Positions 1-64,000 of a stretch of DNA of 64,000 nt are shown here, one piece after another; the first letter of the stretch is position 1, and the number at the start of each line of letters is the position of its first letter. Origin of the DNA: Sabellastarte sp. h YS-2021 (Eukaryota; Annelida; Polychaeta; Sabellida; Sabellidae); NCBI GenBank assembly GCA_964017235.1, contig OZ024928.1, positions 155,706,881 to 155,770,880 of the forward strand. The letters run 5' to 3'. Below the pieces are notes generated by a model that was given only the letters and a program-made list of their open reading frames with translations, was not told the origin of the DNA and did not search any database. The position numbers were made by a program, and so were the translations under genes.

Positions 1-224
1 CAATGATGCAGTGGTAACACACTCGCCTCCCACCTCTGAGGTTGGTGGTTCAAAGCCCGGACCTTATGTGGGAAAGATGGTAGTTGCTTACCAATGGTCG
101 ACAGTTTACAGTACAGAACCTTGACCAGCTGTATGTATTGGTTTCTTCTTCCCACAAAACTACCCCTCATGATATGACCTGTACAGCGTTGAAGGCGACG
201 TAAAACCCAAAATAAATAAATGCA
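1..224 (+). repeat. tRNA-derived SINE, family A (cut by window edge)
   Basis: The sequence resembles the full copies at 23185 and 63639. It has an A-box-like GCAGTGGTAACAC, 'ctcgcctcccacctctgag', a degenerate B box and a tail with 'gatatgacctgtacagcgtt' followed by a GTAAAACCC motif and an AAATAAATAAAT end. The first few bases of the head fall outside the window. It is noncoding and would have been mobilised by a partner LINE. Confidence 0.85.
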
Positions 225-1491
225 TTCATTAATGTTTCTATTATTTATATGCTGATGTTTAATCATAAAAGATACTTATATGGTTCAGCCACTATTTACT
301 ATGCTATGTATTTGTTTACCAACATATTGTTTGTGATCAAGATGAATTGTATTTTATCTATTAAAATTTTATCTGGTAAGTAATTGAGATTAATATTTGT
401 TTCAATCAGTATACCAATCGTGACTTGCGTGTTGTTTCTTGTTACTTACGGAAACTGTGATACACGGTTCAAACAGTCTTTTATCATCTTATTATCCTAT
501 AGGCCTACATGGCCTTTAGACCTGATTTTATTCTTCACACAGAGACACAGTTGATAAATATGCTGTTGGCATCAACCCAAATGGGTCAACAATTATTTAC
601 TCGTTTTCATGTATTTTACATTCCTTTCCTTACACCTAAATTAGCTAAACTTTGCTACAACTCAAATTCATTGGGACTTTCTATCCTATTTCAGAAGTGA
701 TTTTGACCCTTCACTTGACACATCGCCCCTTTTTTGACCGTATATTTCTGTGACATTACTACTTAATTTGGCTGTTGGGCAGGATGTGGGTGTGCTCTAT
801 CCCTATATTTCTATTATCCATTTAATTTAATTCAACTACAATGGTATTGTATCTACAGTATAACAACCAACGTTTAATTTAACATAGTCTAGTGAGTTTG
901 TACTCTTTCCCTTATGGGGTTATGTCTTTAAAAGTTGGGAACTTTTCTTGTCCCACTTTTGCAATGGGCCTTTGACCTTTACCTGTCGTTCAGATTTTCC
1001 GGACCTTGTGCCAGTCCCATTTAACCTTTTGCTTAGTTCACTTTTTGTTCAAAACTGCCTTGATTACAGATCAGTTCGTGTTTATACTTAATAATTCCAG
1101 CAGTAACATTGAAGGTCCATAAATTGCAAAGAGCAACCTTTGCTGTAACTAATAAATGTAATGTTATTACAGATTATACAACATGAGACAGAAATTAAGT
1201 TTTTTTTTACTCCACACCTGCTTTATTATTTTACTTCACTGGAAAAGTTTTAAGGACAGTTTTAGTTGCTGAAAATCACAGGGGAGTCAATTATTCTATA
1301 ACGTCCTCATACATAATGTGTTCAGTGGAAATTTCCACGTATCAAGAAATTTCAATAGCAATTGTGACATAACGGTGGAAAAAAACTTATAATAGAGAAC
1401 ACTGTTGGTAATGTCCATATTTTTGTCCCTAGGTCAGTGTTTTCCTACATCACCCTTCTATATTGTCATCTCTTAGTCAATATCTCTTTAT
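225..1491. other. AT-rich noncoding stretch
   Basis: I see no convincing exon, RNA gene or repeat array here. Open frames are short and lack recognisable protein character. Confidence 0.5.
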
Positions 1492-1500
1492 ATTATCTAA

Positions 1501-1737
1501 AAGCCTTGCTGAAGGCTTAAGTTCCTTTGCAGTTCGGGAAAGTTTTCAGTTCAGATAATGGAGTTTCAGTTTCTATAATGTACTCATACATGTACTGACT
1601 TTTAAAGAAACAAACAGCTAATTTTCTGGAGAGCTTGCCTTCTTGCTTTGAAATTCTGAATGTGTACCTTATGACTGCCAAATATTTCTGCCCTTATTCT
1701 GAACATATTATACACATATGGGCCTTAAGCAAGGCTA
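1501..1737. mobile_element. 237-bp MITE with terminal inverted repeats and 9-bp target duplication
   Basis: The left end reads AAGCCTTGCTGAAGGC. The right end, read on the other strand, is TAGCCTTGCTTAAGGCC. The direct repeat ATTATCTAA flanks it at 1492-1500 and 1738-1746. A related copy lies at about 24277-24518. It has no coding capacity. A 9-bp duplication would fit a Mutator-like source; if the true duplication is the inner 8 bp, a hAT source is possible. The superfamily is inferred. Confidence 0.75.
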
Positions 1738-2350
1738 ATTATCTAAAAGCTTTTTATTATCCACCTCGCGCCGTATTTGACCTATATAGAGGGATATCCA
1801 GGCCGGAAGTATTCTGCAATGGCGCCTCATTGCCATGGATAATTAGTGTCAACAGGTGCTGATTTTTTTGTAAACATTTTAGAAATTATCTAACTAATAA
1901 ACATGTTAGAAAAGTATTTTACAGCGTTTCTGTTCCTATTTATTGCATAAAAATCCATGCACAAATGACTGAGAATTCGTTAAACATTGAGGTTTCTTTA
2001 TATTAATTGGTGCTCCTGTATATATAACAGCTTCATCACATTCTCTCTTTAAATATGGATTTATTTAAATCATAAATCGTACCAAGGTGGATAATAAAAT
2101 TACAGCATCCTTCATTAGACACATACAGCTATATTATTCAGGAACAATAACAATATAATACTCCTGCTACACACTTGTATAAAATAATAATATTGTCATT
2201 TGCATTCCTGACATATATTTTTTACTGTACATGCCATTCAGGAAGCTTTCTTATTGTATCCTCTGGAGTCGGTAGAGGTGAAATGCTTAAATATTAAATC
2301 ATTTACAATACTTTAATATCATTTCTATAAACTGAGTTCCTAAACATTAC

Positions 2351-2569
2351 CTTTCCACGTTTGTATCCTCTGGTCAATGCCACGTAGTTCATCACTGTCA
2401 TGGGGGCCACTTCTCCAAATAAGCCCACCACAAAGCGTCCCCTGTAATCCTGCCCTGGACCATCCATGTCCTTCACCTCTACATCAAACCACGCCTCATC
2501 AGTGACAGTGTAGTTCCCACAGTAACCCAATGTAAACAGGGAGACTGTTGCCAGTAGTAACAGGACCAT
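2351..2569 (-). CDS. Secreted cyclophilin-type peptidyl-prolyl isomerase, first coding exon
   Basis: This 73-codon exon starts with a hydrophobic signal peptide (residues 1 to about 18, MVLLLLATVSLFTLGYCG). It continues into the start of a cyclophilin domain: a WFDVEV strand, then GRFVVGLFGEVAPMTVMNYV, matching the GRIVIGLFG..VPKTV.NF signature of the family. It ends with GYKRGK at a strong splice donor, AAG then GTAATG, giving a phase-0 intron. The catalytic FHR-type motif belongs to later exons, which would lie at lower coordinates; I found none down to position 1, so they are probably outside the window. Cyclophilins isomerise X-Pro peptide bonds; this one would act in the secretory pathway or outside the cell. 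The ATG is the first in frame and opens the signal peptide. Confidence 0.8.
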
Positions 2570-2744
2570 AGTGAGTTCAGTGGAAGTGTGTTCAGCTTCA
2601 GTTACTTTTCCTTAATGTTCCTTTTCGTCTGAAAACAAGGCATTGGATATATATTATATTTACACAAAGGAATAGTAAATTTTTTTACTGAATGGGATTC
2701 GATTGAAACCCATGATTTCATTTATGATGTTTATAATCCACTTA

Positions 2745-2880
2745 GAAAGCTTGGTGGTGTAGCAGTTAGAGTTGGAAAGTTGGTAGTTACTTGCTGATGC
2801 CTGGTGGTTTACAGTATAGAATCTTGACCAACTAGTATGCACTGGTTCCTCCACCCGTAAACTGTTGAACCCGATATAGC
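2745..2880 (+). repeat. SINE, variant family A' (degenerate)
   Basis: It shares 'ggtgtagcagttaga' and 'accaactagtatgcactggt', followed by 'tcctccacccgtaaact', with the better copy at 62393. The body (a tttacag-tatagaatctt segment) is like family A but the tail is diverged. It is a noncoding retroposon remnant. Confidence 0.65.
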
Positions 2881-3359
2881 AAAAAATAATAAGTAAATTT
2901 ATAAACTAGTTAGAATATTGTGAATACTTTCTTGAACCACTGGATATGTAATGTGATAAAAAAATCTAGAGCGCAAAGCTCTGCCAAGGCACTAAAGTAT
3001 CCTGTGTTGTAATTTCAACCAAATGCTGCTTTTTTTATTGTAACCCTCATACTCAGATAGCTTGACCATGAAAATCATTGAAAGTTATATTTTCTGTTGT
3101 AACCAGAATATGATCCGGTGTTGTATGAAGTAATGCATGATCTTTTTGGGGATGAATTATTTTTCTGCAATATTTTGTATACCAAACAAAAGGTGGATTA
3201 GGGAATGCAGAATTATGCATGGAAAATAGTGTATCCCCAACAAAAAGTGTGTCGTCTTCTCCTGATCTAAGGTTTTGTCTCTGATTAATTGGATTTACCT
3301 TTTGTTTTCCTCAACTAATCATTATAATCATTAAAACAATTTCTGAAAGGGTTATCATA

Positions 3360-3545
3360 ATAACATTTATTACATATTTATGTATGGCTTCTATGGTTAA
3401 AGAACTTTCCTATAAATCTTTTCACATTTTATTCATAAGGCTTTTATATTATCTTAAGGGTTATTGTAAAACACTTATTGCATGTTTATGTACACCTTTT
3501 ATGGCTAAAGAAATTTCCTATAAAATTATTCATATTTTGTTCATA
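3360..3545. repeat. Imperfect tandem duplication, two units of about 80 bp
   Basis: Unit 1 (about 3360-3437) and unit 2 (about 3466-3545) share the order 'tttatgta', 'atgg.taaagaa.tttcctataaa', 'catattttgttcataa' with scattered substitutions. I see no gene in it. Confidence 0.6.
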
Positions 3546-3562
3546 ACTATGGAAACTGTGGC

Positions 3563-6500
3563 TGGTAATTGGTAAACTGAAAGTTATTTTCATGACATTG
3601 ATATTAAAACCTGAACAATAACCACAAGGCCCTTGTTGACCACAAACTTCTGAAAACTCATTCACACTGTGTATAACTGTGCCATAATTTGTCTTTCACT
3701 TTCCACAATAAAATCAATTCCCATCACAGTGATTCTCCACAAAATTATTACTTTAATACAAATATTAAGAGATCCATTAAACATCCCCTAAACAATGAAT
3801 GTAGTGGAAGTTAAAAATTTAGATAAAATAGTGAGTGGACTGGGGACAGTCATGTAATTTATTAATAGATCATGATATAACAGCTAAGAAGTCATTCTTA
3901 AAAACCTAGAATAAACCTGAACCTTGTGTTTAATGTCTCACCAATCAAAGAATATTATTAATCTATTTATATAAATATGTAACGGTGAATTTATTCATCA
4001 ATCTATAAAATGGTCATCAACAAAGAGGTCATCCCTAACACCCCACAACAGATCTACTACACTCTGATTGATCTCTTACAAACCAGGGCATATGTTTAAT
4101 TAATTATGAAAAATGACAATGGTGTCCCACACAGCCAACTTACTGAAGACAATATGAGATGAACCAGTCGTCAAAACAGAAGTCACACCTTTCAATAAAT
4201 TACATTTTATACATTTAAAGATCTCACACAAATCAAAGCATATGTCCAATCTAATTATGAAACAGTAATGTAGCCCCTAACTGAAGACAATATATTATCA
4301 TCATGAAACCCATATCCACTCCCGCCACACACAACCAAATTATATGAATTCAATAGTTTTAAGACATAGCCTTAACTTTATGTCTATGTCCGGGCTAAGT
4401 CCTTTTGTGAAACTGGTCCCAGGTTACACACTTGAGGGGGTACTATGATCATCTTGGAAAATAAAGGAGGACACAGGCGATTTTAAATTCTATGAACCAG
4501 TGAAAATATCTGGCCATTTGCCTACAATTACCCCACACATTACTTACGGGTAGGTGAGAATGAATGCAATCTGTAAAGACTCTTCTGCCACAAAGAAAGA
4601 ATAGGTTGAGAATGAGGAAGAACTGGCAAATTTAGTGAGAACAAGAATCTAGTATGACTTGTTGGCAAGTGCCCTGTGATGGAGTTATGACATGTAAGAA
4701 TATGTTAACTATTGTGGTGAATTGTGAACTTTACAAACAACGAATACCTGCAATAATTTGAATATCAGGTTGCTGCAGCCGTGAGGTGGCAAAAGATGAA
4801 GAAGGTTGAAGACAATGGGACAACAATGGAGAATTCGCCAACAACATTGAATAAGTTAGATAATCACAATTAAAATTAGCCATGGTCTCACCTGGACATA
4901 ACATTAATTGAAAAATTTAACCATCCTGAATCAGCATGATCCTGCCAGTCACCGTGTCTATTTCACACTTTAACATAAGTGCCATCATACAGGGAATAAG
5001 AGTTACAAGGGTAGCAGTTCATGCTAGCTAGTAGAGATTCTGCAGTGTAAACAACAGAACATGGGAAAGCAACCGCCAACTGCCCCACTTCACCTGAGGT
5101 GAAGAGCAAAAGCCTAAGTCAATAAACTCTGAGATGTCGTATTGATGATAACAGTAGGATAGTCTCAATTTAATAAGATATACTAAAGTCACTTTATTTG
5201 TTATTAGTGTGTAAATATACAGATTGTTATTGCATGTAGATGATGGTTGATGCAGTTGCATAATGAATTATCTGGAAATAGTGCAGGAAACTGGCCATTA
5301 AATGTCACATGAAGTCACAGCAACGTGAACTTACATGCAATGTTTTGCAATGATTAAGCTAACCTGTTGAGTGGTCCCGTGACAGATTGTTTCCACCACA
5401 AATTTCATCAAAGAGGAAGTAATATGTCACATATTTTTCAGTTTTTAAATACTTAAAATACAGTTTACAAGGCTATCTACTTCAGCTTTTCTGTCTGGAA
5501 TCTGGCTACTGATTCTATTAATTGTAGACAGATATATTATTTAATGCACTGACGTTCTTCAGTTTTACTAGTAGTGTTCTATTTTTAAATGGTTAGATTA
5601 ACAGAAACACATTTATTAAATTTCAAATCTCTGGTGAAGCTTCAACCTGCGAACCTATTGTTTTTTTGCCAGCTTTTAAGGAATCAAAATAATATCATCT
5701 GTTACAAAAGACTCAAAGTTGTTTTTATGAACCAATATGCAAACTCAGATCATATTGGATAATTATTGGAACTTATGAAGCAAGCTTAGCATGTACATTC
5801 TGTAAATCAAATCTATAGTTCCTATTGCTCTATGTCATCACCACTATCCCTAGATCTGTGGATAATATTTTCCCAAGCTAGAAACCAACTAAACCATTTT
5901 AGTTTGTGAAGTCACAAAACATGATTTGATTCAAGAGGGGAATATTGTCTTTCCGGTTACCTGATACAACAACTAAGCTGGGTTTTTTATTACATGATAT
6001 GTTCAAAGTTTCAGTAACACGTCTCGAGTACATGTAAGCTTCACAAATAGAGAAAGCTGAAAGCCTAAAACCTACCTGTACAGCTTGTGGGCCAAAGTTT
6101 TCCCCAAAGTTTTTAATAAATACTTTAAAGTATTGTTTAAAGTTAATCCAGAAATGTACTGTCTTATGATGTCTTGATGTGTGATTTAGAGACTATTTTA
6201 TTAATTTCAGTGAAATACTTTTTTTTAGAAATTACATAGACTGAAATAGCCAATCAAAATGGAAGCACCTGTGTTGGACAAGAAAAATATGTTGCTATCA
6301 ATCAAATCAAGTGCCACATCACTATTAGAAATCACTTAAGAAAGAGAAGTGTTTAAGAAAACACGTGGTTGAGTTGAACTATATTATTATAGATTATTTT
6401 AAACCACACCAGCAAGTGTTTTAAAGGATGTCTTTAATACGTACTAGGTGTATTGACCAGTACTGGTTATCAATAAAATGCTTCATCTCTGATTTTGTTT

Positions 6501-7170
6501 TCAATAGTGCCAAAGTGTAAATAAATTTCATTTCAAAATCTCCCTATTGAAATGTCATATGAATTGTGGTAAGACTGAATAGAGATTCACTCATATATTG
6601 TCACCGATGAAAAAAATCAGTGTGTGACAAAATATTTTTCAATCTGCTAGGTCATTGTTATTTCTTACAGTTGCAACCTGTTTTATCACAATAGTTTAAA
6701 ATGTGATACAATCTAAGCCAGAGTACCTTTTGATCATTTCTCTGTAAAACACAAATTTGGAAATAATACCAAAGATGCCCGCATCTCAGAGACTGGGGAA
6801 ATAGAGTTGGGCACCATGAGATACAGAAAATATGAAAAGTACAAAGATCTGGTGTCTTCCAGATCAGACTCTCATTTAAAGGTGCATGAAAAATAACACG
6901 AAAGTGAAAGAGTATCTAAAGACAAAATATCTAAACAAGATAGTTCAAAAGTAAGATATCAGCATTAATTAGTAAACTAAAAGTTAAGAAGCTGTAAAAT
7001 TTGTTGAATGATCTATTTATTAATTGAAGTATAGCTGCTAATAAAGATAGCACAATTAGATAATGGTGCATATAAGAATCAGTAGGAGAAGTCTCCATAG
7101 TTTTGTAATAGGAGAAATATGTCAGTATGTGAGCTTTGGGGTACTTTTTCTTACTTTACGTGATAGGTAA
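3563..7170. other. Noncoding stretch
   Basis: Apart from a weak 33-bp hairpin near 6598-6631 (TTGTCAC against GTGACAA), I see nothing that supports a gene or named element. It could be an intron or intergenic DNA. Confidence 0.4.
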
Positions 7171-7177
7171 AGTATGA

Positions 7178-7273
7178 AAAAGTGTGCCTTACTGGGAAAA
7201 TAATGCACACTTTACGAGACCTTGAAGGGGTCGAGTAATAGTGTGCATTATTTTCCCAGTGAGGCACACTTTT
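7178..7273. repeat. Long hairpin with 34-bp arms
   Basis: The left arm 7178-7211 and right arm 7240-7273 are reverse complements except for one position. Each arm contains AAAAGTGTGCC and a TAATGCACACT end. The loop is 28 nt. The same AAAAGTGTGC end motif recurs in the hairpin at 7708. It is probably a foldback MITE or its end. Confidence 0.8.
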
Positions 7274-7707
7274 GAATTAAAGCTCACACACTTTTGGATA
7301 CATCCCCCTGAAATACTACACTTTTATGGAATTATTTTAAAAACTCTTGATAAACCAATTAACCTAAATCTCAATGTACTTGATTACTGGTTATTTATAT
7401 ATTGGCTTTTGTATATTGACCCATATGTTAATATTGGTGTCTGGTATATCTTCTGTTCTGTAGAATTTCTACAGTAACTCTAAAATGGATAGCAGGAATA
7501 AAAGTGACAAATAATTTGTTTACAACACTTTTTTTGGGCAAATTAACTGGATAATTCAATTGATATACTAGAATTAAAACACAATATTGCTATGTCATCC
7601 TATTGAAGTATTCATATATTTCAGATTTTTTTTTCAATTTATAGCATTTATCTCATTGTTCTGGCAAAAACCATTTGACTGTTTCAGGTGTCTATAAATT
7701 AGAACAA

Positions 7708-7743
7708 AAAAGTGTGCATTACCTAAAAATAATGCACACTTTT
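7708..7743. repeat. Small hairpin sharing arms with the 7178 hairpin
   Basis: Arms AAAAGTGTGCATTA (7708-7721) and TAATGCACACTTTT (7730-7743) are perfect complements around an 8-nt loop. The arm sequence matches the outer part of the hairpin about 440 bp upstream, so the two may be ends of one element or two members of a family. Confidence 0.75.
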
Positions 7744-8290
7744 AACAATAGAATGACATCACAAGTGTGCTTTAAATATCACGTAACATCACAATTAAAC
7801 ACCCTTTTACATTACTGTTTCATGTGTTCTGTTCAAGCAGAGAATACAAATAATGTCCATGTTTGTGCGGACATGTATGAAAGCCACTTAAACACTTGTG
7901 TCATATGTCCATTATTGTCCACCATAACAGAGGTGACCGTACTGTAGGCGCCACTATAGGCAACCATGAAAGCAGAGAAAGTAATGTAATGGATAAAGTT
8001 CTTTGTACTCTGTACTACACTAAGAAACCTTTGCTTTCAATAATGATGTAAGTCTTCAAAAAAAAATTCAGAGGCATGGCACCTGGACGTCGGATTGTGT
8101 CTGGAGGTATGTTACTGACACTGTTAATGCAGGTGAACAAGTGGCTGATATGTTTTAACAGAAATTGTCTTCTGCGTAAACTACTTATATTTTTGGGGGG
8201 TTTGGGTGAACAATTAGTTTTTACAACCTTTTACAAGTAAATATGTTCTCATTTACAGCTATAGTAGCCGTGAATTTAACATTATATTGT

Positions 8291-8433
8291 CATAGGGTCA
8301 CCTTTCCATAAGGCACTCTTATATATTTTCTTCTGGAGTATCACCCTTGCTATCATGTACTTGAATGTTCTGCCCTCCTTATTTCTTTTGTTAAGGGCAC
8401 CTTAAATTGTGCCACAGCTAAGGTGACCCTATG
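8291..8433. mobile_element. 143-bp MITE with 14-bp perfect inverted termini
   Basis: The left end CATAGGGTCACCTT (8291-8304) and right end AAGGTGACCCTATG (8420-8433) are exact reverse complements. Similarity resumes a few bases inward at GGCAC and GTGCC. There is no coding capacity, and I could not fix a target duplication. Confidence 0.65.
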
Positions 8434-8509
8434 TCTTGTTACAATGTTATTGGTCTGTAAATGCAACTAGTGTAGAATTAATATTAATGTATTAATAAAA
8501 TATATATAT

Positions 8510-8830
8510 TAACCGCAATGCTGCCTTGCATTTTACCTCTTCAAGTTGAAATTGGGCGATGGCCAAATATAAAGTTTGAAGATCGAGTTTGTCAAACCTG
8601 CCACACAGGTGTAGAAAACGAAAACCATCTAGTTTTTTATTGTAGTGGGTATAATGAAGAAGGGTATAATTTGAAAATAACATGTACAGTATACAAAGAA
8701 ACTGGAGGACACTCTTATGCTCAGAAAAAATTTGGAATTCTTATGCAAAAGGAAAATATTCTGATTTTTACATACTTCCCTGTCAAACATTTTAGCTAAA
8801 CGTAAATCCTTTTTCTCGTATTGATTTATG
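8510..8830 (+). pseudogene. LINE ORF2 C-terminal remnant (cysteine motif)
   Basis: The frame 8518-8799 reads LPLQVEIGRW, then EDRVCQTCHTGVENENHLVFYC and SGYNEE. This is the order seen in the C-terminal tail of many non-LTR retrotransposon RTs (a basic loop, then C-x2-C and H-x4-C with a Y nearby). The RT core is absent, as in a typical 5'-truncated copy, and the frame decays after about residue 50. The clade cannot be assigned from this piece. Confidence 0.55.
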
Positions 8831-8834
8831 TTTT

Positions 8835-9930
8835 GTAAATTTAAAAATATTTTAAGATATCTAATATCTTCTGTTACAATGTCATTTTGTATCGGTATGC
8901 GAGGAACTGTATGTGATTTTCTGTTTAAAGGCATTTTCCCTAGCCCTGTGTTGCTTTGTAGGCCTATCACCTGCACTTGCTTTGTGTTGACGCCCTTGCA
9001 AAATTTTTTCTGCACTTTTCTCTGTACTTCATCATTACTTTAAGAAATTCAAGTGATATCTGATCATGGGAATGATATTTTCATTTTTTATTGCTTGTGA
9101 GACGGGGGATATGAAACTCTTAGTTGGGGTCATGGCTGTTAACTCAAACTCTCCATTGCCTCCCAGGCCAGAAATACTGCCCACTGGGATTAATTATATT
9201 TGAGTCTACTAAAGAAATCACATATTAAGATTTACAATATTAAGATTTATATACTTTGTACCATTATTTCTATTTAGGTTTATCATTCTTTTAGGTTTAC
9301 AGATGATGGTACGATTCAACAACCGCCACTGGTGAAGTACTCAGAAATAAATCATTTGAAAGCAAAGTGACTAGAATTTGAAAACAAAACTGATTTTTGA
9401 AATAGACAAGACCGAGTGGAGAACAGCTGCACTAAATTTGACCCCACCAAAGGTAAAGCTCTACACCATGGTCAAGTCAAGGCCACCCAATCTTCAAAAG
9501 TTGACAAAGGAAGTATGATAGACTTGACCAGTGAGGCTGTAAATACCAGAGTCGAATGTAGATATATTTGGATATTTATCTATGGGTCAAACTTCAATAC
9601 ACTAGGCCAAAATGAAGAAAAGACAACCAAATGTGCCATACATTCAAGTGAAAGTGACTATATGTGGTAGGCTATATAAGAATGAACTAGCTGACATATT
9701 TCTGTGAAATTTATTTCATGAAAGAAAATATACGAATTTATTTATTTTGTTTCTTGGGCTTAGAGTTAAATGCTATATAAAATGTTTAAGTGCACTTTAT
9801 TTCACTATATCAACTAAAGTTAAACTTCAAACTTCGAAATTTTCCCTAACCCATATCTTGAACTTTGGATTATATAACTAATTAGAGTCTTCAAAAGAGT
9901 ACTCGCTGTGTGGCCTGGTGGGAAAAAAAG
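8835..9930. other. Noncoding stretch
   Basis: No supported gene. Short open frames here have no recognisable domain. Confidence 0.4.
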
Positions 9931-9932
9931 AT

Positions 9933-9957
9933 GGGGGGGGGGGGGGGGGGGGGGGGG
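9933..9957 (+). repeat. Poly-G run, 25 nt
   Basis: An uninterrupted G homopolymer follows AAAAAAAGAT. Other G or C runs of 18 nt or more lie at 13036, 13105, 17067 and 62370. Run length in an assembly is unreliable. Confidence 0.9.
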
Positions 9958-10216
9958 CTGTATTTTCTTGAAATAGGGGTACGCATTTGTTTATTTGTTG
10001 CAGCACCCTATGTGTGTGTGTTTCAGTGAAATTGCCTTGTAAAACATTGAATAAATAGCGGATAATGGAAGAAAAACATCCCCCATTATGATATAGCAAT
10101 TATCGATAGCAATTATTATAGCAATCGTGAAAGGAGCAACACGAGAAAAGTGCTGTAGACTAGCATTGTCATCTTCATTCGTGATATTTTTTAAGGACAA
10201 GCTTGAATTGTGGCTG

Positions 10217-10290
10217 GAATCTCATCACTGAAGTAAAGCAGCAATGGGCTACGTTAGTATTTGGATGGGTGACCGTCTGAGGTCTAGGCC
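10217..10290 (+). pseudogene. Decayed 5S rRNA-like sequence (5S pseudogene or head of a 5S-derived SINE)
   Basis: The order GAATCTCATCACTGAAGTAA, AGCAG, GGGCTACGTTAGTAT, then TTGGATGGGTGACCGTCTGA follows the 3' two-thirds of eukaryotic 5S rRNA (GATCTCGGAAGCTAAGCAG, GGTTAGTACTTGGATGGG, GACCGCCTGGGAA). It covers the internal polymerase III promoter (A box, intermediate element, C box). Many substitutions and the missing 5' third argue against a functional gene. A 5S-headed SINE is the main alternative. Confidence 0.65.
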
Positions 10291-11335
10291 ACGTATGGGA
10301 TGCATCTGGGGCCAGTAAATCAAAACCATTGTACAGTTAACGAATTCACTAGTTCTTAGTGAACTCTTACTGAGCAAACCATTGAGTAAATTGAAGTCTT
10401 AGTTGGTTAACTGTTGGTTGATTTTTTTAATAATATCCCTCAAATTTAAAGATAACTCAGACCCTTTTGTTAACTCTTCGTTGTGCAAACCCTCAGTTTT
10501 TAAATCATATTATTATTATAATTATGTGTCAATATTTGCATGTCACTACATTTATGTGTCAATATTTGCATATCAATATAATAAAATATATTCTATTTTT
10601 TATTTCCAACTTATGGGGGTGTTTCATTGGAGCGGTCTTGTCAGTAACTATGAATTTTCGAGGGTCGGGAGCAATGATTACAGAGTCAGTTAGGATTTGT
10701 TGTAGTTTCCCAGAATGTCACGGTGGATCGGAACTTAACTGCCCTGTCGTGTGTTTCTACGGCTTCTTAGACACACTCCCATCTTGTCCTATACTGTAAC
10801 TGTCTTGTCTGGAAGCACTTGCCGGCCTATCGTAGTTCAGTACCTGGACACCACTTCACAACCGGCTGTAGACACAAGCTGACTGTACTTGAAAGCAAAC
10901 CAGCCTGTCGTAAACGTTCCCGACCTGACTTGGTCGCTTCTCCTCAAGACGGAAAGTTTCCAAGTCTTTGACTGCAGAATCGCGAACAAGTCAGCAGGAC
11001 AAGCCAGAAACACACTACCACAAGCTGTAAAGAGAAATCAACAAGGCAGTTACAGCAACAGACAAGCAGGGAAGTATGTAGGATAGGATGGTTTCATTTT
11101 ACTGACCCACAACTTGTCAGTCATGCATCTCTGTCTATATAAGGTGAGTCTGTTTGCGCAATTCATCATTTGGTATCTGCTATCTGATGGATTACACCTG
11201 GAGAAATTTAGATAGGCTTCTGCTTTTTTGCAAATTAACTTAGGATTTAGTGTTGAGATACAAGTTGCGGTGACTTGCTGATAGGCTTTTGTTTTTCACA
11301 AAACGTTGCTTTTATTGGATTTATAAATTGGGTCC
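10291..11335. other. Noncoding stretch with a short repeat and a TATA-like box
   Basis: A short direct repeat (ATGTGTCAATATTTGCAT) occurs at about 10523 and 10553. A TATATAAG box lies at about 11136, upstream of the decayed coding remnant that follows. Nothing else can be supported. Confidence 0.35.
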
Positions 11336-11339
11336 TAAA

Positions 11340-12740
11340 TAGGGCAAAAGGAATGTGAGGAAGATAGAAGTTCCCAGAGACACACCTACAGAATATGAGT
11401 TGGGGGATGCTGCTGCTGCATAGAGAGGACCAGGGAGGAGGAGACACAGAAACAACTGAGGGAGGAGAGGGAGAGGGAGGAAGCCAGGAGGGTGGAAACT
11501 CCACAGTCAACAGAGGAGGCAGTGGTTGAAAAGCGACCCAGAACTGAGAGGAGTGACAATGAAATGGACACAGAGGGTGGAGGAGAGACGGGCACATCTT
11601 AATTGCAATCCAGGCACAGGAAGGGATATATGATGAACATTTACTTAAGAGACTCAGATGATGAGGCTATTGTGGTCTTTGTCAAGGATCATGAGGAGCA
11701 GCATGATCATGAGGAGCCACAGGCTGTCTGTGGAAGTGTGCAAGACTTGGTTTGAATCCCAATGGACTCCCTACAGATCAGGCTCCCAAGGAATGACAGA
11801 GAGGCAGAACTGGCATCAGGGCAAATTTAACTTCTTGAAGACACAGATCAGATGCAAGGGACTCAGCAAATCTTCTGGCTTCAAGTCCCGGCCTGAGGAG
11901 CCAGTGCATAGCTTGGAGATCAGTATGCGATCAGACACCACACAACAGCCTTCAGTTGCAAGCCCCAGTGTCATTTCCCAGTGTTCAACAGTAGACCAGG
12001 TTATGGACGAGTTTTCACAGATGAAAACCATGCTATCATTTTCTGTCGGGCCAAGGCAATAGACCACCAAAACAGCCTTCTGCAACTCTCTGGCATCAGA
12101 GGTTGAGGCTTTAGCGCGGAAGAGACATTCAATCATTCAGAAACAAGGCTGTGAAACTTTTAAGTAGGACCCAGAGCAGGGCAGAGGAAAGGCCCCATCA
12201 TGCCCAGAAACCTACACTTTCTAGGAGCCCCCGTGCCATTTCAACATATGTGCCACAGGCTTTTCATAATAACAATAACCAGCACCAGCTGGTAGGGAAT
12301 ACATCCTAACTATTCCAGAGACGCAAATGCTATCAAACCAGGTGATCCAACCAGCTCAGCAGAGCCAAGTGGCACCCAGAGGACAGCAGCAGCCCAGAAG
12401 GCAGCCGACTTCGCTCGTAGATGTTTATAATTAACAACCAGGGCCTTCAAGGACACTTACTTTCACACTGACCCCAACGAAGTACTTCAACCCACTGTCA
12501 GTTGCCTCTGCCACAGGTGAAGAAAGTTCACACAACATATCAGGACTCTCTAGCTTTTTTGGAAATCTACAGTCAGTCTTGAGCTACAAGCAGATCAATA
12601 CACCTCAACCTTTTTCACCAAGTGACCCGCATCAGCACACCACCTCTCCTCCAACCACCCAGCAGCAAGAGCCTCAGCAGCAGCCAACAGAGCCCCAGCC
12701 TTCCCAGCAGTCATCCTGGCCCAAGGAGCAGCAGCAATAG
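11340..12740 (+). pseudogene. Decayed coding remnant, possibly retroelement gag-like; family not recognised
   Basis: Several short coding-looking frames are interrupted by stops and shifts. Around 11390-11600 there is a highly charged Glu/Arg-rich piece. Around 11630-11740 there is an acidic piece (RDSDDEAIVVFVKDHEEQ). The longest clean piece is 12435-12740, 101 codons to a TAG, with no start. It ends in a Pro/Gln/Ser-rich tail (TSPPTTQQQEPQQQP). Low-complexity, charged and Gln-rich composition with decay suggests a gag or ORF1-type protein, but I cannot name a family. A degraded cellular gene is the alternative. Confidence 0.35.
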
Positions 12741-13035
12741 ACCTACTGCATTTGCCTGCAATTGGTCCTTTTCATGACCACTACTGTTAAATTTATAGGT
12801 CCTTCTCCGGACCACCTGAATCTTCCAATAACAATTAATAGCTGCATGCCTAAAAATGCCAAAACAAGAAGTATGTATTACACCACCCCACATCAAACAC
12901 ATAACCCCCAAATACAAAATAAAAACAAAATGAGTGAATGAGTGAGTGATGGAAATAATTCAAACTGGACTTAGAATATTTTGAACTTAGAAAAAGAATT
13001 ATAAAATTTTCGAAGTTGAAGAAAAAAAGACTTTG

Positions 13036-13108
13036 CCCCCCCCCCCCCCCCCCAAAAAAAAAAAAATCAAAAAACATCGGCCAAATAAATTAAGCTTTGC
13101 CCCGCCCC

Positions 13109-13140
<32 letters not shown>

Positions 13141-13145
13141 AAAAA
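13036..13145. repeat. Duplicated poly-C/poly-A tracts
   Basis: Two units about 69 bp apart each read CTTTGCC, a C run (18 nt at 13036-13053; 25 nt at 13105-13129), then an A run. The opposite strand gives T-run then G-run. It is noncoding. Confidence 0.85.
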
Positions 13146-13297
13146 AAAAAAATGAATAAATAAAATAAAAATAAAAAGGCATGATCTGAAACACTTTGAC
13201 TTTTAAGACTCTTTGACATTTTGGGGGATCAGATGACCTTTGGAGCCAACCTTTTCTTTTTCACTATTTACTTCTTCAATCTATAAGGTGCAATTGA

Positions 13298-14050
13298 CAT
13301 ATATATGTTGTATTGAATGTGGATAACCATTGAATGTATACAGCTTCTGTGGCATCATTCTGCTACTGCATAGAACATTTACTAATTTCCACACGAGTCC
13401 TTTCTAATCAAAGCCATTATGAAAGCTATATTATAATAAGCTCTACCTTAATCCACAAGTATTAAAACATTTTGCCTCTCAATCAAAGAATGAAAAAGAA
13501 ACAGTTCAAGCCTAAGTAGTGATCTTATGATCTTGAAGTGTATGCTTCTAAAATGTGACATCACTTATCCATCTAATTATGTGGGTAATTTAATTGTAAT
13601 TAACCCCACAATAGCACCCCAAGTATATTACAGAGGTTCACTTGGACAGTATAATTAGAAAACAGATTAAGATAAACATTTTTTTAGAAAAAAAGTGTTT
13701 GTTATAAGACAAGATTATGACTGCCTACAGATTATGAACCTATTGCAAAAGTTAATTTTTAAGTTGATATCGACAGATGTGACATTAAGAAAATAACAAA
13801 AATAAGTAACATTTTAGGCAGTGTCAATTGCTTATTTGATTTGTTAAGTTCATATATACATTCAATGACTTTGACTGTTGAATGTACACATTCCACAGTT
13901 CAGCCATTGAATCTACACATTCAATGGCTGCTTGCTATTGAATGTGTACATTCAATGGGCAAGCCATTGAATCTATACATTCAATGACTAACCCATTGAA
14001 TGTATACATTCAATGGTTATCTACATTCAATACAACATATATATATATGT
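13298..14050. mobile_element. About 750-bp element with 44-bp inverted termini
   Basis: The left end (13298-13341, containing CATATATATGTTGTATTG and GGATAACCATTGAATG) is nearly the reverse complement of the right end (about 14002-14050). The interior has no coding sequence but contains, next to the right end, an array of near-palindromes built from the same CATTGAATG word. It is a nonautonomous DNA-type element by structure; the superfamily is unknown. Confidence 0.65.
13862..14016. repeat. Array of about five near-palindromic 24-mers
   Basis: Units have the form CCATTGAATG then TATACATTCAATGG with variants (TCTACA, GTGTAC, TCTATA in the centre), spaced by about 2-10 bp. The copy at 13993-14016 is a perfect 24-bp palindrome. 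Confidence 0.75.
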
Positions 14051-16375
14051 GAATTTACGGTTACAGTTACGCATGAAAGTTTTTTAATCAAATAATTATG
14101 AAAATATCTTCCAAGTATTTAAAATTTTCCCTCTTGTTCTTTCTCCTTATATATCTCCTTATGTATTAATACACTGATTTGATCTTTATCTTTAAATGTG
14201 GCAAGTTCAATGATCATTTCATAAAAGCACAAGAAAATATATATGATTTTGTGATCAATATAATGACATTGATTGGAAGGAAAAGATCTGTTTTCAATAG
14301 ATATCGAAGAATAATATCTTTTGCTTTAAAGTTTAAGTTAATACCTGTGACATCATTTAACCAATGTTTTTTCTCGTTTAAAATTGTGCGTGAGAAAAAT
14401 TCTGTATTTCATGAAATTTTTTTGATCGTAGTTAAGTGCCAGCCTGAAAAAATAAAAATAAAAATTCAGATAAATATCTACCAAATAGATTCTGGGAAAG
14501 TAATAACAGGCTGATTGCTTGTCATTAGAAAATGACAAGGAACAAAACTGGATGATTCCTTAATAACCCCCGATAATTAGTGACAAAATACACTTGACAT
14601 GTGATTTCCCAGTGCAGCAATCTTGGGTTAGTTATAAATTAGCACTTCATAAATGGTCTTTCTAGCTGATGATGCTAATAGGCAATCAAGAACTTGGCAT
14701 TACAAGACATAGATCTTTTCACTGATTCGCAAGGATGCTAATAGGCTTGTTTTGCAAGAAATGCCAAAATATAACTTGGATATTAATGGTGATAAATTAG
14801 TGTACTGATTGATAATAAATAGGTCATTGTTTCGGAAATGACTATATTACCACTTTACTATCACTGGTGATAAAAGATTTTTGAGTCTACTGTTTTCAGA
14901 TGGTTTAAATTAGAATGTACAAAAAATTATTACCTTTTACTTACATTTGTAAAAATGTAATTTTTATGTGTGGTGGGGATTAAGCACAGCGAAGCTGTAA
15001 GCGTATGCTATGAAGCTACTCCAACTTTATATTTTGGATATTTCATTTCTGGTTTGCATCTATATTTCCTACATTATTAAACAAAGACTTTTAGGTCACC
15101 TTACTGCAACAATGGATAACTACGCTCAAAACTGGTATATAAACAGAGTTTACAAAGATTATCTCAGAGTGTTTTTCTTCTGCTATAACCAAGGCATTTT
15201 CATCAAACATTGCCAGAAAAAATAGATTTTACAAAACAGCTTAGAGAGAAAAACATTTAAGACAACTGTGTTGTCTCAGCAGAGAAGTTGATTTATGAAC
15301 ACAGCGGGAGGGATTGAAACCATTTTAAAGGTGAGTGGAAAGTTCTCTTTATCCAAATAAAATCGGAACAAGAAGGGTCTATAATGAACCTTTTATATTT
15401 CTCCGGATGACTTAATCCATTCTCAGAGCATCTTTGGTTGAATGGGTATATCAACAACAAAAAAATTGAAAATGGTTTATATCTTTTGTCTTACTTTTAA
15501 AGCTGTGACATGACAAATCAATACATTGCTATCTAGTGCCAATGTGATCCCCTCTCTTCCACTCTCATGAGTCTGCCTGCCGACAAACTGTTGTCTTTAT
15601 TAAGTAATCTTATTGGTCAGATGATTTATTTTCGGGGTCATAAAGGCTCAGAGCATAATCGTAAATACCACAGACATTGGTCCCAAATAGGAAACATGTT
15701 CAAAAGTCTTGTCAAATGAGCCTATTTGTTCCGAGTACTCGCAAGCATTATTTTTCGGGCATAAGTCATTTACAAGTAATCTTTATGGTGCTTTGGCTGC
15801 TGTTTATAGTGATGAAATATAACACTTACTACATTAAAATGAACCCATTCATGGTTTCAGCTCAACTGGAATTGAATGTTTGGGTTATGTTTAAGCAAGA
15901 ATCACACTTCTCCGATAAGATGTTCTGATGTACCTGTTTATAAAGAGGCCTTATCCTACTGTGTCTTTTTATCACCGGATCCATACATCCAGCTTCTCGA
16001 GCTACACAAAAAGCCAACTCCATTATAAAAATGTTTAAAACTTCTAGATTATGCATTCAACTTCATGGGTTTTAGTATGATTCGAACCCAAAGGGAAAGT
16101 TGCTGTTTATGAAGGTAGGAAGTTATGGAAGGGCTCAGATCAAAAACATCTATCACAGTTTTTTGTATCAACTTATGACCTTTTCATACCACTGAGTTGT
16201 GTCATGCAAAGTTACATTACTTTGTATTATGAACTTGTTTTGTCTAGAACTGAAAATTGGTCGAAATATTTCACACTGTTTTGGGACATAATAAGTGAAT
16301 TTCTGCTGCAAAATAATTCAGTGAAGTTATGCAAAACACTTTTAAGACATATTGTCTGCAATACCTATTTGTTAT
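14051..16375. other. Noncoding stretch
   Basis: I found no exon with convincing protein character. Short hydrophobic frames at 14179-14514 and 15010-15225 have AT-driven composition and no motif. Confidence 0.4.
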
Positions 16376-16376
16376 A

Positions 16377-16378
<2 letters not shown>

Positions 16379-16447
<69 letters not shown>
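16379..16447. repeat. (AT)n microsatellite
   Basis: About 34 uninterrupted AT dinucleotides. Confidence 0.97.
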
Positions 16448-16449
<2 letters not shown>

Positions 16450-17026
16450 TCTTAATATATCTCAAATAATTCTGTCTGCACATATGTTATCTATTTGTAA
16501 CTTTTTGTGGAACCAAATATAGAACTTTTTAGCTATTCACAGAATTTACATGAGTGGTCCTGATGGTAATGCATCACAGAGAATCTAAAAAAATGAGAGC
16601 ACTCTTTTTTTCAAAACGTTTTGCAAGTAAACTTAATATGCTGTACAAATGTATTCACAAAAGGGACTTTCGGATGATAATGTCAGACACATTCGTAGAC
16701 GAAACACAAATCAACCAAATTATTGAAAAAGTTCAAAATACTCTGTGAGATCGAATGTTCACAAGTGAATCCATTCACCATCCTTTTGTGTCACAACCAA
16801 CCACTGTCATATTGCTCCAATCAGAAAACCAGATAGCTCTCACAGTATTGATAATGTTAAAAATTACATTATATTATCAGACTTCGAGAGTAATCCATTC
16901 AGAATCTATTCACTTCAACTCCTATCCAGAAAAATCCTTTCAAAATCCATTAATTACACATTCCAACTTTGGTTTCCATAACTTAATTCCATGAAGATAA
17001 GTTCAAACAACTATATTCCACTATTT

Positions 17027-17865
17027 GTATTTATTAGGAGTTTAATGTCGCTTTCAAAACTACGGAGGGGGGGGGGGGGGGGGGGCAGCATTTCTCCCAT
17101 ATAAACCATCAAAATGCAGTTTCTTGAGAACAAATATGCAGTTTGGTTTTATAAAAGTTATCAGAAGAGGTTCCTCAAATTGTAAAATGATAGTAGCATC
17201 ATAAAATATATTTTGTGATAGGTACAATTACATCCATAGAACTTATCCCATGGTAATAAATTTAGGGCTGTCGAAAAGTAGACAGCATTTCACTAATTAT
17301 TTTATACTGTTACAAAAAAGTTACGAAGACTGTTAAACACTTTGCATACAATAATTAAAGCTAAAGATCGATTCTTCTTATTGTATTGTAGCATATGTTG
17401 AAGTTATAAATAGTATTTATATTGACCCCAGACACAGTTTAGAGAACATACAGCTCTTTGCATCAGACAGATGCAATTTGTTAGGTATATTTTTCACTGA
17501 CATATAAACTTTTTAATAATCTTTATAATCCTGTATACTGTCAGTTCTAAAATCTTAGAAAAGTATCAAGACATATTGCATACTTTTCTATGCTATAAAA
17601 TTCCTTCGGCATCACAGTAGATGTTAATTTTAAATAAAGTACAATAAGAAATTGGCGAAACGTTGTCCACTGTGAAATGCTGCCCCCCTGTATACCATAT
17701 AGGTCATATCACAACAGGTAGTTTTATGGGCAGAGAAAACCAGTACATACACTGTAAGTCATACAGTTAGTCAAGGTTCTGCACTGTAAACTGCAGCCCA
17801 TCGGTAAGAAACTACCATCTTTCCTATACTCCACTCAGATGTGGATCTCAAAAGGACCATACTTG
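17027..17865 (-). repeat. SINE family A, minus strand, split by a MITE
   Basis: Read on the minus strand, the body at 17691-17865 has GATATGACC, 'ttttctctgcccataaaact' and 'agaaccttgactaactgta'. The tail (GTTTTGAAAGCGACATTAAA) resumes at 17062-17027. The two parts are separated by the 628-bp insertion at 17063-17690. The tRNA head at the 17850-17865 end is degenerate. Confidence 0.75.
17063..17690. mobile_element. 628-bp MITE nested in a SINE, G-run termini
   Basis: The left end is CGGAG, a 19-nt G run, then CAGCATTTC. The right end on the opposite strand is CAGGGGGGCAGCATTTCACA. A TA dinucleotide flanks both sides (17061-17062 and 17691-17692), and removing the insert rejoins the SINE tail to its body. 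TA duplication would fit a mariner-type mechanism. The superfamily is inferred. Confidence 0.7.
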
Positions 17866-19655
17866 GATTTGAAACATATTTAGAATCAGCCCAGCAGGAT
17901 CTCATTCATGCCAGTTGACTTGGTTAAACGTGTCAGTCGCATCACAGAAGTGTGACTTGTCCTTTAGTAAGGATTTACAAGATCATGTTATGTTGCCAAA
18001 TGAGGGCTTTCCGGGCACCAGAAGGGAGAAATCCTACACTGCTAATAGGTATAGCTGAAATAGCTTTTCTTTGATAAAAGCATGGGTAGGTGTATATTAC
18101 TAAGAGTAAAATTCGAAGACTGTTGTAAAATTGTCCAATTAGTGAGTAACGTGATGAATTGATTTTTTTCATGGCAGCTAATATGAAGTCGTAACCTTTG
18201 ATTTAGAGCTTGACTCATTCAATGAAAACAGACCATTTTAGAGGTTTGAAACATAACAAGAAAGAAGACAGCTATAGACAATGTAGTAATGTAAAATAAG
18301 TGTAGCTAAAATGAAGGGAAATTGCATAGTTTTAAGCCAGAGTGGGAAATGGGCTGTGACCTTTTACATTATCCTTGATCTGGTTTATTTTACATGGCTC
18401 CAGTCACACTTTTTCAATCTGGTTTTACAAAAGCACCTTCTAACACTTTTAACTTAATTAATATGAATTTGCCCTATATTGTAATCCCAAATATATGAAA
18501 ATTATTCCCAATTACATTGTCGTAAGTATGACTGCTCCAGTTTTGTGGTTAGGGGTGTTATCCTGTCATGTAAGTTATCTTTGTAGTTGCGAAGATTCAA
18601 TATGGTTAAAGATTCCCAATGCATATGTCAATCTTAATCTTTGTAGCTGTTGACCATTTATTTGGGTGTTATGACTGACCTTTTTGGTGTTATGGCCCAA
18701 CTTCTCATCTCAGCATGAAATGACTAATCTCCCACAAAAATAGAGTGATTTTATTCTAATACAAGAATAGTCGAAAAAGTTTGCCAATTAATCTTCCCTG
18801 CTTTTCAAGAGTGATCGTGACTTAATGTTATGAGTGATCTTTACAAATCGTTCTGGTCGGGTAGGCCATTAGGTTTATTTCTTTCACTCGTAAAAGTGAA
18901 ATCTTTATTCAGGACAAACCACATGCTTATCCAGTTTTCATCAACAACATCAGCCGTAGCAGCCTATCCCTCCCCCAACCCGGTGTAACATGAAATTTTT
19001 CCCAGAAATAAAATTTTTCTTCTAATCTTATGCAGAGTGAGAAAGTACTCAAATGTAAGAAAGATGTAAAAAAACCATGGCCCAGATGTCCAATACTTTC
19101 ACCTGTCCGAATTAATATTACGTTTATTTCTCAGAAAATATCCTTTTTAAAATGATGTTCTTGTCCCTTCATTGGTGCATAACTTCAACGGGAGGGAAAA
19201 TTCCACGGGACACTAGCTAGTTTAAAATGTTTGCTTCTCTTACAATTGATTACCATTATTGAATTGGAGTATTCAATATATTTAGATCCATTTTTAAAGT
19301 AACCATGTTTCTTATGAATAAAAACTCTCATAATTATACCATTCTACTGTGACAATGTCCATGAACTTTGTGTCCCAAGTCCACATAACTGCTGTAATAT
19401 CCACAGTTTAGCTACATGGTGACATGTTTGTGTCACAAATGAAAGACGCAGATCCACATAAAACTACTCACTGTGATGATATAGTTTCTCTGTGAATTCA
19501 CTTGCTTTTTGTTGACAAACTATTTCCATTTATTTGCCAAATCTAATCATTTCATAGTTGATACTTCACTGGGTAAATATTTGTATGTCATGTTATCATA
19601 TGAACGTTAATAACCATATAACTTTCTCTTGAGTTAGTTCAAACTTCATGGTATA
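17866..19655. other. Noncoding stretch
   Basis: No supported gene or structured repeat seen. Confidence 0.4.
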
Positions 19656-19659
19656 TTAT

Positions 19660-20070
19660 TACCTCCATCAAGAGTTTACGTTCTTGGTGCATTCTGTCAG
19701 CTCTCTGTATGCCCGTTTGTCTGTGTTTGCGATAATGCCAAGTGTACTAAACAGATATTTTTGGTGGATAGGCCTGACCAAATGAAGAAGTGATTAAATT
19801 TTTCGGTAAAGATCAGAATTATAATCTGGATAAAAAACCTGATTTTTCAATGTATTTTCAAAGATATTGGCTTTCTGGTCGACATTATTCTAAAAGTAAT
19901 GATTGGATCTTAAAGAAATTGTTATGTAGATAGGGTCTGGTCAAAGGAAGAAGTGATTAGATTAGGGATACTAGAAAATATTCTGGAGTCAAAAAATCCA
20001 GAATTTTCAGAAACACCCCACTCCCATCCCAACTGAAATCAGTACTCTCTGAATGCTTTCTAGTCACACA
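19660..20070 (+). repeat. Degenerate dispersed repeat (CTCC-TCAAG-ACG ... GCTCTCTG type)
   Basis: The segment starts with 'attacctccatcaagagttt', has 'gcccgtttgtctgtgtttgc', then 'ggtcaaaggaagaagtgatt', and ends 'tctctgaatgctttctagt'. I recognise this layout as a dispersed repeat common in marine invertebrate genomes. The class is not certain, and a Helitron-type end (CTAGT) is possible. Confidence 0.4.
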
Positions 20071-20675
20071 TAGTTCTAATTTTATGAATTATTATTACTA
20101 TTGTGACGTTGAGACATCCTCACAGCCCTCCTAATGGTGTTATTTTTCCAACTAATTATATAAACGGATGTCACTTTTGTATACGAATGGGAAGCATTAT
20201 AGTCACCATACAAATTCCTCATCTGGTGTTTTGTTTTATTATTTCCCACCTGCGAGGTATGACACTTACTTAATTAGCTGGCTAGTCAGTGCTCCGGTAA
20301 CAAATAGGGATCCGGAGCTTGGAAAAGTCATTCAGATTAATAATGGCTACTGGTTACTACTTGTTAAATAAAAAAAATGTTTGTTCCTAGTGAGGATATG
20401 ATACGGAATAGGAATGTACAAAAAATTCTCTAAATTTAAAAAACTGCATAGCACTGATTTAGGTTCTTTAGCGAAAAATGGTAAATTTGATTAATATATA
20501 TGTATGATTTAACATATATAAGGTTAGTACATTAATTGTTGACCAGTTTGAAATCGTTGATGGTGAAAACAAACTGTACTAAAATACATTTTATGGAAAT
20601 TTTTTAAATATTCTTATTCCCAGAAAATTAAGTAAAAATAACACCAATTTTCACCTTGAGATTTCTTTGCCATTT

Positions 20676-21470
20676 CTACTGAGCCCAGGAAGGGGCATAC
20701 AACTATTTTCTTGGCATTTATTTATCTAATTCCCACGAGATAAGAAGTAGTGCCAATGAGTGACGAACTTATTGCAACAAGTTAACAACTCATTAACATG
20801 AAATACCAAGTCGTTCCCACAAGTTAGCAAGTTATTCCCACACAAGATAGCAAGTTGTTCACGCAAGTCATTCCCACAAGATAGCAAGTCTTTCTCACAA
20901 GTTAGCAAGTTGTCCCCACAAGTTAGTAAGTCGTTACCAAAAGTTAGAAAGTCATTACCAAAAATTAGCAAGTCGTTGACACAAGATAACAAGTCATTCC
21001 CACAAGTAAGCAAGTCATTAGCACAAGATGGCAAGTCATTCCCACAAGTTAGCAAGTCCTTAACACAAATAGCAAGTCATTACCACAACATATGAAGTCA
21101 TTCCCACGAGTTACCAAGTCATGCTTTGATGCCAATGTACAAGCTTTTTCTTTGTCTATGATACCTAACTTATATAAAGGTCACCCATCTACTAGTATAT
21201 CATTCTAGTTTATATATCCCTGTACACTTAGTGACCTTCAGAGGTCGCATGTTTCCTGTCCAACTTTTGTACCATTATGGTTATTATTTTAACAATTTAA
21301 CAATTTTAATGATTATTCTTCTTAGGTACCTTCCTAGTGACCTTCAGAGGTCGCCTACATATTATTACAAGTATATTGCATTACTGTCTTTTAGAGGTTT
21401 ACTACTAATTAGAGTTTTTACATTGTACACCAGTGGGAAGTAAGCTGGGTAGTAACATGCCTTATATGGC
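20676..21470 (+). mobile_element. Half copy of the foldback-type element (21-bp repeat arm)
   Basis: It begins CTACTGAGCCCAGGAAGG, like the termini CTACGGAGCCCAGGAAGG of the full element at 42803-44800. It then carries about 18 copies of a 21-bp repeat (word AAGTCATTCCCACAAG; about 20738-21115). It continues into the same interior sequence found inverted at 43955-44270, including two AGTGACCTTCAGAGGTCGC words. The opposite arm is missing. Confidence 0.75.
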
Positions 21471-21789
21471 AGTGCCTGATTTAAATAAATTTTGAGGGGT
21501 GGCAACTTCTATGTGTAAAGCAATATGTGTACACATCCAAAACTGGACAATATGATGCATTGTCTCTTGGAACCTTTTAAGGACTGGTCGTATTATCACA
21601 TCTCAAGTAGCTGGTTATGAAAAGTGTGTGTAGCCTGTTTTTAACACTTGATTATTTTGTTGATGATTGAAAATGTAACTCGAATTTGAGAGCTGTATAA
21701 ATTCACTATTGGAGTGTTGAAAGTGAAGCAATCACATTTCATTAGTGAAGTATGCCAATCCCTTAGTTATTGATTGAAAACTGGGAAAA

Positions 21790-21930
21790 ATCCCTACAGG
21801 AGAAAAGCCCTACAGATTTTGATGCCCATATAGAAAAGTAATACACCAGAAAAGCCCTATGCATCATGTTTAGTGTACTAATGAAAGGGTTCATCATTAT
21901 CTAAAGGGGTATATGACCTGTACAGTGTTG
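21790..21930 (+). pseudogene. Possible decayed C2H2 zinc-finger fragment
   Basis: A TGEKPYRF stretch followed by a stop and CPYR lies at about 21799-21830, and a frame-shifted EKPYASCLVY about 60 bp later. These resemble the H-TGEKPY-x-C linkers of tandem C2H2 zinc fingers at roughly finger spacing. Stops and shifts make it non-functional. The match is short and could be chance in an AAG-rich region. Confidence 0.3.
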
Positions 21931-21962
21931 AAAGCGACATAAAACCCCAAATAAATAAGTAA
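21905..21962 (+). repeat. SINE family A tail fragment
   Basis: It contains TATGACCTGTACAGTGTTGA, then AAGCGACATAAAACCCC and AAATAAATAAG. The head and body are absent. Confidence 0.8.
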
Positions 21963-23180
21963 AATACTAAAAGCGGTATTTCAATTGCAATTCAAATTAC
22001 CCTATGTTGTAATTTTCAACCCCAGTGCTCCTTTGTTGTTTTGGAAACAATAAAATAGATTACTGCATTACAAGGTAAAACCTACTCTGGATTAAAGTCA
22101 CTCAACCTCTTGATGATAACTGATCAAAAGGAACATTGCAGTAAACTCTTCAACTGGTAATGGCGTTTTAATTCCAGAATTTTTGCAGTCCAACTAAGAG
22201 TTTGTTTCTGAAGATTGGGATTTGTTTACTTTCCTTTCATTACTAATACAATAAATGCTTTCTTTCATATGTTATTTGTGTTGTGAATGTTAAAAGTATT
22301 TCTTTTGTATTTTTGTTTGCAAAACAATAAATGTGTAAGTTATATAGCAAATTCTAAAAACAATATTAATTTTGAAATAATAAAAGTGATACATAACTCT
22401 GAAACAGCATATGTTTGCATATTGTATTATCTAACAAGGATTTTTATCCACAGTCTCAAAAATGGTGTATTACTTTTCTCAGATATCAAGAAATTGTATG
22501 ACTTTTCTCTGTAAGGATTTTCTCTGCAGGGCTTTTCTCTATTGTATGAAATAGACCAGTTAAAAGAGAAGCATATTTGGCTATGAAATTGAAAAGTATC
22601 AAGAGTGCATACTTTACATGATGAAACTGGTCCAGGTTATTTTAGAAAAAGGAAACACCAAATAATTGTTGTTTCTATAACTTGATAAATTTTACACACC
22701 AGCGAAATATGTATTATCTTGAAATTCTGGAGTCATTTATTTTGAAATTTTGGTAGAGATGTTTTCAATTATGTTTTCCCAAACTTTACAATTGCACAAG
22801 TGATATTTTAAACACTGATCGTACACTCTGGTGTATTACATTATCAATTCAGTGTACCAATACATCTAGCCTTGCCAATGTGCTGTACCAGAGCCCCTAG
22901 CTCAATGCATGGAAACACAAAAACTAGGTCTTTGACCTTAGACCTTAGGTCATAGGCTTTGGCTAGAACTAGGTGAAACATAACTACGGCCTAACTTTTT
23001 CTTCTTTTGCAATCAAATGGTGACCTAATGCCTGATCATCACCACAGTGCTGATCCTTTTTTAAAATTAAGCATGTTTTGAACAGGTCAGACGGTTTTAA
23101 AAAATTCTAATTACATAATTATTACATGTTTGTTTATTTTAGTCACACTTAGCTCCAGCATTCAATTTGCTATATGCATG
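21963..23180. other. Noncoding stretch
   Basis: No supported gene. On the minus strand around 22490-22545 there are three GAGAAAAG words that loosely resemble zinc-finger linkers, too weak to call. Confidence 0.35.
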
Positions 23181-23184
23181 TCAG

Positions 23185-23421
23185 GAGCCATGGTGGCACA
23201 TTGGTAACACTCTCGCCTCCCACCTATGAGGCCGGGGTTCGGTTCCCGGCATGGCCTCAAGTGGGAAAGCTGGTGGTTGCTTGCCGTTGGTCGGCAGTTT
23301 ACAGTACAGAACCCTGACGAACTGTATGTACTGGTTTCCTCTGCCCTTCCAACTACCTGTCGTGATATGACCTGTACAGTGTTGAAAGCGACGTAAAACC
23401 CCAAATAAATAAATAAATAAA
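23185..23421 (+). repeat. tRNA-derived SINE family A, full length
   Basis: It has an A box TGGCACATTGG, B box GGTTCGGTTCC at 23236-23246, a family body, and the tail GACCTGTACAGTGTTGAAAG followed by CGACGTAAAACCCC and (AAAT)n. The intact polymerase III boxes and low decay mark it as one of the younger copies in the window. Confidence 0.92.
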
Positions 23422-23872
23422 GTAATCTTTGAAAGAAAGTCCAAGTAAAACACAAACAGTGGGCTTTCTATCCATATAAATCTGTCATCTAGGCAAGGTG
23501 CAATTTTCATAAATGAAGAAAACGCATATTAAAATATTTTAATGTAACACAGATTTGATATAGACATGACAGAAACTGAAATTTTCAGTCTATTTCAAGA
23601 ATTTTACAATCTGCATCAAAATTACATCACCATTTTTCAAGGGAAGTATAGTTTTAGCCAATTAAATGTTGACAGCAGTCACTTTCTACATGGCATTTAG
23701 TTGACATATTAAGACCTATTAAGACCCAGCATTTTTGTCACAACTGCCCAGTTGTTGGTCTCAGCATGTAAAGCTTGTCGTACTGTCTCCTTATCCAGAT
23801 TTTGAGCAGTTGGACTGTCTACCAAGCTTATTAGATTTCGGATCACAGGGCAATAGCCAAATCTCCTTGATT

Positions 23873-24020
23873 GGACTTTCTACCAGTAGAAACTCCAATT
23901 GGACTTTCTACCAAGTTTATGTTGGTAGAAACTCCAATTGGGCTTTCTACCGGTAGAAACTCCATTTGGACTTTCTACCGGTAGAATTTGAAATTCTACC
24001 AGATTGGACTTTCTACCATG
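23873..24020. repeat. Tandem array of palindrome-bearing units
   Basis: Four to five units of about 34 bp have the form GGACTTTCTACC, a short centre, GGTAGAAACTCCAATT. The unit at 23944-23959 has the perfect palindrome TTTCTACCGGTAGAAA. Confidence 0.8.
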
Positions 24021-24035
24021 ACAAAAACAGCCTTT

Positions 24036-24236
24036 TGTGTAGAATGTTCTTTACAAAATATAACAGTTCATATCATTTTCCAGAGTCAGATTAAATATGT
24101 ATATGATATAACCTGTTGTTTAAATGTTCTTTGTGAAATAAAACGACTATTTTCTCCTCCAGATTCAAATTAAACATGTATATACCATAACCAGTTGTTT
24201 AGAATGTACTTGTTGAAATATAACGATTAATATCAG
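24036..24236. repeat. Tandem array, about 80-bp period, 2.5 copies
   Basis: Units start near 24036, 24118 and 24198 and share 'tgttctttgtgaaata', 'cagattaaatatgtatat' and 'ataacctgttgtttagaatgt' with moderate divergence. Confidence 0.7.
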
Positions 24237-24276
24237 GAATAACAATATCATTTCTTTATTTGTTTTATTTTATTCC

Positions 24277-24518
24277 TAGCCTTGCTGAAGGCTCACGTTT
24301 CTTTGAAGTTTAGGAAAATTGTCAGTTCAGATAATGAAGTTTCAGTTTATATAATGTAATCAAACATGCACTGACTTTTACAGTAGCATACAGCTTAGGT
24401 AGAGGTCTCCCTCTGATAAACTTATATCTCCTTACATATATGAGTGCTTTATGAAAACCGAATATCTTCGTGCATGTTTGAGAAATATATCATGCAAATT
24501 TAACCCATAAGCAAGGCC
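24277..24518. mobile_element. Second copy of the 237-bp MITE
   Basis: It matches the element at 1501-1737 through the left end (AGCCTTGCTGAAGGCT) and the 'gtcagttcagataatg' interior. It ends CCATAAGCAAGGCC, complementary to the left end. The target duplication is not clear. Confidence 0.65.
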
Positions 24519-24539
24519 ACCTATTACAACTTACCCCTC

Positions 24540-25432
24540 TGTACACAAATACAGTAAAATTCACCACTTGTAATTGGGCCTTTACATTTATCTGTTGCAC
24601 TGGGAACATCTGTAAAATGTGCTTTTTAAAAGAGAGGCCATGGTGGGAAAGTACTTCAATATGTGGAGTTTTTAAGCATTTAAGCTTTGAACATAGGTCA
24701 ACGTCGTCTCAACATGATTGACAGTATTACAGCATAGTTAACTATGGACATTGTAGAAATGCTGTAAACTAACAGAAAGGGGGTGGTTTGTAATCCTCTC
24801 TAGATAAAAAAGTACTATGCCAGGTTTGTGAATTAACAGTATTAAGGTGGGAACAGAATGTTCCCTTATTTGGAAAAGTAGCATGAAAGTGGGAATCTGT
24901 TTCTATCTATTAGATAAACTGTTAGCGTTTAAAGTATCAAAACTATCACGGTGTGCACCAAAGCTAAGCAGTTTTTGCTAAGACAAAACTTATGTTTCAT
25001 ACCTTGACTATTAACATTGCTAAGGTATTCAAGTTTTCAATATAATATGAATTTTTCAGAACTGCACTTTTCATTGATAAACCACAATATAAAATTTGAA
25101 AAGTTAAAAATTACTTCCTGAGATTTATTAACCCTGTCAAAGGGACACTTATTTGTATATAAAATTATACAACAATAACAATTTTATACAAAATCTACTG
25201 TATAAATTTTGATTAGGAATTGTTTAAACATGCCAAAGGCATTGAATACCTCATTAGATGTTCGGCAATCAGAAGCAAATGTGCCCAATTCAGAGGAAAA
25301 TATGTGTTTGTTTTCTGAAGCCAACCCTTGGTGTTGCTAAAGGTATCGTTGTTGGTTAATGGCATTCAATTTGTGAATGTGTTGGGAGATGCATTTCCTT
25401 TAAGCATGAATCTGGATTTTCTGTATTTGTAG
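24540..25432. other. Upstream flank of the GPCR gene
   Basis: AT-rich noncoding DNA with no clear promoter box. A noncoding first exon could be hidden here: the ATG at 25433 directly follows TTGTAG, a possible splice acceptor. Confidence 0.35.
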
Positions 25433-26842
25433 ATGAACCCAAGTTATTCTATAAGACTGGTGGGAGTGGTGGTAGTTGTAATGTCCATCAATTCATTCAC
25501 CAAAGGCAGCTCTTCAACAGTAGCAACCACAGCCACTGGGAGTACAAAGCCTCAAATCCAAAGAGAAAACACAGCCATTGAAACAACAACTACAGGTTTT
25601 ATACCTCTCCTTGATGTCACCGACACACCCACCCACGACAATAAAACTCAATCGGACTCTGAGGAGTCTGGGAAAGAATTTGATACAAGAGAAAAACAAG
25701 AACAGTTTACTAGTAAACAATATACTTTCAATGACAAACACATAACTGATGATCATGGGATGTACAGCAACATAACCACTTCTGGAGAGAACACAGTCTT
25801 TAGCGAATTCACATCAGATACTCCAGTGACTGAAGATGTTGGTAATCGTGCTGGAACCAGTGTTGATCCAGTGCAGTGGGTGGGCTATGTTACTGTACCA
25901 TTGCTATTCAGTACAGGTGTTCTGGGTAATGTGTTGATCATTTGTGTTATGCGAAGGCCAGCCTTTCAAAACAAATCCTTCAGTGTATTGACCATTGTTC
26001 TTGCCTGTTCTGATCTGGTCATGTCTGTGATGTTTCCTTTCAATAAACAGTTTGTCATAAGATTACTTCAGTGGGATATCCGTTCCCAGGGCTGGTTTGG
26101 TTGTCGACTCTTTTTCTGGTTATGGCGTACATCCAAAATGTCCGCATCTTGGTTGATTGTGTTGCTCAGCATTGAGAGATTTGTAGCTGTATGGCTGCCT
26201 CTACATGTGAAACAGCTCTGTACTTTTAAAAATGGATGCAGAGGCAGCCTCCTGGTATTCCTTGTGATTGGTATATTCAATGGGGTTTGGGTATCGATAA
26301 GTGATCACTTGCATAATGGAGTGTGCTCTCCAAACTTCCCGGTCTCTGAGGACATGGTTAGCATTGTCAAATCCCTAGTAATTGCTGGCGCCTCAGTTTA
26401 CTGTCTTATTCCTGGCTTCTTGATCTCTGTTTTTAATATTCTGATTGTTGGCAAACTGCACAAAAATAAAAATATCCAAATGGCCTTGGGTAGAAGAAAC
26501 AATGTAAAGGCTGGAAACAAGGCTTGGACCATGTTGGTCTCTATCTCAATTGCTTTCATAATACTGGTTGTTCCTACTGGTATTCTCCATTGCTATTCTG
26601 TTTTCAGTGGTCAGAAAATATATGTGAGCAATAAGCCAAACTTTGTCATAGTTAGGGAAATTGCTCAGTTTTGTGAACAGCTCAATCATGCTATTAACCT
26701 GTTCATGTACATCCTTTGCAACAAGAGGTTTCGCACAGAGCTGAAACTGATTGTGACTGCAGGGGTTTTAACCAAAACCAACTCACTGACAGCAAATGAA
26801 ACTCGTATGACATCACTGAAAGAAATCTCCAACCAGTTTTGA
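25433..26842 (+). CDS. Class A (rhodopsin-family) GPCR, peptide-receptor-like orphan
   Basis: This 469-residue uninterrupted frame is complete. A hydrophobic N-terminus (about 8-19) may be a signal peptide. It is followed by a long Ser/Thr-rich ectodomain to about 145 with N-glycosylation sites. Seven helices follow: TM1 about 149-172 with GN at 165-166; TM2 about 185-205; TM3 starting at Cys224; TM4 about 271-291; TM5 about 312-340; TM6 about 365-388 with a Pro but no CWxP; TM7 about 405-428 with NHAINLFMY. The DRY position reads ERF (248-250), and Cys298 can pair with Cys224. This suits a plasma-membrane receptor of the neuropeptide/FMRFamide-like type; ligand unknown. It has no intron in the coding region and shares blocks (MFPFNK, SIERFVAVW, REIAQ) with the disrupted receptor at 49113/57748, so the two are local paralogues. 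Confidence 0.92.
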   Translation: MNPSYSIRLVGVVVVVMSINSFTKGSSSTVATTATGSTKPQIQRENTAIETTTTGFIPLLDVTDTPTHDNKTQSDSEESGKEFDTREKQEQFTSKQYTFNDKHITDDHGMYSNITTSGENTVFSEFTSDTPVTEDVGNRAGTSVDPVQWVGYVTVPLLFSTGVLGNVLIICVMRRPAFQNKSFSVLTIVLACSDLVMSVMFPFNKQFVIRLLQWDIRSQGWFGCRLFFWLWRTSKMSASWLIVLLSIERFVAVWLPLHVKQLCTFKNGCRGSLLVFLVIGIFNGVWVSISDHLHNGVCSPNFPVSEDMVSIVKSLVIAGASVYCLIPGFLISVFNILIVGKLHKNKNIQMALGRRNNVKAGNKAWTMLVSISIAFIILVVPTGILHCYSVFSGQKIYVSNKPNFVIVREIAQFCEQLNHAINLFMYILCNKRFRTELKLIVTAGVLTKTNSLTANETRMTSLKEISNQF

Positions 26843-29395
26843 AAATACAGCTTGCCTGATGGAAATTATTAGAAATGTATAAAAATGGCACGGAAATGTA
26901 TATGAAGAGTTGGGGGTAATGTTTTTGTTATGATGTTTTAGTTTTTAAGGGATGTTTTATTTTATTATCCAGCTTACTATTAATAATAATAATAATAGTA
27001 ATGCAAAAAGGCTGTCATATATATGGAGAGACACCGGTCAAGATGAAAAGTTCAATTTTTAACTTACGATTCCTTTGTCATTTCTGCATGGATTGTAATG
27101 CAAGTAAAATGAGCAGAAGCTCTGTAAAATGCCTTTCTTACATTTGTAGATAACATGGTTTCAGAGATATTAACAAAAAAGGTGGTAGTCTTCAACGAAT
27201 TTGTCATGCTAAATATTTCCCGGTCGGTATTGTCCCTTATTTAGGACACATATAGGGTGTGTGTTGGATAATACAGTGATAACTAGTAGAGGGAGTGGAG
27301 AAAGCATTGGGGCAATTGTTCTGTCTAGATTTCTGCACCCAAATCCATCGGCCAATGGAAAGTATCTATCTGCTGACTCACTCGAGGTTCCCCTGAGATA
27401 ACCTAGCGTACCTTAATATCGGGGTACATACCCTACTGCTAATATGTCATTAGAGCATTACACGTCTGGGAAACTCCAACTTGTCTTATGGGCATCACAT
27501 ATATTTTTTTGTGTGTGTGTATATTCTTTTCAGTAACTGTAAGTACTTTGGTTTAGCTGTTCAGTTTAAACATTTAAGCTCTTTAACATTCATGAGTCAT
27601 GTCACACACCCCAAAACTACTCTGGCTTCCCATTTCATATCGAATCCTTTTCTAATTCTTCCCTCCCGATTTAAAAAAAAAAGCTATACAATACTCCCAA
27701 CCTATTTGTTATTTTTGATCAAGTCTAGTAGTCTAACTTGTAGAAAAAGACAATCAATTTCCTCAGTCTCTCACAGGAGGCATGGTTCAGCTGCATCAGT
27801 GGAATAGAACAGACTCCTACTTAATGTCAGATTTCATCAAACCATTTCAAGCTTTAGAAACCAACTTTTCAAATAAAGTAACTTACCTTTTTAGACTAGC
27901 CTACTCACCACCATAGTTATCCTCCCCTGGTGGGCGCTTACTGGATTACAACTTTGCTTAGTATTAAGATTGTCCCTTTTTTTAATTCAATGGCATAAGA
28001 AGATCTTCATCAATATATAACTTAATTGGATTCTAAGGACATTTTGTGGTTCTCCGTTGCAGGGTGTGATACTGTGTTTTCACACACCATTTTGTGTGTC
28101 TCTTTGTTTATGATAAAAGGTAACTTTGCCAAATGATGAAAGAGATGTGGGATTTATATTTGTGATCATACTGATTCTATGATTGCAGTGATTTTGTAAC
28201 TGTAGTAATTAACAAAGTGATTCTATGTCTGTCCTTGTGTGTACTAAATTTAGGAAAGCTTCAAATAGCTCAGAATTATGCACTGCGGCTTCATTATAGT
28301 GTATTATTTAGCAGTGTTAATGACTCAGTGTTGTATTTTGAAGGACATTATGTATTGTAATTTGAAGGACATTGTGTATGTGGAACAAATAGGTGTATTT
28401 GGTAAAAGTATAAAGCAGTCCAGAATTGGAGCTCATAACTTGATAGTATAATGGACATGTGTGACCAATTGGTACAATATAAAATAATTAACTCAGAAGT
28501 TGATGGGATATTGCAGAATTGTAGTTTTAAAATCCAGTTTAGTGTTTCACAAAATCTTCAATTATATGTGTTATATATATATAAGTAAACTATTAGCCTG
28601 AGGAAAGTTTTGTTAATTTTTAAATTAAGTTTCCACCGAAGAGATTATATACAGGTAAAAGGGGTCATTAGCAATTATTTTCATTATCCGAATTCATTAA
28701 AAATAATAAAAGGTTTCCATCATTTATAGTATATATTTTGGTGTGTAAATCTTGATCTGGTGTCAGTAAATTGTCTTAACTTGTGGAATACAGTGAAAAT
28801 AAAACTGCAGAAAATGTTATTGTTGTTTCATATTAGGGTTGCTTTTGGAGAAGGAAACTATAATATATCCACCATAATAATAATAATGCACGATCAAAGA
28901 TGGTAAAAAGTAATATATACAAACTAAGGCCACTTTGTGGGGAAAATGTCAAATACAAAGGCCTTACAATCTTCCTGACATATAAAATTTTCTGTTTATA
29001 ACAGAACAACCACTAAAACACTCATAAATGGAGCCCATAAACAAACATGCTGACATTGGTTAAACAACCAGTTTTCCAAACAAAGTTTTGCCACATGTCA
29101 TTCCTTCGTTAAGGGGCTTTCACGCTTATCTACATATATCCTCTGATGTTAGACTGTTTCCGGTTGGATATGACACACCAAACATTGTCCAACTCATTTA
29201 GGGTTGTTTGCAAGTAGTTTTAACTCAGTGTAAAAGTTTCCACACAGCAACATCCAACAGATTAAACTTCCATGGAACGTATCCTAAACAGATAAGCATG
29301 TATAACAAATTGTGACATACCATTTACAATGATTCTTGGGATTAACCTCACATTCAGACAATAGAGTTATTTTTCACTTCTGCGTAGTAAATGGC
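26843..29395. other. 3' flank of the GPCR and noncoding DNA
   Basis: A short (AAT)n run lies at about 26980-27000. I see no further exon or structured repeat. Confidence 0.4.
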
Positions 29396-29398
29396 CCT

Positions 29399-29785
29399 TA
29401 ACAACTTATTTTGTATCAATGACTTATTTTGTATTACCTGACTTATTTCGTATCAATTTTTGACTTATTTTGTATTACTAACTTATTATGTAGTTAAATT
29501 GCCTTACTTCGTATTACTTGGCCAACTTATTTTGCATTAGTTACTTATTTTGTATTACCTGACTTATTTCATATCAATTTTTTACTTATTTAATATTACT
29601 GACTTATTATGTAGTAAAATTGCCTTACTTCATATTACTTGGCCAACTTATTTTGCATTACTTACTTATTTTGTATTACCTGACTTATTTCGTATCTATT
29701 TTTGATTTATTTCATATTACTGACTTATTATGTAATAAAATTGCCTTACTTCGTATTACTTGGCCAACTTATTTTGTATTACTTA
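29399..29785. repeat. Higher-order AT-rich satellite, 121-bp unit, about 3 copies
   Basis: GCCAACTTATTTTG recurs at 29521, 29642 and 29763, a 121-bp period. Each unit is itself built from about seven variants of ACTTATTTTGTATTAC. Confidence 0.85.
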
Positions 29786-30274
29786 TGCCGCTTGCTTAAC
29801 TAACTTGTTTGCACTGTTTCCTACAATACTGTGACAGAGTAGCCAGGTTCTATAAAAAAGGGCCGTAATTATTATTATTACTGGGGAACCATATATCCAT
29901 AAAACTATTAAAACAATGTTTATTTGCATAAATAAGGGTTAAACCAATTATAATATTCAATGTTATTTGTCTCACTGGCACATAGTTTCCCCCCTTATTT
30001 TCAAAGATATTCACCATTTTATTTTTTTTTTGATAAAATTGTTAACATCATCTGCCATGTTTGCAGGCACCAAGATTTGGGATGGTTATAGAACAATGGA
30101 TACCAAGTCCACTTTTCTCCCTGAGTCAAACCCCTATTCCTACCACCCAAATGATCCCTGATCCTTCATACCTATAATGCAAGGTCATGCCATATAAACA
30201 CGGTTAGCAGATTTGGCATCTAATCATTGGCTATCACTTCTATGTGGTTTCAATTCCCACAAGTGAAAATAGTG

Positions 30275-30333
30275 AGAACTTGTCCCAATACTACCCTGGC
30301 TCTTGAATGGGATGTAAAATCCCAACTTTGCTT
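30275..30333 (+). repeat. SINE tail fragment, family C
   Basis: 'gtcccaatactaccctggct', then CTTGAATGGGATGTAAAATCC, matches 48315-48375 and is a diverged relative of the family A tail (TGTTGAAAGCGACGTAAAACC). This suggests a shared 3' end recognised by one LINE. Confidence 0.55.
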
Positions 30334-30344
30334 ACCACAAAAAG

Positions 30345-30421
30345 TCACCGGCCAAATGTCCACCGGCCAATTGTCGACTGACCATTTGTCCACCGGCCAA
30401 TTGTCCGCCGGCCAATTGTCC
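30345..30421. repeat. 15-bp minisatellite, five units
   Basis: The consensus is GTCCACCGGCCAATT, with variants (GTCGACTGACCATTT, GTCCGCCGGCCAATT). Because 15 is a multiple of 3 it also stays open as a repeated peptide; I do not regard that as coding. Confidence 0.85.
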
Positions 30422-30448
30422 CGGATTCAAATTATTGAATGCATGAAG

Positions 30449-30500
30449 AATGCCCATCAGGTACTATGCCCATCAGGAACTTTGCTCATCAGCAGATTTT
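30449..30500. repeat. Short direct repeats of TGCCCATCAGG, three copies
   Basis: 'tgcccatcaggtacta', 'tgcccatcaggaactt', 'tgctcatcagcagatt' follow each other directly. Confidence 0.65.
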
Positions 30501-30529
30501 CAGGGGTGGAGGTTTGCCCATGAATTTTT

Positions 30530-31955
30530 GGGTTGTGTGTCAAAATATGACATAATAGTGGAGAAAATTCAAATGCATCCTACCCGAAGTCAGAGTCCTT
30601 AGGATCGGACATATACAATTTCAATACAATTAGATATTTTGGTGATAAAATTTGACAGGTCCAGATCTCCTCCATCCCCATCTGTCAGCAATCAAAAATG
30701 AATGGAGATGGAAAGCTTCGCATCCTTCTCATTTCATCATTTTGGTTAGTAGAACCCCACCCTATATAATTTCAAAATGATGAAACATATCAACAATACA
30801 GTTTGCTGCATTGGTGATAGGATCTGTCTTCAATTTAATTTAATGACATTAAGAAAGGTCTGGTTGAATATTCCAGCATTCAGAATGTGGAAGAAAAGTT
30901 GCAAAACATTTCCAAAATCAAACGTATTTAGCATATTTCATATCCTCCTGATATTTGCTGATTTTTTTCTGATTTTGCTACCCGACATACATGATTGCTT
31001 AATTTTTGGTCCCAACTTCATAACTGGCAAGAATCTGGACCAAAGTCAGGAATATGGATCCACTACTTTGTACAGCACAAATACATATTTATCTCTGAGG
31101 CACTTTGTATCTTTATGTTTACTGATAGAACTCTGAAAAACTAAAAATCGAATTCTACTTCATGTGGAACTTGGTAAAAATTTCTGGGCAGATGAATGAT
31201 ACAGATATTTGATTTTCAAAGGCAAGGTAAGCAGGTCATGTTTTGCTTGAAATATATTCTGTCTGATGAGTGATCTCAGGGTTTGCAATTACAGGGTTAA
31301 GAATAATTAAGACTTTTCAGCACTCGTCATTTGGAGAAAAAAATAGTCCTTGTATTAAAAACACAATTTACATTATACCACAAATAATTACAAGAAGGAA
31401 AGGATAAGCAACATGTTATGTTTGTTTTGGACTCAAAGTTACATCATGAGGACACTGTAAAAATTTGACCAAATAGTTTTGTCAAGGCATAACATTTTGT
31501 TGTTTATCTGTCTGCTAGATGCATTCCTATATTAATTGCTGACTCAACCCTCAATATATCAAGATAGTTAAAATAACGTTGTAGATATTGGTGCTTTTAT
31601 GATGTTTGTAGAATTTCATTGGTAAGTTCGTTGCCTGCCCAGAAAACCAAATTGGGTTCAAACATCTGCAATTCGGATGCCTGAAAATGTTTAGAAGTTA
31701 CCAACACCATAAAGATTACTATATTTCTGCCCATCTATAATACTTTATAGATTTTATTGAGAATATGGTGAACTTTTCTCACATTCCATAACGGAAATGA
31801 CATGTGACATAAGTTACATAAATTATATAGCTGAGTACTGTAAGCCATGTGTTTATTTATCTAATCTAATCTAATCTAACCTACTGGTTTGCAGGCCCAA
31901 TATATTCCCCACAAAGGGGCACTCAGTGTGCTGCTTAACAAAAATCATTTATAAT
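30530..31955. other. Noncoding stretch with a short (CTAAT)n run
   Basis: A (CTAAT)4-like microsatellite lies at about 31860-31882. No gene is supported. Confidence 0.4.
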
Positions 31956-31959
31956 AAGT

Positions 31960-32470
31960 AATGTCAAGCGGCTCAAGGTCAGTGATCTGGAGTTGTGGGT
32001 GTGACCAAGAGGGAAGGAGACTAAGTTGGGAAACTGGAATTGAAGAAATGGCTTTTGAGGTGTTTCCTGAAAGATGCGACAGAGGGGCTATTTTTTATTT
32101 GGAAGGGGAAAGAGTTCCAAAGAACTGGGGCATAGTGACTGAAATAATTAGAAAAGGGTTTAATTGATTTATGAACTCTACGGTCAAAAGTGGGGGTATG
32201 AAGGAACTTGAGTTTGGGGGTGCTTCGCCTTGTATTTCTGGAAGAGGTGTAGGGGTGAATTAATTCTCTTAGGTAAACTGGTTGACCTTGATTGAGAATT
32301 TTTTATGTAATGAGGCCTATTTTAAATTGTACCCTGTACCTGTCTGGGAGCCAATGGAGTTTTTTTTCAGTTGAGGGGTAATGTAAGAGAATTTAGAGGA
32401 ACGGGTGACAACCCTGCAGAGTGAGTTTTGGACTAACTGCAATTTCCTTTTCTCAAAATCAGTGAGTGAT
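31960..32470 (+). repeat. LINE-derived 3' segment, degenerate
   Basis: Words such as 'gagttccaaagaactggggc', 'ctgtctgggagccaatggag', 'gttttggactaactgcaatt' resemble the 3' portion of widespread CR1/L2/Rex-type LINEs (order GAGTTCCA..., GGAGCCAGTGGAG, TTTTGGAC.A.CTG). It carries many stops, and identification rests on remembered pattern only. Confidence 0.4.
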
Positions 32471-33330
32471 AAGAACAGGGACTTTGTTTTATTAACAGGG
32501 ATTAGCTAAGTCCCATAGGAAATGGAAGGGAACAAAATCTCAAATGCAATTGTAAAGAAGGATTTAGAAAGCACCCAATAAAAATTGTCTACGGATTATT
32601 GTTAGATTTCTGTATTTTCACTACTTCTGAAATCTTTGACTTCCACTTGACTCCCTTTAAGTGGAAAACTTATTTTTACCCGCTTTTTTCTTTGCCACCT
32701 TTCTATTCTGACTTGATTTTGACATTTTCACTTCAGTGAGGGTATTGTTACTTAAAAAACGGGAATTATCGGTCTAAAATTTTTTATGTGTATTGTTACA
32801 TATTGTTATCTCTCTTATTTTCTGGTTGTTTTTTTTTCTTGTTTTGACCTTTTTTGTAATTTTCTTGGAAATTGTTCACACTCCCGTAACTTTACAGCTT
32901 TATGTGCCCTTTTGGTTTTGGTGTCCATATTGCTTAGATTCCTGTGTTTTCAGCTGGCTTAGTGGGAAGTGAAGGGTGCCATTGAGTCGCTGGTCATGGG
33001 ACAAATTACTTGGTTTCAATTGGTCAGACTCCCAAAAGTGCCTTTCTTTTTTCAGTTTAAACCACTGAAGTATGTCTACTCATTTTGCTCCATATTATAT
33101 GTTCCTTGTTGTCTCTTCTTTTCCTCCGAGAATGTATATCACAAGGGTACAGAATTTTTTGTAAGACCACTCATGGTTACAGCCTACTCCCTTGACCCTT
33201 CAAGCAGCCAAGTTGTTGCATTAATGTTAATAACTTCCCATGTATTGCTAAGTTTAGGGGTCTATATGTCCTACTTTTACAGTGTAGTGATATTTCCCTA
33301 AACACCGATCCTATCTCTTTTAGTGTTGTA
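32471..33330. other. Noncoding stretch
   Basis: No supported feature. The open frame at 32969-33301 lacks domain character. Confidence 0.35.
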
Positions 33331-33332
33331 AA

Positions 33333-33350
33333 CTGTCTTACTCATGATGC
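33333..33350 (+). pseudogene. LINE RT fragment A, part 1 (left of gypsy insertion)
   Basis: The bases before the gypsy LTR (TGTCTTACTCATGATGC) line up with 'tttcttagtcatgatgc' of the LINE at 61167-61180. The reading frame resumes at 42366 after the element. Confidence 0.55.
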
Positions 33351-34565
33351 TGTAACGTGCCATGGGTCTTGAGTTTAACTAATGTCAAGAGAAAGCCTTA
33401 TGTCACATTAGAGAACATTTATTTACAAAATATAACAAGTATTTTACCAGCAATTGCTGGGGCTGAATTGGTACAAGCACTAACGTCACAAAAGTATTAA
33501 AAATAATCAGTAATCACATTTATATTATATACATTCAAATAATTCCCCAGAATCAACTAAAAGAATTGAAAACAAGTCATAACACCGGAAACCTACTGTC
33601 TACTGATACTTAGACCTTGGATCATACTCTATGTCAAAACACTGGTTCCATCCTTTATCAAGTACCATAGTAGATTCAGTACCCAATGAAATGAATGGAA
33701 ATGAATTCAATTAGTCATGGGTTTTACCCCATGAAACATTAATCAAATCACCAGCATTCAGCCTGAAACCTATAATCATATGACTGAAATCAATACATCA
33801 GGCGCAATCAACCACATGCAATTATAACACTTCAGTCCATTCAATTCTTGTCAGGTTTTACCCTGCCACTAGAAATAAATACAAACTACTTCATCATTAA
33901 TTCATTCAAACATAGTTAAGTACAACAAGCAGCAAAGTATTAAATGAAACCCCAACTTCCCCTGAAATAAACAGTTAAAATATCATGATACTTTAAAGTA
34001 AATTTCCAAACAGGTTTTACCCTGAAATCAAACAGAAATTATGTACAGAACATTCTCCTTTCCCTGCCTGCTTTACAATGTTACCAAAGTCATCTTGCAA
34101 CTTTCCCTGCAACCTATGAAAATAATACCATGCAGGTTTTACCCTGACATTCCTAAAATCTAACAACAGAAGAAAAATACCAGGTTTTACCCTGACATGT
34201 CTGTCTCCTGCTACCTATACCAATTTAGCAAAGAATGACACAATTCACCCTGCTTTTTATAGAGAATCCCAGACATGGGAGAATAACTCAAAGTCTGCAC
34301 CTGTAAAATTGAAACAAGGAATCCTATTGGTCTAAAATTTAGTATTCTCCCACACTTTGAAGTGACAACTTCCTCTTTGCACATTGACATGAGGATACAA
34401 TACAAACCACTTACAGCAATCATATACAACAAGGATAACAGTATATGACACCAAAAAGGTAAATAAATACAAGTTACAATCATAATACATCAATTTAAAA
34501 CCATTTCATAACGAAATGGTGAAAACGTAATATCGCCGATTTTGCCGATATCACCGCATGCTTCA
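33351..34565 (-). repeat. 3' LTR of the gypsy element
   Basis: This 1215-bp repeat, read on the minus strand, begins TGAAGCATGCGGTGATATCG and ends GGCACGTTACA (TG...CA). It contains four CAGG-TTTTAC-CCTG hairpins (33852, 34011, 34133, 34181) and a CATGGG/CCCATG one (33716). Confidence 0.95.
33716..33733. other. TTTTAC-loop hairpin in the 3' LTR
   Basis: Arms CATGGG and CCCATG around the loop TTTTAC. It is one of a series described in the findings; the equivalent in the other LTR is at about 41171-41188. Confidence 0.75.
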
Positions 34566-34578
34566 TTACCCCCCTACT
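34566..34578 (-). other. Polypurine tract of the gypsy element
   Basis: On the minus strand the run AGTAGGGGGGTAA abuts the TG start of the 3' LTR, where plus-strand priming is expected. Confidence 0.7.
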
Positions 34579-35060
34579 GATAAAAACTAACTTGTCCCGA
34601 GTTAGGCATCCTAATTTTTACAACTGCAGCATCAGTAGGTCACAGACAATATATTTACCATAACCTAACTCATCATATGCCACACACACAAATAATAACA
34701 ATAATAATAATATGAAGTACAATATAAGCATGCAAAATATGAAATTTAATTTACTATATACTCCATGTTAAAAAAAAACATGCACACAAAAAAAACAGTT
34801 TATAATGTCCATAATGTCCATAAAAACACTGTTCATAAATGTCCATAAAGTCCATTGTCCTTGGGTCCCAACAATGCTGTTCATCCTAGAATCCTGTGAA
34901 GTTGAATGTTGCTCATCAGAGTCCTGTGAAGTCCAACGCTACAAAGATACGAGAACATCCACACTGTGCAACTGCCAAGCCATGTCAGCCACTTGTACAT
35001 CAATGATTTCCTCAGACACTTCCTCGCATAAAACTGGGAAAAAGGTTTTACCCTTTTTCA
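34579..35060. other. Untranslated 3' interior of the gypsy element
   Basis: Short (AAT)n at about 34687-34710 and repeated GTCCATAA words at about 34807-34855. No coding sequence. The 8-bp-arm hairpin at 35038 lies at its edge. Confidence 0.5.
35038..35059. other. TTTTAC-loop hairpin, 8-bp arms
   Basis: GAAAAAGG and CCTTTTTC pair perfectly around TTTTAC. Confidence 0.75.
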
Positions 35061-36590
35061 TCAATTACAATTGGCAAATAAATTCCAACTTCTGGTAGTA
35101 CGCTCACATCTGGACAGAGAAGCCTCATCCAATGTTTTACCATCAGACTGTGAAACTGACCTTGTTGGAGAAGAATGTGTCAATACTTCACCATTGGACA
35201 AATCAGTTGAATTCTGTGACTCTGACAAAGAAAAAGAATTGTCCAGTGTTTTACCACTGGATGAATTGGAAACATACTGGTCACTTGGTACTTCTTCAGA
35301 ACCTGGAAAAGAAATCAAAATTTCTTCCCTATCATCTGCTGAATTGTTGAAACCATGCAACCCGAATTCACATTCTTATTTTCTTGATCTAAAGTAGATC
35401 CTAAAACTTTGTCATTTGATCCTTGTAACCAACTGTCCGATCTGACATGAGCAGGTTTCAATCTGTCATGATGTACATACTTCAAATCAGATTTGGATGA
35501 CCTTTGAATCTGATACACAAGATCTGACACCTTCCCAACTACTAGAAATGGGCCTGTCCATGGAAGATGAAACTTAGAACTAGTGCCCTGTTTCCTAGCT
35601 GAGCTGTGCAGATATACTGTATCTCCCACTGCATAAGATTTGAAGTTTTTCCTGAAATCATAAGCCTTTCTTTGCCTATTACTAGACTTGAGTAACTTTT
35701 CCCTAGCTATATCATGAATTCTATGCAGATTTTCTCTCAACTCTTTCACATAAGCAACACCAGATACCACACTTTGTGTCTCAGGAATGCCCTTCCCTAA
35801 CATCAAATCAACTGGCAACTGAATATCCCTACCTAGCATCATCCTAACTGGACTTTCACCAGTAGTCTCATGGATAGATGACCTATAGGCCATCATTGCT
35901 AATGGTAAACAATCATCCCAGTTCTTATGATTTGTTTCCACCACCTTACTTAGCATATCCTCTAAGGTCCTATTAAATCTCTCTACGAGACCATCACTTT
36001 GGGGATGATAAGGGGTGGTACGAGTGAAACAAGTTGGACTCAAACTATGCTCCTTGATCTGAGTGAATCTGGCTTGGAACTCCAAACCTTGAAACAAAGC
36101 CTTGAACTAAACAATCAGCAACAGTACTAGCTTCCTGATCTGGCATACCAAAAGCTTCTACCCAATGAGAAAAATAATCACTAATGACTAGAATATATCT
36201 ATTGCCATTATAAGTCTCAGGCAAAGGACCTAGTATATCCAAAGCAACACGCTCTAAAGGGGCACCTACATTGTATTGCTGCATTGGACCTCTAAATTTT
36301 CTCACTGGGGACTTCCTCCTTTGACAAACCTCACAACTTTGACACCACACTATAACATCACTCTTACACCCTACCCAATAAAAATGACTACGCATTCATG
36401 CAAGAGTACGTCTTATGCCTAGATGACCAGAACTGGCTTGGTCATGCAACTGATTCAAAGCTAAACCTCTGAGAGATTCAGGCAGGACCAACTGAAGCAC
36501 AAAGTTACGTTTCCCTGTGGGCCACCACTTCCTATACAAAATGTCATCCCTCAAAACCAGTCTATCCCACTGAGACCAGTATGCTTTCAC
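35061..36590 (-). pseudogene. Gypsy integrase region, broken
   Basis: The first piece (36396-36590) carries the H2C2-type zinc region start (LHDQASSGHLGIRRTLA). An in-frame TGA then separates it from HFYWVG..SDVIVWCQSCEVCQRR (36045-36395), which leads into the catalytic core: ALDILGPLP, ISDYFSHWVEAF and SDQG. A TAG plus a small frame-changing deletion follows. The third piece (35315-36097) resumes at TTPYHPQSDGLVERFNRTL with the remaining acidic residue region and ends with a GPF motif (WTGPFLVVG). A last frameshift near 35340 leads to a Ser/Asp-rich tail (35061-35360) that contains GKTLD twice, each from a TTTTAC-loop hairpin. Integrase would insert the cDNA into host DNA; this copy cannot. 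Confidence 0.9.
35242..35261. other. TTTTAC-loop hairpin, 7-bp arms, in coding tail
   Basis: TCCAGTG and CACTGGA pair perfectly around TTTTAC. In the minus-strand frame the loop region encodes GKT. Confidence 0.75.
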
Positions 36591-36611
36591 AACACTATTC
36601 TGGTGTGCTAT

Positions 36612-37592
36612 CTAAACCCACTTTGGTCTTTGATCAGTTTCTATCATAACCTTAACAATTCCAATGTAAGGATCCTTTTCCTGAGCTTCACAGATGTCTG
36701 TTGAGGTTTTACCCTCAATCCAAGCCTCAGTAACACCCTGCATTGAAACATTTCTCACATTTGAACACGAGCATTCATCCTCTACACACTGACTGACTTT
36801 CATCTCAACTTTATCACAATACCTGCAATCACTGCAAGGTCTGCGAGAAAGACTATCTGCATTACCATGCAACCTGCCAGCTCTATGTACCAACTGGAAA
36901 TTGTATGTCCCTAAATACTCACTCCATCTTCCAAGTTGACCCTCTATATCTCTAAAATTCAAAAGCCAACGCAAAGAACCGTGATCACTTCTAACCACAA
37001 ATGGCACAGCATAGAGATAAGTATGGAAATGTTTCAAAGCATCAACAACAGCTAAAAGCTCTCTTCTGGTAACACAATAGCGCCTTTCAGACTTTGTCAG
37101 AGACCTGCTGTAATAACCTATCACTCGTTCATGTCCATCTTGCTCTTGTGACAAAATAGCACCTAAACCCACACCACTAGCATCTGTATCTAGAATAAAG
37201 TTCCCTTTTGGATCTGGATATGCTAGAACAGTAGCTTCAACCAATGCTTCCTTCAGCTTAGAAAAGGCATTTTGACAATCTATGCTCCAGTGAAACTTTA
37301 CATTCTTCTCTGTAAGCCTATGTAAGGGTTTTGCTAAGGTAGAAAAGTTTCGAATGAATTTTCTATAGTAAGAACACAACCCTAGAAAACTCCTCAATTC
37401 CTTCAAAGATCTAGGAATAGGCCAACTTAAAACTATCTCAGTTTTCTGGGGATCAGTCCTTATACCCTCTGCCGATACAATGTGCCTTAAAAAACGCACT
37501 TCTTTGCGGAACAATTCACATTTCTTAGGCAACAATTTCAGACCAGCTGCCCTTAATCTTGTAAAAACTTCCCTCAAATTATTTAGGGGCAT
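36612..37592 (-). pseudogene. Gypsy RT thumb and RNase H domain
   Basis: The frame starts just after the RT deletion at NNLREVFTRLRAAGL and covers the RT palm end and thumb (LRSFLGLCSYYRKFI). It continues into RNase H with TDASGVGLGAILSQ, the E of RRELLAVV, SDHGSL and HGNADSLSRR. The catalytic D, E, D and D positions are visible. RNase H removes the RNA template during cDNA synthesis. It shares no frame with the upstream RT half because of the deletion near 37588. Confidence 0.92.
36701..36718. other. TTTTAC-loop hairpin, 6-bp arms, in coding sequence
   Basis: TTGAGG and CCTCAA pair around TTTTAC. The minus-strand frame reads EGKTST here. Confidence 0.75.
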
Positions 37593-38009
37593 TAGTCAAC
37601 CCAAATGGCATGGCACAGAATTGAAACAGACCACTTAAACTAGCAAAAGCTGTTTTCTCACGATCCTCTGGATCCATCTCAATCTGCCAATAACCACTTT
37701 GTAAATCAAGAGTGCTAAACCACTTTGCTTCCCTAAGAGACTCCAAGCAATCCTGTGGATGAGGCAAAGGATAAGAATCCTTTATGGTAATGTTATTCAA
37801 CTGACGGTAATCAATGCAATATCTGATTGAACCATCCTTCTTTGTCACTAAAACAACAGGAGATGCCCAAGGACTACAAGACGATTCAATTACACCAGTT
37901 TCTAACATTTTATCAATTTCCTCTCGCTCAACCTTCCTTTTTGCCAGGGGTAACCATCTTGGTCTTTGTTTGATAGGTGCATGACTACCAGTACCAATCT
38001 TATGTTTCA

Positions 38010-38034
38010 CTAGATGAGTTTTACCTCTATCTAG
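38010..38034. other. TTTTAC-loop hairpin in the RT coding region
   Basis: CTAGATGAG against CTCTATCTAG around TTTTAC pairs with one bulged base. It encodes part of DRGKTHLVK, a conserved gypsy position, so here the loop word could be native coding sequence. Confidence 0.5.
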
Positions 38035-38945
38035 CTTTGACTGAGCGAAGAGATCACTATGAGAGAGAAGTAAAGCCTTAGCCTGACGCCTCTGATCTTC
38101 ATTCAGACTACTAGAAAAACCTGCAAATACTGGTTCAATGTGCTCAGGAAGATCACCATTAGTACTACATAAAGTCACTGAATCAAGCTTTGAACAATCA
38201 GCTTCACCAATTGACCTTATATCCTGGACAATACTACACTCTCCCAAGATTGTTTCCTTATGTAACTTGATACACTCATCAGATGGGTTCATTGCCCTCA
38301 CAGGAACAACAGATGAATCAGTACTAACTAAAGCTTTTGCCAACACTATACCCCTCTTGCAACACCTCTCAGAAGATTCTATCATTAGACATTCAGGCAA
38401 AACAGTATCACTAGAATCAGAAAAATATCCTGGAAGAATCATTTCTGAATTCCCGGGAACCTCAATATCTTCAGCCAGCTTTAGTCTAAACAAAGAACCA
38501 ACCTTACTCTCCAACACACAAGGAACACTTTTGCCATCTATACTCAAAGAGTTATTGGCCACGTCAATCACACAACAATTGTTTGACAAGAAATCATTCC
38601 CTAGTATAACTGGTTCATTTGTCTCAGCATCAACAAAGTTGTGATTGAAACTACCCAATCCAGTCTCAAGGGACATGGTCACTTGTCCCAAAACCCTTAT
38701 CCTATCACCATTGGCTAGTACAATGTTCTTAGTGAGTTCTGTCAATGAAGGCCTGATGCTAGATGGGATTGAATAAAACTTCTTAGGATGGAGTATGGAT
38801 TTGTTGGCCCCTGTGTCAGCCAAACAGTTAACCTCAATACCACCACCTAACTTTGCCTTTAAATACAATCCATCTTTACATATGTTAACTCTGGGCCCAA
38901 TGGTCAAGTCAGCTGAAGTATGGCCCCCTACATCAGCTGTTTCTC

Positions 38946-38952
38946 TTTTAAA
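38946..38952 (-). promoter_or_regulatory. -1 ribosomal frameshift heptamer (gag to pol)
   Basis: On the minus strand the gag frame reads TCT TTA AAA GAG, so T TTA AAA fits X XXY YYZ exactly in phase. A -1 slip continues FKRETADVGG into the protease frame, while the zero frame stops at TAG 15 nt downstream. Confidence 0.7.
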
Positions 38953-40129
38953 GATTCCTTCTCACTCCTGCCAGATGGAAGCTGAGACCTATACTTATCA
39001 CAGTCTATGATGTAGTGACCTTTCATACCACAAAACACACAAGTAGGCTCAACATTCTGCTGATCAGCCTTATACTTCCAACATTTCAACATAATATGAC
39101 CCATACGACCACAATAATCACACTGGGCATTCACTCTATTGCTTTGACTCACTTTCCCTGAAACTTTTGTTGGGCAATTAGCTTTGAAGTGACCCACTTC
39201 CCCACAGGAAAAACACTTCTTGGATGATTTTCTGTCCTTAGAATTCCCAGTTTCAGAACCTAACTCCCAAAGATCTATATTATCAAATTTTGTGATTCTA
39301 AGACCTTCCAAACGTCTCTCTAAATCTAACACTTTATCCTGTAAAGTAGCATAACTATCACTTTCATCCTTGCTAAGAACTTCCCAAAGTCCGCTTTTGC
39401 CTAGTAGTTCTAAAAGCATCATACTCAAGTGCAACTTGTACAGCTTCTTGAAGAGATTTGGGATGACGCTGAAACACAACTAACTCAAGCTCTCTGTCTC
39501 TCAATGCTTCAATAAATGCATCCTTAGCAATGCCTTCCCTTAATGAACTTGGAAGATCACCGTATGCAAATCTAACCAATCTACTAATTTCTTGAGCCAA
39601 CTCAGGTATGCTCTCCTCTGATTTCCTTACCCTGTTTTTCAGCTGTGCCTTGTATATCTGACTAAGATTCCCTGAATCAAATCTATTTGCCAAAGCTTGC
39701 TTCAAACTCGGATAATGAGTTCTCTCATGGAATTCCAACTCACTCGAGACAAAGACTGCTGTACCCCTTAAACAAGATGCTAGTTCCAAAGCCATTATGC
39801 TTAAATTCCACCCAGACAACTGGGAAATGAGCTCAAACTGAACTACAAAATCACTGAAACTAGACTTTCCATCATAAGCAGGGGGTCTTAAATTTCTCGG
39901 TGATTGAACATTCTGAACGTTCCTTGACCTTGACAAATAAGGTGAATGTGGTCTATCTGACCTACCTAGTTCTTCCTGCAGCGACCTTATATTTGGGTCA
40001 GACCTGTCTTGTGTACAACCAACAGTGTTACTGGGGGGTTCCACCCTGTCATACCTTGCAACACCTGGAAATCTGTCATAAAAAGGAAACCCCACCCTTT
40101 GGCATTCCATAATACTCTCAACAAAATCA

Positions 40130-40151
40130 GTAGAAGGTTTCACCCTTCTAC
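40130..40151. other. TTTCAC-loop hairpin, 8-bp arms, in gag
   Basis: GTAGAAGG and CCTTCTAC pair perfectly around TTTCAC, a one-base variant of the usual loop. A weaker relative (AAGG-TTTTAC-CCTT) lies at 40212-40225. Confidence 0.7.
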
Positions 40152-40541
40152 CTTCCTCCACCCTACCAGGGTTATGAATATCCTCAAAACAAGGACTTCT
40201 GGGGACTGAGTAAGGTTTTACCCTTTCACCAGTCTTCTCAGGGACTCTGTTATCATACACCTGATTTCCAGATCTAACATCTGAAATCGGCTCCCTATTA
40301 GGCATATAACCTTGTCTTTCAAATCCTTCCTTAGAACTTTGGGAATACTGAAGTGACAAATGATTGACAAATGATTCTTGCCCCTCAAAGCTTACACATC
40401 TTTCTCTTTGCTCATGACTAACATCATGTAAAATCCTATGTTTGGACCTGGGCAATTCTGATTGCCTATACTGTCCCTCCATCTCATTGATATGCTGCAT
40501 ATAAGTATCCATCTTAATAATAACAGCACTCAAACCAAACT

Positions 40542-40699
40542 CTGTCAAGTCTTATGTGACAGAAAACAAAACCAAATAAACAGAACTGTCAAGTATTACC
40601 TCAACAGAAACTAAACAAAATCTAATATGATCAAAGTTTCTGTCAGGTTTTACCTTGACAAAAAGAAACACAGAATCTGCTAAGTTTTACCTAAGCAGA
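40542..40699. other. Cluster of four hairpins in the gypsy 5' leader
   Basis: Between gag and the primer site there are four units: 40542-40562 (CTGTCA / TGACAG), 40586-40607 (CTGT..AAG / CT..ACAG around TATTAC), 40636-40669 (TGTCAGG / CTTGACA around TTTTAC, extended by GTTTC / GAAAC), and 40676-40699 (TCTGCT.AG / CT.AGCAGA around TTTTAC). Some have a mismatch or G-U pair. Confidence 0.65.
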
Positions 40700-40792
40700 A
40701 CAAAAAACAACAAATCTAGATCTAGTTTCTAATATACCTCAAGACATTACATTCAACAATGGCACCAAGTAATTACACATTTATTCAAATTA

Positions 40793-40810
40793 ATCCCACC
40801 ACTGCCACCA
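40793..40810 (-). other. Probable primer binding site of the gypsy element
   Basis: On the minus strand TGGTGGCAGTGGTGGGAT begins 5 nt after the 5' LTR end. A TGG start fits pairing with a tRNA CCA end. I did not identify the tRNA. Confidence 0.55.
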
Positions 40811-40815
40811 AATTT

Positions 40816-42365
40816 TGTAACGTGCCAAGGGTCTTGAGTTGAACTAATGTCAAGAGAAAGCCTTATGTCACATAAGAGAACATTTATTTACAAAATATAA
40901 CAAGTATTTTACCAGCAATCGCTGGGGCTGAATTGGTACAAGCACTAATGTCACAAAAGTATTAAAAATAATCAGTAATCACATTTATATTATATACATT
41001 CAAATAATTCCCCAGAATCAACTAAAAGAATTAAAAACAAGTCATAACACCGGAAACCTACTGTCTACTAACACTTAGACCTTGGATCATACTCTATGTC
41101 AAAACACTGGTTCCATCCTTTATCAAGTACCATAGTAGATTCAGTACCCAATGAAATGAATTCAATTAGTCATGGGTTTTACCCCATGAAACATTAATCA
41201 AATCACCAGCATTCAGCCTGAAACCTATAATCGTATGACTGAAATCAATACATCAGGCGCAATCAACCACATGCAATTATAACACTTCAGTCCATTCAAT
41301 TCTTGTCAGGTTTTACCCTGCCACTAGAAATAAATACAAACTACTTCATCATTAATTCATTCAAACATAGTTAAATACAACAAGCAGCAAAGTATTAAAT
41401 GAAACCCCAACTTCCCCTGAAATAAACAGTTAAAATATCATGATACTTTAAAGTAAATTTCCAAACAGGTTTTACCCTGAAATCAAACAGAAATTATGTA
41501 CAGAACATTCTCCTTTCCCTGCCTGCTTTACAATGTTACCAAAGTCATCTTGCAACTTTCCCTGCAACCTATGAAAATAATACCATGCAGGTTTTACCCT
41601 GACATTCCTAAAATCTAACAACAGAACTTATCTGCAACTGTGGCCTAGCGGGTAACACACTTGTCTAGGAACTCAGAGGACGTGGGTTCAATCCCAGGTA
41701 CAGGCAGATATATAGTGGCTCGGATGACCACTTAAAATGGCGGTCCTCTGTCATTGGGTCCTATCCCCAGTGGCAGGTTAAAGAACCTCAAGGACGTTGA
41801 TAAATGGTCATCCTTGAGCCTCTATCTTTAAGTTAGGGGAATGTCAGTTACTTGTGATTTGGGGCTGTACTTGTACAGTCTGATTGGTTAAATAGCGCTT
41901 TGAGTCCTGTAGTATATGGAGATATTGCGCTGAGTATAAATACATAATAATAATAATAATAAAAAAACAGAAGAAAAATACCAGGTTTTACCCTGACATG
42001 TCTGGCTCCTGCTACCTATACCAATTCAGCAAAGAATGACACAATTCACCCTGCGTTTATAGAGAATCCCAGACATGGGAGAATAACTCAAAGTCTGCAC
42101 CTGTAAAATTGAAACAAGGAATCCTATTGGTCTAAAATTTAGTATTCTCCCAAACTTTGAAGTGACAACTTCCTCTCTGCACATTGACATGAGGATACAA
42201 TACAAACCACTTACAGCAATCATATACAACAAGGATAACAGTATATGACACCAAAAAGGTAAATAAATACAAGTTACAATCATAATACATCAATTTAAAA
42301 CCATTTCATAATAAAATGGTGAAAACGTAATATCGCCGATTTCGCCGATATCACCGCATGCTTCA
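40816..42365 (-). repeat. 5' LTR of the gypsy element, with SINE insertion
   Basis: It is co-linear with the LTR at 33351-34565, with scattered substitutions, a 10-bp indel near 41155 and a 346-bp SINE plus target duplication at 41627-41972. Confidence 0.95.
41627..41965 (+). repeat. tRNA-derived SINE family B inside the LTR
   Basis: It has an A box TGGCCTAGCGGG, B box GGTTCAATCCC, a body with 'ggcggtcctctgtcattggg', and a tail 'gatattgcgctgagtataaa' followed by (AAT)n. The 7-bp duplication AACAGAA flanks it (41620-41626, 41966-41972), and the other LTR shows the empty site. Confidence 0.92.
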
Positions 42366-42742
42366 ATGCTTCTATACTTGTGGCTTGTTGGATTACTATA
42401 ACTCACTTTTGATGAGTCTCTCTAAGTTCAATCTACGTAAATTTTTGTCCATCCAAAATAGTGCAGTTAGAATTGTATCAAATACCAGTAGATACATTAG
42501 TATAACTTCTGTGCTTAACAAATTGCATTGGCTTCCTGTTGAACATCACTCAGTTTTTAAAACAGCCACACGTGTTTACAAGTTCGTTCACACTGGTTTT
42601 CCCAAGTATTTTTCTCCGTATATCTCTTCCTACAGCAGTTCTTACAGTACCAGTCACAGTCAGAGTGTTTGTAATTTCCTTGTCATACTAAATTTTCAAC
42701 ATTCTATTCATAAATCTGTCAAACAGTTTCCCCAGTGAATAT
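42366..42742 (+). pseudogene. LINE RT fragment A, part 2 (CR1/L2-like C-terminal region)
   Basis: The frame 42358-42738 reads LLDYYNSLLMSLSK, LRKFLSIQNSAVRIV, ITSVLNKLHWLPVEH, VYKFVHTGFPKYFSPYI. This is the standard thumb/C-terminal region of CR1/L2-type LINE RTs (LDYCN, LQ.VQN.AAR, LHWLPV). It continues the fragment ending at 33350. Truncated at both ends. Confidence 0.8.
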
Positions 42743-42861
42743 ACTTTGTAGTCTCTCTCCTGAGGTGGTCAGGAACATTGGTGTTTGGTTTGAATCAGAT
42801 TTCTACGGAGCCCAGGAAGGGACGTAGTACTGTTTTCCTGTTATTTTTTTATCTTGTTACC

Positions 42862-43476
42862 ACGAGATAGTAAGTCATTCCCACGAGATAGTAAGTCATT
42901 CCCACAAGATAGCAAGTCTTTACCACAAGATAGCAAGTCGTTCCCACAAGTTAGAAAGTTGTTACCACAAGATAGCAAGTTGTTACCCCAAGATACTAAG
43001 TCGTTCCCACAAGTTAGCAAGTCGTTCCCACAAGATTACTAAGTTGTTCACACAAGATTACTAAGTTGTTCCCACAAAATATACTAAGTCGTTCCCAAAA
43101 GATTACTAAGTTGTTCCCACAAGATACTAAGTCATTCCCACAAGTTAGAAAGTCGTTTCCACAAGATAGAAAGTCGTTACCACAAGATATTAAGTCATTC
43201 CCACAAGTTAGCAAGTCGTTACCACAAGATAGAAAGTCGTTACCACAAGATACTAAGTCGTTTCCACAAATGTGCAAGTCACTCCCACAAGATAGTAAGT
43301 TGTTCCCACAAGATAGAAAGTCATTCCCACAAGATAGAAAGTCGTTTCAACAAGATGCTAAGTCTTTCCCACAAGATACTAAGTCATTTCCACAAGTTAG
43401 AAAGTCATTACCACAAGATAGAAAGCCGTTCCCACAAGATAGCAAGTCGTTCCCACAAGTTAGAAAGTTGTGTTAA
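42862..43476 (+). repeat. 21-bp minisatellite, left arm, about 29 units
   Basis: The consensus is AAGTCGTTCCCACAAGATAG with a variable last base. Variants alternate CACAAGATA and CACAAGTTA. The 21-bp period keeps both strands open as heptapeptide repeats. Confidence 0.9.
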
Positions 43477-44269
43477 TGAGATATTAAGTAGTACTATTTA
43501 TTTTACATAATAGTTATAACAGTGACCACTAACAGCTTGATAGTATTATCAATTATTACAGAAACTAGTTAATAATACATAAATTCATTTAAGATTGTTA
43601 CTAGATAAAAAACAGAAACATTATTTACAACATACATGAGCACATAATGGTGTGGTTCGCCCCTAAAGTGCCATAAGCAGAGACTATAACCCAGTTAGTA
43701 GTAAACCAAGGAAAAGAAATGGTCTGTGAAGAAAGAAAATGTAAGTTATAGTGTAATGTATATAAAGAAGGGGTTGAGAATGATAAGACTAAGCAATTTA
43801 CACTATGAAAAGACTATGCAAATTGCAGCACAGCAAACACGAGTTTTGCTGTGTTTGTGTAAGCTTATAGGAGAATCTGATGGAGATCCTGCAAGGTATG
43901 TTGTGCCAAAAAGCACTCAATCCAATGTAACATATTAAAATATCTTAGAAAGACGAAGGAGAGTGCCATAAAACAGGCACCTCTAAAAGACAGTAATGCA
44001 ATATACCTGTAATAATAAGGTTGACCTCTGAAGGTCACTTGGTAGGTAACTAAGAAGAATAACCATTAAAATTGCTAAAACGATAGCCATAATGGTATAA
44101 AAGTTGGACATGTAAAGTAATAGGAAAAATGCGACCTCTGAAGGTCACTAAAAGCCTACAGGCATATGTAAACTTGAATGGTATGCCAGTAGATGGATGA
44201 CCTCTATATAAGTTAGGTATTATAGACAAAGAAATTGCCTGTATATTGGCGTCAAAGCATGACTTAGTA

Positions 44270-44755
44270 AAACTCGTGGGAATGACTTCATATCTTGTGG
44301 TAATGACTTGCTATCTTGTGGTAACGACTTTCTAACTTGTGGGAATGACTTGCTAACTTGTGGGAATGACTTTCTATCTTGTGGTAATGACTTTCTAACT
44401 TGTGGGACCGACGTGCTAACTTGTGGGAATGAGTTAGTATCTTGTGGTAATGACTTTGCTAACTTGTGGGAACAAGTTAGTAACTTGTGGTAATGACTTT
44501 GCTAACTTGAGGGAATGACTTAGTATCTTGTGGTAATGACTTTCTAACTTGTGGGAACGACTTAGTATCTTGTGGTAATGACTTTCTATCTTATGGGAAT
44601 GACTTGCTAACTTGTGGGAACGACTTAGTATCTTGTGGTAACGACTTTCTAACTTGTGGGAACAACTTTCTAACTTGTGGGAACGACTTTCTATCTTGTG
44701 GTAATGACTTTCTATCTTGTGGGCCCAACTTACTATCTTGTGGTAACGAGATAAA
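44270..44755 (-). repeat. 21-bp minisatellite, right arm, about 23 units
   Basis: The same repeat in reverse orientation (ATCTTGTGGGAACGACTT), making the two arms foldback partners. Confidence 0.9.
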
Positions 44756-45382
44756 AAAATTACAGGCAAACAGTTCTATGTTCCTTCCTGGGCTCCGTAG
44801 ATTCTCCTTCTCTTGCTATGTCAAAAATGCATGATGCCCCTCTGTTGGTTTCAAATGTGTTGGTTGGGAGTAGTCTTGATTACTGTAATTCTTGTTTAGA
44901 AGTCTCTTTGCTCTTGATCTTCGCAGGCTCCAGTGTGTAAAGAACAGTCTTGTTAGAATATCAAAAAGATTCTTCATTGGTTGCCTATCAAGCATTGATC
45001 TGTTTTCAAGATGGTCTTAGTGGTGTACAAGTTCCTACAAAGTGGCTATCTTAAATACTTTGAACCTTTCCTTAAGCCCAGACAGAGTGTGTACAGAACT
45101 CATAGAAGTCAATCTGATGGTGTGTTGCTTGAGGTACCACACTTGGCATCAGTATATAGGTCTACACAGCATTTTGGCCTCAGCTTTGCATTAAGCAGTA
45201 GATTAAATTAAATTGTGAAGCAACTTAATATCTTTATAAATCTAAATAGCTACCCTAATTTTTGTTATTTATCGAGATTAATAAATTACATTAAAAATAT
45301 TTGGTTTAGATTGCCAAACCTCTCTGTGGTATTGTTTAAAACATTGAGGAATCTATTGGAGCTCAAACTTGATATCTTATAC

Positions 45383-45973
45383 CCCATTTACACTACAGGT
45401 GGTATACCCTGCAGTTAGAAAGTTTACTCTGTGGTGGAACCTCCTACAAGGACACCGCATATCTACTGAGGTTTGGGGTATCCATAAGGTATTACTCTCA
45501 CGGCCACTGAAGGGAAATGGTTTGTAACCGTCAGTAACCTTAGCATGACAGTAATACAAACGTTGGTCACAGAGAGCAAACCTCCATTAACCTCGACTCA
45601 AATTCGGTAGCAGTCGGATGAACACCTGCTACCAAAACGAGGATGAGTCACAACCTTATATAACCCGCCAACCACGCCTTCAGTTAACGTAGGAAAACTT
45701 TATCTGTAGACGGTCAAAGAAATGGACAGATTAGGATGGAGATACATACATAAAAGGACGCTGATAGGGCACAAAAGAGTCACCAAGAGTGAATGGCAGT
45801 CAAGCCGTCAGAGGTGGAAATTTTTAACATTTTAAAATTTGCGGTGGATGGTCAAGGAATTGGACAGTTGGCCACTGTGTTACAAGTTTGCATACAAACA
45901 TCAGACAGTAGTTGAAGGGTCATTTTACAAAGCACCTGTTACCGCGGCTTATACCACCGGTAGTGTGAAAGGG
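45383..45973. mobile_element. 591-bp nonautonomous DNA element with 28-bp inverted termini
   Basis: The left end CCCATTTACACTACAGGTGG continues TATACC. The right end, complemented, is CCCTTTCACACTACCGGTGG then TATAAGCC. It contains no transposase. The target duplication is unclear. CCC starts occur in piggyBac-like elements, but the expected TTAA is not seen. Confidence 0.65.
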
Positions 45974-47685
45974 ATTTTATTCAATTTTCATCCATTGTGC
46001 TTAAGAACCCTTTCAAGTAACACATGAAAATTCTCTGGCAGATGCTTTTGGTAAACTAAAGCTCATTCCTTGGTGAAAACATTTTACAATATTTCATGCA
46101 TTTCACAAATTTATTGACAAATTGCAATGTTTTTTGTTCTGTATCCTGTCAACAGTGGTCTTGTTGCAGCTTCATTAGTTCACCCTGCAAGAGGAATTCA
46201 TATTATTGTACTTCACGGTTGTTGCCTAAATATGTTTGACTCAAAAGGAAAATCCTGGTTTTGTATTATAAAATCAATGTTTCGATAAGTTCAGATTTAT
46301 CTTCTTTCACTCTAACAGGACTCTTTTATTTATTTTCATGAAATCTGTTAATTTATCTGTCAGCACGGTTTCAGAAGAAAGACCAGTTAAATATAAACTT
46401 GAGTATATTAATTAAGTGTCAAAGGTTATATATTCAGTAAGTCTCAAGTCTTAAGTTTATCTCTTGATTTTGTAAGTTAGCCTTATCTTACTTTTCCCTG
46501 TTATGCTACGATCAACTTAAAATGTTCATATATATAAAGTTACTGATTAATTTAGCTATTGTGTCCTTGGTTGAAGTAATACTGCAGGTTATGGGTCATT
46601 TCATTAAAGTTAAACTGAACTTGGCTTGAACTTAAAAAGCCACTATAGTAAATAGTTATAAAATTAATGTACCACTCAGATGCTTTTGTATCTGGCTTCA
46701 TTACCATTCAGGGAAAAATACCTGTTAAGAGCAACAGTAAAGGTGCCAGACAAAGTCCTCTAAAGAAACCTAAAAGATGCCCCTTGTATCCTCTCTATAA
46801 GTGTTAAATCCTATTACAGAGATTACAATACCATACTACTGTTTACTATATAGGGTTGGATATTTTTCATGTGACTGAACAACTCCTTTCTTCTCTTGCA
46901 TCCCCGATACTCTTTATTAGTTCATTTGTATGAAACAAAGTCACAAAATTACAAAAGTCAGACTTATATATGGTTCATTAATCAAGATAATTAGACACAG
47001 ATATGTGTTGCTGTATGCTGATGATACAGCTGTTTTATTATTTTGCAAATTTTGATGAATCTGACACTTGTCTTGTGACAGACGGAATAACAACTTCAGC
47101 TGGAGAACTTTTGATTCTCTGAAAAGTATTTTTTCAAAGGGAAGTAGCAATTAAAATCTTCAAAGCAAATTATATTCTTGCAAGGTTTAAAGCATTGTTA
47201 GAAAAGTTGGTTGCATAAAAGATTGTTTTTGGACACGGCACTATATGTGTAAGTATTTTAAAAAAACATAATTGATTTTATAAAACAATGAGTTATGTAT
47301 GTGTATGTTAATATAGATGGTCAAAGTTTTTAACCAAAGAAAGTTTTTTTTTCTAATTTTTTTCCAATACTGAACAACTTAATAAAATTATTATAAATCA
47401 ACTGTCTGATATACTTTGTACTCTAAGTTTTTGTTATTATTGATATTATTGAAATAGATAATGTGAAATACCAATAAAACATCAGCCTATACAAACTCCA
47501 AAATGACATGTACATAACATACATTGCAAACAAAGAGGACAATATAACATGAGTATGTATTGTATGATGAGGGATTTTTAAAACTTTCATTATTCACTAT
47601 TTCTTATGAATAATAAGCAAATAATCCATATTCTATGAAAGATTGCCTAATATATCACAATATAGAAAATTTTACCGCTTCAAAA
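45974..47685. other. Noncoding stretch
   Basis: No supported gene or array. Confidence 0.4.
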
Positions 47686-47689
47686 ACAA

Positions 47690-47880
47690 AAGAAAACAAA
47701 AAAAAGTTATCTCGTTATCTCAACTTAAACAGTTTTAACCTTTCAAAGACAAAATTTGAAAGCTGTTGTCATGGTATTTTTTAACCCACTGAAAAAAAAT
47801 CATCTCGTTATCACAACTTACATAATTTTTAAGCCTTCAAAAACAAAGTTTCTAAGTCGTTATCACAGAATATATTTTTT
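47690..47880. repeat. Two diverged tandem units of about 100 bp
   Basis: Each has ATCTCGTTATC.CAACTTA, then a TTTTAA run and 'cttcaaa.acaaa.ttt'. A third partial start (AAGTCGTTATCACAGAA) follows near 47850. Confidence 0.5.
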
Positions 47881-47958
47881 CCTGCTATGTTTCTATTGTA
47901 TATATTGCATTTATACTACACTTTCATGCTATGTAGATTTAAACAAATTGTTCTTAGG

Positions 47959-48049
47959 CCAAGGTCACACTGCTCTGTTCGGAGCAATAAGAACAAGGTC
48001 ATGAAATGGAAATTAAAAATCCGTAAAGATATGACCAGTGTGACCTTGG
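47959..48049. mobile_element. 91-bp miniature inverted-repeat element
   Basis: The left end CCAAGGTCACACTG (47959-47972) and right end CAGTGTGACCTTGG (48036-48049) are exact complements. Confidence 0.6.
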
Positions 48050-48235
48050 TATAACTAGTTATCTCATTATACCATACTAGATTATACCGTTATACCATTA
48101 TACCGTACTTAAAATATCCTAAACATTTTTGATATATGAATCATTTCAAAGCAAAATTTCTTTGAATACCTTTAGTATACATATTTAATTAAGAACTAAT
48201 CTTGATCAAATTGTATTTTATTTCTTTTTCAACAG

Positions 48236-48259
48236 GGATCTGGAAATTTGTTTACCACT
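48236..48259 (+). CDS. Candidate 24-nt microexon upstream of the 48757 exon
   Basis: A pyrimidine-rich acceptor (TTTCTTTTTCAACAG) precedes GGATCTGGAAATTTGTTTAC plus CACT, and a strong GTGAGT donor follows. It is a multiple of 3 and joins in frame to the next exon (GSGNLFTT then KPDQWG). It is a prediction from splice signals only and could be chance. Confidence 0.3.
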
Positions 48260-48314
48260 GTGAGTCTTCTGTTGTGTATACATTTTTAAAGGTACCCCCA
48301 CAAATTACAATAAA

Positions 48315-48375
48315 TGAGGACCTGTCTCAGTATGACCCTTGCTGTTGAATGGGATGTAAAACCCCAACATTGACC
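48315..48375 (+). repeat. SINE tail fragment, family C
   Basis: CCTGTCTCAGTATGACCCTT, then GCTGTTGAATGGGATG and TAAAACCCCAAC, matches 30275-30333. Confidence 0.55.
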
Positions 48376-48756
48376 TTTGATCTATATGCGTTTTTAATCA
48401 ATGGACTCTTTTAAGAGCCTTATAGAATTGTTTAGCATTTGGTATTTTAAGCGTTCAATCAACACAGGCTTGGGTAATCTGTGTTCATGAGCTCTTGTTT
48501 GTCCAGTACCTTGATTAATCATTATATTGTATTCTAGGGAAGCAATGACCCTCAGTTTGACCATCACAGTTGTAGTACTAACTGCTGATAATAACTTTTC
48601 ATTCAAAGTTGCTATATTGTTTTTGATTTTTTCTAAAGTATTAAGATTAGTTTATTTTGCACTTTCCCTATATTACCATCAAAGCCAAGATCATGTAGTG
48701 AAACATTTAAAGCATTCCAATAAAAACTCTGTTTGGGTTATTCTTTGTCCTTACAG

Positions 48757-48927
48757 AAACCAGATCAATGGGGCGTTGAAGGAAGTACAGTTGAAGAAAA
48801 TTCAGAATTTGATGCCACCTTGATTGAAGATATCATCAAGAAATCGCCTTTTGTGGAGATACTTTTCAAACTTACCGTGGACAGTGAAATTCTTGTTGAT
48901 GCAGAATTTGCAGATGATTTTTCATAA
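48757..48927 (+). CDS. Probable terminal coding exon of an unrecognised gene
   Basis: An acceptor (ATTCTTTGTCCTTACAG) precedes 56 codons and a TAA. The peptide starts KPDQWGVEGSTVEENSEFD, has an amphipathic middle (DIIKKSPFVEILFKLT) and ends VDAEFADDFS. It is acidic, non-repetitive and has balanced codon use, unlike the surrounding AT-rich frames. I do not recognise the family. Upstream exons are not identified apart from the microexon candidate at 48236. It ends 185 bp before the disrupted GPCR start, so the two are close neighbours on one strand. Confidence 0.55.
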   Translation, partial: KPDQWGVEGSTVEENSEFDATLIEDIIKKSPFVEILFKLTVDSEILVDAEFADDFS

Positions 48928-49112
48928 TTGAATGACTGGCTATAAACTCGGTACAGAGCATCCAGATAAGCCACTCAATATTTTTGGTGACCAATGTCAT
49001 TATTAACTCTATATTGTTAATACAAAGTTCTCACTGATCATAAGATATTGTTAACACATTATTCTTAGTGTTGATAATTAAGATTTCAGTTGTATAATCT
49101 ATCAATAGTAAC

Positions 49113-49307
49113 ATGTCTTCAGTAGTAGGTAACCTCAGTGATATCCCCTCAGATGTAAATAACCACACCAACCATCTTAATCTCAATACTTCTGCATTTT
49201 TCAACACGGCACAAACAATAGCTACTTCAAATCCTCTGAGATTGGTTGGTTTTATCTGCATCCCTTTGTTCGTGATATCAGGTATTGTAGGAAACATTCT
49301 GAATTTC
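49113..49307 (+). pseudogene. Disrupted class A GPCR, 5' piece (N-terminus and TM1)
   Basis: From the ATG at 49113, 65 codons give a short glycosylation-rich ectodomain (N-x-S/T at N7, N17, N25), then TM1 (LRLVGFICIPLFVISGIVGN) with the conserved GN of TM1 and ILNF. Homology to the receptor at 25433 (GYVTVPLLFSTGVLGN) stops here, and inserted DNA begins at about 49308-49312. No usable splice donor lies at the break: the only GT upstream falls before the essential GN, and the next, GTTGGG at 49341, is weak and lies inside the insert's terminal repeat. The rest of the gene resumes at about 57748. Confidence 0.85.
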
Positions 49308-49311
49308 ATAC

Positions 49312-49346
49312 CAAGCCAAGGAGAAATGACCAAGACGAGAGTTGGG
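49312..49346 (+). repeat. Left inverted terminal repeat of the DIRS-order element
   Basis: It pairs with 57681-57719 at about 30 positions with a few small gaps; shared words are CAAGCC, GGAGA, TGACCA, GAC and AGTTGGG. Confidence 0.7.
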
Positions 49347-49359
49347 AAAAAAATTATTT

Positions 49360-52300
49360 ATTAACAATAAATACAAAGTACACACAAATACACATACAAT
49401 AAATTCACAACATACACCAAAGTTACATATGACTACCTACAATTTGTGTGTTACCACTAAAACTACACTACTGAAATTAAAACTAACTAAAAGGGGGTTA
49501 CTAAAAACAGAAATTACACTAAATAATTTTTTGCAGGCACATATTTTAAAAATTACTGTGAATAACACCAGGACACACAACTAACTGAGGTTGACCCTAG
49601 GTGCCAAGCAGCAATATGCAGGCATTTCCAACTGCAAACCTTTCAACTGCAGATATTTGTAACTGTGTTTGTTAACATTGTTGGTACTGTAGGGGGTTTT
49701 TGTTACTGACTGTACCACCACCCAAATACCAAGTATTAAGGTTGATGTAGAAGTGCAGAAGAGAGAAGGGGTGATTACTGAGTGCATTGTAATCAAGATA
49801 ATAACCAAGAAGATTCACACAAATTGGTTAATGCCAATAGGGGCCAGAGAGTGCAATTTGAATATCCAAGACAACTCAATACGCCTACGCTTGGAAGTGT
49901 TGGATGCTTCAAATTTAGGTGTGCACCACTCTAGCACAGAGAATTGCATGTTCTTGTGGTTATGTCCATCACTTGTGAAGTGACGTGAGACAGGAGTGTC
50001 TATTGTATCTGCCTTTTGTACAGAATGTCTGTGTTCATACATTCTTTGTCTAAATGCACGTGAGGTTTCCCCCACATAGTGTTTGTTGCATTTGGAGCAG
50101 GTAATCAGGTATATGACATTATTAATTTCACATGAGAAATTCTTGGGTAAGTTTTGTGTGTTGAATAACTTGTATGTAAAGTTACATTTTACTGATCCCT
50201 TCTTTTTGATTAGGGGGCAGTAAGTGCATTTACCGAGTCTGGTGCATACAGGTAAGTATGGTTTTGTTTCTATGTCAGTAGTGGGAGGGTAAGTGAGAGT
50301 GGCATTTGTTAATTTGTCTCTCAAGTTTGGTAGTCTCCTAAAACCTACCAGAGGTTTGTCTTTAAAGATTGGTCCACAGTCCTGGCTATTTGTTATAATA
50401 TTCCAGTTTTTGTGGATCAGTTCCTTAATGTTGGGGTTACCTGGGTTATAATTGGTTACCATTACTGGTGTCTTGACAGGTTCTTTCCTTGTCACTGCTA
50501 ATAATTCATCTTGTGTGAATTTTGAGGCTCTATTGTAATGTTTGCGTAGAGCCTTTTCTGGATATCCTCTTTTTAAGTAATAGCCAATGAGTTTATCAGG
50601 ATTCATATTAAAGTCATTGTCATATGTACAAATTCTTCTGAGTCTTAAGAATTGGCCATATGGTCCCTTTGTCTTACTTGGTGCGTGGTGTGCAGATGTA
50701 TAGTGTAGGTACAGATGGGTGTCTGTGGGTTTTTCATATAGGGTTGTGTATAGTTCCCTATCTTGGTTAATCTTTACTGTGGTGTCTAGAAAGTTAATGT
50801 GTGTTAGGCTGCTTTCATGAGTGAACTTAATAGTAGGATGTATACTATTAAGATATGTGATGAACTCATTGAGCTGATCTTCTCCATGTGTCCACACCAT
50901 CCAGATGTCGTCGATGAACCGAAGCCATAGTAGAGGTTTCAATGGCCAATTTGCTAGTGCTTTAGTCTCAAACCTGTCCATGAATAGGTTTGCATAGTTC
51001 GGTGCTGTTGCCGTACCCATTGCTGTGCCTCCTATTTGGAGATAATGGTCTCCATTGAAACTGAAGCTCATAGAATGTAGTACTAGTTTGAGTAGGTTTA
51101 ATATGTGGGGTCCCATTTTTCGTTTATCTGGGTCCTTCCTCAAGTGTTCTGCCACAGCTATTAGACCTTCCTGATTTGGAATGTTTGTGTATAGTGAACT
51201 AACATCTAGTGTAACTAGTAAGGCTCCTTCTGGGAGTTTGCCAAGTTGTTTGATCCTACTTATGAAGTGTTGTGTGTCTCTTACATAAGATTTTGTTTGA
51301 GGAACATATTTCTTTATGTGTTCGTCTACAAATTTGCTAATGTTGGCTGTGGGATGGTTTATTGAACTACATATTGGTCTACCAGGCACTCCCTTTTTGT
51401 GGATTTTTGGTAGCATGTAGAACCTGGCTTCTTTTGGATTGGGCACATTGAGATAATCAAAGTTTTTCTCTGTGATTAAGTTTAGTGATCTCATTTGTGT
51501 TAATTCCTCAGCAATTTTCTCAGAAATTTGAGGTGTTATGTCCTCAGGTATTTTCTGGTAAAACTTTTCATCTTGTAGTTGCCTGTAACCTTCTCGTAGA
51601 TAGTCAATAGTGTTCATTACTACTACTGCTGACCCTTTATCTGCCTTCTTTATGATTATATGGGGGTTAGAAGTTAGTTTGTTCATACCTATGTTTTCAC
51701 CTTTGGTGATGTTTTTGTGTCTAATAGGTTTGAATTTTGACTTTAGTATTTCTTGCTTGACCGATCGTTGGAATAAGTCAAGGGTTCTGTTTGGTGGTTT
51801 TGACCTCCAGGTTGATTTGGGTTTGAACTTTTGTTGAAGTTCTTTATTGAGTGTGGATTCATTGTCAGAGTCAGATTGGTCCTCCCTAGCATTTTGATTC
51901 ATAAAATCTATGATGCTTTGGCTGACTTGTGGTTGTATTGAGTCAGTCTGATCTCTACTGAAGAATTCCATTAGTTCTAATCTTCTGTGGAACTCTTTAA
52001 AATCTAACCATATCTGAGATTTGTCAGGTAGGCCAGGGGTTGGGCAGAAGGTAAGTCCCTTTTCTAAGGCCGATATTTGGTCTTGGTCCAAGTTGACATT
52101 TGATATGTTTATAACAGTATGTCCAATGTAACTTTCGAACTTGGTATTCTTAGGTAAGATACCAGGTTGTGCTGTTTTGGCCTCAGTTCTGAGGGTGTCT
52201 AAAAAGTTAGGTTCCTCAATGTTAGACATGTTTGAAATGAACCTGTATTTTATCCATTGGTGGGTTGTCCTTGAGGTAGTTTTTGGCTATTCAGGGGGAG

Positions 52301-52365
52301 CCTGTTATGTTACAGGTTCTGAACCAGGTTTTCTATGGGTTGTACCTGGTTTGGAGTAAGGTCAT
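49360..52365 (-). mobile_element. Penelope-like element, reading frame uninterrupted
   Basis: One 804-codon ORF (49815-52229) is flanked by about 450 bp of 3' sequence and about 130 bp of 5' sequence. Exact ends are not fixed because I could not find a terminal repeat. It lies downstream of the recombinase gene, inside the DIRS terminal repeats, so it inserted into that element. Confidence 0.8.
49815..52229 (-). CDS. Penelope-type reverse transcriptase with GIY-YIG endonuclease
   Basis: This 804-residue protein has a variable N-terminus (1-150). The RT domain follows: IIIKKADKGSAVVVM (191-205), MLPKIHK (272-278), LDVSSLYTNIP (341-351), GGTAMGTATAPNYANLFM (400-417), and the catalytic RFIDDIW (437-443). 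A cysteine cluster (C662, C668, C671, C682) comes next. The C-terminal GIY-YIG domain has VIYLITC (705-711) and YVGETSRAFRQRMYEHR (718-734). The family copies its RNA into DNA at nicks made by the endonuclease. No stop or frameshift is present and the length is normal for Penelope elements, so the protein may be functional. It is the only uninterrupted transposon protein in the window. Confidence 0.95.
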   Translation of the reverse strand: MSNIEEPNFLDTLRTEAKTAQPGILPKNTKFESYIGHTVINISNVNLDQDQISALEKGLTFCPTPGLPDKSQIWLDFKEFHRRLELMEFFSRDQTDSIQPQVSQSIIDFMNQNAREDQSDSDNESTLNKELQQKFKPKSTWRSKPPNRTLDLFQRSVKQEILKSKFKPIRHKNITKGENIGMNKLTSNPHIIIKKADKGSAVVVMNTIDYLREGYRQLQDEKFYQKIPEDITPQISEKIAEELTQMRSLNLITEKNFDYLNVPNPKEARFYMLPKIHKKGVPGRPICSSINHPTANISKFVDEHIKKYVPQTKSYVRDTQHFISRIKQLGKLPEGALLVTLDVSSLYTNIPNQEGLIAVAEHLRKDPDKRKMGPHILNLLKLVLHSMSFSFNGDHYLQIGGTAMGTATAPNYANLFMDRFETKALANWPLKPLLWLRFIDDIWMVWTHGEDQLNEFITYLNSIHPTIKFTHESSLTHINFLDTTVKINQDRELYTTLYEKPTDTHLYLHYTSAHHAPSKTKGPYGQFLRLRRICTYDNDFNMNPDKLIGYYLKRGYPEKALRKHYNRASKFTQDELLAVTRKEPVKTPVMVTNYNPGNPNIKELIHKNWNIITNSQDCGPIFKDKPLVGFRRLPNLRDKLTNATLTYPPTTDIETKPYLPVCTRLGKCTYCPLIKKKGSVKCNFTYKLFNTQNLPKNFSCEINNVIYLITCSKCNKHYVGETSRAFRQRMYEHRHSVQKADTIDTPVSRHFTSDGHNHKNMQFSVLEWCTPKFEASNTSKRRRIELSWIFKLHSLAPIGINQFV

Positions 52366-52512
52366 TTAAAACACTGATTCAAATACTATTTCTGTTTATT
52401 GAATACGCCACATATGATATCAGATATTAGAAGGTATGTTTAGAACGATAGTCTATTATTCCTTTATTTAAGGAGTGCTTTAAGAGTACTAAGGAGTTTG
52501 TCCATTTTTGGA

Positions 52513-53595
52513 TCATTCCTTTGCCTTCTTTGGTTCGGAGCCTGGTTCTGCCTTCTTCTTTGAGCCTGGTTGAAGCGTTTCTTTGGCTGCTTGATGTAGA
52601 AGTGTCTGGAAAGTAGATGAAACCGAGGACTGGTGATGAGGGTTGGCAACTATATAACCCCAGACGGCGTCAGAAGACCAGGTGCCCTGGTGTTGGATGG
52701 CTTGAAGGGAGACGTCAGAGTTGAAGGCAAGTGAGGCCCCAGACCGTCGAAAAGAGTGGAAGGGATGGGACGAGGGGTTAATATTTAGGGAGGTGAGAAT
52801 GGCTGCGAGGGTCTTCCTTACCCGACCCTGGGAGAGTATGGAGAAGGAAAGGCCTTGGGGAATGGCAAAGAGAGGAGCATTGGAGGGGAGGGGAAAATTT
52901 TTGAACAGGAGTTTTAAAGCAGCCACAGGGCACAAAGGGGAAGAGCCCAGGATGGGAATTTGGACAGTGGCAAACTGGGAGGTGAGCTGAAGGGTTTTGG
53001 ACCATTTAATGACAATGGTAGCAAAAGTGGGCTGCAAAATAACATCACCCCTGCAGAGGTGAACTAAGGGGTCAAAGGTGGAGGGGGACGTGGGGACCAG
53101 GTTTGACAACCTTAAGAAAGCAAAGAAAGCTAGAAGGAACAGGGGGGAGTAGATGTATCCCAAAGGGAGAGAATGGCAAGCTTCAATAATGGCCAGAAGA
53201 CAGGGGATGTCAAATATTCCTTTCACTCGTCTGATCTGGGGAATATTAATGGCTAAACTTCTAAGCATAAGGGAGACAGAGTGATGGTAAAGAGGGGCAG
53301 TGGGAAGGTCCAAATTTTTGAATTTTGAACGGAGGGAGTGAATATAACCAGAGATGGAGGAAGGGGAGAGGCCATTGAACTGCAGGAATTCAATAAAAGC
53401 AAGGACCGAGGACGGGGAAGAAGGGGGGAAGGGGGAGGAAGTGTACATGGAGAATTGCAAAAATAATTTAAGGTGGGACAAATGAGCAGCTACAGTCTTG
53501 GGTCTGTATGCTTGGTGTAGCCATGAGGCTGCTCTCTCTACCAGTCTGTCATAAACTGGATTGTAACCTACAAAAATAAAAGAGATGCACAGCAT
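52513..53595 (-). CDS. Tyrosine recombinase of the DIRS-order element
   Basis: The 360-residue frame has an N-terminal SAM-like core-binding region (RAASWLHQAYRPKTVAAHL, 21-39) and a catalytic domain. First Arg R162 lies in FFAFLRLSNL. The H-x-x-R box is HSFRRSGA (H280, R283), W306 is in HQGTW, and the nucleophile is probably Y314 in VWGYI. The C-terminus is Lys-rich (GSKKKAEPGSEPKKAKE). It would integrate circular cDNA without a target duplication. The reading frame is intact. It lies directly downstream of RNase H; the first Met may not be the native start. Confidence 0.92.
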   Translation of the reverse strand: MLCISFIFVGYNPVYDRLVERAASWLHQAYRPKTVAAHLSHLKLFLQFSMYTSSPFPPSSPSSVLAFIEFLQFNGLSPSSISGYIHSLRSKFKNLDLPTAPLYHHSVSLMLRSLAINIPQIRRVKGIFDIPCLLAIIEACHSLPLGYIYSPLFLLAFFAFLRLSNLVPTSPSTFDPLVHLCRGDVILQPTFATIVIKWSKTLQLTSQFATVQIPILGSSPLCPVAALKLLFKNFPLPSNAPLFAIPQGLSFSILSQGRVRKTLAAILTSLNINPSSHPFHSFRRSGASLAFNSDVSLQAIQHQGTWSSDAVWGYIVANPHHQSSVSSTFQTLLHQAAKETLQPGSKKKAEPGSEPKKAKE

Positions 53596-53700
53596 GTAGG
53601 CTTATATATCCGTATTAATGAGCAAGTGAGTACTGTAGACCGGAACCCATGTGGGTTCATTAACATGACTTGTTAACTTAGCATAATTATTTTTAGTATT

Positions 53701-55392
53701 GTTCCACCTTGACAACAGATCAGCACATTCGTTTTGAATGCCTGGGATGTGTATTAACCTTAACTTTATATTGTTTAAGGCAGTAACTAATCATATGTTA
53801 CGCACAAACGCAGCCAGGGCATTGTCTCTAGTGACACCTGTATTGACCACGCTGACCACTGCCTCGTTATCACACTTGACAACAATTACCTTGTCAGACC
53901 ATTGTGTAGCCCATAGCCGTATGGCAACTAGTACATTTCACATTTCCAAGTGAACAATGGAAAAGGATTGGGGCACCTCATTGTCTCTAAATTGGTATTT
54001 GTACACATAATTGTTAAACCTTCCACCTAAGCCTGTCAAGCAGGCGTCAAGTTCAATAATATCAGTACAATTGGATGGTGTATACATGTATGAACATGAA
54101 CCATTAAAAAACCTGAGAAAGTTGAGGAACCACCTGACATCTTTGATTACTTCCTGATTCATACGTTGAATATCATTCGTGGTTCTAAGAGTTTCTAACA
54201 ACCTATTTACAAAGTACCTTGCAGGTTTAACGACTTTGTGAATGAACATCAGTGAGCCTATCAAGCTCTGAAGCTGTTTCTTTGTAAATGTCTTGTGCTT
54301 TATGAACTCCTTGCAATTGTTTAGAATTTCTTCTAGCTTTTTATCTGGTATGGACAAAGTACACTGCACTGAATCTATATCTATGCCCAGACATGTTATT
54401 TTTGTGGAGGGAGGACACAGTTTTGAGTCACTAACAGGGATTCTGAGATCCCGAAGAAGTTTATACAGAGTTTCATAACTGGCCACTGCCTTGCTCGGGG
54501 TTTCAGCCCCCAAAAGATCATCCACGTAGGACATCAAATAATAACCATTTTTTGAGTGTAGATACCTCAAAAAATCGCTCAAACGGCTGTATCCCATTGA
54601 TCCAGTCCTATGGCCGAACGCGTAAGCAGTATCCAGATAATATGAGCCCTGCCACTCAAGACACAATAGTGGATAGTCTGCTGGATCCACCTTTAATTGG
54701 CGGAAAGCTTGAGACAAATCAATCTTTAACATGTGGCAGCCTCTGCCCAGGCTAAGAAGCCGTTCTACAAACGTATCCACTGAAGGGTAGTTTAACTTGA
54801 AAGCCGTGCCTAGATATTCATTAGATTTTGTGTAGTGATTAACACTGGCCCCATGTGGCCAAGAAAGGTCAATGATGACCCTCCTTTTGTTACTGTCAGG
54901 CTTATCACGTGTAATGAAAGGGGAGATGTGAGTGTCATCTCCAAAAGGTTTATTTTTGAAAGGACCATGAATAGCATTATGTTTAATTTCATCCTTCAAA
55001 TAAGCGCTTACATGGTCAGGATGATCACGCGCGGAAGCGTGGCAACTGCCATCATTCCTAAGGTCACTTTGAGTACCCCTAAAGTCCATGGGGAACCCAA
55101 ATCTCAGGAAAAGTGGCAGCTACCAGTCCCAATAGGACGCAGCCAACTTGTCAATCAAATCTACATTCATGTCAAAGTTAACTTGGACTCTGGCCCCCAT
55201 GAAGTTGGGACAATTAAAACTTTTTACATATCTATACAGCTCTATGGGCTTCTGGAGCCATTGACTATCATTTTGACACTTGGTACAGTTCCTGATGTGA
55301 GGAAATTGCAGGGGGGAAAGGGGGATGAATCCTGTGAGTTGAGCTTGCTGGGAGATATAAGCCTGCAGGTCTTTACATTTATCCTTTAACAT
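53701..55392 (-). pseudogene. DIRS-order reverse transcriptase-RNase H, three in-frame stops
   Basis: A leader (55120-55392) ends YWDW, then a TAG at 55120-55122, and the same frame continues LPLFLRFGFPMDF into the RT. RT motifs counted from the Met at 55089 are SPFITRDKPDSNKRRVIIDL (56-75), LKIDLSQAFRQLKV (121-134) and YVDD (188-191), followed by a thumb region. RNase H follows with IELDACLTGLGG, HLEM, VVKCDNEAVV and HIPGIQNECADLLSR. Two TGA codons interrupt it, after HLEM and after FVRNI. All pieces are in one frame, so the damage is point mutation only. Recoding is unlikely because both TAG and TGA occur. Confidence 0.9.
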
Positions 55393-55399
55393 CTAACTT

Positions 55400-55679
55400 T
55401 GCCAAGAGAGATTTGGGCACACAGGCCCAGTAATTTTGACCCAAGTCTGGAATTTCTATGGAGGGGGGGGGGGATCCCGTCACCAGGAGGTGAGGGGGGT
55501 GGCATCAGGAGCCGTACAAAGTTCATTGCAACTCTTGTCATTGTCCATTAACTGTTGATTACTATAAACTTTACTGTCATGACATACATTGTTTTTTAAC
55601 TTCAATAAACTGATGTTATTTTCACTGTCACTACTTATATCGTCTGTAATGTCTTTTGCACCCAGCTGTATGTTGTGTT
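55400..55679. other. Spacer between gag-like and RT genes of the DIRS-order element
   Basis: It contains a 10-nt G run at about 55461 and no coding sequence on the minus strand. Confidence 0.5.
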
Positions 55680-57374
55680 TTACTGCTGGAGTGCTGCTTG
55701 TCCGTTTTTTACCTTCTTTTTGTTACAGTTAACCTCAGCATGATTGTATTGCCTGTTGAATGCATACAAACAGAACGCACATATGTGCCTATGTGTGATC
55801 AGACCTACATCATGGTCAAATGTCTTAGTGCATTTCCCATCGTTGAATTCCTTGCAAGGAATGGTGCTTGGCTTCTTGAAGCCCTTCCTTGGACCTGAAC
55901 CTGTGTGCTGCTCTGAGTTACTGGAGTTGTTTGAGCCCATGCCGGAACGAACATAGGTTTTTCGAATTTTCCCTACTTTCTTTAAGTCTCCCCATGTAAC
56001 TAGACCATCTTCCATCTTGCTCATTACTACCAGGTGAGCACCCTTGGCCGATTGCCATCCCATGTCACAGACATCCTGGAACAGGTCTGTCAGATATTCG
56101 ATCATGTTACTACGAATAACAATGTTAGTTTCTTCCTGTACTGACCTGAGAAATCCAAGCACAAATTGGGACTGGTTCCATTGTTCATATGTAAGTCTGG
56201 AACGCTGGTGTCCTACAAAGGCACAGTCCTGTGGCCATACCACATCCACTTTCTCCTTCTTACCCTTTGTTTTTGTGTTTTTACAGGTATCTTGCGATAA
56301 TGTAGAGGAAGAGTTACCTGATTGCTGAGGTGCAGCTTGCTGGTGGAGTTCATCCAGACGCCTTTGTACCAATTCCTGATTGACTGCTGTTGAGCGAAGT
56401 GCTTGTAGCGAGGGAATAAGTATTTGATCATCTGGCAGTGATGTAGTTGCCCCCACGCTTGCTGCTGCTATCCCTTGAGTAGCCATGTTCGTCCACTGGC
56501 TCGGATTGCCCTGAGATGCTGCCTGAACCGGGAATGGTGCCTGTGTGCCTGCTGACTGGCCCCCACATGCACACTGAGGTTGAGGGTTTGCATTCGTGGA
56601 GAGCTGTGTTGCTCCAGGTGTATATCGCACTCCCTGCTGCATTTGTAAACCTTGTGAGTTGACTTGTGAGTTGCTTTGTGTGGTAACTGTTTGAGGTTGT
56701 AACGCGAACGCAACAGTGGGCCTGGTTGTGATAGCGTTGACCAAGTTGTGTTCACTGTGGGCAACTGGGCCTGCCCTCATGTGGTTCCCTTGGGCCTGTG
56801 TCATCTGGGGAATGTGGTGTCTATAATGACCTGTCTGACATGATGCCACTGACACATGTGTTATTGGTCTGTAACTGGCACCAATGGTGCCTGTGGCAGA
56901 CGTGGTAACAGTACTGGTTTGGGTAAACAAACTTGATGCAGAGGTAACAATTGTCATGATCGGTGTATTTCTACTAGTGCTATTTGACACTAATTGATTA
57001 ACTTCAATCAAATTGTCATCAATGGTTGTTTGTGTATCTGTCAACACACTGACACCTGTCGTGGACTGTTCCCTGCTTTTGTTTGCCTGCCTAGTCTTCT
57101 TTCGCTTTTTAGGGGTGGAAGTAAAAGTGGTGGATTGTATTTCCTGCTCCATGTTTGACATCCTAGCCGATAACCTTTGTAACTCTGCTAAAATTAACTC
57201 CTCAGTTCTTGTGGGGCCATTGCCTTGGGTTTGGGGTACACTTGTAGGTACTGCAGTTGCACTAGAAGCAAGAGTTCGTGTATTTTCACTAGTTACTGGG
57301 CTAATGTTCGAATTGGTGCTTACCACTGCTGAAGTAGCCATAACAGCTTGCGAATGTGTTAAATTAGTAGCCAT
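55680..57374 (-). CDS. Gag-like protein of the DIRS-order element
   Basis: The frame is open from 57464, but the Met at 57374 (context GAAAATGG) is the better start, giving 564 residues. The N-terminal half is Ser/Thr-rich and disordered with a short coiled coil (RTEELILAELQRLSARMSNM) and a basic patch (TPKKRKKTRQ). The middle is Gln/Thr-rich. The C-terminal third is folded-looking (YEQWNQSQFVLGFLRSVQEE) and ends in a Cys/His cluster (CKEFNDGKCTKTFDHDVGLI, then HRHICAFCLYAFNRQYNH), as in DIRS and Ngaro gag proteins. It would bind RNA and form the particle. No stops. Confidence 0.82.
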   Translation of the reverse strand: MATNLTHSQAVMATSAVVSTNSNISPVTSENTRTLASSATAVPTSVPQTQGNGPTRTEELILAELQRLSARMSNMEQEIQSTTFTSTPKKRKKTRQANKSREQSTTGVSVLTDTQTTIDDNLIEVNQLVSNSTSRNTPIMTIVTSASSLFTQTSTVTTSATGTIGASYRPITHVSVASCQTGHYRHHIPQMTQAQGNHMRAGPVAHSEHNLVNAITTRPTVAFALQPQTVTTQSNSQVNSQGLQMQQGVRYTPGATQLSTNANPQPQCACGGQSAGTQAPFPVQAASQGNPSQWTNMATQGIAAASVGATTSLPDDQILIPSLQALRSTAVNQELVQRRLDELHQQAAPQQSGNSSSTLSQDTCKNTKTKGKKEKVDVVWPQDCAFVGHQRSRLTYEQWNQSQFVLGFLRSVQEETNIVIRSNMIEYLTDLFQDVCDMGWQSAKGAHLVVMSKMEDGLVTWGDLKKVGKIRKTYVRSGMGSNNSSNSEQHTGSGPRKGFKKPSTIPCKEFNDGKCTKTFDHDVGLITHRHICAFCLYAFNRQYNHAEVNCNKKKVKNGQAALQQ

Positions 57375-57680
57375 TTTCCACCTAAGGCACCTCCTCCCAA
57401 CGGGTCTACTGTGAAGACTGTTGCACTTAGAGCAGTGATGTTCCATACACCACCTATTCCACAAGCAAATCGAAAGATGTCCTTATTTGCTACGATATTT
57501 TTATACAATCTTTTATTTGTTACAATATGTTGATAAAATATCCTTATTTACAAAGTTTATTTGTTCAGAATTAAAATTATGTACCTCCGTCCACTTCAAC
57601 AACTACTAGTAAACAAGATATTGGCGCCTAATTTCAAACAGAGGTCAATGCTGGCCCCTGGTGAGATGACAGGTAACTAA

Positions 57681-57719
57681 CCCAACTAGGGTCGTGGTCA
57701 AACTATCTCCCTAGGCTTG
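57681..57719 (-). repeat. Right inverted terminal repeat of the DIRS-order element
   Basis: It complements 49312-49346. About 28 bp of further sequence (57720-57747, with CCATG words) lies between it and recognisable GPCR code. Confidence 0.7.
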
Positions 57720-57747
57720 CCAAGCATGGCACCCAAATGCCATGCCC

Positions 57748-58640
57748 CCATCATGGGCAAACCTTCATTCAAAGGGAGTACCTTTTCTCTCCTGACCAGA
57801 TCATTGGCTGTTGTCGATCTTGTGGTAACAGTTATGTTTCCATTTAACAAGCACTTTGTCATAGACTTACTGGGAACTGACATCCGTTCTCTTAGCTTGA
57901 CATCTTGCCGTTTGTTCTTTCTGATGTATCGAGTTGTCAAGTTCTCCTCATCCTGGTTCCTGGTTTTAATGAGTATTGAGCGATTTGTGGCAGTTTGGTT
58001 TCCTTTCAGGGTCAAGCAGTTCTGCACCTTGAAATGTGCTTCAGCAGTGATCATAACTACTTTTGTGATAATGACAGTTTATGTGGCAGTTTATGGTGCC
58101 TACAATGACAATATGGTCCAAGGTGTCTGTCTACCAAACTTTCCTCCTACACCAGAGTGGGCAAACCTTATAAGATTCCTGACATTCTTAGGAATATCTA
58201 TCTATTGCCTGATTCCCGCTTTGCTCATTCTTAGTTTTAACCTACTCACTATTGCAAGAATATACTGTTCCAAAAATATCCTGCAAAATGTGACAACAAC
58301 AAGTAAGCAAAGAGCCGGAAGTAAAACATGGACTATGCTCATTGCCATATCATTGGCCTTCCTTATTTTGAATCTGCCAATCACAACTGTCCATGCATAC
58401 GCGACTTACAATTTTATCAAGGTCTTTGAAAACAGGGGAGTAGTGTTCTCAATGATCAGGGAAATTGCTCAGGTATTGGAGGAGGCAAATTATGTCATCA
58501 ATTTCTTCTTGTTTGCTGTTTGCAACAAAAAATTTCGACTTGAAATGCACAGGCTATTCAAAAGACAATCTGTTTATCATGAGAGACAGGATCGTCAAAT
58601 TTTCTCATTACAATTACAGAGCTCATCAGGAAAGCTTTAG
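57748..58640 (+). pseudogene. Disrupted class A GPCR, 3' piece (ICL1 to C-terminus)
   Basis: From IMGKPSFKGSTFSLLT the frame is open to the TAG at 58638. It carries TM2 (SLAVVDLVVTVMFPFNKHF), TM3 with the SC/SIERFVAVWFP block, TM4, ECL2 (GVCLPNFP), TM5 (SIYCLIPALLILSFN), TM6 (WTMLIAISLAFLILNLPI) and TM7 (EEANYVINFFLFAVCNKKFR). It lines up with the receptor at 25433 through its whole length and lacks only TM1, which is at 49113. The absence of any further damage suggests a recent insertion. In this assembly it cannot encode a full receptor. Confidence 0.87.
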
Positions 58641-60085
58641 TACTAGGCCCCTGTTTAAAACCCAGAAAATCAGTTTTAGTGGACACTGCACCCATCCCTG
58701 ACACATCTACCCCGACATTTTGAGATTATATCTGAATATTAGTATCTATGTATTCATTTTAAGCATGGTGGGTGCACATAAAAGAGATTCTAGGCCTCTT
58801 TTGAACCTATAAAGAGCTAATAAGTTCTTATATCAGGAAAAGCCAGATTATACATTGTGTATATATTGTATTAGTCTGCATTCTGTTACAGCAGTGTTTG
58901 TAGCGATTTTGTTGTTCAAGAAGAAGTATAAATTTTATTTAGTCTTTTTTTTTTTTTTTGTAAATTGTTGAAAACGTACATATTAAAAAACTTTATCCAA
59001 AATGTCGTGAAAGGTCTTGTGCTGTTTTAATTATTAATATTCTTAATTGCATAAAGCTAGTAAAAATAGCTTTACTGTTGTGAAAAAAGGCTGTAATGGT
59101 AGTTTATATTGTTAATGTTTATTTATTTTTTAAACTTCATTCAAAAATAATATAAAGGTCAGCAATAATTTTATTGTCAAAACATTTGGCCTCAATGTTG
59201 GGTAATTATATATCTTATTTCAGAGTTTTTGTGTGCATTGTGTATTTTTATCAATGAAGGAATTTGATCTCTTCCCAAACATGGTTGTGTGCATTATGTT
59301 GTAAATCAAGGGTTCAGTTAAATAGGTGTCAAGTAGTTGTGACACAGAGATTTGTGCACATTGTTTTGCTAACCAAGAGTTCTGTTTTGTGTGTATCAGA
59401 GTGTATGAAGTCACAGAGGGCGTTGGCTCAGTAAAAGCAGTGGTCATTTATATTGGTTTCTAGTATGGAAATATTGCTTGTTTTATTTTGGTGGGCTTAG
59501 TCTGTTGTTCTGTCTCACAAAGTTTGTACTCGGGTGACACAAGTTGTGTTTTGGGTTATTTCTGTGGGATGTTGTATAATACTATTGTGAGCACCACCCT
59601 GTAGACCTGTACTACCTGATTTGGATCACATTCATGGTGGAACATCTTACTGTCCCATTTACCGCTTGTATATGTGCTAGTTCCTCATAGAATCCTTTTA
59701 TGACTATGGATATTAGTAAATGTGCTGTCTATCTCACATATCTGTGAAGTGTCTGGAGTAAAATGCGTATTTACTTGGCAGATAAATCTTGATATCTTCA
59801 CCAGTCCTGCTTACCAGTACTTACCTGTGATCTGGGACTATATTGAACTTGAATATAAAAGCTATAATTGAATCAAGTTTTCTAAAGGATGCTGATAGCC
59901 TATCCGTTATTTCCTACTTTACCTGTCTTCTTGTCTAAAATGGTTGTTTTCGATGTAAATTGTTGTATGCTGGTACCGGATTGTATATTGGTAGTTGTTG
60001 AGGTTAAATATTTACAATAAACTTGAATGCCATTATATGATTTCATGCCTGCATTTAACCCATAGATGTAACACTCAATGTAGTT
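58641..60085. other. GPCR 3' flank and noncoding DNA
   Basis: A T run lies at about 58947-58960. No further gene is supported. Confidence 0.4.
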
Positions 60086-60088
60086 GTT

Positions 60089-60615
60089 TTCAAACTTGGT
60101 TTGTCCCCCTGTGGGTCCGGGGAAGTAGAATAGGCCCAACGTGCCCTCCTGCGTGTCGTAAGAGGCGACTAAATGGGGGTGTGATATCACAGAACAACAC
60201 AAACTTTGACTAGATTTTATTGATGTTTTCTTTTATTTTACTCCTTTTTAGAATTTGTTCTATTTATGGTTTGTACCTGTTTTATTGTATCTGTACCGTT
60301 AGTTGTATATTCTGATTTAGTTTTAATCTGTATTTCTAGTCATGATTTTTTTATATTTGATTATGTTATACATATTGTTTAGTAAAAGTATTTGTAGTCT
60401 GTATTTGTCGTTCCTCTAGTCTTTTTCTTGTATTGTGTTTTATTCAAATATTGTTTGCTTAATGTCTTTTTTACTATGTGTAACTAGTCAGATTTCTTCA
60501 TGTAGTACACATTGTTTAGTTAATGTATTTATTAATTTTAATGGTGCTGCATAACACCAAGGTGTTTAGCACTTTAAATATTAACTTTACTTTACTTTAC
60601 TTCAAACTTGGTTTG
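60089..60615 (+). mobile_element. Retroposed insert with 15-bp target duplication
   Basis: TTCAAACTTGGTTTG occurs at 60089-60103 and 60601-60615. The 497-bp insert begins 'tccccctgtgggtccgggga', has the conserved 'gtgtcgtaagaggcgactaa' word known from invertebrate retroposons, a T-rich middle, and ends 'gctgcataacaccaaggtgt' then (TTTAC)n. It is noncoding, a LINE 3' end or SINE, and sits in LINE C. Confidence 0.8.
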
Positions 60616-61865
60616 GAGTTGGTGGTTGTGTTCTGACATGGTTCACTTCCTACCTGTCTGAGCGCTGTCTTTAAAAATGGGTTCTACTCTTTCTGATCTT
60701 TGCAAACCCCTATTTGGTGTGCCCAAAGGTTCTGTTTTGGGTTCTTTATTGTTTTCATTGTACATTACCATCATCAATTTGGTTATTGGTAAAATACAAA
60801 GGAATAAAGTTTCATTTTTATGCAGATGATACCCAGGTTTATGTCCATCTATCCCAGAAGAGTTCATCTGCTGCCTTTAAACAGTTTAACAGGTGCCTAG
60901 ATGACGTATAAGAGTGGGTGTCAACTAGTAAGCTCAAACTGAATCCAGATAAGACTGAATTTATTGCATTTGGTTCAAAAAGACAGAGGAATAAGTTGAA
61001 AACATATATCCCAACTACCATCTTGGGTGGTCCCCTCTGCCCTGCTGAGTCAGTCAAGAATTTGGAAATCTGGTTCGATTCTGACTTTTCTTTCTCCAAA
61101 CAAGTTCAGATTGTTGGCAAAAGTTGTTTCGGGCAACTCTGTGACTTTAGACATGTCAGGCAGTTTCTTAGTCATGATGCTTCTGTACTTGTGGCCAACG
61201 CTCTTGTTAGTAGTCATTTGGATCACTGTAACTCACTTTTCAGGAGTCTCTAAGTGCAATCTTCGTAAATTACAGAGCATCCAAAATAGTGCAGCTAGAA
61301 CCGTATTAAATAACATTAGATATGCTAGTATAACTCCTGTGCTAAAGAAATTGCTTTGGCTTCCTGTTCAACATCGCCCAGTCTTTAATAAAACAGCCAC
61401 CCTTGTTAACAAGTTTCTTCATACTGGTTTTTTTCCAAGTATTTTGATCTATATATCTCTTCCTACTGCAGTTCTTATAGTACCAGGCACAGTCAGAGTG
61501 GTAGTAATTTCCTTGTGGTTCCAAAGTTCCAACCCTCTATCCATAAATCTGTCAGCAGTTTGGTTATAGTTTTGTTTTTGATGCCCCACTCGTTGAAATG
61601 CTCTTCCTGATGAGATTTTTGCATCCCCCTCCCTAGCCCCTTCCAGAGAGCAGCTCAAAACCTACTTGTACACCAAGGCATACCTACCTTAGCCTTACTC
61701 ACCTCCTGGTGTTCACTGTGGTGCTTCGCCCTTTTTCTGTCCCTGTATACTGAAATTGGTTGACTGTTTTGGGTTTGTTGCACCTTAGAGTCCATTTGAA
61801 TAGGGGAGCTTAAGCGCTATAATTAGAATTATTTACCCCTAAAAGTATAGACTTGATTAATAAAT
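60616..61865 (+). pseudogene. CR1/L2-like LINE RT fragment C
   Basis: Frame pieces in order: SYLSER, then KFHFYADDTQVYVHL with the RT catalytic YADD (about 60805-60850), SKLKLNPDKTEFIAFGS, VKNLEIWFDSDFSFSK, LVSSHLDHCNSLFRSL, LRKLQSIQNSAARTVL, ITPVLKKLLWLPVQHRPVF and VNKFLHTGF. A decayed tail (FKRQLKT-like at about 61640) follows. At least three frameshifts or stops are present. 5'-truncated; it helps to identify fragments A and B. Confidence 0.88.
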
Positions 61866-61869
61866 GATT

Positions 61870-62365
61870 GGTTTGAAAATTTAAGCAAACGTGTCAGATA
61901 TTTATGCTTATAAATAACATTGGTGATTCATTTAGAAATGTAGTTCTAATTGATCCTTATTTTTGTTGTTTACTTCACAGCCGAAAGGAGAACTGTTTAT
62001 TGCAATATATTCTATGTATTTTCTATTGTTATGATATGACACATGTCACTTAAAATAAATATATAATTAAAATTGCAGCATTTTACACTTAAAGTTTAGT
62101 TGTCAGGAATAAAGTTTATGTTCACAGTTGTCAGTCTTTTAATTTCTCACATGATAAACATATGTTATCCACTCTCTCAACACACTTTGTTATTGTCTAT
62201 ACAATTTTACCCTTCTTTAGGGTAAACTGGAAAGCAAGTATACCAGAATAAAAACTTCAGTCAACAGTATAAAGTAAAGCAATAATCCCTTATCTAAATT
62301 CTTCACAAAAAATAGTAACTTTCTTTTTAAGAATTTATAAATTGATCTGAACATCCTCTAAAGTA
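61870..62365. other. Noncoding stretch
   Basis: No supported feature. Confidence 0.4.
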
Positions 62366-62369
62366 CAGT

Positions 62370-62388
62370 GGGGGGGGGGGGGGGGGGG
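62370..62388 (+). repeat. Poly-G run, 19 nt
   Basis: It lies directly upstream of the SINE variant at 62393. Confidence 0.9.
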
Positions 62389-62392
62389 TGGG

Positions 62393-62545
62393 TGGTGTCA
62401 GTGGTGTAGCAGTTAGATTGCTCGGGTTCAACCTCTGAGGACGCCGGTTCCAATGCCCAGTAGTTTACAGTGCAGAATCTTCACCAACTAGTATGCACTG
62501 GTTCCTCCACCCGTAAACTACCCGTCACAATATGACATATTAGCC
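62393..62545 (+). repeat. SINE, variant family A'
   Basis: 'ggtgtagcagttagattgct', a B-box-like GGTTCCAATGCC, 'accaactagtatgcactggt', then 'cgtcacaatatgacatatta'. The GTAAAACCCC tail of family A is missing. Confidence 0.75.
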
Positions 62546-62730
62546 TTACATAATCCATAAAAAATCGTGTTACAGTAATTCAGATTGCTACTGACAAGAG
62601 CATTTGTTGCTATTATTGCAGTTTTTATGGTGAGAAATTAATATATTCTATAAAAAAAACTTTATATGAGGCATGGGGCATAGCGGACTTTTGTAATGCA
62701 ACTACTGCATGTGTGATCTGCATCAAATAC

Positions 62731-62944
62731 TGTTCAGCTACCCAAGTTCGTCGCCTACCCAAGTTCGTCACCTGCGTTTATTGACAATGTTTAAACCTAT
62801 TAGCAATTATCTTTCTTTGTAGGGTAATACATCATTGTTATAAGCACCTGTTCAGCTTGTTTCAGTATCAATATTGCTTGTCCTTTTCAGTTTTTAAGGC
62901 AGATGACGAACATGGGTAGGCGACGAACTTGGGTAGCTGAGCAG
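62731..62944. mobile_element. 214-bp MITE with 42-bp inverted termini
   Basis: The left end (62731-62772) contains CTACCCAAGTTCGTCGC and the near copy CTACCCAAGTTCGTCAC in tandem. The right end (62903-62944) is its complement with about two or three mismatches. There is a possible 3-bp TAC duplication. No coding capacity. Confidence 0.75.
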
Positions 62945-62949
62945 TACAG

Positions 62950-63625
62950 CTTCCAGATTCTTGACCTTCGTAGTCGGCACCTTGCAAAGTACCTGGGAAA
63001 GGATTTCAAGATAGTTCCAGGCTTTCTTGGTGCCAGTATGGGTGAATTCAGTCTAGTCAGAGTTTAGATTGGCAGTACATTCAAGTCTGGACTTCAAATG
63101 GGCAACTTAAGAGTTCTGACGGATCAGCCTCAACACTGGTAGAGAAAGACAGCATTGTGTGTCCTGCATAGAGATAATCATTGACTTGAAACTGGGAAAT
63201 GACACTGCTCAGAGGGGTTAAATATAGAGAGTACAAAGTAACAGACCAAGTGCAGAACCTTGTGGTGCTCCAAACAGTAAGACAGATAGTTGTTAGTGAT
63301 TGTTACAGCTACTCTTATAGAACCTGTTAACATTTCTGCTCACATTTTCTCTTCCATATACTCTAATTTTTGAATAATAGTGAAAAAACTGTTACTCTGT
63401 TCTAAAATGTAGATCAAAGTCTATCAACATTTCGTGTTTGGGTCCATTTTAAAAGCAGATACAACAGTTTTAAATTAATAAAATCACCACGGTGCATGCC
63501 CATAATCAGTCCAACATAGGCATAAGTTTTTTGTTTTTTTTTTGCAAATACTAAGTGCCCCGGTCCCACTTTGGTGATTTTAAATAGCGAATGTTGGAAA
63601 CTTACAAATCTACATGGCCCATATT
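62950..63625. other. Noncoding stretch
   Basis: No supported feature. A LINE 3' relic is possible around 62950-63290 but I cannot show it. Confidence 0.35.
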
Positions 63626-63638
63626 CGACATTAATTTT

Positions 63639-63883
63639 TTTAGGGGCCACGGTGGCAGAGTGGTAACACTCTCGCCTCCCACCTCTGAGGCCGGGGTTCG
63701 ATCTCCATGACGGCCTTAAGTGGGAAAGCTGGTAGTTGCTTGCCGTTGGTTGGCAGTTTACAGTACACAACCCTAGCGAACTCTATGTACTGGTTTCCTC
63801 TGCCCTTCCAACTACCCGTCGTGATATGACCTGTACAGTGTTGAAAGCGACGTAAAACCCCAAATAAATAAATAAATAAATCT
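63639..63883 (+). repeat. tRNA-derived SINE family A, full length, with target duplication
   Basis: It has an A box TGGCAGAGTGG at 63653-63663, B box GGTTCGATCTC, the family body and the GACGTAAAACCCC tail with (AAAT)n. The direct repeat ACATTAATTTT lies at 63628-63638 and 63884-63894. Confidence 0.94.
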
Positions 63884-64000
63884 ACATTAATTTTCATTAG
63901 TCTTTGTTTCATGTACAATACCCATCATGTACCTTCATGTTGTGGCGAATATTCTTAACTATTTAAAAAAGCATCAGAGATGCCCATACCCCACAGCCTG

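What the first reader, a model, noticed from the sequence alone, without database searches (positions are those of the whole stretch)
33351..42365. Dispersed hairpins with a constant TTTTAC loop and self-complementary but different stems
At a dozen or more sites in one gypsy element the word GG-TTTTAC-CC (or TTTTAC with other flanks) sits between arms that pair with each other but differ from site to site. Examples: CATGGG/CCCATG (33716), CAGG/CCTG (33852, 34011, 34133, 34181), GAAAAAGG/CCTTTTTC (35038), TCCAGTG/CACTGGA (35242), TTGAGG/CCTCAA (36701), GTAGAAGG/CCTTCTAC (40130, loop TTTCAC), TGTCAGG/CTTGACA (40641) and TCTGCT/AGCAGA (40676). They occur in both LTRs, the leader and coding sequence, where the loop is read as GKT or VKP. 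A fixed loop with compensating stems suggests either a selected RNA structure (stem-GTAAAA-stem in the transcript) or a tiny palindromic element that copies its loop and builds stems from the target. I know of no described system like this in gypsy elements.
Basis: partly seen in the sequence, partly recalled or inferred. Interest (0 to 1): 0.88.

Follow-up and report, generated by a model that had tools for sequence, protein, structure and literature searches.

The report
Covarying GUAAAA RNA hairpins throughout gypsy
A group of gypsy-type jumping genes carries many small RNA hairpins that keep the same six-letter loop while their stems change in matched pairs, which suggests that a protein, perhaps the element's own coat protein, reads these loops as repeated tags along the RNA.

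Summary
In the element (coded on the minus strand) TTTTAC has perfect arms of at least 4 nt at 9 of 15 non-redundant sites; no other 6-mer loop there has more than 1, and outside the element it is 0 of 78. All point one way, giving stem-GUAAAA-stem in the element's RNA. Three related gypsy families in this genome (A, B, C; 63-65% identical in the RNase H piece) have the same loop as their top hairpin word; ten other gypsy copies (about seven families, 3' parts) have none. The loop tolerates GTAAAA, GTGAAA, GTCAAA and almost nothing else, mostly closed by G-C. Pairs 1-6 covary over 56 unselected sites. An orthologous coding site shows two double changes at synonymous positions. Hairpins come and go by substitution at the sites examined, which speaks against a tiny mobile palindrome. 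My reading: a repeated RNA recognition site, most likely bound by the element's three-knuckle Gag nucleocapsid for RNA selection. My searches of open-licence papers found no such system.

The parts
33351..34565 (-). 3' LTR of the gypsy element (element on the minus strand; sense starts TGAAGC, ends GTTACA)
   Evidence: direct repeat with 40816-42365, about 97.5% identical in two pieces; ATGC flanks both ends of the element (read)
40816..42365 (-). 5' LTR, carrying a roughly 336-bp SINE-like insertion at about 41627-41962
34254..34261 (-). TATA-like box (sense TATAAAAA) of the LTR; the first LTR hairpin loop lies about 65 nt downstream
   Evidence: sequence; TATA-like words 70, 103 and 80 nt before the first LTR loop in L010, L049, L050 and 66 nt in the family D copy L016
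33418..33423 (-). AATAAA (sense), poly(A)-signal-like word; the five LTR hairpins lie between it and the TATA-like box
   Evidence: sequence
34181..34194 (-). LTR hairpin 1, CAGG-GTAAAA-CCTG (copy in the 5' LTR, loop 41986)
34133..34146 (-). LTR hairpin 2 (copy, loop 41592)
34011..34024 (-). LTR hairpin 3 (copy, loop 41470)
   Evidence: unchanged in L027
33852..33865 (-). LTR hairpin 4 (copy, loop 41311)
   Evidence: unchanged in L027
33715..33734 (-). LTR hairpin 5, TCATGGG-GTAAAA-CCCATGA (copy, loop 41177)
   Evidence: unchanged in L027
40676..40699 (-). leader hairpin TCTGCTTAG-GTAAAA-CTTAGCAGA (one internal mismatch)
   Evidence: identical in the 6 copies aligned
40641..40660 (-). leader hairpin TGTCAAG-GTAAAA-CCTGACA (one mismatch here; fully paired in 4 of the other 5 copies aligned)
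40585..40608 (-). third leader hairpin, loop GTAATA in the window; GTAAAA in the other 5 copies aligned
40212..40225 (-). gag hairpin AAGG-GTAAAA-CCTT, loop read as V-K
   Evidence: frame taken on copy L010
40130..40151 (-). gag hairpin GTAGAAGG-GTGAAA-CCTTCTAC (variant loop)
38998..39221 (-). nucleocapsid part of Gag with three CCHC zinc knuckles (candidate reader of the loops); ends estimated
   Evidence: Pfam zf-CCHC for the first knuckle; three knuckles in copy L010 and in families A and B
36701..36718 (-). coding hairpin in the RNase H-integrase linker, TTGAGG-GTAAAA-CCTCAA, read E-G-K-T-S
35242..35261 (-). 3' UTR hairpin TCCAGTG-GTAAAA-CACTGGA
35128..35147 (-). weak 3' UTR hairpin (arm 3, score 4); the 3 other copies aligned pair better here but have loop ATAAAG
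35038..35059 (-). 3' UTR hairpin GAAAAAGG-GTAAAA-CCTTTTTC

Best explanation
The hairpins are copies of one sense-strand RNA recognition motif: a stem of about 4-8 bp whose sequence is free, a closing G-C pair, and a hexaloop G-U-(A, then G, then C)-A-A-A. About 19 copies (counted in copy L010) are spread along the element RNA: LTR, leader, gag, RNase H-integrase linker, 3' UTR. Selection keeps the loop and the pairing, not the stem letters, which is what a protein reading a displayed loop would impose. Shown: the motif, its strand, its loop specificity, covariation, and presence in a related group of gypsy families and absence from the others sampled.
For: Loop word ranked first among all 4-9-mers in each of four families: E about 2e-14 (W), 8e-14 (A), 2e-14 (B), 9e-5 (C); best exact word in ten other copies 3e-2. 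Loop tolerance (arms at least 4): GTAAAA 33/57, GTGAAA 6/23, GTCAAA 3/19, CTAAAA 1/3, GTTAAA 0/14, other single changes 0; closing pair G-C 46/57. 56 unselected sites: Watson-Crick at pairs 1-6 is 0.82, 0.86, 0.73, 0.70, 0.50, 0.52 against 0.72, 0.38, 0.40, 0.28, 0.27, 0.32 after within-family permutation (z 3.5-8.1); nothing at pairs 7-10. Orthologous coding site: two pairs with changes on both sides; covariation score and doubly changed cells each reached by 1 of 500 shuffles; both pairs join third codon positions. Closing pair G-C to A-U in copy L041 of family A. LTR of W against L027: 5 of 76 hairpin bases changed against 199 of 877 elsewhere. A, B and W form one clade, 100/99. Three CCHC knuckles in Gag of W, A, B; one in each of five non-hairpin families examined.
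Against: The L031 family has three knuckles and no GTAAAA hairpins, so knuckles do not predict hairpins. Nothing here shows binding. In yeast Ty3 most of the internal sequence (nt 429-4979) is dispensable when proteins are supplied in trans (PMC4974528, passage), so dispersed internal sites are not needed there. In 126-nt context the minimum-energy fold holds the hairpin in 35 of 54 cases. Within families hairpin bases change only somewhat less than their 25-nt flanks, 34/1629 against 131/3622; family B shows little difference (80/507 against 261/1452). At the coding site the count of doubly changed pairs (2) is reached by 60 of 500 shuffles and pair types by 429. Interior G.U over A.C (21 to 10) is not clearly different from outside the stems (31 to 18), so the wobble test of strand is inconclusive. 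With one free letter allowed, L031 has a loop word of its own at E 3e-3, three sites within 100 nt.
Confidence: 0.45

Rival explanations
1. The same RNA motif is read by a host RNA-binding protein (for export, stability, translation or localisation of unspliced element RNA), not by Gag. KH/STAR proteins that favour UAAA words are one recalled candidate class.
For: Sites crowd in LTR, leader and 3' UTR, which suits mRNA regulation. The L031 family has the three knuckles but no GTAAAA hairpins.
Against: No sign of the motif outside these elements where looked for: 0 of 78 sites in the rest of the window. Of about 100 places listed out of 829 with left arm CAAG, 12 have the matching right arm, and 7 of those 12 lie at window-family copies (compared). 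These families would have to be almost the only users of such a protein's site.
Confidence: 0.33
2. The hairpins act in the element's RNA without a dedicated reader, for example as pause or strand-transfer sites for reverse transcriptase or as RNA-RNA contacts.
For: Hairpins in the likely R region are plausible pause sites (inference; layout).
Against: A loop nearly fixed at five of six positions with free stems is not needed for pausing. GUAAAA is not self-complementary, so simple loop-loop self-pairing is out.
Confidence: 0.1
3. The motif acts in DNA, as a palindromic binding site or cruciform.
For: The CAGG form CAGGTTTTACCCTG is frequent in the genome: 1321 places on both strands, against 282 for the backward-read control.
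Against: Outer stem letters vary but pair. One orientation relative to element sense, apart from two score-4 antisense TTTTAC sites, in L029 and L044. In the window none lies upstream of the TATA-like box of the LTR.
Confidence: 0.05
4. A tiny palindromic mobile element inserts its loop and makes stems from the target.
For: Dispersed positions with different stems.
Against: No empty sites where looked for: RNase H-integrase linker (L031 keeps the peptide with other codons and no gap at the hairpin; an 8-residue insertion lies two residues upstream); nucleocapsid linker (hairpin in A and B, not in W, no gap by eye); five hairpins of the L027 LTR.
Confidence: 0.02

Closest known systems
Dispersed RNA packaging signals of single-stranded RNA viruses and hepatitis B virus (enterovirus-E/poliovirus PMC7793301, passages read; HBV PMC7612645 and satellite tobacco necrosis virus PMC3593212, abstract starts seen in a listing)
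   Same: Many short stem-loops across a genome RNA with a shared loop motif and differing stems, bound by the coat or core protein.
   Different: Those loop motifs are short and loose (RAR, RGAG). In PMC7793301 they were found by binding selection; here the loop is six letters, nearly fixed, and found by comparison alone. The carrier is a Ty3/gypsy element, and binding is untested.
Ty3 genomic RNA packaging and structure (PMC4974528 and PMC11381356, passages read)
   Same: Same broad group of elements. Packaging sequences are not clearly defined, and multiple scattered sites were thought likely to contribute (PMC4974528).
   Different: No repeated hairpin with a fixed loop appears in the passages read; most internal Ty3 sequence is dispensable in trans (PMC4974528).
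CsrA/Rsm binding hairpins (PMC7652899, PMC3791407; abstract starts seen only)
   Same: An RNA-binding protein that reads a short word shown in hairpin loops, several per RNA (detail recalled).
   Different: Bacterial regulatory system with an unrelated loop word and protein.

Membership tests
Ty3/gypsy LTR retrotransposon | LTRs with TG...CA ends and a short target duplication | tested here: met
   LTR pair about 97.5% identical; TG/CA ends and ATGC on both flanks read
Ty3/gypsy LTR retrotransposon | Gag zinc knuckle, reverse transcriptase, RNase H, integrase in gypsy order | tested here: met
   Pfam zf-CCHC, RVT_1 (part), RT_RNaseH, RT_RNaseH_2, Integrase_p58_C in that order; pol of the window copy is split over several frames
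Dispersed RNA packaging signals | many stem-loops with a common loop motif and free stems | tested here: met
Dispersed RNA packaging signals | covariation or conservation of the stem-loops | tested here: met
   conservation within families weak
Dispersed RNA packaging signals | specific binding by the cognate capsid or Gag protein | not testable with these tools
   needs a binding assay
Dispersed RNA packaging signals | loss of the sites lowers RNA packaging | not testable with these tools
   needs a cell assay
Tiny palindromic mobile element | empty sites or insertion polymorphism in orthologous sequence | tested here: not met
Known Rfam RNA family | match at the gathering score | tested here: not met
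   0 matches in window 33001-42800

The most novel reading that the evidence does not exclude
A gypsy group has evolved a distributed packaging code: some nineteen RNA hairpins per genome, written into untranslated and coding sequence alike, each showing the hexaloop GUVAAA (V mostly A) to a three-knuckle Gag nucleocapsid. If so, a Ty3/gypsy RNA-selection signal could be read directly from sequence and followed as it spreads and covaries across families.
Probability: 0.37. Interest if true: 0.85.

Novelty: new variant of a known kind. Interest (0 to 1): 0.76.

Why it matters
How Ty3/gypsy elements tell their own RNA from cellular RNA is poorly defined (PMC4974528 and PMC11381356, passages, say the cis-acting packaging sequences are not clearly or precisely defined). 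This gives a sharp, testable motif with built-in natural variation: four families with it and about seven sampled without it, plus compensatory changes at synonymous positions inside pol.

Tried and rejected
Rejected: chance; tiny mobile palindrome (no empty sites at the places examined); one conserved peptide as the cause (the loop is read in two frames, and L031 keeps WLEGKTS without the hairpin); a host-wide motif (not seen); a known RNA family.

Led nowhere: viral-contig scan for relatives (none). A long-range fold script timed out; 126-nt windows were used instead. The wobble-pair strand test was inconclusive. Conservation within families was weak. In one search several LTR copies had been fetched because they hold CAGGTTTTACCCTG, so that comparison is biased for CAGG sites; the CATGGG site is not. 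Nine paper searches listed nothing like it; they cover open-licence PMC papers only and rest on my choice of words. In one search none of the 15 papers listed held GUAAAA. Tests that fetched relatives are limited: one search scored 123 of 5243 first-look candidates, and I took pieces of some of its 124 matches.

Rows dropped: in the tree family C (L043, L045) was left out for open frames under 300 aa, so 19 of 21 rows were used; the root is a midpoint, and the program warned of long branches. L045's linker site, which has a mismatch at the third pair, was left out of alignment A1. Identical short contexts were counted once, and 56 of 57 GTAAAA sites entered the permutation. The 'rest' class contains badly aligned stretches and is not used. 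The ten non-hairpin copies fall into about seven families.

Full report
What was checked. The element at 33351-42365 is a Ty3/gypsy retrotransposon on the minus strand (Pfam domains; LTR pair); pol of this copy is split over several frames. TTTTAC on the + strand is therefore GTAAAA in the element's RNA. Of 21 such words in the element, 17 have complementary arms (score at least 4), and 0 of 4 do on the other strand. Counting one LTR only, 9 of 15 have perfect arms of at least 4 nt. The rate for any six-base loop in that stretch is 37 of 7459 positions, and no other six-letter loop appears more than once. In the rest of the window it is 0 of 78.

Relatives. The window lies in a 1.79-Gb genome held as G000. 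There CAGGTTTTACCCTG occurs 571 + 750 times against 134 + 148 for the backward-read control. The RNase H piece gave 124 matches, with 123 of 5243 candidates scored. I fetched pieces of some. Three other families at 63-65% identity in that piece (A: L029, L041, L042, L044, 5' part L049; B: L030, L046, L047, L048, 5' part L050; C: L043, L045) also carry GTAAAA hairpins with other stems. In the 3' parts, hairpins (score at least 4) make up 7/13, 7/12, 7/10 and 8/12 of GTAAAA words in the A copies; 10/12, 2/4, 11/13 and 9/12 in the B copies; 4/6 and 3/6 in the C copies. An LTR family D (L016 and others) and a diverged W-like LTR (L027) have them too. For a test without a chosen word, I ranked every 4-9-letter loop by the number of distinct hairpins it closes. 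In W, A, B and C separately the top word is GTAAAA, with E of 2e-14, 8e-14, 2e-14 and 9e-5. In ten other gypsy copies (L031-L040, 3' parts, about seven families) the best exact word had E 3e-2, and 0 of their GTAAAA words had such arms. With one free letter, and 5' pieces of two families added, L031 reached E 3e-3 for .AAATCT: three sites within 100 nt, probably a local duplication. The 5' pieces L051 and L052 had 0 of 2 and 0 of 3 GTVAAA hairpins. A tree of RNase H-integrase proteins puts A, B and W in one clade with support 100/99; C was not placed.

Loop and stem rules. Among single-letter variants of GTAAAA in W, A, B and C, hairpins (arms at least 4) occur at GTAAAA 33 of 57, GTGAAA 6 of 23, GTCAAA 3 of 19, CTAAAA 1 of 3 and GTTAAA 0 of 14; all others are 0. 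The closing pair is G-C in 46 of 57. For 56 GTAAAA sites taken without regard to arms, Watson-Crick pairing exceeds within-family permutation at pairs 1 to 6 (z 3.5 to 8.1) and not at pairs 7 to 10. The antisense word (20 sites) shows no such pairing. Sliding the loop by one or two bases removes it, apart from 0.43 at the first pair for +1.

Covariation at one orthologous coding site. In the linker between RNase H and integrase all four families read x-E-G-K-T-S. The codons are: W ATT GAG GGT AAA ACC TCA; A ATA GAG GGT AAA ACC TCT; B CTT GAA GGT AAA ACT TCA; C (L043) ATT GAG GGT AAA ACC TCA. Two pairs of the stem join third codon positions, and both change on both sides: G-C to A-U, and U-A to A-U. 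On 13 sequences (7 distinct) 97.6% of cells pair. The covariation score, the percentage paired and the number of doubly changed cells are each reached by 1 of 500 shuffles; the number of doubly changed pairs (2) by 60 and of pair types by 429. Rows within a family are closely related, so these counts are few independent events. L031 keeps W-L-E-G-K-T-S as CTT GAG GGT AAG ACG AGT and has no hairpin, so the peptide does not force it. The C copy L045 has one mismatch at the third pair.

Gain and loss without insertion. After the first zinc knuckle A reads AAG TCT GGT AAA ACA GAC and B reads GTA TCT GGT AAA ACA GAG; both can pair (6 and 4 bp), though the B one is not in the local minimum-energy fold. 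W reads GTT TCA GGG (L010: GAG) AAA GTG AGT, with no hairpin and by eye no gap. In L027 three of five LTR hairpins are unchanged letter for letter and two carry substitutions, one giving the GTGAAA loop; none is an empty site. In that comparison 5 of 76 hairpin bases changed against 199 of 877 others. The other sets (hairpin / 25-nt flank / rest) were: W copies 3/456, 59/1395, 236/5390; A 8/354, 26/924, 410/5060; B 80/507, 261/1452, 1067/4794; D 13/186, 56/436, 308/3322; C 5/263, 99/621, 640/2482. W and D copies were partly chosen for holding the CAGG form, and B and C contain poor alignment. With better-trimmed sets hairpins changed at 34 of 1629 cells against 131 of 3622 in the flanks, a modest difference. 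Inside family A, copy L041 changed both sides of the closing pair of one LTR hairpin.

Layout. In L010, a W copy, 19 GTVAAA hairpins score at least 4: five in each LTR, three in the leader, two in gag, one in the RNase H linker, three in the 3' UTR. TATA-like words lie 70, 103 and 80 nt before the first LTR loop in L010, L049 and L050 and 66 nt before it in L016. In W an AATAAA follows the LTR hairpins; AATAAA words also lie downstream in L049 and L050, but the LTR end of A was not mapped. This would place them in R, at both ends of the RNA (inference; no transcript end was mapped). Of seven gag or protease hairpins checked for frame, four have the loop starting at codon position 1 and three at position 2, so no single peptide explains them. 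Local folding keeps the hairpin in the minimum-energy structure in 35 of 54 cases.

Mechanism. A loop nearly fixed at five of six letters, a G-C closing pair and free stems are what a loop-reading protein would select (inference). The element's own Gag is the first candidate. W, A and B have three CCHC knuckles, while five families without hairpins show one in the pieces seen (L052, L055-L058). Against this, L031 has three knuckles and no GTAAAA hairpins, and most internal Ty3 sequence is dispensable in trans (PMC4974528). A host protein is the main rival. A host-wide motif is not apparent: absent in the window outside the element, and of about 100 listed among 829 genome places of CAAG-GTAAAA-CNNG, 12 have the matching arm, 7 of them in window-family copies.

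Relation to what is known. Dispersed packaging signals in RNA viruses (PMC7793301, passages; others from listings) work in the way proposed here. For Ty3 the packaging sequences are not precisely defined (PMC11381356, passages), and scattered sites were thought likely to contribute (PMC4974528, passages). No Rfam family matches. Nine paper searches listed nothing like it, within open-licence PMC papers only. I rate it a new variant of a known kind: it works like dispersed recognition hairpins; membership among packaging signals is not established because binding and packaging could not be tested.

Confidence. That these are selected sense-strand RNA hairpins: about 0.93.

Noticed in passing
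41627-41962: An insertion of about 336 bp in the 5' LTR, absent from the 3' LTR, looks like a tRNA-derived SINE (AATAAT-rich tail) flanked by an AACAGAA-like duplication (read); ARAGORN finds no tRNA.
   Followed up: partly
42791-43482: A 21-bp minisatellite beside the element, with similar arrays at about 20670-21400 and 43980-44800.
   Followed up: no
49815-52229 (-): Reverse transcriptase plus GIY-YIG endonuclease in one 804-aa frame, a Penelope-like element (element name recalled).
   Followed up: no
25433-26842 (+): Rhodopsin-type GPCR in one open frame of 469 aa.
   Followed up: no
L031:3212-3320: The three-knuckle family without GTAAAA hairpins has three nearby hairpins with loop (A/G)AAATCT and ACTT/AAGT stems; probably a local duplication, but it could be that family's own loop.
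   Followed up: partly
L037 and L040: Loop AGTAGT closes a few different stems in these two related copies, not significant.
   Followed up: no
G000, many places: CAAGGTAAAACGAG is the commonest form among the listed CAAGGTAAAACNNG places and seems to belong to another repeat.
   Followed up: no
L030, L047, L048 3' UTR and LTR: Family B hairpins sit in units spaced about 54-99 nt, suggesting spread by local duplication, with units differing as TGAAG/CTTCA and AGAAG/CTTCT.
   Followed up: partly
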